From assembly GCA_029582155.1 (NCBI GenBank), contig CM055896.1:32002109-32066108 (forward strand): 64,000 bases of DNA, read 5' to 3'. A model generated the notes under the pieces. It had not been told where the DNA came from. It worked only from the letters and a program-made list of their open reading frames with translations, and did not search any database. Every line of letters begins with the position of its first letter. The stretch's first letter is position 1. The position numbers and the translations under genes are program-made. Source of the stretch: Panopea generosa. Its lineage: Eukaryota > Mollusca > Bivalvia > Adapedonta > Hiatellidae. This document shows, piece after piece, positions 1 through 64,000 of this stretch.

Positions 1-700
1 TGTATATGAGTGTTAGCAAGATAAAGTATGACTATCAATACAATAATGTATAGTCACACATGTGTAATAAGACTTTAGTTATGTAGTTATATGTGTTGAT
101 AATATATGACAATGAAAACATATGTAAAATATGGTACGGTTTCATCTGTTAGGGTTTTAAAACAGGTATGTGACAATATAAACATAAGTAAAAATAGGAT
201 AAGGTGTATCTATTAGACATTTAAAAAATGAAAAGGGGACAATTTTGTTAATATGTGTAAGCAAAGATTAAATATGATTATTAATATAATACCCTATGTG
301 TAGAAAATAATTTGTTAAGTGGGTATACATGTATGTGCTGATACATGTATTCAAAAAAAAGGAGAATTATTTTTTGGTATGTGTAAAAATATGAAACAGG
401 TTATTGATACAGCTTTTAAAATGTATAAGCACATGACTTTACCATAAAAGAAGATGGAGCTACTATACAATACAAACATAAGTAATTATATGATTCTGTT
501 TAACTATTAGACATTTAAAATAACAAAGGAGAAAATATTGGTAAATGTAGGCAAGGTAAAATGTGAATATCAATATAATAATGTATATTCACATATGTAC
601 AAACATTTTGTTATGTGGGTATACTTTTTGATGTTATGTGACAGTATAAACATATGTAAAATATGATATGGTTTATATACTACGGTTTCTAAACAGAATA
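1..700. repeat. Degenerate tandem repeat, about 3 diverged copies
   Basis: AT-rich sequence with recurring blocks in the same order. A block beginning gcaagataaagtatgac (about 16-165) matches one beginning gcaaggtaaaatgtgaat (about 551-695), and a shorter related block starts near 259. Each contains variants of gttatgtgggtatac and aacatatgtaaaatatg. No coding potential was seen. The copies are old and diverged. From 700 to about 1300 I see only AT-rich DNA and an A-run near 1014, plus what may be the short 5' untranslated region of the LINE that follows. Confidence 0.55.
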
Positions 701-1442
701 ACTTTTTGATGTACCTTTTGTTATGTGGAAAAAACATATGACATATGCTTGGTTCTTTTGATAAAATTTTGTTACTGAAAAAAGTATGAAGTCTTTTAAA
801 ATGTTTTTAGTCCAAGACTCTATACGAATGTAGAGGGATTTTTGTTAGTAACACAACTTTGTTGTACGTTGTTCTTTAAAATGTTTACATATTTATTTGT
901 ATACGTATTAATACAGACATGGAGTTCGAACCTAAATGATTATCTAAAGTGGGAAAAGGTGTTATATACACAATTAAATAATTATACAATATGAAAATAA
1001 TTTTAAAGGATTTAAAAAAAAAAAAAAGTAATAAATTATTTTAAAAACATTATTGCAAATGTCGGACTAAAATTATACGTGGATAAAAAAAAGTAACTGT
1101 TATGGAAAAAGCTTAACTGTAGCTATAGTTTTATCTCTGTAAAAATATGTTAATCTTATTCACACTAAAACTATATATGACGCTATTCTCTTTACTTGTT
1201 GACCTACTCCTTTACTCGACTTATCTGTTCCTACTGTTTGAATGCTGCAGAAATGCACATAGTGCTGTTGTGAACCGCTTTCTCTTCCTGCTCATGTATA
1301 AATGGCTATGGATATAAAAGTTTGCACCTTTAACGTGAATGGTGCAGGTGAATATAGGAAAAGACGTCAGATTTTCGAATGGTTAAAGCATAATAAATAT
1401 GACATATGTTTTTTGCAAGAACTACATTATTAAGAAGAATTT

Positions 1443-3002
1443 ATGGACAAATGGAAACAAGAATGGGGAAGCAATGCTTACTTTAGTGGCAATAGTTCAA
1501 ACAGTACTGGTATAGGTATCGTATTTAGTTCTAAGATAGTTTTCACTGTTTTAGAATACAAGGAAGTTATTTCTGGGCGAATGCAAGTTTTAAAAATTCA
1601 CATTAATGAAATGGAAATAGTTTTAATTAATATTTACGGACCAAATAATGACGACACTGAATTTTTTTTAAGTTTAGAAGATATAATTAAACAATATGAG
1701 AATCAGACACTTATAATAGGGGGCGATTTCAATACAATAATTGATAATGAAAAAGATAAGAAAAATGGACGAACAAACACTAACAAAAAAAACAGAGAAA
1801 AAATAAATGCTTTAATAAATGAATATGATTTAAATGATATTTGGAGAGTTTTTAATACAAACTCGAATCATTATACATGGCATTCAAATCATAAACCGCC
1901 AATATTTTGTAGGCTTGATTATTTTTTAACGTCATCAAACATAATAAACAAAACAACAAAATGTAAAATTTCCTCAGGAATCAGATCAGACAACTCACTA
2001 GTATATTTCACGTTTAGTCCTTTAAATGAACAAAGAGGTCCGGGTTATTTCAAAATCAATAATAGCATTCTTTTAGATAACAACTACCAAAAAAAAATCC
2101 GAGATAGTATTAAATATATAGCTGAAATAAATAAAGAAGCAAATGCAAATACAAAATGGGAAATTATAAAAGGATCAATAAGAAACGAAACAATAAAATA
2201 CTCCACTAAATTAAAGAAAGATAGTATTGAGATAGAAAATAATCTTACAAAAGAAATCGACAAATTGGAAATGAATTTATTAAATGATACAAACAATAAC
2301 GAACTTTTAGAAAAAATAAATGAATGTAAACAAGAGTTATCAAACATTAATAAAAAACGAACAAATGGCATTTTAATCAGAGCAAAAGCAGAATGGATTG
2401 AAGGAGCAGAAAAAAATACAAAGTACTTCTCAAATCTAGAAAAAATGAATGCTGAAAATAAAAATATATCCAAGCTTATCAAGAACGACATAGAAATTAC
2501 CAAAACACCAGAAATTTTATCAGAAACAAAATCTTTTTATGAAAAGATTTATAAGAAAAATAAAAATGTAATAGATAGCAATGATTTTTTTAATAATGGG
2601 GATTTTAAAAAGTTAACAGATAATCAAAAATATACATGTGAAGGAAAATTAACGTCATATGAATGCACTGCAGCCTTAACAGAAATGAACAATAATAAAA
2701 GCCCGGGATCTGATGGACTTACCACAGAGTTTTATAAAATATTTTGGAATGATATTAAACCATTTTTCTTAGACTCAATAAATTTATCATTTGAAACAAG
2801 TCATCTAACACAACTCCAAAAACAAGGGCTAATTTCTCTTTTACCAAAGAAAGATAAAGAACTAACAAATCTAAACAACTGGAGACCTATTACACTGTTG
2901 AATATTGACTATAAAATACCGACAAAAGCGATAGCTAATAGAATGAAAAATGTACTACCAACTATTATAAGTAATTGTCAAACAGGTTTCCTAAAAAAAT
3001 AG
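1443..3002 (+). pseudogene. LINE endonuclease plus N-terminal half of reverse transcriptase (broken ORF2 piece 1)
   Basis: A 519-codon open stretch of the LINE ORF2. It starts just after the nonsense codon at 1431 and ends at a TAG created by an A-run frameshift. It contains the rest of the endonuclease (GGDFNT at about residue 93; SDN where SDH is usual, at about 183), a lysine/asparagine-rich linker, and the first reverse transcriptase blocks (SPGSDGLT, NNWRPITLLN, GFLKK). The reading frame continues in frame +1 directly after 3000, where [10 protein letters not shown] follows. It is a relic and cannot make a full enzyme. Confidence 0.85.
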
Positions 3003-3228
3003 GTATATAGGAGAAAATATTCGTTTACTCTTTGATGTAATAGATTTTACTAATGAAACAAATATTCCGGCATGTCTGGTTTTTGCAGATTTTGAAAAAG
3101 CGTTTGATAGCTTAGATCATGATTTTATGAAAAAAACTTTAGCAGCTTTTAATTTTGGTAATTCTTTTATACAGTGGATAACATTATTCTAAAATGATAG
3201 TCAAAGTTGTATTTATAACAATGGACAT

Positions 3229-4739
3229 ATGTCGGAATTCTTCAAGATAGAAAGAGGTGTACGTCAAGGATGCCCACTTTCACCCTATTTATTTATCACG
3301 GCAATCGAAATTTTATCCTATATTATAAACAAAGATAAAGAAATAAAAGGTATTAAAATGGAAACAAATGAAATAAAAAACACTATGTTTGCAGACGACG
3401 CTACATTTATTACAGATGGGTCAAGAACATCAATGGAATCATTAATAAGAAATATTGAACATTTTGGCATATTATCTGGTCTAAAACTAAACAAGAAAAA
3501 AACTACTATATTGCGTTGTGGATCACTTAAAAATACCGATTTCTCTTGTAATAAAGAAAAGAATTTTAACTGGACTTCTGATAAAGCTTCTACGTTAGGG
3601 ATGGTTTTTACAAATAACAAACACGATATTTTAAAAAATAACTTAATTCCAAAACTTGAACAATTTTATAAATGTATGAATAATTGGAAAAGGCATGATT
3701 TAACCCTTATTGGAAAAATTTCAGTATTAAAAACATTTGCACTGCCAAAACTCATTTATCCCTTAACAATACTTGAATTTCCCCCAAAAGATATTATCAA
3801 AACAATTAAAGATACCATGTTTAAATTTCTATGGGATGGGAAACCAGAGAAAATAAATAGAAAAATCATAATACAAGACTATTCAAAAGGAGGGTTCAAG
3901 ATGATAGAAATAGATGCTTACATAAATTCTTTAAAAATGAAATGGATAAAAAGAATTTTAGATAAAGAAAATAAAGGACAATGGAAAGAAGTATACATAA
4001 AAGAATTATGTTTACCTGCAATAGTTTACCTGCACAGTGGAAAAATAAGCTTAAGGATGAAAATATAAATGCAAATAATAATCCACAATATCTCATAAAT
4101 ACAATTAATGACAATAAAACAAAAAATAACATTTTGTATTCGAAGCAAATTCAAAAAGAAGGGATAAGTATAGAAATAAAACCTCAGAAAAAATGGGAAG
4201 CTATATTCTCCGAAATAAATTGGAAGAAAACGTATAATATAGCAATAAATTGCACAATTGATACACAGTTAAGGTATTTTCAGTATAAATATTTAATGAA
4301 AATTCTACCTTCAAACCGTTTCTTATTAAAATGTAAAATAGTAAATTCTAGTTTATGTGATTTTTGTAATATGCACGAGGAAACAATTATTCATTTATTT
4401 TGGGAATGTCCAGTAAGTCGAAACTTCTGGAATAGAATCGAAAATCTTTTGAGAGCAAAAGGCCTTCCGTTAACTCTGGATTACAAAAGCGTTTCGCTTG
4501 GTATCACAAAACTAAAAAAAAAAGATTATAAAATTGTTAACTTTATATTAATTATAGCAAAATATTTCATATTCTCTAATAAATATAACAAAACCATCCC
4601 AAACTACAAATGCTTTTTACAATATCTACAAAAAAGAATAGAGATAGAAAAAATCATAGCTCTTAAAAAGGATAAATTAGATGTCCACAACGAAAAATGG
4701 AAAGATTTTGATAATTCTGAATCCATTTTTGTCCATTGA
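3229..4739 (+). pseudogene. LINE reverse transcriptase C-terminal half and zinc-finger tail (broken ORF2 pieces 2 and 3)
   Basis: Two overlapping open stretches (3229-4068 and 3981-4739) in different frames continue the same ORF2. The first has RQGCPLSPYLFI and the catalytic-box variant FADDATF. The second has the CxxC...H...C cluster typical of LINE C termini (CDFCNMHEE, HLFWECP) and FWNRIENLL. They are separated by a frameshift near 4008, where tttacctgca occurs twice within 14 bp, suggesting a small duplication in the neighbourhood. Confidence 0.85.
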
Positions 4740-5057
4740 CCCACTGTGTTATTGGTTCATAGACAAAAGGGAAAAAAATATACACAACAGCGCATGTATT
4801 CAAATAGTAGGATAGATTCTGTCTCTAATTCTTTTCTTTTCTTTTTCTTCTTTTCCTTTCTATCCTCCTTTCATTCTATATTTACACTCATCTCTATGAT
4901 CAAAAACTTTTTTTGGGATGCATAAATGTATAATAAACATGTATTATATTATTCTGTTACTTAGATATCATTTGATCATTTATTGAATGTATGTATTATG
5001 TTTGTGTATTGTAAAAAATAAAAAAAATAAACTTAATTAAAAAAAACAAAAAAAACT

Positions 5058-6504
5058 GAATAATTCATTAACGCTTATCTACTCTAAGCTATAAGTGTTT
5101 TATGTGTATAAGACATGTTAGCTGCAGTAGTAGTCCCTGACAGAGATGGGCTTATTATAATGTGAATGTCTGATGTGCATTACATTGTAACTTTTGCATG
5201 ATATGAATTAATATAAAGTCGAATAAGAAGTTAAAGCAAAGAATAACTCCGAATTACTTAATGCACAAGCGCAAATCGACATTAGTTTGTACTGCGTTCT
5301 TTAGTTTGTGCTAATTTATTGTCAAAAAAAGCTTAGAGATGATATAAAACGCTCTTGAGTCTGCTTCAAGGTCAGAGCCATTACTGGATGTTTTGGAGAC
5401 ATCGGACAATGCTGAGGATCGAACTTTTGGCCATTACGCAATCGCCTGCACTGCCACCCCGCTTATAGCACATACATCTGCTTTCTCTGTTTTGTTGTGG
5501 GCAGGTCGTAACCAAACGTACTTTTTAATTTTCTTTCGTCTTGCACTTAGTCTAATTCATATCAACTTCCTGGATGTGAATGATTGCGCATGTGATATAT
5601 AAATGTCGTATAATCTCAAGGTGCCATATCTGTATCTGATGATGACTTAACTCAACATAAAATATCACATTATAATACATTTATTGTACTCCAATATGTG
5701 CTCAATTTCAAAGGCATCCCCATCGTTGTCGTTATGATTAGAATTGTTAAATTCCAACAATTCCTCAAACTATCTATTGCATTTTCTCTTCTCGAGGCAC
5801 TCCGTTAGCCAACAGATATTTGATGTATTTCATTATCAATGTATTCATGTAACTATTTTCAAAGTGAAGTGTATAGACATCCAGGAGATAACCGTATTTA
5901 TATATAAAGTGGCGCTTGTTGTAAAGACTTCATACGATCCTCAACTAATTCTGCAACGTTTTTTACATTTTCGTAGTCTGAAATATAGTTTTTTTAGTTG
6001 TCTACACTTAAAAATGAAAATGAAAACAATTCGCTCGTTTGCAGGAATAATCATTGTTATGTTTCCTCACAGTCCAAATAATAATTTGCATGTGTCACTA
6101 TTACATCAATTTTAACCGAAACTAACCTGTCATTTTCTTTAATCAGAGTTATCAAGACATTTTTTTCATTTATCCACCGAGCGTATTAATATTAAATAAT
6201 ATTTAAGAGTTTACTTGTGTTTTGTTTACATATTCTTGAGTCTTGGGTATGCCCCGAACGAGTATTTATATCTGTTTATTTTATAATCATCAATTTTATT
6301 TACGTTTTATGTTTGCAGGGGTTTGTTGCGTCTTAAGATTTCACAAAAACGTATCGTTATAATAGTCCCCACATACATGTGTAAATACACACAACGCTTA
6401 AAGCAAACACACACACGTCAGAGAACGCAATCACGAATTTTACTTCCTTTATGATCAATATACCACACGAAATTTAAATTAAAGCAGTGTCGTATTTGTT
6501 AATT
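5058..6504. other. Upstream non-coding stretch
   Basis: AT-rich DNA between the LINE and the first candidate exon. Apart from the SINE at 5333-5462 I recognise nothing. Open frames at 5393-5602 and 5744-6115 have no protein-like composition, and the first lies on the SINE. The promoter of the receptor gene would be expected here or further upstream, but no convincing TATA box or initiator could be singled out. Confidence 0.5.
5333..5462 (-). mobile_element. tRNA-derived SINE, family A (old copy)
   Basis: Read on the minus strand, it starts with a tRNA-like head (gggtggcagtgcaggcgat, then a degenerate B box from ggatcgaac) and continues into a body matching the copies at 7565-7722, 9745-9900 and 23797-23955 (cgctcttgagtctgctt on the plus strand). 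This is the most diverged of the four. Confidence 0.55.
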
Positions 6505-6616
6505 ATGTGGGAAAAGAAAGAAGCTGCACATCTATTAAATACTGCAATTGACGAAACAATTATAGTGTTTATTTCGACCGTTGTTATAATGTGGATTTTG
6601 GAAGGTCGCTATACCT
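6505..6616 (+). CDS. Candidate exon 1: start codon and signal peptide
   Basis: ATG 6505 follows an in-frame TAA at 6475. It opens 37 codons with a hydrophobic run ([15 protein letters not shown]) suited to a signal peptide or anchor, ending at a strong donor (T|GTAAGT) after 6616. The phase-1 donor fits the phase-1 acceptor of the EGF-like exon at 11475. No homology supports it, and a first exon upstream or elsewhere in the 4.9-kb gap is possible. Confidence 0.42.
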
Positions 6617-9600
6617 GTAAGTGTATGTTTTACATTTAACACGTTTACACGAATTAAACAAGTGTATTTTATCATTATTGACGTTTTAGGTCGCATGTAA
6701 TAGTAAATTGTAATATAATATTTGTGTGTGCCTTCTCAAATAGATATTTATAATTTATGTATATGAGTTTTTCATTTAAATATAATGATAATTATTATGC
6801 ATTAAGTTGAACATATGCACTCATTCGTGTGCTAGTGTTTCCTGTCCAAAATATAAAGTTATAAAATCTGCAAATGCTTGTTATAGGGGGAGACAAGAAC
6901 GATAAACCATATGCTTCTTTTTTCCCTGTTTATTAAACCTTTATCTCTCTTTCTCACTCTCTCTATCTCTTTTATCATATCTGGTCGTTTCTTTCTCTAA
7001 CTTAATCACCTACACTATAATTGTTAGTATTAGCATAAACATGCTATTTGTTATGTTATACACTGTCAACTTGTTACTTGTAGGAGGAGGGCCGAATCTA
7101 AGTTGGAAAAACTTGTGACCCAGCCCTACTTCAAGTTATTCGAAATAAAATATGTTTTAACTAATATAATATATCTGACTATTATTTTTGTATATACTAA
7201 GCAAAATAAAAACGTCCGTCAATATTAAACCCGACACATTCATTCTACTTATAATATTCGCGTGTTAAGTACATGTATATAGTATGTCAGATCGATACTT
7301 ATTCTTTCAGAGATTGTTTTACGATTACGAACGCTCACTTGAACGTTCACTATAGAGCCGATCCTTCGTACTTCTGGTTCGCTTAAATATTACACTCTTG
7401 CTTTTAGTACCAATGTTAAATTTCACTATAACGTCTCTCGTGTTAATGTGATTTTTTTGTATACGATGGGATAAGAATTTTTGGCAACGAAAAACACTGA
7501 ATTATATACACGCACAAGAAACATTAGCACTGTGCTTTTTTAAATTGATAATGATGTATTTTTAGCATGAGTTCATGGAAAGTTCAGAGCATATACGAGC
7601 CTCTCTCAATACCGCTTCCTGGATAGAACCAGTACAGAGTAATGTTTTAGATGTTGCTGGTCGATCTGGGGATCAAACCCTCATCAGCGGCCACTACTTT
7701 ATCCACTACACTACCGCCCCTGTCATTGTTCGCACAAATCCAGTGTTTTTAACAATGATTTCTGACATTTTGACTGAAAACTGGTTATATTTAATTCGGA
7801 GTACATATTTACTAGACTAAGCCTGGTCCGATTAGCTCAGACGAGAGCGTATCCGACTATCAATCCAGGGGTCGTGAATTCGAATCCCCGCCAAATCACT
7901 GTCTCTGTGATTATTCGTATATAACTCATTATTATTCGTCTCTCATCTCTGATTCAAGTTGGAAAGATATCAGTCACTTGCGAAAATGGGTTGGTTCGAG
8001 GGCTGATTAACTTCCAGGGATCCCATTTAAGAGTTTAAGATGTTAACTGGTCGTCTGCTAGCCTACACAATGACGATACAGGTTAAAAAACAAATAAAAC
8101 AAAACACATTCACAACTTACGTTTTCTCAGTACGTTCTTTATTTAGTTTTATATAAAATATTTTTATTGACATTATATCATTTCACTTTAACTTTTCTTT
8201 AATGTTAAAAAGTTACACAGTGGTCTTAAATATCGCAAATTGAAAGTCGTAAACCAAACAAACGCTGAATTACGATATATATTTACTCTGCACCTCTGTG
8301 CTGTTCTAAAGTAGTAGGCGAAATAACATAACTAGTTTAGATTATGTTTATCTATATCAGCTGTTACAATAGTTTCAACAGAGGTATTGGGTTTGATCCC
8401 ACGCCCGATCCGATGACATTTCGAAAACGAAACTCAGTGAAGGTTCTACACCTGGCACGGACTAGAAATGGGGCATTGTAAGCGACGTGCTTACTTTAAA
8501 AATCAGTCGTAGCTATATAGTTATATGATGATTATCGTCGTTTTCAACAATACTTCAGTTTTATTTGGACGGTATCTACTGGAGACAGTTTTCGAAGCGC
8601 TGTCACACTGGAGTTTCATGCTCCAGACACATTATACGATAACCAACCAAGTCACATTATACTGTCACTGTGCCGACCAGACCTAGAACTATCATCTAAA
8701 TGCTAGAAAACTTAAGTGTCATTTTCAGTCTTTGCTATGACCCGGCCCGGGATTAAACCCACAACATTCCACATGCAATGCTGACGCTTTACCTCTTCCC
8801 CATCGCTGCGGTTGAATAATTAGTAAACTAAACTAAATACGTTTGTATTATACTGTGTCGGACAAAATTGCGTCATTAGTTTCACTGGTGTATCAGATCG
8901 AGTGGGTATTTTAACTATCAATTACTCTAAGTAGGGTGTTGTATTTCAAGTACGTATTGTCGTGTTACCTTTCTACCGAATATCGCTAATACTTAAAGGC
9001 CTACCATTGAAGTATTTTGTGACACGAAGTTATAAAGAAGTTAATATAAGCATGTATTTAAGTTTAAAAACAGCATAAATTATACACTGGTTATGTCAGC
9101 TAGTTATTTATTTGATTAATTTCAAAGTCAATATCTAAAAGGTTTGCAATGAAGGTATAACGGAAAAACATCACAGTTACAAATAATAATTTTACAGCGA
9201 TAAACTAGTATTATAATGGAGGATATATTAATGCCTGTATATAACATCAAGGACCATATATATAATGTGTTTTGTGGTAGACTTTGGCGTGTATTCATTT
9301 GAGACAAAAACTTGTGTTAAAATTAATAGGCATGTCTTTCATGACATAAAACAATCTTAAATATTTCAAACGTAGAAAACAATGTAATTATTGACGCGGG
9401 ATTCTGACAACAATTGTCCAAAACAATAATACAACGCTATATCAAGTGTGACTACATTCTGTCCAAAATACGAACTATTAGTTCTTTTATGGAGCGAGCG
9501 GAACTCAAACCCAGAACCTTAGCGATGAAAGGTAAGGAACTTTGAGATGGACAACTTGGTAACGGAAGATCTTTCGGTATAATTAAAAGTATCAGCTACT

Positions 9601-12600
9601 TTAATTTGCTCATTATAAGTCCCTGATTCATCGGATGATAATCCAACGGCGTTTTCTAAATTATATCATTTTCGATGCATTTACTTTTAAGTATCAGTAA
9701 CCAAGAAATAAGAGTGTGAACGGTTTAGAATACCTTGTAATTTAGACGATGAAAGCTTATATAAATCGCTCTCGAGTCCGCTTCCTGGGTAGAACCAGTA
9801 CCGAGTGTTGTTTTATGAGAGCATCGGGTCAAACCGGGGATCGAACCAGCAACCTCTGGCGTGAGCGGCCAACACTTTATTCATTACACTACCGCCCCAG
9901 TCGCCTACCATAATCAAAACAATAGTATATATATTTAATCCCGCTCAACTCTGTGGAACCATCTATGTGTTGGGCCATAAAAATAAGATTGTTCCCATAC
10001 AATACCAGAACATACAGCCAAAATTTAAACCATAACAACTGCTGGGATGGTACCTACGGCAATAAACGGAAACGACATTTCGATTTCCGTCAAGCGTGCT
10101 TCGTGACTACTCTGGTGCTGCCGTCGGTATTTATCGGAAAGATCGGCAAATTGTTTAAACAAATTGACAGTAATCCAAATTATGTTTATATTTTCCTTTG
10201 TCTATTTTCATATTGGTAAAATAAACATTTCGCCTACGCTTTGAAAGGATGATACGGACTTACTTTATAACTAAATCTTCGTTTCTTCAATACAAGAAGC
10301 CTTTTACACTATTATATATATACCAGTAAGCACGTAATACATTATGTTCATGTATCGTTACGCTTAATGCAGTTGAATGCGAGATTTTCATCAAAGGTAT
10401 AATTTTGTTATGGTGTGCACCTTTTCGATCGATATTTACTTTGTATTTAAAAGGTAAACCTGTTCAATTCATTCTAGATCATAACCGAGATCAATGACAC
10501 CTCATTTCGTGCACTGTATTTTATTACGTGAACTATAAACTGTAGATATATACTTAACGCCTTTAAAAACTCAAGTATAGGTATTGTATCAAATCTAGAA
10601 ATGACATCAATAATGAACAAAGAAAATGTAATATTTCATTTACTTTTTGTATGTTGAACTGCAATTGAAGTTATTTAGGTCAAAAAAGGGTTATTCACAT
10701 AATCACTGTCTATATAACTGGGAAACACTTAGTATTGCAAAACGTTCCACTATCATTTATACCATTGCTGCTTTCTGTAAATTTTTCATAATTAGCTAAA
10801 ATCATTTGTTTTCCAATATACAATGCTTATATATACTCACTGACCCCGTATTGCCAAAGAATATTTGATTAAACATGTCAAAATAATATATTGAAAATAG
10901 CTTTCCGGATTTGGGCTAAGCGCCTACGTTAGACTAATAAAAAACAGATTTCCAGCTTAAATTGCACCATATTGTGTGATGCATTAAATGAGTCACGTGA
11001 TTTCATTTTGATTTGAATTTGATACACTCCTTTCAGTGAAAACACAGCGTTTTTACAACTAATAAATCAATTTTCATGTACTTGATCAGCATTCCCAAAT
11101 AGTCGGCCTTTACCTCATATAATAGTGATTTTTTCTTCCCTTTGCTGATGTCATATGTCTGCGTTCTTTAATGACCCGATATTTATTTTATAGTATATTT
11201 ACTTTTTTAATCATTTTTTTTTTTTTTTCACTTTTTGTTAGCGGACAAAGTCCAAACAACGTCCTTTCGAAATGCAACATTTAGTTTTATTAAACTAACA
11301 GTTCTATTTTGATATTGTACACATACCAGTATGGCGTCCTGGGAGAGATATCAATTGTTATCAAACACAAAAATGCATCTAGTAAGATTTACATTTAGTA
11401 TCATTATAGGATGAAAACATATCTTATAAAAACTATTGTTGCAGATTGATAAAGAGTGTCGTTGTCTCTTACAGATGCCTCGTGTTCACCAGATACAAAT
11501 GCACTGATGCGATTTGGGTCCACATGCAAGTACCTGTGTCACTGTAAAAATGTAACGGAGCAATGTGATAATGTGACTGGAACGTGTACTGCTTCCGGGT
11601 GTGCTAATGCTTGGATGGGACCTGGATGTCAATACAGTTTGTATAATTACCACTATTAGGCAATTTTAACTGTAGGGTTCAAATCATTCACTGTTATTTA
11701 CAGTCACTAGCTGAGCTGTATATACAGATCTGACGAAGATTTAGATTGTACATTTCAAAATTCATATGGCGATTAAAATTAAACGAAATCAATTTAGAAG
11801 AAGAACAAACAACCCATAAAATATTGCGCATGACAATCGAGACATTGAGGTAATCCAAATAGAAGGTCAATGACATACTCTTTATTGTTTTGTGCATATT
11901 GTTTTAAAAGGATTTTCATTTGTCTTTGTTCATTTGATATATTCATTTAGATTTAGGTATAATTTAGACAAAATAGATCATTTTACAGTGCTTGTGATAT
12001 ATGTGGATATATTGTACTCGTACGTATTGTGGTGAAAATCATATTGGAATCGACACCTATGGCGTCTCGTTCAATGTGTTTTTTCACCACAAGATGTACG
12101 AGTCCAATATATTAAATATTCTCTAGCCGTTTTAGAATCATTATATGTGTGATATTATATTGCTGTTATTAGGGTTTACATGTGTCCCATATGTGTTTTA
12201 TTCTCTAAATATTGTTAAAATCCCTACTTATTGAACATTTCCGTGCTATTGTTTGCGCAATATGTGGGTTGTATTAGCTGGGTGTTGGCATTTCCCTTAT
12301 CATATCGTGTAATATAATCTGCATATCATAAGCGCCTATAGGAGTAATAAGCGTCAGCTGCTGTAACAGTCCCTGTATTATTACTATTATCAAGATGTTG
12401 ATAGACCCCTGCTCTAGTCATTGTGTTATACCGCTTATATGCATACTACCATCTAGCTGTGTACGTACGAGTATGCCTTATCTGTCCTTACTATCGTTAG
12501 TGTCCCATATAGTAATATTCCTTAACTGTCATTAAAACACTTCCATATTGTATATTCTCTAGCTATTATAGAGATCCGTATATGTAATACGATAAACCTG

Positions 12601-15200
12601 TTGAGTGAGTCCCCATATAAATAGCCTACTCTGGCTGTTGTTACAGCTCACATGGGTGTGTTAATAACTAAAAAGCTGTTTTGGCGACTTTATATGTACA
12701 ATATTCTTTAGTTGTTGTTTCAGTTCATACTTATATTCAATTTGGTGATCTGCTCTGGTTGTTTTTACATGCCTTATTATGTGTAAAAAATTTAGCTATT
12801 GTTAGAACTCCTGGTTGTATTCCTCTACTTTCTGTTAGAGCTTTTATGTTTGTAATATTATCATTTGCGATATGCATTTTTCTGATCTGATTGTTGTTAG
12901 AGCATCGATATGTGTAATACGCTCTAGTTGTTTTAATAGCCCCATACATGAGTATTATTCTCTAGCTGTTGCTTAAGTTCTTACGTGGTAAATAATCTTT
13001 ATATACGATTAAAATCCATATGTGTTTAATATTATCTAGCAGTTAAAACACATATGTATGTAATATTATCTAAATCTTAATATCTAGCTGTTATTAAAAC
13101 CCTATTATCAAGCTGTTGTTTAAACCCTATTATTGAGCTGTTGTTAAAACCCTATTGTCGAGCTGTTGTTTAAACCCTATTATCGAGATGTTGTTAAAAC
13201 CCTATTATCCAGCTGTTGTTTAAACCCTATTATCGAGCTGTTGTTTAAACCCTATTATTGAGCTGTTGTTTAAACTCTTTTATCGAAATGTTGTTAAAAC
13301 CCATTTGTGTTTGTTAAACCCCTGCTACACTGTATCTAGCTGTTGTTAAAACACCTATATATGTATATGTAATATTATCTAACTATTGGTAAAACCCTAT
13401 TATCTAGCTGTTAATACCTATGTATATTATATTATCTATTATCTAGCTGTTGTTAAAACCTCTTTCTGTGTAAGATAATCTACATGGAGCTGTATTTACA
13501 TTGTATTTAGCTGCTGTTTAAACCTCTGTGTGTAATGTAATGTTATCTAGCTGTTGTTAAAACCCCTATGTATTTTATATTATCTAGCTTTTGTTAAAAT
13601 CCTGTTATTTAGCTGTGGTTAAAATAAAATCTACACATAGCTGTTGTTAAATCCCTATTACACTGTATCTAGCTGTTGTTAAAACCCACATTATATAATA
13701 TTATCTAGCTGTGACGTTGATAAAACCAAAATATATGTAATATCATCTAGCAGTTGTTAAAACAATATTATCTAGCTGTTGTTAAAACACGTATGAATAT
13801 AATAATATCTTGATGTTGTTTAAACCCCTATGTATGTTAAGTTATCAAGCTGTTGTTAAAACCACTACGTACATGTATGTCATATTATTTAGCCGTTGTT
13901 AAAACCCGGACGCCAATCTTGTTGGATTTCCGTATTATAAATATTGTCTAGCTCATGTTTTAGTCCCCATGTGAGCATTGTACACAACAATATTTGAGCA
14001 TTATATGTATATCTAACAAAAAAAAATCAATATTTGTATTAACATGTACATCGAGCAATGAAATTCCCTCAACCTAAATGAATAAACATGTTATCCGATG
14101 GAAAAAAGTATTAAAACCAACTTCAAAATATCCTAGCAATACTCTGCATGTGAATCAAAAAGTGACTTGAATGAATGATTGCGACTATGGCTTATTGTCT
14201 TATTTTATATTTGCTTTTTGTCAAATATTTTAACTTAATCATAAACGTTAAGTCTTTAATCATTTATTTTGTGTGAGAATTAGTTATTATCACTTTTTCT
14301 ATATGTGTTCACTTAGGAAGTCCAAATGTTTGCGCAAATGGATGAATAGTACACAACCATGACGACTGCAATGGGTTTCCTAAATTATAATTTGGTATCA
14401 AACATGTATTAAAAATTAAAACTAAAAGGGTTGATCAGCCTAATTAGTACGGAATTTGAAATATGATTTAGCAACTCTACTCTATGTATTAGGAAACGAC
14501 ATTGTTTCTTTTGCTTCAACGAAGTTTGTAAAACGTAACCAAATGCAAGTTTCCATTATCTTATATCATATAAGTGCGACACACAATACACCGATTGTAT
14601 CGCAGTTGATGTATTCGTTATCATGGTATCATTATTATGTGTTCATTCATTATTTGCTCTGATCCTGAATTAAGGAGATATTGCATCCTTTGAACGAAGT
14701 CAGCATAGCGGTAACATAGACCCACCAGAGTATTCTGAAAGAGCCATAGATGGTAACATGACAACATGTAGTAGAACATCGACAACAGGTAACAACCCGT
14801 GGTGGAGAATCTGGCTGCCTCAGGAGGAACTTATGACAGGACTTGTTCTGGTAACAGAAAAGAACAAATTAGGTAAATTTATTGTTGTTGCCGTTTTAGA
14901 GTTATTTTAAAAATGAATTTCTGATTGAAATAACAGAAATAATTAATAATAATATTACTATTTTTAACTAATGATTGCAATGTAATCAAATACTGTTACT
15001 TCTCTTCTTTGATGTCATCGACGAATAAGCAGGTAAATTAACGTTTGGTGTAATTCTACCGATTTGATATTAAAGTCATGACTTGTTATACCATTTGTAT
15101 TTTGATGAATTATTTTCATGTATTGTAAAAATCAAACACACAAAACCGTAGTATTGGCATATTAAATTTTGCTAAACAGAGAATACGTATTATTTTATCA

Positions 15201-15251
<51 letters not shown>

Positions 15252-18200
15252 ATTTTATATAGCACAAATTTGGTAGTTAAGGTGGGAGAAGAAACTTATC
15301 AAATACCCGATTGTAAAATTAAAACTACTAGCGTTTCCTGTCATACTTGTGAAGTTGTCATTGACAACACGGAACGATAACTTTGTAGATCACTTTTTTT
15401 CATCATCAAGCTTATTTAAAGAAACATGTTGACAGCACTGATGTTGTTGATCAAGAATATTTATATAATTATATAAGCTTCAAAATATACCTATTGCCAT
15501 GCCTATAAGATCAAAATATTATTAAATTGAAGTTTATTTAGCTATTGTTCGTTGTCACTGATAAAAATGGTCAATTTAACACGAGTTTATTTAATAACTG
15601 TAAAATTAGTCACTGTCACTTATTATAAACATAATTTATTACACAGATTTGTTGGTGCCTGTTGTTTCTCAATCAAGTATAATCCGAAAACAAAATGTAT
15701 ACAAGCTAAATATCTTTTAGCTTAAATGTCTTTTGTTAGAATTACAGAATCGCTTATTAATTGATGAAGTGTAAATGTTTTATAATATCCTGTTTATATT
15801 CCTTCAGTAAAACATTCTTTAACTCATTAAGGAATAATGGCACAGACGGAAATAAACCCATTCTTATTGAATTAATTTGCTTGCGGTTCAGTAATCAGGA
15901 TTGAATGGATTAAAAGGGGTGTGACTGAACAGGGAGGTGCGGACTGTCTGTGATTCTCAAAACATGGACACAATTTTTAATTCTTTGCCCAACCTGAATT
16001 GGCAGACTCTGCACCAGATCAAAATCATCGACTTGTACAAATTACCTGTTCGCTATCGTTGAAATGTCAATAACTGACATCGAATTTCGTAAATGGATAT
16101 AATTCCAGTTCCTCATATATTTCATTTATGACCCGCTACTTCTACTATCCCAATTTTGTTCATTATAATGACTTGATGAAATCTATTAGAGCGGACTTTG
16201 ATCTATTAATAAACTATATTCATAGGAGTAAATGACTCCGTTAATAATACCATATTTAGAAGACCAACAGTTTAACATCTTATTTTAGTATATTTCAAAA
16301 CGTTTAACATAACTGTCGAAAACGACTCCGGTGAACCTACTAAAACATCATCAGTTACCAGTCGATACACTCGCTACTCTTATTCCGGTAGTATCCCACC
16401 AAGTAAAACTATTGAAGTGACGTGTGACCAGCCACTGACTAAAAAATAAGTCAGGGTCAGTTTAGAGGATACTCGAACAAAACAACTTCATATGTGTCAT
16501 ATGTGATATCAGGGTTTATGGAGGTAACACATTTTTACCATAGAAGTTCCTGTATGAAAAAAGTTAATAAATATCATACATTCACAAAATACAAAATAAT
16601 AAAAATTGAATAAATAACAATGCAGTTAAAATTAACAGCTTAATATCTGGTTTCAGTAAATTTTCAAAAGTTTGAAATAACTGCCGAAAACGATTCCGGT
16701 AGACCAATCAAAAAGTCATCACCTACCAGCCAACATAGGTGTTATTCTTATTCTGGTGCGAACCCACCCAGTAAAACAATAGAAGTGACGTGTGATAAGC
16801 CACAGATAAAAAACCAAGTCAGGGTCAGATTAGAGGGTACACCAAAACAACTTGTCTTATGTGATATCAGAGTTTATGGAGGTAACACATTTTTTGATAA
16901 AAGTTCCTGTATAAAGAGCATACATTCTCAAAATACAAAAATAAAAACTTGATTAAATAGCAATGCAGTTCATAACGACAGCAATGAAACATAGTTTGGA
17001 GAAATCATATGACATGTATATAAAGAAATATTTAGTCTGTTTACTTATGAAGAGTGGTAATGGAAACACATTTTGGTTTACTCCAAATAGAGAAGTTGTT
17101 CAAGTATTTTATAAGTTTCCACTTTAATTCTATTTTTGTGTCTAGAGCTTTTCTGTATCTATGTCTAAGGTTTGTACTTTATTAAGTGTAATCTGTGTAT
17201 TGTTTGTTCTTTGTGGTTCAACAATAATAGTGTTTATTGTTTAGTATGTTTACATTGACAAGTCATACTATATATTCTTTGTAATTCAATGTTTGACTTT
17301 AAATAAATTGTTTCCTGGTTAAACTTCGTAGCAGATAGCTTCTCAATAATATTGAACCAGTTGGTATTATTATTGTAAACCCGATATTAATTCAATAACT
17401 TAACTTTAAAGTAATACAGTCATGTCAAATACGGTATAAAACTTTACTGTATTTTAAAATAGGATGTACTGAATACTTATACATGTATTAATACATTTCT
17501 CACATACATTTATATTGGTACTGAATATGAAGTTAAAGCATGGCATATTGAAAGTTTCAATGTATTAATCATATATTATCACACATTAAAAAACAAAAGA
17601 CTTACCTCGTTTTGCAATTAATACAAAATTGTAATTTATCAATTTAATTGTATATATCAAGTTCTGGTAACTTTTCAAGCATGCATTCTGTGACAAATGA
17701 TGTTAATTAAAAAGGCTCTAAAATGTCTTTGTCTTCTTAAATACAATCAAAATCACCGTTTACTTTCTATAGCCAGACATTGTTCTACTGATTTGCAGCA
17801 AAGAATCACAATCTCTATCAATTTAACACTACTTTTTTAAACTAAAGTATATAGAATATAGTTAGGATTAGTCATACCGCAAAAAGGGACATAACTATGT
17901 AATGAAGTATGTGTTGGATAAATAGTGTTACACCGGACAGGGTATTTAATGACATTAGAACATTGTATTCATTTATACGAACGCACAAAGCTAGCCACAG
18001 CCTCTAGAATGAACGGCAGCAACTTTACCAACTGCATTACTACATTTTCTACTTTAAAATGTGTTTCAATTATTTGTTATTATATTGAGTTGAATATAGA
18101 GTGTAAACATACGCATATAACAATAAAAAGTAAAATTGTAACAGTAAATTGGAACACAGCTGGTATTTTTGTTTGTTTTGTTTACTGTTTTTATCTATTA

Positions 18201-18265
18201 AAACACCATTTCGTGTTAGCTGTTTATTTTATGTGAGGCCATGTCATATTATAAATATTCAGACT

Positions 18266-18311
<46 letters not shown>

Positions 18312-21300
18312 AGATAATTATTTGTGAATAACCAAGACATAAATGTACAGACCAGACTACGGCGAGTGCGCCTAGCTACAATGCAAACCATAGATACAAT
18401 ATCAAGGCCTCTGCCAAACCAATAAATTTGGTGTCGACCATGACTTATATATTATGGAATTACATGCAACACATCTGGACGGGGTGGACAAATTTACATA
18501 CATGAACTGGTAGCTTTATATGAGTAGGATCCAGTTAAGGATTCATGACTACTCACATGCTATATAAAAGACTGATTTGTAAATACGTTGGATCATATAG
18601 ATACAGTGAATTCATATATATTTAATTTCATAAAGGGAGATAATTAAATTCACAACAACGGAATTTACGATTTTTGAGATCTTTTCAGATGCTCATTCAC
18701 AATGCATGATATATATATGGAGATAATTATTTGTGAATAACCAAGAAGTAAACGTACAGACCAGACTACAGTGAGTGCGGCCAGCTACAATGCACAATAG
18801 AGGCCTCGTTCAGAATGGATTTTTTTATTGTGCTCTTTATGTGTAGTATTTTAGCATGATATATATGCTAAGTAAAACAGTGATTTAGATCTATCTTTGT
18901 TGTTTTTCTTTTATTAGTCTTTCCAAATAATATATTTAAGGAAAGAATTTGGCTTTTGGAAAGCAAACAAATCAAAGTTCGTATGACGTATCCGATTCCG
19001 TACCCGCATTAACGGTCGATGGCGTGATAGGAAATACTTTCATTGAATGTAGCGCTACAAAGCAACAAGACCAGCCATGGTGGAGTATTGACCTTGGCCA
19101 TATAATGAGTATACAAGCTGTACGAATTTCAACAAATACAGATGGTATGTATCACAAGTGTGTACATATGTTTCATAGATATTGCGTGGAAATTCAAAAT
19201 GGACATTCACATGTAAATGTCAATAATTTAATGATAACTTTTTCAGTAATATTAGTATTATGGTTCTAATCCTTTGGCATTAATCGCGGATATTTTAATA
19301 CACTACTTTTAAGAACAAACAGAAGAACAATTCGTAAATGGTAATAAAGAAAATTTAAAAACAAATACAGTACATGTATTAAAGCAGAATGCTAGTGAAT
19401 TTAAAAATAAAATTGTATTTAGATATAGGGATGTCATTTACTAATAAAAAAATATATATATTTTTATTACAAAAGAAAAATGCATGAGTGAAGTGATTCC
19501 AAGATACTTACAGCGAAATAAATACAGTTCTGTATTTCTAAATTATATTGAAACATTTTTGAGGATGCCCAAAGAAAGTTAATACCATTAACGTCGTTAG
19601 TCAATTTGATTATGTAGACTTCTGTAATGTTCATACGGTATATACGTTGTAGTTAAAAATATAATATGAACGCTTTGAACTGTCCTGTTGCATCGCTCAT
19701 ATAATTATAATATATAATGTTTCTTCAGACTGTTTTGCCATATTTACAGTAACTGTTATAATTTGCCTACTCCAGAAATTATTTTTATATCGATCCGAGG
19801 ATAATATTTACGAGATTTGATATTCATTTGCTGATGAAGATAACACAAGAATGAACTGATCAATATCTTTTTCTTTTTAATTGCGATGTCATCTTATTTG
19901 AATGACATGACTTTCAATGGAACCTAAAATGGAATATGGCGATACATGATACAACCTTGCCCATTATTCAAAATCAATGCAAAGTTGGGTGAACAAAACC
20001 GCCCAAGAAACACTGAAGCGCAGACACAGCAACCTTCTGACCAGAAATGAAGTGGCTTTTTATTTACATATTAAGATTATTATTAATTGTTATTTTCTTA
20101 ACAAACATAATATACCAACACAGAAAATAAGAACAATGTTTAGTAAGTCACAACAAAATATGTGACTAGATTTTTTTTTAATGTACCTTTATGTAAAACA
20201 TAGTTTATGTCTTATACCCAAAAGCTATGGTGAAAAGTTATGCATTATAATGTCTGGTTCGTTTTACGAATTGTGAAACATTCTAATAGTAAAATGGAAA
20301 TTGTAAAGGCTTCTTTGGTGATACAAGATACATCCATATGGCGATACATGATACAACTGTTTGGCGATACATGATATTACTATTTTGCGATACATGATAC
20401 ACCTATTTGGCGATACATGATACACATATTTGACGATGCATGTTACAACTATTTGGCGATACATGATCCTAATGTTTGGCGATTCATGATACACCTATCT
20501 GGCGATACATGATATACCTATTTTGCGATACATGATATACCTACTTGGCGATACATAATACACCTATTTGGCGATGCATTATACACATATTTGGCGATGC
20601 ATGATACAACTATTTGGCGATACATGATATACCTTTTTGGCGATGCATGATACACCTTTTGGGCGATATATTATACAACTATTGGGCGATACATGATATA
20701 CCTTTTTAAACTACATTCAGATGTTACGTCGACCTACATATACCCTTTCAGATAAACCCACAAGTCCTCTTATGCAATCACAGGGCAGACACATACTGCA
20801 ATTGATGAGATTTTAATTTTCGAACTACATGTATCTCTACTTCTGTACACTCGTTTGAAAACCATATGACAGTACAGAGAAATGTCAATTATCTGCGTGT
20901 GTTGTATAATACAATCTCTGTGATATATAATTTAAATATAGTATAATAATATAGTAAATATAGTATACGATAAAACTAATAAATTTATTGAAAATTATCC
21001 AGCTCATGCCAAATGATATAGATACATATTAAACTAATTAAACAACTTTAGATTAAAAGTAAATTTTCTTGAAAATTATTTTTGTTTTCATACAAGAATT
21101 GTCACCCTAATTACTATGTATTGTGTCATAACATTTTTCAGCAGGGTTATTGAACTTTCAATTGCAAGCAAGTAATGATTCAAGTCACACATTGATAACA
21201 GTCCATAATGATGCAGGAATGAATCCCCCTACAAGGAACATCACCTTATTAATACAAGCACGTTACCTGAGATTGTATAGTCCGGAACAAAATGTGAAGC

Positions 21301-24300
21301 TTATAATATGTGAAGTTGAAATATTCGGGGGTATGTTGACAGTTATCTTCAAACTAATATGATTAACGAAAGTAAGCAAATGTATTTATGTCGCTTATCA
21401 TGTTATAATTGCAAGTAAAATGATATAATGATTTAATATATAATTTCAGTATCTTTACACATATCTGTGCTGACATGAACATGAGTTTTCTTAACACCAC
21501 AGAATGTGCTGCTGGTAGATGGGGACCTGGTTGTGATTTCCTTTGCGGTAGTTGTATCAACTCAGAAGCGTGTAGTGGACAAACAGGACATTGTCCACAT
21601 GGGTGTCAGGATGGATACGAATACACTACAACATGTAAAATAGGTATAAGCATTTGCTTTTACTTGATATATAGTCATCTTGGAACATGCTGTAATAAAT
21701 AGTATAAAGTATACAATATGATATTGTTATTGTCCAAATTCGAATGAATCTACATGCATACATTAATGAACAGATAACTTCCAAGGGCCAGTCTGCCTAT
21801 ATTTTATATTTAATTCATTCATTAAAATAGAGGCACAGCACCTATAGTTCAGTATTTGTATTTGTAGCATGCAGTGACGGAAAATATGGCCCAAACTGTA
21901 ACGAAACATGTGGAAGTTGTAAAGACCGTGTTCCATGTCAGAAGAATGATGGTTCATGCTCGAGAGGTTGTGCGCCAGGTTGGAGTGGTGTCACTTGTAT
22001 TGAAAGTAAGTATTTCACATTAACAGTTTATAACATAATCTAAATAAAATTTGAAAATAAATACACAATATCGACGATTTAAGATTATCAGAGTATTGTT
22101 TGGTTACTGACCATGAAGCTTCACCAACTCGGTTCGTATCCTAACATAGTGAAGATGGGCAATTTTCAAACATTTTAGTAGAATAGTTCAAAACTATACA
22201 TTATGTTTGATAGTTTACGTATATCCTCTAAAATACAAACATGAATTGAAATAGAACTTCATGTTCATCCGTTATTTTTTTTTTTATATTTCATTATGTT
22301 ATATTTTACTTTACTTAATAACCAATGTTATTAACATCAAAATTAGCTGATGTGTGTATTCATTTAAAGCTTCAGATTAAACTTACAACCAAATGGTCAA
22401 CATAGTAAATTATGTTGGTATGTATCCATTATAGGTTCAGTTCCTTTATTATCTACTTTTTATTTTAGTTTGTTGATAAAAACCACTAACTTGGTCTTAA
22501 ATTTATGTCAGAAGGTTTGTCAGTTACTTTCAGAAGGATCGTGTTTCGTATTCAGGAATATAAATTGATATATGTGTATCACGCCGTCCATTACTGTGTG
22601 TAATATATCAAACCGAAAAAAAAACTCTCATTTCATCATCAAAATAAACCAATTAACGACAATTAGCACAATTGGATGTACAGTAATCGTGTATACATTT
22701 ATGTATAACACATTTGGTACTGACAATATGTAGTATATTGAATACATGGCAACCCAGTTTCATATTATTATATAGAATGTGTGCCCGGCACGTTTGGTGA
22801 TAACTGCAGTCAGAATTGTAGCGACCACTGTCAAGGCGGGGAAGATAACTGTAATAACGTCAACGGTACCTGCAAAGAGCTGTGTGAGGCGGGATGGAAG
22901 GGAGTGAGGTGTGACCAAGGTAGGTGTGTCAAAATCTAAAAGTAGGATATGCATAGTCATTAAAGAGTGTAAATACGAAAGATTATACAATGCTCTAAAG
23001 TCTATGTTTAACCAGAATTTCGTTTAAAATTTCAAAATTGGCTAAACATATTTTTTTTCCAATTAACTTACTTACCCCGTATTTCCAAAAAGATATCGAT
23101 TAAACTTGCCAAAATAGTATATTGAAAAGAGATTTCCTATCTTAGGCTTTGCACCTAGAATAGAATTTAATAAATTTCCTGTTTAAAACTGTTACCTACT
23201 CGTTTATTGTAACATATTACATGAGTCATGTAGTTTCATTTTGATTGCATTTTTTACATATGGTAAACATTGGTTTATCTTAGAAAGAGCGTTGTCTATT
23301 TTTAGAATAAGGACTTCGTTTCAAGTTTTTCCATTCAAAATTTAAATATGATCGATTTTGTCAAATATTGGTGTATTTGTCATACCAAACCATTCGTACT
23401 TTTTTAATATTGATCATAAGATGCATTTTTGTATTTTTTTATTTTGTTCTTCAATACATCACAATATATTACAATATTACAATTTCAATTAACAGAACAT
23501 ATAGCATTTACACAAGTGTTATTCTTCAATGACAATTATACAAAAGTAGTAGTTTTATTACAGATACTTCTCTATAAGGGATGGAGTGTTTTAAATATAT
23601 ATCATTAAGAAAGTTTAATCTATTCTTCACATAGCTATGGTGTTATGTGTTACAAATATAACCAAAAGTTTATCATTTTAAGTAGATATTCTATGTTTAA
23701 ATTTAATGACTCATATAAACAAATAGTATTTGAACACGTTAAATAACAAACACCATATTAGTTTATGCTAATTTATTTATTTTAGCTCGATTGCGATGAA
23801 AGCTCAGAGCTTATGTGAACCGCTCTTGAGTCTGCTTTCTGGGTAGAACCAGTACTGAGTATTGTTTTATGAGAGGCATTGGGTCGATCACGGTATCGAA
23901 CCCACAACCTCTGGCGTGAGCGGCCAACACTCTATCCATTAGACTATCTCCCCGCCATATTGGGTTTTATGTAGAAAAAAGACAATAACAGTTACATAAT
24001 CAATTGTGTATCAAGTTTTTTCACATAAAACAGCAAAACAATAGCAACACACACACACCATATCAGTATTTACATATACATACACTCATATCCTTATACA
24101 GTTATCATTTGTCATTCATAACAAAGGCATAACATTCATTATTAACTAAGACTGTAAAGAAACCTTTAATAATAACAACCAACATATATGCTATTTTCCA
24201 ATTTGAAAAGGTGAAATCTTACTCTCGTGCGTGGCGAGATCTGCGCGTGACTTGAGCTCAGGGGAATCGCGTCACAACATAAACACACCGCAGTGGTGTT

Positions 24301-27300
24301 TCTGACAGTAGTAATTTACATCAAAGTTACATAAAACCGCATTGAAAAGAAGAAAACAATAAATGATATGAAAGAAAATACAAAAATTAAGTTTCTCATG
24401 ATCAAATAAAATAACTTTTTATCGTTTTGTGCGTGTCTGTATACTTTAATTAATGTTTTATTTCTGGTGATGGGTGGGGTATTTGTAAACTTTTGTATTA
24501 AATGTTGATCACTATCCCTATTCTCATTCACAAATAGGGATTGGTTATATGGTTATACCAGACAGTCTTATTTGTTAAATAATTCATGCGACATGATGGA
24601 TGTTATTAATAATTCTGTATTTATATAGATGTATTATCTACCAAATTTCGGACCCAACTAACGACATGCATGTTGCACAGTAAATGGGCCATGTTTTGTT
24701 TAAAACGTAGGTAAATGATTTAAAAAAAACAATATTGCTATAATATATCAATATAACATAAATGTAGTCTGTTTGTTGTTTTTTTTGTGCAAAAAAAATC
24801 TATGATTTTCTTTTATTTAAGAGAGACTTGAATGAATTACAGAGGTTTCTTACAACACATAGGTTAATGCACGAACTTTACGGTGTTTCGCACCAAGATA
24901 AGGTGTCACACTCATATACTTACGGTATTTGTTTTTAAGTAGTGTGTGATAGTATTGGATTGTTACTATTTGGTGTTGAAACGTTACTAAAATACATTTT
25001 ATTTTGTTTATACATTTATTTGTTAACGAGAAATTTGTTATATTTATTATAAATTTACACCATATACTACTGACATAAATCACACAAAATAATATACATA
25101 CAATTTTAGTTTTAACATATTTACAACCTTTACATGTATCACATTGTAATGCATGACCACGAGGAGATAAATTTGCTTTAATAATATTGTTTTTGTGAAA
25201 TAATACATAAAATCAGAAAATCTCAATTGTCGACAGTGACAAATAAAGTGTAACGTCTGCATCCCCAGCATATATTCTTCCAAGAAGATAAATATAATGA
25301 TACACATTCACCTGCTGTTATATCGAGGTACTATATAAAATGTATATAAAAAGTGGTCATTTTGGAAAGATATACACGGAAATGGAACGTCCGTCCCCGT
25401 AACGTCCGCCTCCCCCTCCCCAACCTGTATATACATTCTATATTTTTAAATGTATATAATCTCTTTTACATATTTTAGTTTAGGAGATTTTGTTTATGTC
25501 ACTTTAACATAGGGGATGGACATTATAAAAAGGGGACAGACTTTACATAATTTCATTGATATTGACCCCCTACATAACTGAAAATATTTAAATATTAAGT
25601 AATTGTTTATAATACTATGCAAGATCACATACATCCTGTCTTAAACCCTGGGGTCATAAAACCTGTGGTGAATTATGCAAATTGGGGTTAAATATGCTTG
25701 TTATTTTCTCATTACCACATGGTGTGATTGTAGTGTTGGTGAATTATGAAAGCTCAGCAGGGTGCCAGTAGCTGGACAGTAGCATACACTTTGTGCAATA
25801 TGCCTGTAGACATTATATTCCATATGACACAGTCCATCAAAGGTTAAACATTCATATTTGTCCAGGGAACTAGTAAACTGGGTATTGATGTTAAATGGGC
25901 TAGTTATATAGGTAAAATACACAATATGATTAAAAAAAAATATGTGTAAGTTATGCAAATAATACAAATACAACTCAACAACGCCTCATCTTAATTTACT
26001 TTAAAAGGGTATGGAATTGAAATAGTATCAGTCATTTCTTAGTTTGCATCAATGGATGCACCAGTTTAACATGATAATGAATAAAAAAGCTGTCAAATAC
26101 ATCTTTTTTTTTTCGCTAAATAACGTTTTATTTAATGATTAATTATTTATTATTCTCTATGAGCTCGCTAAATATATGTAACGGACCATTTTCTGCTTAA
26201 ATTCAATTCCTGATTTGAAATGATGATTTTTATAATTTACTGGCTGCGTAGCAAACAGAGTATACCTTGATAACACGGCTTGGATGTGCAGGCTGATCTG
26301 GGTCTACATTGACACTTACCGCAATATTACTTTTGTTTTCTTTATCAAGCGAAGGGTTATTTTCATATTTTATAAATTCAATCATACTTGCTTTGGTAGT
26401 GACTGCCGGGCCCGTTTAGCTCAGTCGTTAGCGCGTTTAATTATCAATTCATGGGTCACGGGTTTGAATCCCCAGCGGTCACAATCCCCGTGATGTTTGA
26501 TATACATAATTATATGATATAAAAGAGAGACTAAAAAATGTTCTTAGTATGTTATTTTTATGTCAGTTCTTTATTTCAATGTAAGTTTTATATAGGTTAA
26601 ACAAGCAAAACCTATTTTTAAGAAAAGATAAAATTATGGTTAGATTTGTTTTATTGGATTAGATCTACAAAATGCGTATAAAATCCATAAAAGTATATTT
26701 TTTGAAAATGATGCTTATACATTAATTCAGATATATCAGATGAATACATTTATTCTTTTCTAAGACTTAAACATGAAAAAGCATATTCCGTCTGTTTGGA
26801 AATATGGATGGCTTCCAGACCGTCGACATTTGGGATGGAGGGTACTAGTAGTTTATTTGTCTTCTTCAGTGAAGTGACAATCACATATGCAGCGGTTGTC
26901 TGTGGGTATCCATGGCTTAAGTTTGCAATTTTCATCCTTATAACTCCGTTTGATCCTAGATTGCCACTGTCCATACAATATTTTGGGCTCTTTTGAAATA
27001 GTGTAAAATGCAGAACATGATGGACCTTTACTTCTCTTGTGGTAACACAAGGACACACAACAATAGTTAACCGATGGCATTTTAATTGAACTGAAATAAA
27101 ATTCATGTAACAATAAAACTTAAGTCACTAATTAAAAGTTGGAGAGTAAAAAAAAAATATATATATATATATAAAACATTTAAACGGAAATGTTCGTTTA
27201 TGTATGTTGAAACTAAGCTACTACAACTGGTACAAAACAGTAATAAAAGTCGCAATAAATAGGTAATCATGGTCAACAACCACATCATATTCTAAGTTCA

Positions 27301-30300
27301 TCATTGATACTAGCATACTCGCTATTAAACTGCTTAAATGAATATTTGTGTTGCTAATGTATGAAAATTCGATTTACTTACGTGAAAAATCTACATTGTT
27401 TTAGCAGCGACCGCGGTGAAACGTATTCCCCAGTGCTCATAGTCTCTCGCGAAATTTCGCTCTCGCACGCGACGAGAATTCGGGATTTCGAAGAGGTCAA
27501 TACGTAGTTCATGTATCGGATTTACTGGTTTTTATTTCAGTTAATAGAATTGTCTTTTATAAATCTTCAAACAAATTATATGGGATTTTTAAGATCAGGT
27601 TGAAAAAAGGTGTTCATGGTTTTAATATAATCTGAACATTTACTATTGAACATGAAACTATAGTATTGTATACATACATACATGTACACACACATATACA
27701 TTCATACCTATGTCATGATATTTTGAATATGTTCAATTGTATAAGTCAATCCAAAATGTTCAAATAGGGAGTCCACTTTTTTTTTTAAATTTATGAATTT
27801 CCAAGTTTGTTCTGAGCGATACATCTTCCTATGCTGTATTGTAACTTAATTATTGTTTTGAACTGTGTAATCTCTGGTTCCGAGTTTTTTAGTCTTTGTT
27901 TAGAAATATAATATTTTGCTGAAAACAGTATATTTATAACATCATCAAAATTAGTGTTGCCCAAAATTATATAAATTTCTTGTCATTTTTGTTGGACATT
28001 TTTGATTTATGAAGTTTGTAAGTTTGGCCCAGAAAGGTTTTGTGACTCTGCATTCACACAAAAGATGTTTTATTGTCTCGGGATGATTTTTGCAAAATGA
28101 ACAGAGATTTGAGTTAATAATATTCGGGTTTTTTTCTAAGAAATAGATTGTCCCTTATTTTCGATGATTTACTCTGCTTTGAAACCATTGCAGATTAGAG
28201 TCATAACCACATTTAAAAGAGACATTAAATCGTTTAGTTACGACTGATTCTTCATTCACATCAAGATCTTTTCCCCATTTTGCGGATGCTACTGGGTTTT
28301 CAGGTTTGGATTTAATCATATCACAATCTGCTTCCTTTTTCATTTTTAAATAAAATTGAGATTGACAGAGGAAATAATAGATCTTTTAATTAAGAGCTAG
28401 AGTGCGGAAACGAAAAATTGCATAGGCAAACCCTTATTGTGGTAATAAGTCCTCTGTATTCTAAAACATGCGTTACAACACGGTACTCGAACCTCCAACC
28501 CTTATTTTAGGATTATGCCACAATGGCATCACTTGAAATTCATGCCATGAATACGGTGTTATTTCTTTTAGAAATTTCATATAACAGTTAAAAACATCTT
28601 GTATCTAGATTATTTTCAATAAAAACAGCTCCAAAAGCACCAAAATGTGTAAGAGTGTCTTATATAAAACTTTAAAGATTTCCAAGTATTTTTTTGTCAT
28701 CTTGTAGTATTCTTCTTATCCATGTGATTTTTAAAGCTGTAATAAATGAGTCATGGTTTTACATTCTAAGTTCCCCTAGTGCATAGTCTTTATAAATTAC
28801 TGTTCTTTTAATTTCATCTAATTTTTCATTCCATACAAATCTAAAAATTAACATTTTTTTTTCTTTTATAGTTTCTGCATCAGGATAACATGTAGGCAAT
28901 GCAAAAATAAGATGAATGATTTTTGAAATTGCTAAGGTTTTTTATAACTATATTTTTTTCAATTGGAGATAAATTCTTCTGGACCATGCAATGAGTAGTT
29001 TCTTGATTTCTTTAATCTTATTATCATAATAAAGCCTGACCATTGAGCCAGGATTTGTTGAAAAGTTTGTGCCCAATACAGTAAATTTATCATCCCAATT
29101 TAATTGTATATCACTACAGATTTTTGTTTGACAATCTTTTTTTGCACCTACCCATATAACATATAAGTTTTATCAATGTTAATATTTAGGCCGAATATTT
29201 TTTGTATAGAATTTTAACACTTTTAATACAGTATTACGTTTCTATAAGATTTTTCGGACCCGTCTAATAATAAAGATGTACCATCAACAAACTGTGAAAT
29301 AACGTATTCTGTGGACCCTATATTATTCCCTTGATATCTGGACTGTTTCTGACAAGGGCAGCAAGTACTTCAGCATACAAAATAAAGACATATGGGGATA
29401 TTGGGTCCCCCTGGCGACATTCTCTTTGAAGAAAATGCCATTTTGCAATATGTCCATTCACGTTACAGCACGATTCTGTATCATTATAAAATATATTTAT
29501 CCATTTTTTAAAATCAGGACCAAAGTTGTAAAAGTTTAAAACATGATGAATAAAACGCCATGCAACTGAATCAAAAGCTTTTTCAAAATCAATTAAAAGT
29601 AAAAATCCTGGTATATTATTTTTTTCTGTATAAAACATTAGATCATATAAAAGTCTTGTATTTTCTCCTATATATCTGTTTGGAATGAAACCTGTTTGAT
29701 CTTAATTTAATTAAAAATGTTTCCATATATATTTGTAATCTATTCGCTATACTGGCTGATGAAATTTTATAAGAGACATTTAGTAATGAAATGGGACGCC
29801 AATATTTTAATTATTTCTTATCCTTGTTTCCTTTAGGTATACAAGTTATAACTCCTTGTTTTTTGTGATATAGAAAGTTCCCCTTTATTAAAATCAGCAT
29901 TAACAGATCTCACTAAAAAGTGTCCTATATTACACAATAAAAAATGTGTAAAATTCAACAATAAATCCCGAGTGCCCTTTACTTTTTGAGTTCTTCATTT
30001 TCTTCTGATTGAATAGACATTCTTCATATGACAATTTACCTTCCATTGATTGTTTTTCATTTTCATTTAATTAAGGAATATTAAAGTTGGATAAAGTTTC
30101 AAATAAGTTGATTGTTACAGTATCATGTAATGAATATCATTTTTCATCAAAGTACATAGTTTCAGATCCAATCTTGTGTATCAATAAGAACATTGTTTTT
30201 AGACAGGAGATTTAGCATAACCTTTGACACAAAGTTTTTGTTTACCAAATTGCAAAGAAAAAATGTGCGTTTTTCTCCTTTTTCAATTCATTTTGCCTGT

Positions 30301-33300
30301 GATCTTATTTTAACGCCTTGCATTTTTTCCACGTATTTTGTATAATTCTTGCTTTTTAATTTCTAGCAGTTCATGATTAAAAAAATGATCTTTCAAGTTT
30401 TTCAAGTCCTTTAAGTAGTGAATATTCATTGTTTTTTGGTGGTTTTTTTTTAAGGAATGAAGATAATTTAATTGTCTGACCCCTTATTTCAAAAAATAAT
30501 ATCTAACTGAAGCGTATCATTTTCAATGTCATTTATAGTTTTATCAGAAAGTTTATCCTTTTTAGCATGTTGTAATTTTATCTTTTCAATAGTTATTTGA
30601 ACATATTTATATATCTAATGTCTTTTAGCAGAGAATTATTCATTTTCCAGTATGAATAACCTTTATTGACTTTAATAAAATTTAATTTTAAAAGAATCAA
30701 AGAATGGTCAGTTTCATACCCTGGTAGCTATATCAGTAAGTACTTGCTGGAAGATCAAAAAGAAGTCTTATCTTGCTTTCTTATTAGTATTCTTTCGAAA
30801 CCATGTGTATTCTTTTTTTTCTAGATTCTGGTCTTTCCATTTTAAAAATAATTTGATGTTTTAAGAACATTGTAGCATTTCTATACTGATATACACCATT
30901 GTAGCTTGACCTCGTGTATTTTTGTTAACAAGATCTGCTTCAAACATAACTTTAAAACCCGTTAAGTTGTACTCTTTTGTTTAAATTTTAACGTTTAGTT
31001 TTTCCTAAAATTTACAAATGATGTTGATAAATAAAAAACTTAAACCTTTAAATACCATCTTCCGTGGCCTAATGGTTAAGTCGTCCGCCTCGGAAGCGGG
31101 AGTTTGAAGGAGCGAATCCCGGTGGAAGCACTTGAATTTTTACTGATGCGAACTGTTGCTAAGCCCAGCAGCTAGTTAAATTGAGTGGTATCGAATGTCT
31201 AACAGCCTGACGCCTGGCAACGATAGCTTTCGGGAAATAACTGTGTACAATATAAAGTTGCCTCATAAGCCAACTGTGGCTGGTCATTTCATGTAGGAGT
31301 GGTACTATAATAAAAGAAATACTTTATACACTTTTCACTTTTTTATAATAAATGTCAATAACATGTTTTTATCGTTTCTAACGATAGTAACGATATACGT
31401 GTGTAAATGATTGACACCGATGTGCTATGTTTAAAAAAGATACAATCAATCAGATATACATACTAAGGGACTGGTTGTAATAAATGCAAATACGTTTCAT
31501 AAGTATGTAAGTAGTTATTAATATCTACTATGACTTCATAAACATAGTGTAATAAGCAATAAAAATGATTTTAAAAAATCACTCACGGACGTTAACCATA
31601 TTGCATACTTACATGTACCATATGATTAAATTTATATTCATGCGACGTCAAAATACGAATCCTTTATTTAGAATGACCTTTGTTGTTTCAAAACGATTCC
31701 AAACAGCTCAAACAAAGTGATTTTAATGTGCTTAGTAGCATCAAACGTCTACAAACAATTTAGGTCTATATTTTCTAAATATGTATCTTTTTAAACTATT
31801 GTGGAAGCTGACACATATTTAAACATTTTAATATCGTTTGTTCCGATGATCGTTCACTTCTGTTTTATATTTGTACTGCACTTATTGTTATTATTTAAAC
31901 ATTCAGATTGTATATTAATGTACATGTGTGTTACCTGTTTGTTTTTTAATCTGCCGTTAGATATGAACATGTATGCTCTGTTTTCAATTATTGTTATTCA
32001 AATAGAACATTGTAGTTCAAAAATAATATTATACATTGTAAAAATCGTTTTAATCAATCCATATATTAACGATATTGAGTAGAAAATAATTGTTTTCATT
32101 TACAGCATGTACCAACGGAACGTGGGGTTACAATTGCATGAATACGTGTGGCAACTGTTTGATTGGCCCATGTGACAGATTTACTGGTTACTGTTCTAGT
32201 GGATGTCAGCCAGGATACAAACCGACACAAATATGTAACAATGGTATGTGTAGATTTACCCATTACAGTACAGTGCTTAGGCTAGATATATAATGTAGTT
32301 GACGTAGGAATCGTTTGTTTGTTTACACGATATATTCACAATACTATGTGATACTAGTTTCATTTCTTGTCCTTTTAGAATGTGATGCCGGTACCTATGG
32401 ACAAGACTGTTCGTCAAATTGCAGTGAACGATGTTTCGCTCCTCCAGACTGCAACAAAACGGATGGACATTGTGAGAGCTGTGTTTCAGGATGGAAAGGG
32501 AATTGGTGTGAACAGGGTAATTGTAAACAGAACACGTACTATAAATAAAAACATACTCTCATGTTGATGGATGTTTTTTGTTTGCCACTTACCCGTCATA
32601 AAAAGACAACGTTTTATTATAATTGCTATCAAATCGTTGCAACATAGTGCAATATGTCAATGTAAATTATGGGCATATTGTTTTACAAATGATGTAACAG
32701 ATAATTTTAACTTGCAAACATTTGTATAAGTTAAATACATACGATGGTAATCCATGAAATAAATTATTCAAACCCAACCTTATACAAATACATTTGTGAT
32801 ACACTATAAATTATATCAGTTCATAAAGTTTAGTTAAATAATTATCACATATATATATCATTGTCACACAATGTTGTGAGTAAAAATGTTGAAATAAATA
32901 AAGTTAAACAAATTCCAATAAAATGTATTACACATAGCTATAATAATAATATGTTCAAAGTTCACACACTATTTTCTTAACACACTGAATGATTAATACA
33001 GTCCTAATTATGAATGATAAACAAAGTCCTAATGGCGAAGGATTAATACAGTCCTAATGATAAAGGATTAATACAGTTCAAATGACTGAATGATAAACAC
33101 AGTCCTAATGATGAATGATAAACAAAGTCGTAATGATGAAGGATTAATACAGTTTTAATGAATAAATGATACCACAGTCCTAATGATGAATGATAAACAC
33201 AGTCCTAATGAATTAATAATTAACACAGTCATAATAATGAATGATTAACAAAGTCCTAATGATGAATGAGGAACAAAGTCCTAATGATGAAGGATTAATA

Positions 33301-36300
33301 CAGTTTAAATGAATAAATGATAAACACAGTTCTAATGAATAAATATTCACACAGTCATAATAATGAATGATTAACAAAATCCTAATGACTGAATGATTAA
33401 AACAGTGATCATGACTGAATGATTAAACAGTCCTAATAACTGAATGATTAATACAGTCTTAATGATGAATGATTAATACTGTCCTAATGATGAGGGATTA
33501 ATACAGTCCTATTACGAAGGATTAATACAATTCTAATGATGAATGATTAAAACTGTCCTAATGATGAGGGATTAATACAGTTCAAATGACTGAATGATAA
33601 ACACAGTCCTAATGATGAATGATAAACAAAGTCGTAATGATGAAGGATTAATACAGTTTTAATGAATAAATGATTTACACAGTCCTAATGATGAATGATA
33701 AATACAGTCCTAATGAATTAATAATTAACACAGTCATAATAATGAATGACTAACAAAGTTCTAATGATTAATGAGAAACAAAGTCCTAATGATGAAGGAT
33801 TAATACAGTTTAAATGAATAAATGATAAACACAGTTCTAATGAATAAATATTCACACGGTCATAATTATGAATGATTAACAAAGTCCTAATGACTGAATG
33901 ATTAAAACAGTGATCATGACTGAATGATTAAACAGTCCTAATAACTGAATGATTAATACAGTCTTAATGATGAATGATTAATACTGTCCTAATGATGAGG
34001 TATTAATACAGTCCTATTACGAAGGATTAATACAATCCTAATGATGAATGATTAAAACTGTCCTAATGATGAGGGATTAATACAGTTCTAATGACGAAGG
34101 ATTAACACAGTCCTAATGATGAATGATTAACACGGTCCTTATGACTAAATGATTAACAGAGTCGTGATGTTGAATGATTAACACAGTTGTCATGACTAAA
34201 TGATTAATACAGTCCTAATGATGAATGATAAACACAGTCCTAATGACTAAGTAATTAACACCGTTCTAATGATGAATGATAAACATAGTCCTAATGACTG
34301 AATGATTAAAACAGTTCTCATGACTGAATGATTATAACAGTCCTAATGACTGATAAGTTAACACAACCTAATGATGAATGATTAACACAGTCCTAATGTT
34401 GAATGATTAACACAGTTGTCATGACTCAATGCTTAACACAGTCCTAATGATGAATGATTAACACAGTCCTTATGACTAAATGATTAACAGAGTGCTAATG
34501 TTCAATGATTAACACAGTTGTCATGACTAAATTATTAATACAGTCCTAATGATACGTGATTAATACAGTCCTGATGATCAATGATAAATACAGTCCTAAT
34601 GACTAAATAATTAACACAGTCCTCACGATGAATGATTAACATAGTCCTAATGACTGAATGTTTAAAACAGTTCTCATGACTGAATGATTAACACAGTCGT
34701 AATGACTGAATGATGAACAAAGTTTTCTTGACTGAATGATATACAAAGTCCTAACGATGAATGATTAACATAGTCCTAATGACTGAATGTTTAAAACAGT
34801 TCACATGACTGAATGATTAACACAGTCGTAATGACTGAATGATTAACAGAGTTCTCTTGACTGAATGATTAACAAAGTCCTTATGACAGGATGTTTATTT
34901 AGAATGACCTTTGTTGTTTCAAAACGATTTCAAAAAGCTCAAAAAAAGTGATTTTAATATTACTTGGAATAATGATCTTCAGTGTTAATTTCTTGTTTAC
35001 AAAGCGTTTTACTGTTTAATGTTTCTTTGATGATTGGTTACAGAATGTGAAAATGGACGTTTTGGAGAGAATTGCATCCAGTTTTGTGGTCATTGCTTAC
35101 ATGGTACATGTGACAGAGTCTCCGGTAACTGTACCGGTGGTTGTATGGCGGGATACAAACATACAGCACGCTGTGTAGATGGTAAATTTAATGACAGCAA
35201 TACTAACATTTACTGTTATAAGTTTCTGCTAAAGTATGTTGATAGTCTAATGATAAACCACCATTGTCAAGACATTGTGATAATATATAAATGGTTCTGA
35301 TACTTATGATACATCTATGTTTCTTTGACAATTTGTTTTAATAAAACATTGTATCAAAATATAAAAGAGAACGCCAACTTAAGTAAATAAACATCGATAA
35401 CACATGATTTGTACGTATGCTGATCGTAATAGTGGTTCAAATTAACGTTTTTAATCTGATTTAATTTTAGACAAACACATCATTATCAAATCAAAAGCAA
35501 ACGGTCAATTTTAGTTTTTTACGCTTCAAGATCTTATTATATATTCATTTTTCATTAAAAGCTTGTTATTAATAATAAGTATAATGTCTTTAATTAAGCC
35601 AGCTCAAATAAGTATTGCATGTTTAAAACAAATGTAATTATAAATTATCATTGTAGAATGTATCAACGGGTCTTATGGAATGGACTGTGCAGGTAATTGT
35701 AGCGAAAACTGCCAAGATAAAACATACTGTAATAAAGCTGATGGACAATGTGAATGTAAGGAAGGATGGGAAGGCGAAAAGTGCAACCAAGGTAATCATT
35801 TAATTAATAGAGGCATATACGAGTAACTCAACAAATAAAAATCTTAGTTATCTATTCTAATTAGGAAATGAATAAGTATTTACCTGATGCACACTTCCTT
35901 CTTTATAATGATACTTTATTATTAGTGAGATCTCCATAGAATGGACGAAGAAGATTAAAAAAGACCATAACTCCCTCTTTTTATAACATTTTTTTTCTCA
36001 TAGTGTTTTGACTTTTGTAACATGACGTGGTATATCATAGTAACAATCGGTTCTTTATAAGCAAATGTCTGAAATTATGGATGTCTTTTAACCATTAAAT
36101 GTCACATACGCCATGCGGTAATACTTTATATATAACCTTATAAAGAAGAGCTTCGTTCAGCACCGTTAAACAGCAAACACGTTTAATGCCTGGTTAATCG
36201 CGTACTGTGTACTAATTTGAGGTTGAACCAGTGTCTACTAACATTAGCAAACATTTAACCGAACTGTACGGAGTACTACATCGAGTTTCACTCACAATAA

Positions 36301-39300
36301 CCTTGTTAAGAAACTATATAACAATGCAGGATTATACACTGATCTTAGTAGCATCAAACGTCTACAAACAATTTAGGTCTTTATTTTCTAAATATGTATC
36401 TTGTTAAACAATTGTGGAAGCTGACATATTTTTTCTCTTTAATATCGTTTGTTCCGATGATCGTTCACTTCTGTTTTATACTTGGATTGGACTTATTGTT
36501 ATTATTGAAACATTCAGATTGTATATTAATGTGCCTGTGTGGTACCTGTTTTTTTTTTTTAATCTGCCGTTAGATATAAACATGTATACTCTGTTTTCAA
36601 TTATTGTTATTCAAATAGAACATTGTAGTTCAAAAATAATATTATACATTGTAAAAATCGTTTTAATCAATCCATATATTAACGATATTGAGTAGAAAAA
36701 AATTGTTTTCATTTACAGCATGTACCAACGGAACGTGGGGTTACAATTGCATGAATACGTGTGGCAACTGTTTGATTGGCCCATGTGACAGATTTACTGG
36801 TTACTGTTCTAGTGGATGTCAGCCAGGATACAAACCGACACAAATATGTAACAATGGTATGTGTAGATTTACCCATTACAGTACAGTGCTTAGGCTAGAT
36901 ATATAATGTAGTTGACGTAGGAATCGTTTGTTTGTTTACACGATATATTCACAATACTATGTGATACTAGTTTCATTTCTTGTCATTTTAGAATGTGATG
37001 CCGGTACCTATGGACAAGACTGTTCGTCAAATTGCAGTGAACGATGTTTCGCTCCTCCAGACTGCAACAAAACGGATGGACATTGTGAGAGCTGTGTTTC
37101 AGGATGGAAAGGGAATTTGTGTGAACAGGGTAATTGTAAACAGAACACGTACTATATATAAAAACATACTCTCATGTTGATGGATGTTTTTTGTTTGCCA
37201 CTTACCCGTCATAAAAAGACAACGTTTTATTATAATTGCTATCAAATCGTTGCAACATAGTGCAATATGTCAATGTAGATAATGGGCATATTGTTTTACA
37301 AATGATGTAACAGATAATTTTAACTTGCAAACATTCGTATAATTTAAATACATACGATGGTAATCCATGAAATGAATTATTCAAACCCAACCTTATACAT
37401 ATACATTTGTGATACACTATAAATTATATCAGTTCATTATGTTTAGTTAAATAAGTATCACATATATATCATTGTCACACAATGTTGTGAGTAAAAATGT
37501 TAAAATAAATAAAGCTTCAACCAAATTGCTTATGCCGATATAGCGTATTACTCATAGCTATAATAATAATATGTTCAAAGTACACACACTATTTTCTTAA
37601 CACACTGAATGATTGATACAGTCTTAATGATGAATGATAAACAAAGTCCTAATGGCGCAGGATTAATACAGTCCTAATGATGGAGGATGAATACAGTTCA
37701 AATGACTGAATGATTAACGCAGTCCAAATGATGAATAATAAACAAAGTCCTAATGGCGAAGGATTAATACAGTCCTAATGATGAAGGATGAATACAGTTC
37801 AAATGACTGAATGATTAACACAGTCCTCATGATGAATGATAAACACAGTCCTAATGGCGAAGGATTAATACAGTCATAATAATGAATGATTAACACAGTC
37901 GTAATGGCGCAGGATTAATACAGTGCTAATGATGAAGGATGAATCCAGTTCAAATGACTGAATGATTAACACAGTCCAAATTATGAATAATAAACAAAGT
38001 CCTAATGGCGACGGATTAACACAGTCATAATGATGAATGATTGACAAAGTCCCAATAACTGAATGATTAAAACAGTGAGCATGACATAATGATTAACACA
38101 GTCCTAATGACTGAATGATTAACACAACCTAATGATGAATGATTAACACAGTCCTAATAACTGAATGATCAATACTGTGTAACAGTCTTAATGATGAATT
38201 AAGTAATACTGTCCTAATGATGAAGGATTAATACAGTCCTAATGATGAAGGATTAATACAGTCCTAATGATGAATGATTAACACAGTCCTCATGACTAAA
38301 TGATTAACACAGTCCTATTGATGAAGGATTAATACAGTCCTTACTATGAATGATAAACACAGTCCTAATGATGAATGATTAACACAGTTCTCATGACTGA
38401 ATGATTAACACAATTTTTTAATGATGAATGATAAAAACAGTCTTAATGAATAAATGATTAACACAGTCCTAATGATGAATAGTAAACACAGTCCTAATGA
38501 CTTAATAATTAATACAGTTCTTATGAGTGAATGATTTACACAGTCCTAACGATGAATGATTAACACTGTCCTAATGACTGAATAATTAATACAGTTCTTA
38601 TGACTGAATGATTAACACAGTCCTAATAATGAATGATTAACACAGTCCTAATGATGAATGATCAACACAGTCATAATGAGTGGATAATAATACAGTTCTC
38701 ATGACTGAATGATTAACACAGTCCTAATGATGAATGATAAACACAGTCCTAATGATGAATGATAAACACAGTCCTAATGACTGAATAATTAATAAAGTTC
38801 TTATGACTGAATAATTTACACAGTCCTAATGATGAATGATAAACACAGACCTTATGATGAATGATAAACACAGTCCTAATGACTAAATAACTAACACAGT
38901 CCTAATGATGAAGGATGAATACAGTTCAAATGACTGAATGATTAACACAGTCCAAATGATGAATAATAAACAAAGACCTAATGGCGACGGATTAACACAG
39001 TCATAATGATGAATGATTAACACAGTTCTCATGACTGAATGATTAACACAGTCTTAATGATAAATGAATATTACAGTCCTAATAAGAATGATAAACACAG
39101 TCCTAATGACTAAATAATTAACACAGTTTTAATGATGAATGATAAAAACAGTCTTAATGACTAAATGATTAACACAGTCCTAATGATGAATAGTAAACAC
39201 AGTCCTAATGACTGAATAATTAATACAGTTCTTATGACTGAATGATTAACACAGTCCTAATGATGAATGATAAACATAGTCCTAATGACTGAATAATTAA

Positions 39301-42300
39301 TACAGTTCTTGTCACTGAATGATTAACACAGTCCTAATAATGAATGATTAACACAGTCCTAATGATGAATGATAAACACAGTCCTAATGACTGAATAATT
39401 AATACAGTTCTCATGACTGAATGATTAACACAGTCCTAATGATGAATGATTAACATTGTCCTCATGACTGAATGATTAACACAGTCCTAATGAAAAATAA
39501 TTAACAAAGTTCTCATGACTGAAAGATTAATACAGTCCTAATGATGAATGATTAACACAATATTAATGAAGAATGATTAACACAGTCCTCATGACTGAAT
39601 GATAAACACAGTCCTAATGATGAATGATTAACACAGTCCTAATGAAGAATGATTAACACAGTTCTCATGACTGAATGATTAACACAGTCCTCTTGACTAA
39701 ATGATTAACACGGTCATAATGATGAATGATTCACACAGTTCTTATGACTGAATGATTAACACAACCTAATGATGAATGATTAACACAGTTCTAATGATGT
39801 ATGATTAACACAGTCCTCATGACTAAATGATTAACACAGTCCTAAAGATAAATGATTAACACAGTCCTAATGATAAATGATTAAAACAGTCCTAATTATG
39901 AATGATACACACAGTCCTAATGACTAAATAATTAAAACAGTCGTAATGGTGAATGATAAACATAGTCTAAAGGACTGAAAGATTTAAACAGTTCTCTTGA
40001 CTAAATGATTAATACAGTCCTAATGACTGAATGATCAACCCAGTTCTCATGACTGAATGATTTACACAGTCCTAATAACTGAATGATCAATACAGTCTTT
40101 ATGATGAATAAGTAATACTGTCCTTATGATGAAGGATTAATACAGTCCTGATGACGAAGGATTAGTACAGTCCTAATGATGAATGATTAACACAGTCCTC
40201 ATGACAAAATGATTAACACAGTCCTATTGATGAAGGATTAATACAGTCTTAACTATGAATGATTAACACAGTCCTAATGATGAATGATTAACACAGTCCT
40301 CATGACTAAATGATTAACACAGTCCAATTGATGAAGGATTAATACAGTCCTTACTATAATTGATTAACACAGTCATAATGACGAATGATTAACACAGTTC
40401 AAATGGCTGAATGATTAATACAGTTCTTATGATAAATGTTTATTACAGTCCTAATAAGAATGATAAACACAGTCCTAATGACTAAATAATTAACACAGTT
40501 TTAATGATGACTGATAAAAACAGTCTTAATGACTGAATAATTAATACAGTTCTTATGACTGAATGATTTACACAGTCCTAACGATGAATGATTAACACAG
40601 TCCTAATGACTGAATAATTAATACAGTTCTTATGACTGAATGATTAACACAGTCCTAATAATGAATGATAAACACAGTCCTAATGACTGAATAATAATAC
40701 AGTTCTCATGACTGAATGATTAACACAGTCCTAATGATGAATGATAAACACAGTCCTAATGATGTATGATAAACACAGTCCTAATGACTGAATAATTAAT
40801 ACAGTTCTTCTGACTGAATGATTAACACAGTCCTAATGATGCATGATAAACACAGTCCTAATGACTAAATAACTAAGACAGTCCTAATGATGAATGATTA
40901 ACATTGTCCTAATGACTGAATGATTAACACAGTCCTAATGAAAAATAATTAGCACAGTTCTCATGACTGAACGATTAATACAGTCCTAATGATGAATGAT
41001 TAACACAATATTAATGAAGAATGATTAACACAGTCCTCATGACTGAATGATAAACACAGTCCTAATGATGAATGATTAACACAGTCCTAATGAAGAATGA
41101 TTAACACAGTTCTCATGACTGAATGATTAACACAGTCCTCATGACTAAATGTTTAACACGGTCCTAATGATGAATGATTCACACAGTTCTTATGACTGAA
41201 TGATTAACACAACCTAATGATGAATGATTAACACAGTTCTAATGATGTATGATTAACACAGTCCTCATGACTAAATGATTAATTCAGTCCTGAAGATAAA
41301 TGATTAACACAGTCCTAATGATAAATGATTAATACAGTCCTAATTATGAATGATAAACACAGTCCTAATGACTAAATAATTAAAACAGTGGTAAAGGTGA
41401 ATGATAAACATAGTCTTAAGGACTGAATGATTTTAACAGTTCTCTTGACTAAATGATTAATACAGTCCTAATGACTGAATGATCAACACAGTTCTCATGA
41501 CTGAATGATAAACACAACATAATGATGAATGATTAACACAGTCCTAATAACTGAATGATCAATACAGTCTTAATGATGAATTAGTAATACTGTCCTTATG
41601 ATGAAGGATTAATACAGTCCTAATGACGAAGGATTAATACAGTCCTAATGATGAATGATTAACACAGTCCTCATGACAAAATGATTAACACAGTCCTATT
41701 GATGAAGGATTAATACAGTCTTACCTATGAATAATTAACACAGTCCTAATGATGAATGATTAACACAGTCCTCATGACTAAATGATTAACACAGTCCTAT
41801 TGATGAAGGATTAATACAGTCCTTACTCTGAATGATTAACACAGTCATAATGATGAATGATTAACACAGTTCTCATGACTGAATGATTAACACAGTCCTA
41901 ATGATAAATGATTATTACAGTCCTAATAAGAATGATAAACACAGTCCTAATGACTAAATAATTAACACTGTTTTAATGATGAATGATAAGAACAGTCTTA
42001 ATGACTAAATGAATAACACAGTCCTAATGATGAATAGTTAACACAGTCCTAATGACTGAATAAATAATACAGTTCTTATGACTGAATGATTAACACAGTC
42101 CTAATGATGAATGATAAACACAGTCCTAATGACTGAATAATTAATACAGTTCAAATGATTGAATGATTAACACAGTCCTAATAATGAATGATTAACACAG
42201 TCCTAATGATGAATGATAAACACAGTCCTAATGACTGAATAATTAGTACAGTTCTCATGACTGAATGGTTAACACAGTCCTAATGATGAATGATTAACAC

Positions 42301-45300
42301 AGTCCTAATGATGAATGATAAACACAGTCCTAATGACTGAATAATTAATACAGTTCTTATGACTGAACGATTAACACAGTCCTAATGATGAATGATAAAC
42401 ACAGTCCTAATGACTAAATAACTAACACAGTCCTAATAATGAATGATTAACATTGTCCTAATGACTGAATGATTAACACAGTCCTAATGAAAAATAATTA
42501 ACACAGTTCTCATGACTGAACGATTAATACAGTCCTAATGATGAATGATTAACACAATATTAATGATGGATGATTAACACAGTCCTCATGACTGAATGAT
42601 AAACACGGTCCTAATCATGAATGATTAACACAGTCCTAATGAAGAATGATTAACACAGTTCTCATGACTGAATGATTAACACAGTCCTCATGACTAAATG
42701 ATTAACACGGTCCTAATGTTGAATGATTCACACAGTTCTTATGACTGAATGATTAACACAACCTAATGATGAATGATTAACACAGTCCTAATGATGTATG
42801 ATTAACACAGTCCTCATGACTAAATGATTAACACAGTCCTAATGATAAATGATAAATACAGTCCTAATTATGAATGATAAACACAGTCCTAATGACTAAA
42901 TAATAAAAACAGTCGTAATGGTGAATGATAAACATAGTTTTAAGGACTGAATGATTTAAACAGTTCTCTTGACTTAATGATTAATACAGTCCTAATGACT
43001 GAATGATCAACACAGTTCTCATGACTGAATGATTTACACAGTCCTAATGACTAAATGATTAACACAACCTCATGATGAATGATTAACACAGTCCTAATGA
43101 TGAATGATATTTATATACGCATAAACGACAAGCTGATGTTTACAACTTGAAACAACATCGAATAACCAAACGATTGGTAAAAAGTGAACAGTCTGAAGCG
43201 ATTGGTATTTTCCATGCATGTTGGCTTGTCGACCTGAACCATTTTAAGACCAGAGAGACGTTACGAACTTACTGGCACAGTCAAAGACCGCTAAAGAAAG
43301 GGACATCCACATGTTACAACAAGGAGACTGGGTGCAACAATTCGCAGGTTTCAACGAAGAGATCGCTTCCGGCCGCCAGCCGAGCGTGAAGATGGACATA
43401 GGCAGGCACGACTAAATATTCATTTTTCGGGCAACATGTTTAAATTTTATTTGTAAATTAATTGTTAAATGGGCTAAAACTGACACAACACATGTATATA
43501 CTGCTGGAATAACCTCAAGTATTTCTTTCATTAAAAAAACGTCTATCAAAAAGCTGATTTGAGCGAACGAGCTTCATATATTTTGTCATGAGGGCATATT
43601 TTGTCACATAGAGTCAGGATTTATGGGTCATCCGAATGACGCGCAGCAGTTCAATTTGATAACAAACATTGGTGGCAATGAAGTAACATTCCCGGACGAA
43701 TATGTGTTATTGACAGATAGAATCTACCCCAAATAGGCACCCCTCAGTGACACCATTCACAACGGCACAGATCAATAGACGCGCTAGAATTGTAGGAAAA
43801 TGAAGAATGTGATACAAAAAGTACAGGGTAACAGAGGAATAGATGGACTTAGGAGCTATAAATCTGTATGTTCTATATGGCGTCAGTAAAGGGCAGGAAG
43901 AGTTTTGTAGATATGCTGCGCCAGGGCTATAAGAAGCAAACGGTTACAGTTGGTGTATTGATTAAATTGACACATATTTATCATTGTTGTCTAGAAAAAA
44001 TCCCTCGGTTTCGGCCGGAGTAAATAATACTTGTACATTACCATTAACATTCCCATGAACGCGGCCAAGTTATATTTATAATGTGTATTCTTTTACAGGT
44101 GAATAGTCAAGTTAATTAAAGAGTTATACAGGCTCGCATGAAGTGATGAATATGCATGAAGTGATGAATTTGCTACATATATACTGAATTCTGAAAGTGT
44201 TTCAATTCTTGAAATTTGAAATATATTATTTACTTGTTTATCTATGTATATTATAAGTGATATTACGAAAATAAATTCTGCATTAAGTTTCAGAGTTGTC
44301 AGCCTCTCCAGATTCACCGGTTACAGCACTAGTAGGTGGTGTGGTCGCTGCCATAGTTGTTATTGTTGCCGTTCTTGTGGTACTACTGTTTCTTAGATAT
44401 CGCCGAAATAATGGGTAAACTAATTTATAGATGTGATCAGTAGTCTTTTTAAAATTTTAAAATGTTATTGTCTTAAAATGAAATGAAAAAAATATTGAAA
44501 ATAATAATTGTAGTCTGACAATTACTAATGCAAATGCAAAGTTAAAACTATGTCTTTCAACCATGTAGAAATTTACAAATAAGTTATATAAGCATATCAA
44601 TAATACGTGCATTTTATCTTATTTGTGAAGAAAACAATTTTACAAACAATAATAACAGTTATTTACCAAATTATTAATTTGAAAAATTTCCGTAATCTTT
44701 TTGCTTATAGAGTCTTAGAAATGGAGACTAGGATGCTCTTTATTTTCTATATAAACTATATAGAATGTGAACATGTTTTCAAACGATTGTAGATTGTATT
44801 TGTCCTTGCTTTGAATCGTTTACAGGAACCAAAAACAATCGACTATTTTTTCGGGAGACCTAACAGATGTGTCGCGTGATGTCTCTGAGACTGATATTGA
44901 CGCAGTTGAACCAGCTCGATCTAAACCATCTACTAGTAAAAGAGAAAACATCTACATGAACTCCGATGTGTTTATCTCTCTTCGTAATACATACGGTACT
45001 ATTTAATATGTTTATACACTATTTTACTCAAAGGGTCAGTTTGAATATGAAGCTCACAGTTAGAAACATTGCGTTTGCTTATCTCCTTGATCACTGTTAT
45101 GACAAATGACACTATCGATTCCGTCCTTCCGTCAGTAATTACTTGATAATAAATGACAAAAAGATCCTATTGGACACAAAGTGGCTTTAAGAAAGCATCC
45201 ATACTAACAGTGAAGCAGATAAGGTTTTAATGAATATGTTCATCAGAGCTGTGTTCCATGATTCAAAGGAGTCGTAATTATTAACAACATCAAGAATGTT

Positions 45301-45319
45301 GTTGTTGTTGTTGTTGTTT

Positions 45320-45368
<49 letters not shown>

Positions 45369-48300
45369 CGTTGTTGTATGGTGTTTTGCGCCGCTTTCAA
45401 CAATTTTTCAGCCATATCGCAACGGTGTGTACTTGAGACAGTTTTCTTAGCGCTGTCACAAAGGAGTATCATGCCCAGTCACATTATGCTGACACCGGGC
45501 CGACCAGACCTAGAACTTTCTTCTTAAGCCTGGAAGCTTCTAATACTATGTTTAAAGTCTTTGCTATGGCCCGGTCGGAGATCTAACCGAGCTTTTGTAG
45601 TTGTATAATATGTTTGCATATACGTGATATACATTTTATCATTTACTTTGATAATGAATAGTACATCGAGAGAAAACTGTTGAGTATTTTAACAGACACA
45701 GACAAGAATAAACCTGGGACAAGTATTATTAAGTCAGGTTTACAGTCGGATGTCGCTGTAGATGATAATGGTAACGATAGTGATTATTACAATACATCTG
45801 TGCAAAGGGACATTCCAAAGGGTGCGATACGGCTGTCAAACTTGAGGAAATATATCGGTGGTAATTCTTCACAAGACGACATCTTCCATGAACAGTTCAT
45901 TGTAAGTTAGCGTTTGGTATTTATAAAATGTACATGTACATCTATTTCACCACCCATATTCCCTCTTTATACATCTAACATGTATATGCCTAATGTATCC
46001 TTTTTTAGATGAGAAATATAAACATATTGTATTTCCATTTTTGAATTTTATACATGTTTTGTCTCATATTTTGTAATGACTAAATGTTATCACAGAAAGT
46101 ATATGAATATATTCGTGTCTGTTTATCTATGCAAATGTGTCGTTGAAATAAAATATGCTTCTGTACGACGAGTGATTGTTGCATTACAGTCACTACCTAA
46201 AGGTCTGATGCACCCGACCACTGTGGCGCTAAAACCTAGAAACAGACCAAAGAACAGATACAAGGAGCTATACGCATGTAAGTGTTTTACTAATGAATAT
46301 AACAAAGTAAAACGTTCTTATTAAAGTGGAAAGTCTAAATTGATATTACAATAGTTGTTTACACGGCATGAACATTATTTAATCACATATTATGCAAGTT
46401 TGCATAACGACAATTCACGTTTATTTAAGTAGATTCAATTTTAAATATATGCACATATTTATCAACATTTTCTTTTTTTATCAAATATTTCAAATAATCG
46501 TTTGCGAGATAAAAAAATGGTCTCAATTTTTAATCAATGCTATGCTTAACCTACATTGTGTGTTTAAACTAAATGAGAATACTTTATCTAGATGACCACT
46601 CGAGAGTTGTCTTACAACAAATACCTGGAATGCGAGACTCTGATTACATCAACGCTGCTTTTATCAATGTAAGGCTGTTAATCCTGTTTTAGATGTGTTT
46701 GAACTTAAATAGATACACTAGCTTAATGTGTATACCTTTTATATCATTGATGACATCGGTTTTCTTCATCGGACATCTTATTCATATAAATATATGTATA
46801 TAATAAGATATAGGAAAATGTCGAACTCTGTAATATTATAAATATGTATTGTAAATAAAGGCATTCCATAAGCTCATTGAGTCAAACACGTGATTTTTCT
46901 GGCTGTTTTTGAAATCGCCGTCTTAACCTATGGTAATAATATTAACTTGTATCTTAACTCTCACTCATATTTCTTACTGAATATTGATGGACCGAACATT
47001 CGCAAAACATGCTTATTTTATCAACATGAATTGGTATGTGAATATATTAAACACCGATGCTACTTCATATTAAGTAAGACCGTCTTGGTCATCTTGTTAT
47101 TTGTTATTTATGAACACATTATATCAAAGTATTTGTTTGCACTATCGGCGGTATCATTTCTCTTTAGGGATACAGCATGGAGAAAGCATACATTGCTGCA
47201 CAAGGTATTGCATCCGAATATTTTAAAAGCACAATTTATAAACACTTTCTGTAACAAATTTCGTAAAAAATAATACTTTAGAAGATTTTTAATGTTTATA
47301 TTTATTTTATATCTGTGCATGCTCCGATAAGTTCCTTATTGACAAAACAGAATAAATATACACTTTAATAAGTTACAACATTTGGATTTATTTTAATGTG
47401 TTGTTTTTGTTTATATATTGAATACAGTTATTTTAACATTTTCCAAACGAGAAAAGATTTAAATATGTTAAGGTCCCTTTGAATGTTGGTCAATTGTAAC
47501 CATTGCCACTATACATGTATCTAAAATTGTTTTCCAATGAAAATACTTGTTGCCTATATGTATGTTCACATAATTTCAAGATTCGTACTACTGTGTCATT
47601 GTACGCGTATTTGAATCAATAATGCATAATGAAATATCTATATTCTGTATACTTTTTTGAAATAGAAAAAAATGGAATATATCGAAATGTGTGTGTATCC
47701 TTATCCTGTTTTAATAGATCGTGCTTAGAAAAAAACAGAAGATTTTGTTTATTTTATATAGTTCAAAAATGGCATTCTGATTACCGTATAAAGTACAAAT
47801 ATCTTACTTTCGTTAAACAATGCAGTAGATTAATGTTAAACACATCTATTCTAACTATATAGTTGGTCGCATAACGCTTATTTGTTAATTTAAGAATTCC
47901 TTACATTTATTAATATGTTTTCATTTGATATGCTTTGCGTTTCAATTTGGACTCCAGGACCAAAGAAAGTTAATATTTTGGATTTCTGGAGGATGATTTG
48001 GGAGAAGGATGTTACTAAAATTGTCATGGTAACGAACGTTGTAGAAGAGGGAAAGGTAACACATTACTAACAACTACCTTATACAGTATTGAAAGTTATT
48101 GATATAATAATTAATGAAATATTAAGTAATTATCATAAATTTCAAGCGTGTGCTTTCGGTGTAATTACTATTGCAGTGTAGATGTTGGATAAATTAAGTA
48201 ATATATAACTTTGGGAGAAAGCACATAACGAATATAATGCAAATACCACTTAGTCTTGTCTTTGTATTAATATAGGAGAAATGTGACCAGTATTGGGACA

Positions 48301-51300
48301 GTGGTGAACCGATTTGTTATGACTCTTTGTTTGTATTGATATAGGATAAATGTGAGCAATATTGGAACAGTGGGGGACCGAATTGTTATGACTCCCTATC
48401 GGTAACAGTCACCTCCGAGGAAGTAATGGCAGAGTTCACCATCAGAACATTTAGTGTTGAATCGGTGAGTTGTAACGAAAACAGAATCACATGTGTAAAA
48501 GGGGAATAACTGTGTTGTTCTTATTAATTACTGAACAGGTATTCTAAGATTATGCAGTCAACACAATAAATATAAATTACTAAGTAATAATTTACAATTA
48601 AATGCTATGGTCCACAAAGCATTTTCAAATACAATGACTATTACTATTTTAAGATAAAATGCACAATCATATATGTACATATATGTCCATGAGGCAAATA
48701 AATTCAATTTCTAAAAAGTGCGATATTTCTTACATTATATATATAAAGACCAATCTGAAAACGAAACCTTTACATTTATGATATATGCTTAAATGCCATT
48801 TATAACACATAAAAATCATATTATATTATACTTGAATCCAGAATGAATCTGAGTAAAACGGTGATAGGTAATATGTCTTTAGACGACAGTGCCGTAGACC
48901 TCTCGGACATGGAGGACCTTATATATATAAACGCAATGGAAGCATTGAACGTGTTAACAAGCATTAAGGACACAAAACTACTAAAGATGTGATGTGTGTT
49001 CTCATGTTCATTTGTTCCTGGAAACCTTTCGATGAATGAGGAATCCAATGAAAACATAATTTTGGTAATAAAGATAAATCCAAATAAATATTCTGTTAAC
49101 GTTTCAGATACCACAGAACAAACAACGAACAATAACTCACTATCAGTTCACGGCATGGCCTGACAAAAGTATACCCAGTGGACACACAGGTCTGGTACAG
49201 TTCTGGTCCAAAGTTCGTATGGATGACAAGGAGTCAGCCCACCCTTGGCTTGTCCATTGCAGGTACATATCGTCTCTTTCATCTGTATGACCAGTGTGAC
49301 TGGCACTTCCTTGTAGTGTCATACCAAAACGAGATTCATTTGTTATTGTGTATATGAATGTCATCGTTCGTCGGGTTATAAAACGTCATTGTGGCCTGTC
49401 CTGTACTAATGCATGTAAACTACGAGTCATTCGTATCTATTGTTATACTGTCCTACTTGTCTGGTACATCGTTCAAACGAATCGAGTAGGTTGACGTTAT
49501 ATCTATGTTTCGTTTCATGATTAATATTATAGAAGTATTAGAAAACAGAATTATAAACCAAATACTTTACTGCATACTGCATGTACAAGCAACCTGATTA
49601 CATGTAACTACGTTTCCAGATTTGTTTTACTATAGAGAGGTATAACGCCCTTTTCAACATATTGTATATGGCAATCTGTTTAACTGGTGGAGAAAAAACA
49701 AACGACTCATGGACAGTGATCTGAGTAGATCAACCGCGCTCTCGCAAGTAAATGGAAAATATGCTTCAGTATTTTGACTGAACTTTACTCGAATCTTTGA
49801 ACGTAGTGGTGAGATGTTAATGATATTGGGCACAAGCGTAGTCTATCATAGAGGACAAAGTTGTGTTTCAGTTCCTTCTTTTTATATAATTTATCTGTAA
49901 TACAATGCCTCCTATGAGTACTGTTTCATTGCATTTAAAAGTTGATTATTACAGATGATATGGCCATGTCGTACAATCCTAGATTTTAGTGTTGATAGAA
50001 TTGCTCAAAAATCTTTACCCATAGAAACTTGGTGTATATCATTATTTTTATACATTTTGGAATATCATGGTACAAATACTACTATTAGGCATAATCATAA
50101 AATATGAGACAGTCAAAGTTATACCTCACTCTGTCTAGTGCTGGAGTAGGAAGGACTGGAACATTTATCGCCCTTGATATCCTGTATGATCAGGGTAGAC
50201 AACTCGAGTATGTGAACGTGAACCAGTGTGTTCGGGAACTGAGACAGCAACGTGTCAACATGGTTCAAACGCAGGTACGGTACTTTTATATATAACATGT
50301 AAGTTCTAAAGTAAAAATGATGTTTTTACCAAAGTGATATATGATAGGGTGTTAAGTGTTTATAATCCTGTATTAGTCGACACTATTTATACGGACACAC
50401 GAACTAATTAGCTTGTTAAAAATGCATACAATATACATTAAAAAATTTCATTATTAATAGATGAGATATGTTTACGAAGGATTATAAATATAAAGAAATA
50501 CATAATTGCATCATTTAGCTGCAGAAAAATATCAGTTACAATTTCTGGTTTAGCTATATTATTTGATGACGTCATGTATTAAAGCATCAAATGAATACAT
50601 TATATAACAAAATGGTAGTATGTAAAATACATGTAATAAAAATGGATATCAGTTAGGATTAGAATATTCAATTACTCGAGACCGTAGTAACTGTACATTT
50701 AACTAGGTTTGTAAAAAGCCCGTGAGATACCCGGTTGCAAGAACTTCGAGCTGATGTCTGAATATAGATTTATTGCATACCAAGAATGACTGCCTACACC
50801 CCTTCCACATGCATGTTCGACTCTACTCACGCTGTGACTTGACGTATAAACAAATGTGACGTTCTAATTTGCTGTTGTGGTAAAACAGTTTATAGGATAA
50901 ATTATTCAAGAAAACGAATCAGACAGGATTTTGTCGGTTTGGATAAGAAATGTCATTCCTAGAGATAACGACCAAACCGTTAACACTCGGTGCGAATTTT
51001 TCTATCAGAACCTCAAACCTATGAAATATTCTTACAATTTTGAAATGATAACCATAGAATGTATATTTCAAACTATCTAAAACAGAGTCAATATCGTTAT
51101 CTCCACGAGATCGTCTATGAGGCCCTGGTTTTACCCAGCCTGCAAATACGTTTATCTGATTTTGAAAACGAATATAGAAAACTGATAGAGATAGACAAGC
51201 AGACAGGAATGACATGTCTTATGTCCCAGTTTGAGGTAAGTGTCACTTGTTGCCTAATTGACGTAAGAAAGAAATACTAATTTTATGCTTTGAAACAATT

Positions 51301-54300
51301 TAATTTTAAGTATATAATTATCTTGTCGTAATATTCATCGGCATCGAAGTAATTATATATTGCACAACTGAACGGTTCGACGCTATATTACATTTCCCCA
51401 TCGGGATCCATTGTTAAGTTAATTTTCATTTTTCTATAAAAAAAAATGAAATCTGCAATATTTTTATTCTGTGCACATATAATATCTGCAAGTATAAACA
51501 GAACAAAGCAGTGATCTTGTGACCAAGTTTTTTTTAACATATCAACTTGCAGAAATAATATGCTAACAAACTGACCACGATATGATTTGTGTAAATCTCA
51601 TATCATTGCACTGGTAATTTTTTGGAAACAGGCTATTCCACAAATGATGGGAATAAATAATCCAATTCAATACAAGTTCTGAAAAAAAGAAATTTTATAT
51701 TTCTACTATTTGTACATGCATCTCCATCATGTCTACATGTAGATCCAAAGTATTTAATGGCAATGATAGTGCAGTTACACTTTAAGTATTTTACCTGACA
51801 CACACAAAGTGGTTAACTTGTTCCATAAATACGAACTTCAATTATACTTCTACAGATATATGATTATTAAAGGATTATATAACAAGTCGATATCATATAA
51901 CTATAACTGAATTTGAACAACACTTTTTGTAAATGTAAGCATGGTATTTAGTCTCTATCTTGCAATAAAATTAAGTTATTCCTAGCTATATTATTTAAGT
52001 ATGCTTGCAAAAAAAGATAAATATATAAATTAACTGAAGTCAAACAGGTATTGTTTTAATACATAATTTTGTAGTTCCATACATACATATTGTCCTTTAT
52101 GCAGATGCAAGAAGAGGTCGTCTATCTTTCCAAAAAAGATATTGATGAAAAAGAACATTCCGATGACGTTGATCTATACACTACGGCCAAACTACCCGAG
52201 AATAAAGTCAAGAACAGATACAACAATATCCTAGCGTGTAAGTTGAATTCACTAAAAAATACTTTGTTTTCGTGTTAACTAACTGGTTACATTTTAGACT
52301 TCATCAATAATTTATATTTGTTCTGTTAATCTTATCATTTGCATTGTTATATCAAATATCAATTAATAATGAACTCCATGTATAATTCATTGACCCTGTC
52401 TAACTAACGGCCTTATGGTAAGACCTGGAACAATATATTAGTGATTACGAAATTAAACAAATATAAAACTGTCATCGATTAAATAATTTCTTATTGAATC
52501 ATTAAGTATTGATTCTTGAATAGTATGATTATCATATGACCTTGGGTCAAATCATTCATTTATTTACATAACAGGTAAGCATTAAACAAGTTTATATTGG
52601 TCATTACTGAACAGTTTGTTTCATGAATGGCATTTATAACTACGTATATAGTTATATTTGAAATAAAAATTTACGCTATATAATAAAATAATACAATGTT
52701 ACCATGCGCTAGTTTTTAGTTTTGTATAGTATTTCCATTGTATTACTTGTATAACTAATGCTTTTAATAGCTGATGAATATCGAAGGTCCATCCCTAAAT
52801 GTTACTTCCTGGACGAAATAAACTGAAGTACGCTACAATTGGAAAGCAAAATACTTTGGGATCGTGATTAGAAATATAACAAAATTGCCATTAATATAAT
52901 TATTTCATGTTGAAATAGTTACTGATTATTGAACAGTAATATTTTCATACGGTCTTGGGTCATATGATTCATAAATTGACCTAACAGATAAACATACAAT
53001 TTGATACTGGTAGTTCCTGAACAGTTCGTTTCATGAACAGAATCAATAAATATACAAATGCAGGTTTGTAGTATATATGTATTTATTTTAATGTATTATT
53101 GATTTTGTAGAACTGTTACTTTTATTCTACAGCTGATAAATACCGACATTTTCTATCGACGCATGTTCCTGGATGTAACGATTATATCAACGCTGTTTAC
53201 ATACCAGTAAGTACGACCTGCAGTTGTTATGTATGTATTGTCGTAAAATAAATTGACGTCTTGACAATTCCATACGTTGAGATGTATCTAAGGAATGAAT
53301 ATATCTTATTCAAAATTCATTTGACTGAAATGAATCAAACTAACATATGATGTGATGTTTATTGGTATTGTGTATGATTGTTTGATAATGAAAACAATGT
53401 TTATTAGTTAGTTATTACACGTCATATTTTAATAATATCAATTTGGGAAGTAAATTATTAGTTCATTAAATATCTCAACCATTGGTTTTTTACATATATT
53501 TGCTAATGTTACATCGATTGTTTTGTTTAAACTATCATGATAATTATGTTTGATTACAGATTTATCATTATGTGTTAAATGATATAAATAATGATCCGAA
53601 AGAATTCTGGAAATCTATTGGTAAAATAGGCATACATAATAACAAGAAAAAGTGGATTCCAATGGAGGTTCTTCTGGATGATGGTAACTTGACTTCAGAT
53701 GTTAAGGATGTTTTAAGTAAATGGGAGAAAGATTATAGTAACCTTTATAACTCTACTATTGATTCCATAAGAACTAATGATCATAATAATGTTGGTAACA
53801 CGAATACTAGTTTTTTTTTGGATGAGCATATATCTATTCTAGAAGTAAAAAAAGCTATTGAAAATGCTAAAAAAGGTAAAGCACATGGTATAGATAAAAT
53901 ACCGGTGGATGTTCTTAAAAATGATACTTCGGTATACTTTTTACATGTTCTTTTTAATGTTTGTTTTAATAAAGGTTGTATTCCATCTTTATGGGGTAAA
54001 TCTATTATAAATCCTATACCTAAGTCAAGCTCCGCCGACCCAAAAGACCCACTCTCTTATAGGGGTATATCATTATCATCATCCATGTATAAATTGTATA
54101 GTTCTATATTGAATAATCGTCTATATATTTGGTCGGAAAATAATAATAAAATTGTTGACGAGCAGAATGGTTTTCGGAAAAAACGTAGCACAATAGACCA
54201 ACTTTCATCTCTAACAAATATTATAGATACTAGGAAAAAGCTTAAACGCTCTACATTCTGTGCTTTCATTGATTTTAAAAAAGCTTACGATTACATCAAT

Positions 54301-57300
54301 AGAGACAAGCTTTGGGAAAGATTGCAGTGTATTGGTGTTTCTAGTAAAATGCTTGTAGCTGTCAAATCTTTATATGCATCTGTTTCCTCCTGTGTGAGGG
54401 TAAATAATTTTTATACCAACTGGTTTCCAGTGAATTCTGGTTTAAGGCAAGGCTGTTCATTGTCACCCGTATTATTCAATTTGTTTATAAATGACCTAGC
54501 ATTACGTATAAAATCCCTTGGTAAAGGTATCTGTATTGATAATGAAAATGTTAGCATTTTAATGTATGCTGATGATATTGTACTTCTGCTGAAAATGAAG
54601 AAAACCTGCAGCATATGCTTAATGAGTTAAATAGCTGGTGTAGTATTAACAGTATGACAATTAACTTTACTAAGAGTAGCATCGTACATTTCAGACCATT
54701 GTCAATTGCTAAATCAGATATTGTATTTACTTGCGGTGACAATGTTCTAACTTATACTGATAAATATGTATATCTTGGATTAACATTGACAGAGCATCTC
54801 GATTTTAATGTAACTGCAAAAATAGTGGCTCAAAGCGCTGGTCGTGCTCTAGGTTTACTTATTGCCAGGTATAAAAGCTTAGGTGGAATGCCCCATAAAG
54901 TATTTACAAAGTTGTTTAATTCACTTGTTTGGTCTGTTATATCGTATGGAGCTACAATATGGGGCGTTAAATCTTATTCGTGCATAAATTCAATACAAAA
55001 TAGGGCGATGCGATTTTTTCTGGGAACTGGCAAATATACACCTACTGCAGCCATTTCAGGCGATATGGGTTGGGTCCCTCCAATAGTCAAACAATGGAAA
55101 TGTATAGCCAGACATTGGGTTCGCAACATCTATACAATTGATACAAGATTAAATAAAAGAATATTTATTTGGGCACGAAATAAAGCTAATAACTCTTGTA
55201 AAAATTGGGTTTTCACAGTTATAAATCAATTTGATAGTTTACAGCTTCATATTCATACATACTCAAACATTAACAAAATTAAATTTGTTGATACTGTATT
55301 TGAAAAGATGATGTCTATATATATTACGGAGTGGAAAGCAAGTGTAAATCAAACAACTAGTATACGTGGTAATGGACGTAACAAATTAAGAACTTATAGG
55401 CTTTTTAAAAATGATTATGAAGTAGAAAATTACTGTAAAATTGTGCTACCAATGAAGCATAGATCAGCGTTTGCAAAATTCAGATGTGGTGTTGCGCCAT
55501 TAAAACTAGAAACTGGTCGATATGAGGGTATTAATGAGAATGACCGGTTATGTCCTTTCTGTAATGATGCTATAGAAGATGAGTGTCATGTTATTTTAAA
55601 ATGTGCCTCCTATAAAGATATTAGGACAGATCTGATGCTTAAAGCAGTAAGCATAGATGCAAACTTTAATAATTTTGATGACTGTAATAAAATGAAGTTT
55701 CTCTTTTCCAATAAAGATATGATAAGAATATGTGCCAAAACCTGTTTTACAATACTACAAAAACGTAGAAATATTTTATATAAATAATGTATTATATCTT
55801 AAATGTAAAACAAATTAATTTTATATTATGTTGAGAAGTCGGTGCTAATCAGGTCATTCCAGATCTGATCTTGGGTGATAACTGATCTTTTAAAATATTT
55901 TTTAAAAAGCTTTTGACTATATAGCGATGCATTTGCATTTATTTTTCCTTTCACGATTTAACAAAAGTTATTTTAATAATCTTTTAGGTCTCGAGCCAAG
56001 ATTAGCGCCGGTGTCTCAATTCTTAGTGTATAATGCTTTATAGTATACATCTTTTTCAAAAATAATGCATGAATAATCTGTGATAGTTGTATATATTTTA
56101 TGTCAATATTATAGCGATAGTCTCTTGTAATTCTAATATTGAATGGCTATGTACGTTGTATGTGTTACTGTATGTTTTATTTATATGTTTGTACATAGAT
56201 GAGACTTAAATAAAGATATATATATGTGTCTCTCTAATAAAATGTTATGATTTTTTAGAGTTATCGAAAACTTCGTGGTTTTATTGTAACACAAGCACCA
56301 CTAGAGAACACGGCGATTGACTGCTGCAGACTTGTCCATGAGCGGGATATACACGTGATAGTCACGTTTGCTGATAATGGAACAGAAAAGGTAATAGGAA
56401 AAATGTCATTAATGTCAATATAAAGGCAAGACCCCTACATCACAGCTGCTGAGAAAAAAATATAATAAAGATAATAACCTTCAATTTCCATAAATTATCA
56501 ATTCAATATAGTTCATGTCATTATAAAAAATTACCTTTTACATAGTTAACTTTATTTGGTATAAAATTGTTTACCTAGAAACAGTTACGGAATACATTGT
56601 TTACTCAGGGTCGAATCATTCTCGAGTATAAATCGCAGTTCATTTTCGTCTGGAGTAATATCAAACGTCTGCTGGTGCGGTGGTATTAATATTAATTCCG
56701 CAGAAGTAGACATATTTAAAACTTGCATCGTTCGGTTTTCCCTTCAATGAAGAGATACATGTATGTTGTTGTTTATTAGACGCTTGCTTTTCTAAAGCAA
56801 GCATTTTCGATCACCATAAATATCAAGTCTGTATCGTAAGACATAATTTAAAACATCCAATGAAACGGCTGGATCATAAAGAACATAAAACTCATAATTA
56901 TTAACTCAACTGATTTAAATATAATTCAATAAAACATTGTTTCTGACATTCTCACCAAACAAATATGATAATACTCCCCCGTTTTTATAAAGTTTTCAAT
57001 TGGTTCTGTTTTAAGAGTATAAGTTTTGCTGTTACATGTAGGTGAGATGTTTGAATCATTTTGTATCGTATATTCATGTATCAGAGCTATTTTAAATATA
57101 CTTTTTTTGTCTCAAAATTCATATTCTATCGTTAATATTGTTTTGTAAACAGTTTTATCTAACTGTTATCCATTGTTTTGTGAATTACGTATTGCTTGCA
57201 TTTCTATAAAGAAAATCATACATGTATATATGGTATGCTTATTTAAGTCTCTTACATATATCTTTACGGTTTTATTGCTACTAAGCTTATTAAAATTGTA

Positions 57301-59734
57301 AAGGCTTAATTTGTTAGGTCTCCGTCTAGAAGACAAAATCAAAACAATCTGAATCAATAAACTCGACGCAACAAATGTTAGTAGGAATTGTGTATTTGTT
57401 CGGGAGACATATATTTTTTTCTGTTTGATATTTCTCTCTTATTTAGATCGGCACGTATTTGCCAGACAGGGGCAGTTTAACTACTGGCCACTTTCATTTG
57501 GAGCTAGTGTCAGAGGAAAAGAGAAGAAATTATACGATTAGAAATTACAGCATGCAGTTCAAGGTAACTAATATTAAGGTTTTTCGAATACGTGTTCACA
57601 TTTTCATAATTATTCGTATATACAATGTTGATATATGTGTTTGTGTACAACGTGAGTCGTACAGGTAGCATTATAAATAAACAGCAAACATAACAAAATA
57701 AATGTACAACATATGAAATGATAACATAGGTTATCACCTGGGTGCAGTTGTTCAAAGCACTAAAAAATTTACGCCACGTTAATATGATTTATCAAATCAT
57801 GTCATTATGACATTTAATACATTCAATGTACTAATTTACTGCTGACCATAACAAAATGTATTTTACTTCTATAAACAATATAAATTGAATTGATGAACAA
57901 ATGATGAACAAATATAAATAATCAATTATTAAAGTAAACGTTCCTGTTAAATAGTTTCATCCTATCGCTGCATTATTTAATCAAACCGAGTCCATAGTCA
58001 TGCGAGTAGCAACATTTTAAAAAAAAAAATAACAAAAATCAGAAAATTATTTCGGACAGGAGACGTAACTTTCATAGGTACAGACACCTTAACAATAATG
58101 AATGGGACAAATGTACGACGAGATAAATGAATACAAATATTCAGTTCTTTCGTTCCTTTGATATAAAATAACTAATTATCAGACATTCCGTTTAAAAGCA
58201 ATAACTGAAAAGCATTTTGAAAACATTTCAATACAGAAAAAGGAGCAGAAAGTAAAACAGCTTTTGTTCACACAATGGTTACGTGAAGAGACAGTACCAC
58301 GTGACCAGGAAGCCATACTTAGTCTCATACAGGAAGTTACAGAACTACAACGCCAATCAGACAATAACCCCATTCTTGTTCAGTGCTTGTAAGCAAAAAC
58401 GTTTTTAGAAAATATGCACATGTAAATGTTGTTAGATAAAATAATTGTATATCAATATATATATATATATATATATATGTGGTCTGATTCGCCGTCTCAA
58501 GATCACTTACATCTCACCGCTAAGGTCGTAGGTTCGAGTCCTGCTTATTCTAAAAACTTTATGTGAGAAGGTTCCCAGTTACTTGCGGAAGGACGGTGGT
58601 TCTACTCAGTCTGAGGTCTTCCTCGACCAGTAAATTTTTAAACTGGATATGACATATATAACCGAAATGTGTTTAAAACTGGGTTTAACCCCATTAAAAA
58701 AAATAGATATTTATATACATCTTTCATATAGTGTTTTATTTTCATAATACTTAAAACTCTAACATAATATCTGTGTGTGGTGTGTGTAGTGTTTCATAAT
58801 TGTTATTCTCGTAGATATCATGTGAGAATCGGCAGAGTGTTGCATATTTCTATGTATCTCATATGCGACTGTGCAGCGTCCCAATTTATATGACTATAAC
58901 TTCAGATGTGTGTGTAGAGTTGCATAATAAATTCGCAGTCTGTCATTTAGCATAGCATTTGCTTGTGCATACTTTAGACACTGCGCAGAGATACAATTTG
59001 ATGCAATAGTATGATAAAAGGCTTCTCTAGAAACTGCCAGTTGTTGTTGATAAACACAATGATGTGTTTTCTGTTATTAAAAATAAACCATGTTATACCG
59101 CTATAACAGAACCATAATGAATCACATGTTTGACTGTTATTGCCAATCTTTATTTTATAAAATCACAGGCACTTAGTAAATAAAAATTTAGTAATAACCT
59201 TTTGCGAACATTTTACTATTAGGAACGGAGCTGAGAGAAGCGGGATGCTTGTTGTCCTGATAAATGTTTTGGAAAGAATGAGACTTGAACAAGAGGTCGC
59301 CATTCCGCCTGTGATCAGAAACTTGAGGCAAATTCGTCAACAGATCATACCAAACTTTGTACGTTAATATTGTTTTTTTTTATATAAAACTTTAATATTG
59401 TTTATAAAATTGTTATAGGAATGAGCATAAACAATTATGTTTCTTTTGTACTATTTGTTTATATGTCCTTGGTTTACGCTTGGTATAACGTTCATTGCAT
59501 ATAAAGGAATGTACAGACTATTTAGCATAATAATTGATACTGTTGACTCGTATTAAAAAAAATCATATTTGCCATACGATACTAAATATTACAAACACAA
59601 GTGGATATAATTATTTATTGTTTGCATTATTATCATAATTATATTATATTTTTATATTACAGGAACAATACAAATTCTGCCATGAGGCTGTTCTTCGGCA
59701 CATACAGGATACCAGCACATATGCCAATGTGTGA
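6505..59734 (+). CDS. Receptor-type protein tyrosine phosphatase with fucolectin-like and MEGF-type EGF ectodomain (whole gene model)
   Basis: Spliced model, exons: 6505-6616, 11475-11636, 14675-14872, 16657-16881, 18941-19144, 21145-21330, 21503-21643, 21868-22005, 22776-22919, 32106-32243, 32379-32516, 35044-35181, 35657-35791, 36719-36856, 36992-37129, 44294-44414, 44826-44995, 45696-45901, 46190-46277, 46592-46668, 47168-47204, 47958-48055, 48345-48464, 49108-49262, 50139-50274, 51086-51235, 52105-52237, 53133-53206, 56259-56390, 57447-57563, 58237-58388, 59223-59358, 59663-59734. Every junction is GT/AG and in phase; the total is 4509 nt (1502 residues). All ectodomain introns are phase 1, the pattern that allows module shuffling. 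Predicted type I membrane protein: two discoidin-like domains and ten EGF-like modules outside, one helix, then tandem phosphatase domains D1 (catalytic residues intact) and D2 (eroded). Family assignment is firm; the first exon is the weakest part. Which vertebrate RPTP subfamily is closest cannot be told without a tree. Confidence 0.88.
7565..7722 (-). mobile_element. tRNA-derived SINE, family A
   Basis: The minus-strand head begins ggggcggtagtgtagtgg, followed by a B-box-like gggtttgatcccc. The body matches the 9745-9900 and 23797-23955 copies (cgcttcctggatagaacca on the plus strand). Same orientation as the other three family A copies. Confidence 0.7.
7826..8100 (+). mobile_element. tRNA-derived SINE, family B, near full length
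   Basis: Starts with a tRNA-like head: A-box-like gattagctcagacgagagc and B box gaattcgaatcccc. A body follows with cagtcacttgcgaaaatggg, then an A-rich tail (aaaaaacaaataaaacaaaa). The acceptor-stem ends do not pair, so it is not a working tRNA gene. The body motif recurs at 58571-58605. Confidence 0.72.
8525..8815 (-). mobile_element. tRNA-derived SINE, family C (body plus head)
   Basis: Plus-strand landmarks: cgttttcaacaatacttcag, gacagttttcgaagcgctgt, gccgaccagacctagaac and tttgctatgacccgg, then an inverted tRNA-like head (gggattaaaccc is the B box read in reverse). The same landmarks in the same order occur at 45378-45600. Known molluscan SINEs carry a closely similar core; the exact family needs a repeat library. 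Confidence 0.7.
9745..9900 (-). mobile_element. tRNA-derived SINE, family A
   Basis: On the minus strand: ggggcggtagtgtaatg head, B box ggttcgatccccgg, and body ending at ctttcatc. Very similar to the copy at 23797-23955. Confidence 0.75.
10785..11010. repeat. Dispersed repeat, copy 1
   Basis: Shares an extended collinear stretch with 23030-23260: tgttttccaat, then cttactcaccccgtatt-like sequence, gattaaac, aatatattgaaaa, and finally gagtcacgtgatttcatttt. Moderately diverged, same orientation, unknown family, not coding. Confidence 0.6.
11475..11636 (+). CDS. Exon 2: cysteine-rich EGF-like module
   Basis: The acceptor gtctcttacag precedes it and the donor GTTTGT follows, both phase 1. It encodes a cysteine-rich module beginning [17 protein letters not shown], then CKYLCHCKN, a CD..TGTC step, and [13 protein letters not shown]. 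The CHC...CD...TG.C..GC..G..GP.CQ spacing is that of the EGF-like module often placed before fucolectin domains in molluscan receptors. An extracellular role in protein contact is inferred. Confidence 0.88.
12007..12112. repeat. Imperfect inverted repeat (hairpin)
   Basis: Arm 12007-12038 (atatattgtactcgtacgta...) is the near reverse complement of 12081-12112 (...gatgtacgagtccaatatat), with about 42 bp between them. It could be a small MITE or a hairpin-forming fragment; the flanks show no clear target duplication. Confidence 0.6.
12115..13960. repeat. Degenerate minisatellite, ctagctgttgttaaaaccc type
   Basis: About 1.8 kb built on a unit whose core is ctagctgttgttaaaaccc followed by a variable AT-rich spacer. 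It is tightest at about 13085-13295, where a 25-bp unit (gagctgttgttaaaaccc plus tattatc) repeats with single-base changes. Toward the left end the copies fade. It lies in intron 2. Open frames inside it are by-products. Confidence 0.75.
14675..14872 (+). CDS. Exon 3: fucolectin/F5-8C-like domain 1, N-terminal half
   Basis: Phase 1 at both ends (acceptor aattaag, donor GTAAAT). Encodes [36 protein letters not shown] and [10 protein letters not shown]. The order Q.S......A.DG...........WW...L is the signature of fucolectin/tachylectin-4-pentraxin-like and F5/8 type C domains. The other half of the beta-sandwich is exon 4. Sugar binding is plausible for the family but unproven here. Confidence 0.9.
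15203..15246. repeat. (TG)n microsatellite
   Basis: About 22 uninterrupted TG dinucleotides in intron 3. The rest of the 14873-16288 intron holds nothing else I recognise. Confidence 0.95.
16289..16523 (+). pseudogene. Dead duplicate of exon 4 (fucolectin C-terminal half)
   Basis: Aligns along its whole length with exon 4 (16657-16881), including acceptor (ttattttag) and donor (gag|gtaacac). It shares FTVENDSG-like, [17 protein letters not shown] and RVSLE blocks. It is broken by TAA where exon 4 has CAA (just after ...LTKK), and by a short duplication of tgtcatatgtga that shifts the frame near its end. Splicing it in would stop the protein early. An ancestral tandem duplication of the exon, with loss of this copy, is the simple reading. 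Confidence 0.88.
16657..16881 (+). CDS. Exon 4: fucolectin/F5-8C-like domain 1, C-terminal half
   Basis: Phase-1 exon after tggtttcag. Encodes [39 protein letters not shown] and ends [11 protein letters not shown], the usual C-terminal strand of this fold (L.LCEV.V.G). Intact, unlike the duplicate 366 bp upstream. Confidence 0.9.
18268..18309. repeat. (AT)n microsatellite
   Basis: About 21 AT dinucleotides, directly followed by the first copy of the direct repeat at 18309-18385. Confidence 0.95.
18306..18795. repeat. Direct repeat pair, about 85 bp, 405 bp apart
   Basis: Segments 18306-18385 and 18711-18795 share ggagataattatttgtgaat, then ccaaga, acgtacagaccagactac-like sequence and agctacaatgca. 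Both follow a run of TA. An intermediate weak match (gggagataattaaattcac) lies near 18635. It may be a tandemly repeated small element of unknown type. Confidence 0.65.
18941..19144 (+). CDS. Exon 5: fucolectin/F5-8C-like domain 2, N-terminal half
   Basis: Acceptor tatatttaag, donor GTATGT, phase 1. Encodes [41 protein letters not shown] and IQAVRIST. This is the classical N-terminal half of a fucolectin-type domain (N.A.GK...QSS, VDG, PWW.VDLG). The second such domain in the protein. Confidence 0.93.
20315..20707. repeat. 23-bp minisatellite
   Basis: About 17 units of a 23-bp repeat (core ggcgatacatgatacaac) with single-base variants. An isolated unit occurs at about 19936-19956. The minus-strand open frame 20264-20494 is simply this repeat read through and is not a gene. 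It lies in intron 5; the rest of 19145-20314 and 20708-21140 shows nothing recognised. Confidence 0.9.
21145..21330 (+). CDS. Exon 6: fucolectin/F5-8C-like domain 2, C-terminal half
   Basis: Encodes [34 protein letters not shown] and [12 protein letters not shown], the C-terminal strands of the domain. The 3' splice site is a tandem cag-cag, so the exon could start at 21142 or 21145, differing by one residue and staying in frame. Donor GTATGT, phase 1. Confidence 0.9.
21503..21643 (+). CDS. Exon 7: MEGF-type EGF module (A type)
   Basis: Encodes [18 protein letters not shown], then [13 protein letters not shown] and [10 protein letters not shown]. Cysteine spacing is as in MEGF/laminin-like EGF repeats. 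The A-type modules end with an aromatic GY.....C step rather than GW.G..C. Phase 1 on both sides. Confidence 0.92.
   Translation, partial: NVLLVDGDLVVISFAVVVSTQKRVVDKQDIVHMGVRMDTNTLQHVK
21868..22005 (+). CDS. Exon 8: MEGF-type EGF module
   Basis: Encodes [30 protein letters not shown] and APGWSGVTC. Acceptor tttgtag, donor GTAAGT. One module per exon, phase 1. Confidence 0.92.
22006..22775. other. Intron 8
   Basis: AT-rich, nothing recognised. Confidence 0.5.
22776..22919 (+). CDS. Exon 9: MEGF-type EGF module (B type)
   Basis: Encodes [19 protein letters not shown], then [11 protein letters not shown] and [11 protein letters not shown]. The B-type modules end in GW.G..C. Phase 1, donor GTAGGT. 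The following intron is 9.2 kb and carries most of the foreign insertions listed below. Confidence 0.92.
23030..23260. repeat. Dispersed repeat, copy 2
   Basis: Partner of 10785-11010 (see there). Shared landmarks include ccccgtatt, aatatattgaaaa-like and gagtcatgtagtttcatttt. Confidence 0.6.
23797..23955 (-). mobile_element. tRNA-derived SINE, family A
   Basis: Minus-strand head ggggagatagtctaatgg (A-box-like) and B box gggttcgataccg; body as in the 9745 copy, with gctttctgggtagaaccag on the plus strand. Confidence 0.75.
23956..26404. other. Intron 9, left part
   Basis: AT-rich. Holds the left CpG-rich arm (24213-24271) and a C-rich patch near 25385-25425. Minus-strand open frames at 24316-24531, 24850-25083, 25080-25307 and 25701-25973 show no protein-like features. 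Confidence 0.45.
26405..26500 (+). mobile_element. tRNA-derived SINE head (fragment)
   Basis: A-box-like gtttagctcagtcgttagcg and B box gggtttgaatcccc, as in the family B head at 7826. The acceptor-stem halves do not pair, so it is not a tRNA gene. Little recognisable body follows. Confidence 0.6.
26853..27080 (-). pseudogene. THAP zinc-finger domain, probably broken
   Basis: From ATG 27080 on the minus strand: [47 protein letters not shown]. That order (C..C, then W, P, C-x2-H-F) is the THAP DNA-binding finger. TAA follows at 26855-26853. The expected continuation, [10 protein letters not shown], resembling the THAP tail, lies in another frame (down to about 26750), so a frameshift follows the finger. 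An unrecognised splice is possible. Nested antisense in intron 9. It could come from a P-type transposase or a host THAP gene. Confidence 0.62.
27790..30990 (-). mobile_element. L1/Tx1-like LINE, antisense, heavily decayed
   Basis: Read on the minus strand from about 30990. It holds the end of an APE endonuclease (ETDHSLI, about 30690-30710), a long AT-rich linker, reverse transcriptase blocks in the open frame 29638-29318 ([13 protein letters not shown], then [11 protein letters not shown]) and a C-terminal zinc-finger-like [11 protein letters not shown] near 28100. Many stops and frameshifts. The block order matches the 1302-5057 element, so both belong to the same broad clade. Ends are approximate. 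Confidence 0.82.
29318..29638 (-). pseudogene. LINE reverse transcriptase fragment
   Basis: The longest open piece of the antisense LINE (106 codons): [49 protein letters not shown]. It holds the RT block with the first catalytic aspartate and the RQG.P.SPY block; the YADD-type box is lost. Confidence 0.85.
31052..31320 (+). mobile_element. tRNA-derived SINE, family D (or tRNA pseudogene with tail)
   Basis: The head has an A-box-like tggcctaatggttaag and a good anticodon stem-loop (tccgc / ctcggaa / gcggg, nominal anticodon CGG). Its acceptor stem pairs over about six positions, but the B box is altered (ggagcgaatcc). A non-tRNA body of about 190 bp follows. It is the most tRNA-like copy here, yet the damaged T arm makes a functional tRNA unlikely. 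Confidence 0.5.
31666..31732. repeat. Older duplicated flank, copy 1
   Basis: Matches 34890-34960 (tttagaatgacctttgttgt, aaaacgatt, agctcaaa, gtgattttaat). Each copy lies some 100-370 bp upstream of an A-type EGF exon, so it marks an older duplication of an EGF exon pair. Confidence 0.75.
32106..32243 (+). CDS. Exon 10: MEGF-type EGF module (A type, duplicated)
   Basis: Encodes [31 protein letters not shown] and [10 protein letters not shown]. Acceptor atttacag, donor GTATGT, phase 1. The coding sequence is identical to exon 14 as far as I can read. Confidence 0.93.
32379..32516 (+). CDS. Exon 11: MEGF-type EGF module (B type, duplicated)
   Basis: Encodes [31 protein letters not shown] and [11 protein letters not shown]. 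It differs from exon 15 by one visible codon (TGG here, TTG there, Trp to Leu before the last cysteine). Acceptor ccttttag, donor GTAATT. Confidence 0.93.
32984..34888. repeat. Minisatellite array 1, 25/26-bp unit
   Basis: About 75 units of a 25-bp form (core tgatgaatgattaacacag plus tcctaa) mixed with a 26-bp form containing tgactgaatgattaacacag. A higher-order repeat of about 504 bp is visible: the run starting at 33065 recurs from 33569 in the same unit order. It lies in intron 11. Confidence 0.95.
35044..35181 (+). CDS. Exon 12: MEGF-type EGF module (A type)
   Basis: Encodes [32 protein letters not shown] and [11 protein letters not shown] paralogue of exon 10, clearly diverged. Acceptor ttggttacag, donor GTAAAT, phase 1. 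Confidence 0.93.
35657..35791 (+). CDS. Exon 13: MEGF-type EGF module (B type)
   Basis: Encodes [31 protein letters not shown] and [11 protein letters not shown] paralogue of exon 11. Acceptor cattgtag, donor GTAATC, phase 1. Confidence 0.93.
36719..36856 (+). CDS. Exon 14: MEGF-type EGF module (A type, duplicate of exon 10)
   Basis: Same protein as exon 10. Phase 1, acceptor atttacag, donor GTATGT. Follows exon 13 in phase, so both copies can be included in one transcript. Confidence 0.9.
36992..37129 (+). CDS. Exon 15: MEGF-type EGF module (B type, duplicate of exon 11)
   Basis: Same as exon 11 except for Leu in place of Trp in WKGN(W/L)CEQ. It is the last extracellular module before the transmembrane exon. 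Donor GTAATT, phase 1. Confidence 0.9.
37604..43109. repeat. Minisatellite array 2, 25/26-bp unit with higher-order structure
   Basis: About 5.5 kb, some 215 units of the same repeat as array 1. Higher-order units are visible: the rare variant tgaaaaataa occurs at 39491, 40939 and 42488, and ctaatgatgt at 39791, 41239 and 42788, giving spacings of 1448 and 1549 bp for both markers. At least three large units plus partial ones. It lies in intron 15. It is not a CRISPR array: units are contiguous and there are no unique spacers. Confidence 0.95.
43135..43400 (+). pseudogene. Tc1/mariner transposase relic (N-terminal region)
   Basis: Directly after array 2. One frame reads [15 protein letters not shown], a stop, [25 protein letters not shown], which follows the Tc1/mariner helix-turn-helix pattern (TG.V.DRPR.GRPRVTT..D..I). 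Broken by at least two stops, with no catalytic part seen. The open frame 43147-43389 in another phase is a by-product. Confidence 0.65.
43610..43935 (+). pseudogene. PIF/Harbinger-like DDE transposase relic
   Basis: Pieces in two frames: [30 protein letters not shown], then in the next frame [20 protein letters not shown], then KNVIQKV and YKSVCSIWR. The LL.D..YP....VTPF...Q...R.AR order matches the C-terminal DDE region of PIF/Harbinger transposases. Several frameshifts and stops; no ends found. Confidence 0.6.
44294..44414 (+). CDS. Exon 16: transmembrane segment
   Basis: Encodes a short stalk ([15 protein letters not shown]), a hydrophobic helix of about 22 residues ([18 protein letters not shown]) and a basic stop-transfer RYRR. 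Enters in phase 1 after gtttcag and leaves in phase 2 before GTAAAC; the phase-2 partner is exon 17. Defines a type I membrane protein, with the phosphatase domains inside the cell. Confidence 0.92.
44826..44995 (+). CDS. Exon 17: juxtamembrane cytoplasmic linker
   Basis: Polar, serine/acid-rich ([35 protein letters not shown]). The NIYMN tyrosine sits in an acidic/polar setting that could be phosphorylated (inference). Acceptor gtttacag in phase 2, donor G|GTACTA in phase 1. The donor is not a strong consensus. Confidence 0.78.
45296..45376. repeat. (TTG)n microsatellite at a SINE tail
   Basis: About 25 TTG triplets (CAA on the minus strand), with single interruptions. It adjoins the 3' end of the antisense SINE at 45378-45600, so it probably grew from the SINE tail. 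The polyglutamine open frame on the minus strand is a by-product. Confidence 0.9.
45378..45600 (-). mobile_element. tRNA-derived SINE, family C
   Basis: Landmarks shared with 8525-8815: cgctttcaacaatttttcag, gagacagttttcttagcgct, gccgaccagacctagaac, gtctttgctatggcccgg. The tRNA-like head at the high-coordinate end is cut short. Confidence 0.72.
45696..45901 (+). CDS. Exon 18: linker and entry to phosphatase domain D1
   Basis: Encodes an acidic linker ([19 protein letters not shown]) and then [12 protein letters not shown] and DIFHEQF, the usual lead-in of an RPTP D1 domain (L..YI......F..EF). Of two possible acceptors, ttttaacag before 45696 gives the right phase (1) and an open frame; the TAG ending at 45661 would not. 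Donor GTAAGT, phase 0. Confidence 0.88.
46190..46277 (+). CDS. Exon 19: D1 phosphatase (KNRY motif)
   Basis: Encodes [20 protein letters not shown], then [13 protein letters not shown] forms the phosphotyrosine recognition loop of PTP domains. Acceptor gcattacag phase 0, donor T|GTAAGT phase 1. Confidence 0.93.
46592..46668 (+). CDS. Exon 20: D1 phosphatase (DYINA motif)
   Basis: Encodes [20 protein letters not shown] and NAAFIN, with the first residue split across the junction. DYINA is a conserved core motif. Acceptor tttatctag, donor GTAAGG. Confidence 0.92.
47168..47204 (+). CDS. Exon 21: D1 phosphatase micro-exon
   Basis: A 37-nt exon encoding [12 protein letters not shown], the conserved YI..QGP step continued in exon 22. 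Acceptor ttctctttag, donor GTATTG. It lies inside a longer chance open frame (46890-47273). Confidence 0.88.
47958..48055 (+). CDS. Exon 22: D1 phosphatase (DFWRMIWE motif)
   Basis: Encodes [19 protein letters not shown] and [12 protein letters not shown], the DFWRM.WE helix and the following IVM.TN..E strand. Phase 1 to phase 0. Acceptor actccag. Confidence 0.95.
48276..48344 (+). pseudogene. Truncated duplicate of the start of exon 23 with its own splice acceptor
   Basis: A 69-bp tandem copy of the exon 23 acceptor and first 55 or so bases: tgtattaatatag|GAGAAATGTGACC versus tgtattgatatag|GATAAATGTGAGC. Use of this upstream acceptor would read [19 protein letters not shown] and then hit TAG at the second acceptor. 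It is a potential decoy or poison site. Confidence 0.85.
48345..48464 (+). CDS. Exon 23: D1 phosphatase (KC.QYW motif)
   Basis: Encodes [20 protein letters not shown], then [18 protein letters not shown] is typical after DFWRM.WE; here N replaces P. Phase 0 on both sides, donor GTGAGT. Confidence 0.92.
48465..49107. other. Intron 23
   Basis: AT-rich. The minus-strand open frame 48821-49132 has no protein-like support. Confidence 0.5.
49108..49262 (+). CDS. Exon 24: D1 phosphatase, WPD loop
   Basis: Encodes [35 protein letters not shown]. The aspartate of WPD is the general acid of the phosphatase reaction and is present. It ends two bases into the codon after the catalytic cysteine, so the active-site loop is split between exons 24 and 25. 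Acceptor cgtttcag. Confidence 0.95.
49263..50138. other. Intron 24
   Basis: Nothing recognised; the minus-strand open frame 49143-49364 overlaps exon 24 and is a shadow. Confidence 0.5.
50139..50274 (+). CDS. Exon 25: D1 phosphatase, catalytic P-loop
   Basis: Joined to exon 24 it gives [12 protein letters not shown], the complete C-x5-R signature with nucleophilic cysteine and phosphate-binding arginine. Then [24 protein letters not shown], the last being the Q loop. D1 should therefore be an active tyrosine phosphatase. Acceptor ctgtctag phase 2, donor GTACGG phase 0. Confidence 0.95.
50275..51085. other. Intron 25
   Basis: Nothing recognised. Confidence 0.45.
51086..51235 (+). CDS. Exon 26: end of D1 and start of D1-D2 linker
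   Basis: Encodes [15 protein letters not shown] (completing QTQ..QY.F/YLH) and [16 protein letters not shown]. Phase 0 both sides; acceptor ctaaaacag has a weak pyrimidine tract. Donor GTAAGT. Confidence 0.92.
51236..52104. other. Intron 26
   Basis: AT-rich, nothing recognised. Confidence 0.45.
52105..52237 (+). CDS. Exon 27: start of phosphatase domain D2
   Basis: Encodes [46 protein letters not shown] is the D2 counterpart of KNRY in exon 19. Acceptor ctttatgcag phase 0, donor T|GTAAGT phase 1. Confidence 0.92.
52771..52825 (+). pseudogene. Dead (or poison) duplicate of exon 28
   Basis: After the acceptor tgcttttaatag it opens with [10 protein letters not shown], like [10 protein letters not shown] of exon 28, then drifts and stops (ETD-like LDEIN, then TGA). 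If spliced from exon 27 it would end the protein right at the start of D2, leaving an intact D1. Confidence 0.8.
53133..53206 (+). CDS. Exon 28: D2 phosphatase (DYINA motif)
   Basis: Encodes [20 protein letters not shown] and AVYIP. DYINA is conserved. Acceptor ttattctacag phase 1, donor GTAAGT phase 0. Confidence 0.93.
53572..54630 (+). pseudogene. LINE reverse transcriptase, main part
   Basis: 352 codons: [17 protein letters not shown] lead-in, [57 protein letters not shown], and the catalytic YADD box in MYADDIVLL. It runs out of frame a few codons after YADD through loss of about one base; the frame continues in the next entry. Confidence 0.9.
54615..55787 (+). pseudogene. LINE C-terminal region, continuing the reverse transcriptase
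   Basis: 390 codons in the frame next to the [19 protein letters not shown] and [12 protein letters not shown] (thumb-like region), then [14 protein letters not shown] and a C-terminal [18 protein letters not shown] cysteine/histidine cluster seen in many LINE tails. It would be one protein with 53572-54630 but for the frameshift. Confidence 0.88.
56259..56390 (+). CDS. Exon 29: D2 phosphatase (altered DFWR helix)
   Basis: Encodes [46 protein letters not shown] is conserved, but the DFWR helix reads DCCR, a sign of relaxed constraint. Phase 0 both sides. Its acceptor (gattttttag) begins only about 32 bp after the LINE end. Confidence 0.92.
57447..57563 (+). CDS. Exon 30: D2 phosphatase
   Basis: Encodes [20 protein letters not shown] and [18 protein letters not shown] stands where the YWP motif is usual. 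Acceptor cttatttag, donor GTAACT, phase 0. Introns on either side (56391-57446 and 57564-58236) hold nothing recognised. Confidence 0.9.
58237..58388 (+). CDS. Exon 31: D2 phosphatase, degenerate WPD loop
   Basis: Encodes [20 protein letters not shown] and then a helix [14 protein letters not shown], ending NNPILVQC. The WPD aspartate is gone (WLR) and the His before the cysteine is Gln (QC). Donor GTAAGC in phase 2, splitting the P-loop as in D1. Confidence 0.9.
58480..58700 (+). mobile_element. tRNA-derived SINE, family B
   Basis: Head with A-box-like gattcgccgtctcaagatc and B box taggttcgagtcctg; body cagttacttgcggaaggacg as in 7826-8100; ends in an A-run near 58700. Preceded by a TA run (58458-58479). 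Lies in intron 31. Confidence 0.7.
59223..59358 (+). CDS. Exon 32: D2 phosphatase, P-loop remnant
   Basis: Joined to exon 31 it gives [16 protein letters not shown]-x5-R is kept, but the surroundings (LNGAE for SAGVG, Ser for Thr) differ from an active loop. Then [20 protein letters not shown]. Acceptor ttactattag, donor GTACGT, phase 0. D2 is probably inactive or regulatory, as in many RPTPs. Confidence 0.9.
59663..59734 (+). CDS. Exon 33: C terminus and stop codon
   Basis: Encodes [20 protein letters not shown] and ANV, then TGA at 59732-59734. QY.FCH.A..... is the usual end of a PTP domain. Acceptor ttatattacag, phase 0. Confidence 0.93.
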   Translation, partial: EQYKFCHEAVLRHIQDTSTYANV

Positions 59735-60061
59735 GATAACCCATTCTCATTGTGTGTACCAAAATGGCGTATGACAATGGCAAGAATTTAAGAGACACTG
59801 TTTTCCGTTTACCAAATATTGAGCATGTATAAAGCTTTGAACTACACTGATTATAAATATTTAGACAGAAGATTTTATTATATCTACAAATACACGTTTT
59901 AAATATTGAGACTTTGACATGTGGTATTTTTTACTTTATTTAGTAAAACGTATGTTACAGACATGTAAACTACACTAACAGGATAACACAGCAATTAAGT
60001 AATATCTATAATAATTGTTTGATTAAAATCATTAATTTTACATCGATTGTAAAACAAGTTA
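59735..60061 (+). other. Probable 3' UTR of the receptor phosphatase
   Basis: AT-rich sequence after the stop. No exact AATAAA was found close by; ATTAAA at about 60022-60027 is the nearest variant poly-A signal. The true 3' end is unknown. Confidence 0.4.
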
Positions 60062-60243
60062 TCACAACTTTACACGATTTATACCCGAATTATTTCTGGG
60101 TAGAACCATAATACATGTAAACATATGACGATAATGTGCCTGTGTCTTTCTCAAAGACACCACACATAGTCGTCGCGGAGGATCGAACCCAGGACGCTTC
60201 GTTCCTGGTCGTGATGTTATACGACTAAACCACGCTATCCATA
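60062..60243 (-). mobile_element. tRNA-derived SINE, family E
   Basis: Minus-strand head ggatagcgtggtttagtcg, B box gggttcgatcctcc; body continues to ggttctacccag, a motif shared with family A bodies. The shared body with a different head suggests head exchange between families. Confidence 0.65.
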
Positions 60244-60535
60244 TTTTTATACTTTTTTCATCATATTGGTTGCAAACAGTAAACAATTTACCTTATTTCT
60301 GTTAAATTAATACAAAAATCATACAAAACCACACAAATATGCAACTGATTCAAGACGGTTTGTTCCATTTATTACAGTCACTTTTTGTCATATGATAATG
60401 TGCAACTTAGTGTCCTAACAAACGTGTGGCGACAGACCATGTTTGCGCCATTATTAGAAGGAATCGATACTTGGACTGATTTGTTTCTGTGGGTTATATC
60501 CCCACTATAACCACATGATGTGTGTATTGGATATA

Positions 60536-60734
60536 CAGTAGAACTTCAGGTACCTCGAACTGACGGGACTGGACAAAATAGTTCAACTTAAGGGTTGTTC
60601 GAGCCAACTAGTGTTCAACATCATGCCTTACATGAATATATATCGAAATAGGAATTCTGCCGACACTAGATAAGTGGTTCGAGCTATACGTGGTGTTGTA
60701 GCCATCCGTGTTCCTGTTAACGAAGTTCTACTGA
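60536..60734. mobile_element. MITE, pogo/Tigger-like
   Basis: About 200 bp with terminal inverted repeats cagtagaacttc... / ...gaagttctactg and internal ctcgaac / gttcgag motifs typical of non-autonomous pogo-group elements. It is flanked by TA-rich DNA, so the TA target duplication cannot be fixed. No coding capacity. Confidence 0.6.
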
Positions 60735-60805
60735 ATATATATGTATAACATTAGGTCAGTTGCTCATATTCAGTTTTCCAGAAAAGACATATATGTTGTC
60801 CTTAT

Positions 60806-61129
60806 GTGTTTGTTACATTACTATAAATAATAATAATTGAAATGTTCAAATGTTACAATATCATTTCTTGACATTAAATCAACTGGACAAAAGAAAATAC
60901 TGAGATTACAAATTACATGAAGTTTATTACACAATACAAATACTCATAGTTGTATATATATGTGTACGTGTTTGTTACATTACTATAAATAATAATAATT
61001 GAAATGTTCAAATGTTACAATATCATTTCTTGACATTAAATCAACTGGACAAAAGAAAATACTGAGCTTACAAATTACATGAAGTTTATTACACAATACA
61101 AATACTCATAGTTTTATATATATGTGTAC
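60806..61129. repeat. Recent 162-bp tandem duplication
   Basis: Two head-to-tail units (60806-60967 and 60968-61129), both starting gtgtttgttacattactat, differing at only a few positions (gagatt/gagctt, gttgta/gtttta). Confidence 0.95.
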
Positions 61130-62520
61130 TTTGTAGTTCCGTTATGAGGACAGGAATGGGAAATGCGCATTTTTTAGAATCTATATAATATAACTAATGG
61201 CTTTCGCATACAACTTAGTACTTAATATCGATTATAATACGTTAACCTCTGATCCTTATGTTTGATATGACTTTTGTTTAAGTGTATGTTTTGAATAAGA
61301 TAATTATATAATTGCTACTTAGTGTAAGATATTGTCATAATACATGTAATTAATTGAATAATTGGCAATGTGTTTTATATAATTATTCGTATTTAAGCGG
61401 TTGTTTGGGACAAAAATGCCTTTTATTCAAAATGTAAGCAGAGTTATTATTATATGATCAACGTTCAGTTCTGACTGAACTACAAAGTTGATTCATTCTT
61501 TTAACAACTTTATTTCTTGACATCATAACTTCATCATATACAACATGCACAATCCTCCCATCTCTATTTGGACGTATTTGTTATTCTAATTAAGTACCAA
61601 ATTGAATATAACATCTTAATACTTCGAACAGAAGGTTGAAGAGAAAAGGCTCGTAACTCTCTTGCATATGGTATCAGATTGTTACGCATGTTGCTGTTGT
61701 ATGATAGATATATAGTAAAACGATGTTGCACACAAATTCACTATTAAATACTTTGATTTATTTATAGTATAAAAATATGTAGATTCATATTTTATTGCAT
61801 TATATTATTAAGTGCCGATTTATTGAATAACATTACGAAAAGCAAAATTGAATCATTTGAACGTACGGAGATGAACAACGGCACAACGATACTCAATGTG
61901 TTAACACTGATGTGGCTTGTAAACATTTAATATGTTTGATTATTATAATAAATAGAGTAAACATTTATGTTTCTGTAATTGATCCTCGATTTACATATAA
62001 AATAAAGCAAAATCACTCATGTGTTAATCCACAAACGCGCGCGTAAAGAAAACGTTCTTACCGCAATATGTAGAGTTGCATTGCATTGATGACACAAGGT
62101 AAATACACTTTTGCGAAAAGGCAATATTGATGAATACACTGAGAATGATCTTCAACAAATCTCAAAACGTTATTCTTATATGCACAATTGATTTATTATA
62201 TATTTATAAGTTAAATTGATCTTGTTTGAATAATAGCTCAGTGGACTTTGACTTCCACTCTTCTGAGTCTCTTGCGGAATGAGCAGTCTGGCAAAATGAA
62301 ACGTGTCACGTGAATAACGTCTAAACTGATGATTTCCGCTGATGACATAATGAACAAAAATGTTTGATGGGCGACTACAAGACAAAAAGTAGTATCAGCC
62401 AGATGATTCATGACCTATGCTGGAAGACATTGCAAGAAGCCGCGTCCATTCGAAGCTTGTGGTGGTGTAATGAATCGTCCATGGACTCATAGATATCCCC
62501 TCAACATTCTTCCAACCAGC
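61130..62520. other. Downstream intergenic stretch
   Basis: AT-rich, nothing recognised. The minus-strand open frame 62176-62385 has no protein-like support. Confidence 0.5.
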
Positions 62521-62529
62521 GTCCCTTAA

Positions 62530-62710
62530 CACTGAATGTCATTGTCCCTTTCTGCAGAGTTATCATCTACCGACACTCCTTTTTCCCCCGAACACAAGAT
62601 TGCGGAACAGCCTTCTAGAGCACATCGACACAGCCTACTCCCTAGAGGCTTTCAGGGGTGAATTGGTCTCTGCAACGAGCAAGGGCATCGTTTTGTCATT
62701 ATTAAACCTG
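62530..62710 (+). pseudogene. LINE C-terminal relic
   Basis: One frame reads VIIYRHSFFPRTQD; the next reads RNSLLEHIDTAYSLEAFRGE. Together they follow the SFFPRT...WN.LP......SL..F...L pattern at the end of many animal LINE reverse transcriptases. The block is GC-richer than its surroundings. Only this tail is visible; the start of the open frame at 62600 is not a real gene start. Confidence 0.55.
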
Positions 62711-62829
62711 TACATGTGCGCGCCTCGCATCTTGTATCATACTATAAATTGTACGACTATGCCTCAGTGTGCAATTTTGTACGGTAAAGGGAGAACAACA
62801 AGTCAAAGCAACTCTTTAGAAAATCTATG

Positions 62830-64000
62830 AACATTTATTAATAGTTGTTACTACTTCGATGATCAGTCTGGTTCTTGTTTCGTATTATATGCGATAGTAC
62901 TTTAACGGAGACATTGCATAGACCGGAAAAACCCTCAAACGGTCGTGTTGTTCTGATTAGTATAACAGTCCCTGGTCACATATATCCTCAACGGATGATC
63001 CCCTCTTCTACGGTTTGTTGAATACGTTTTGATCTTGTCATAAAATCACATTAAAATAAGTACAAAACAATAATCGATTTCTGTTTTTTAAATGAAATCA
63101 ATTATAAAAAAAATACAAGGCGGCGTTTGTATAATGTTTTTTAACCTGGTGTGCTTACCTTAGTAATTATGATACATAATGATTATAAATGGAAGTTAGC
63201 GACAGTAGTAGTTCGACAGTGATGCGTCATTTTCAATGTTATGCTATTAGAATTCTTTACAGGTAAATAATTAACGACACAAACAAAACATTTATAAAGG
63301 TTTGGTATACATGCATGCATTTTGATTGAAAGGTCTATTGAATTACAAATGTTTGGACTAATGGATTTTAGTGGTTACATTTGCATATGATAGAATAAAA
63401 ATGCATAAAAAATGGAATAAAATGTACGTCACTGAATTTAGATTAACTGATTGATAAGATGTGTGCGAGGCTTTATATAAAAAGGACAACGGCCACTAAT
63501 GCGTAGATTATTATTCTAGTTTGTAAAAGGGACACGTGACAATGTTTAAGTCGATTGTTGCTCTTGCTCACGCAATATAACTACATGTATCCGACACATC
63601 ATATTTGTATAAAGCCAGTTGCGTTCTTAAAATATACACCTGGCATAAAAGTCCCCCACCTCCCATAAATTTGACTATAAATGAGAACACAAGTGCTGTC
63701 ATAAGATGACCGGCAAATTGAGCTAAGAAAGAAACTAATTTGATATGTGGCGAGAACCCTCCAATAATTAGAAACATGCACATTTATCAGTTTAGTGTAC
63801 CTTCTAATCATAATATCGAAGCAAAAATGTTGTGTTTTTACCAAAAATATACAGTCTGTTTTAAGTATTGAGCTGTAGAGTTCAAAAGGCGTTTCCAAGT
63901 CGATATTTTTTACTAAAAATGACGGGTATTACCCCAACATGACATACTGTGACGCAATCTTCAATAACGTGAATAGCCTCCACGTACCCGGATGACAGCC
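62830..64000. other. Right end of window
   Basis: AT-rich; no exon, repeat or RNA gene recognised. Overlapping minus-strand open frames at 63568-63898 lack support. Confidence 0.45.

Follow-up and report, generated by a model that had tools for sequence, protein, structure and literature searches.

Receptor-type protein tyrosine phosphatases carry tandem catalytic domains, and the gene considered here, from the bivalve Panopea generosa, resembles them in that it matches a phosphatase at two sites, of which the first has the motif SAGVGRTG; it differs in having a lectin-like head and a stalk in which the number of EGF exons varies between paralogues. Symmetrical class 1-1 modules are known to be duplicated in tandem, or deleted, by recombination within introns (PMC3927616), and they share with the present ones the character of EGF exons with phase-1 introns, gained or lost in frame through intronic breakpoints. 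The present cluster is distinguished by the occurrence of several states side by side, by a minisatellite at the edge of the duplicated unit, and by an apparent homogenisation after duplication. A second point of comparison is the SpTransformer (Sp185/333) clusters of sea urchins, an immune effector family in which duplications, deletions and ectopic insertions of regions are described (PMC8634487). The likeness lies in clustered genes shaped by duplications, deletions and insertions, and no homology is claimed; the SpTransformer products are immune effectors, whereas the present genes are those of receptor phosphatases with no known immune role. The cluster is a good illustration of a known kind of process, and no description of it was among the papers listed by literature searches in which subscription papers were mostly out of reach.

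The window is the whole 64,000-bp stretch of DNA analysed (C3:32002109-32066108 in a 1.47-Gb, 39-contig assembly), and its gene is referred to as W. To judge from its predicted frames, W is probably a receptor tyrosine phosphatase gene with a lectin-like head, an EGF stalk and two phosphatase domains, presumably read as a single message; it lies in a cluster of tandem genes (Table 1).

Table 1. Coordinates of features in the window (position 1 is its first letter)
Feature	Position	Strand	Remarks
Lectin-like head frame	18940..19266	+	Open frame, fucolectin-like; PF22633 (NedA-like galactose-binding) above cut-off, PF00754 (F5/8 type C) below; exon limits not fixed
A	31663..31727	+	Intron piece, left edge of unit 1; left flank ancestral, common to S and X
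A-B deletion junction	31728..31731	+	Pair C (~1.38 kb) missing from unit 1
Block B, unit 1	31731..32983	+	Partner of 36344-37603
Homogenised tract (proposed)	31976..32664	+	Exons 10 and 11 and intron between; 4 substitutions/689 against unit 2
EGF exon 10	32106..32243	+	Class 1-1
EGF exon 11	32379..32516	+	Class 1-1; derived Trp (G at 32505)
Minisatellite array 1	32986..34886	+	25-bp repeat; right end cut by duplication junction
A'	34894..34958	+	Repeated intron piece opening unit 2; array-A' is the tandem-duplication junction
EGF exon 12	35044..35181	+	First of pair C
EGF exon 13	35657..35791	+	Second of pair C
Block B', unit 2	36344..37603	+	
EGF exon 14	36719..36856	+	
EGF exon 15	36992..37129	+	Ancestral Leu
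Minisatellite array 2	37604..43108	+	25-bp repeat
First tyrosine-phosphatase domain	49078..50292	+	Two open frames, the second with SAGVGRTG
Second tyrosine-phosphatase domain	58162..59364	+	Two open frames

Besides the head frame listed in Table 1, the frame at 14674 matched both PF22633 and PF00754 below cut-off, and that at 21132 matched neither. Downstream, PF00102 scored above cut-off in four of the five frames scanned (49078, 50101, 58162 and 59161; 51044 gave nothing), and the tandem arrangement of the tyrosine phosphatase domains is that of the receptor type. The Pfam scan of EGF exons covered exons 10 and 11 alone (exon numbers 10-15 follow the initial annotation), and the EGF models stayed under cut-off for both, exon 11 reaching 16.5 bits with EGF_laminin (cut-off 21) and exon 10 giving no match; the EGF label is suggested by the pattern and spacing of the cysteines and the mutual similarity of the exons. 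No Rfam family reached its gathering threshold in the window.

The repeated block

The exon pairs 10/11 and 14/15 had initially been annotated as a very recent, in-phase duplication of 4.6 kb. Here this doubled EGF pair is called B, its copies in units 1 and 2 being W1 and W2; C is the EGF pair at 35044-35791, and A is a small intron piece. Self-comparison of the window, run with both minisatellite arrays masked, aligns the two B blocks at 95.6% identity, with 41 substitutions and 5 indels. The near identity of the exon pairs is real, since 32106-32516 and 36719-37129 are separated by one substitution only (G/T at 32505/37118, Trp/Leu), and the two copies are indeed in phase: each of the six EGF exons found between 31000 and 37700 has an open frame, splice signals AG and GT, and class 1-1 phase. 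The length of 4.6 kb could not be upheld. The distance of 4613 bp is the spacing of the two B copies, the common block amounts to ~1.26 kb plus the start of the 25-bp minisatellite, and 34959-36343, which contains pair C, has no counterpart in unit 1. A second anchor is A, which matches A' at 95.4%, A' lying directly after array 1.

Paralogues and junctions

A search of the same genome with the exon pair gave 28 matches, including both window copies, all at C3 28.9-32.4 Mb and so within 3.5 Mb. Eleven loci (W, P, Q, R, S, T, U, V, X, Y and Z) were compared over stretches of 10 to 74 kb; P lies at 31.64 Mb, 390 kb upstream of the window, and Q at 32.115 Mb, 80 kb downstream. Tandem arrays with a period of 24-26 bp and a length above 150 bp are present in three of the eleven (W, P and Q), and in the stretches examined of R, S, T, U, V, X, Y and Z neither such an array nor a second unit was found. 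S and X have the full single series A, C, B; U and Z match part of A, followed by C (in Z its first exon only) and then B; V has C then B, with A itself unmatched; in R and T, A is joined directly to B; and Y has only part of B in the stretch examined. The result is a graded series of EGF modules, from 1 to 8 open exons at one position among the 11 loci, in which many states can be seen at once and the junctions can still be read.

Array 1 (1.9 kb; array 2 is 5.5 kb) runs straight into A' (34886/34894), and the identical array-A' junction, together with the doubled unit, is found in P (in two places) and in Q, while at this breakpoint S and X carry instead the ancestral intron left of A. Four bases, GAAT, are common to both sides of the join. 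The earlier suggestion that the array took part in the exchange is borne out by this junction at the array's end and its recurrence in P and Q. The A-B breakpoints of W are also those of Q and R, W being off by one base; those of T differ, and T has lost pair C independently, at an ATTT match. The class 1-1 exons thus have the marks of duplication: same-phase flanking introns, a single-copy state in relatives and an identifiable junction.

A long in-register alignment can be drawn across the arrays (31731-34886 on 36344-39493, 86.7% overall), the arrays being repetitive; taken segment by segment, the in-register match holds only over the first 150 bp (92%), a stretch that a shift of one register fits equally. 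Since register is kept for ~150 bp at best, this homology was dropped as a means of placing the right-hand breakpoint, and the array-A' junction was used instead.

Uneven identity and relations among copies

Intron and flanks had been described as matching almost base for base. This is true of the central 689 bp of block B, in which W1 and W2 differ at 4 positions, but not of the flanks, which differ by 6-7% (18/242 upstream and 19/319 downstream; these regional counts come from an alignment slightly unlike that giving 41 substitutions and 5 indels). None of 20,000 permutations yielded a 600-bp stretch as poor in differences as that observed, the shuffles being scanned every 10 bases and the real data every base. 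At non-coding sites, W1 and W2 differ at 3 of 417 positions inside the tract against 37 of 561 outside it (Fisher 8e-7), yet the intron of the tract is unconstrained, differing from the second copy of Q (Q2) at 17/137 positions (12%) and from R at 29/136 (21%). The tract of excess identity therefore takes in unconstrained sequence. The recent event here would be the sameness of the central 0.69 kb, for which gene conversion between paralogous B copies appears to be the best explanation.

The downstream flank tells a different story from the tract. In it W1 is nearer to copy 1 of P and Q (W1-P1 5/319, W1-Q1 14/319) than to its own W2; W1 pairs with P1 and W2 with P2 (W2-P2 1/328), and two tested trees joining W1 and W2 were rejected (AU 1.7e-94 and 7.5e-12). 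At 17 unit-specific sites of this flank Q1 goes with W1/P1 at 14 and with W2/P2 at 3, and a 5-taxon tree places it on the W2/P2 side of the W1/P1 branch (bootstrap 80). Given this placement, dating by Q with the downstream tree was dropped as ambiguous, and the age argument from Q is drawn from the common junction and the doubled structure.

Within the tract W1 is nearer W2 (4/689) than P1 (13/689), and the trees ((W1,P1),(W2,P2)) and ((W1,(W2,P2)),P1) fit equally (AU 0.51 and 0.49). From 31976 to 32404, W1, W2 and P2 are set against P1 at 13 sites and the units are split at 2, the corresponding numbers for 32405-32985 being 4 and 19 (Fisher 3.7e-5); the pattern of P1 against the rest could be due either to W2-type sequence copied into W1 or to foreign sequence entering P1. 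P itself shows a weaker contrast, with P1-P2 differences at 18/689 in the tract, 10/244 upstream and 21/320 downstream. The upstream flank is not sorted by unit: 3 of its sites are unit-specific, while W1 and W2 have 7 private sites each. Its divergence is therefore due in part to later patches, and the units can be dated by the downstream flank alone. W1 differs from R at 12/244 positions upstream but at 110/687 in the tract, from which it follows that block B is mixed, its exon part and its upstream intron having different histories.

The coding difference between the pairs is, as first noticed, a single one, but its direction is the opposite of the Trp to Leu then proposed. Trp (G) is confined to W1 and P1, and Leu (T) is found in W2, P2, Q1, Q2, R, S, T, U and V (X, Y and Z being uninformative); Leu is thus ancestral and Trp derived.

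Origin of the doubled unit

The account that we favour, with a probability of about 0.8, is an older duplication of an A-C-B-array block, loss of C from unit 1, and later homogenisation of pair B by gene conversion. The ancestral stalk would have consisted of one unit: A, EGF pair C and EGF pair B. In the lineage leading to W, P and Q, the 25-bp minisatellite would have come to lie after pair B, and the A-C-B-array block would have been duplicated in tandem through a join, at GAAT, from inside the array to just left of A; the junction is observed, and the mechanism is what we infer from it. Unit 1 would have lost pair C by a 1.38-kb deletion common to Q and R, and the identity pattern suggests a later homogenisation of the two B pairs over ~0.7 kb. 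Because all the exons here are class 1-1, every gain or loss with intronic breakpoints keeps the frame. Since the doubled unit and its junction recur in P and Q, the duplication is best taken to predate these genes, and this, together with the rejection of the downstream trees joining W1 and W2, removes the ground for calling it very recent. The two modules said to have been gained by the ectodomain are correct as a number (six EGF exons against four in S), but the likely route is a gain of four followed by a loss of two. The window pair is probably one case of a wider in-frame reshuffling of EGF modules in the gene cluster, and this one gene family shows how exons, taken alone, can make homogenisation pass for recent duplication.

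R has the A-B deletion but no array or second unit in the 20 kb examined, and unit 1 may have come from an R-like gene by exchange, not by loss of C in place. It is accordingly possible, if rather less probable than the account given above, that W is a fusion produced by unequal exchange between an R/Q-like gene (A-B, without C) and a P-like gene (A-C-B-array). Such an origin is partly compatible with the favoured account, and the odds of the two overlap. It would account for the left edge of unit 1 with no need for C to have been lost there, and it accords with the A-B breakpoints common with R and with the mosaic make-up of W: 31000-31774 is 97% like Q, the sequence from 43109 on is ~99.5% like P, and the 5' half (the 10-30 kb part) is, among the matches listed, only 79-93% like P. 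P, however, is itself doubled, and its unit 1 has lost C in a different way of its own; array 1, moreover, is 98.9% identical between W and P, and the doubling therefore predates such a fusion.

A very recent single duplication within W, whose flanks happened to diverge faster, is improbable. The near identity of the exons and of the intron between them is what it would predict, but the doubled structure and its junction are common to P and Q, the downstream-flank trees joining the window copies are rejected, and the clustering of differences outside the central 0.69 kb was matched in none of the permutations. An assembly artefact, in which collapsed or falsely duplicated haplotypes had created the second copy or the P gene, is just as unlikely. 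The region is certainly difficult to assemble, P and W being 99.5% identical over 12.4 kb and other blocks of the cluster ~99% alike; yet the W copies differ by the substitutions and indels counted above and adjoin arrays of different length, P and Q repeat the structure with deletions of their own, and the 5' halves of P and W show the much lower identity just given for the matches listed. Selection keeping both EGF modules alike, for which the position of the exons in the identical stretch might speak, is the least credible of all and was rejected, because the introns of the tract are as alike as the exons though unconstrained, so that gene conversion explains the identity and selection on the exons does not.

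Head, phosphatase domains and the receptor cluster

Diversifying selection on the lectin-like head was not seen, dN being below dS in all six head comparisons of W; four of these concern the first head exon, compared with two places in P (a stop being present in one stretch) and two in Q, and the other two concern the second, compared with P and with Q. For the first phosphatase domain, W against Q gave dN 0.008-0.024 and dS 0.115-0.213; for the second the contrast is weaker (dN 0.045-0.061, dS 0.065-0.094), with a stop in one Q stretch. In the stalk EGF exons at 21867 and 22775 dN is about equal to dS against P, and for 22775 likewise against S. Since P and Q were the only other loci in which head and phosphatase exons were compared, the notion of a cluster of receptors of this kind is extrapolated from W, P and Q. 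A further lectin-like head exon lies downstream of the window, at window-coordinate 68943-69221, with a protein 74% alike to that of 18931-19176, and perhaps belongs to the next gene.

It is tempting, though decidedly speculative, to regard the 3.5-Mb cluster as a receptor repertoire in which EGF stalks are continually rebuilt by class 1-1 units added, dropped and homogenised between genes, with dispersed minisatellites as break-and-join points and with stalks of different length in different individuals, which might serve to recognise microbes or other individuals. Should individuals indeed also differ in stalk length, this cluster would lend itself well to direct measurement of the gain and loss of exons.

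Other copies and repeats in the cluster

From 43109 to 72355, W matches P at 99.2-99.6% in blocks, the exceptions being a block of 193 bp at 96.4% and two insertions carried by W, and the match extends to P 31.6815 Mb. Upstream of P, 4 kb at 31.5685 Mb are 99.4% like 31.9229 Mb; downstream, 31.695 Mb is 99% like 32.266 Mb, with no match beside W among the matches listed (40 of 1,945 candidates, the probe containing a dispersed repeat). As far as such comparisons go, the cluster looks like a patchwork of recent segmental copies. At window 36141-36640, W and P differ by 4-5% within a stretch otherwise ~0.4% different, and this island is probably another exchange patch.

About 2.6 kb at window 53590-56220, with two long overlapping open frames, is found in W but not at the corresponding site in P; by eye the frames are those of a putative reverse transcriptase, and since the insert is missing in P it is probably younger than the W/P copy. 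Also absent in P is a stretch of ~295 bp at window 45244-45539, with a TGT repeat inside; 45373-45588 resembles 8520-8759 (67%).

Another 25-bp array, at window 13081-13302, measures 0.2 kb in W and ~13.9 kb in P (P 2904-16822), a large difference in length between sister genes. The 25-bp minisatellite occurs also at C6:61.57-61.71 Mb, C6:21.48 Mb and C3:89.14 Mb; at the last of these the similarity to the window continues for 55-100 bp to the left of the array (76-80%), a hint that the array is carried by a dispersed element.

A 2324-bp unit containing a single EGF exon is present in gene Y (C3:32374902-32384201) in four tandem copies that are 98.7-99.5% alike, and this makes Y a better candidate than the window pair for very recent amplification of an EGF exon. 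Among the matches listed (150 of 792 candidates), EGF exon matches ~2.19 kb apart form three runs of four, at C3:30.888-30.894, 31.099-31.105 and 32.516-32.523 Mb, which suggests that other genes of the cluster also contain exons in tandem series.
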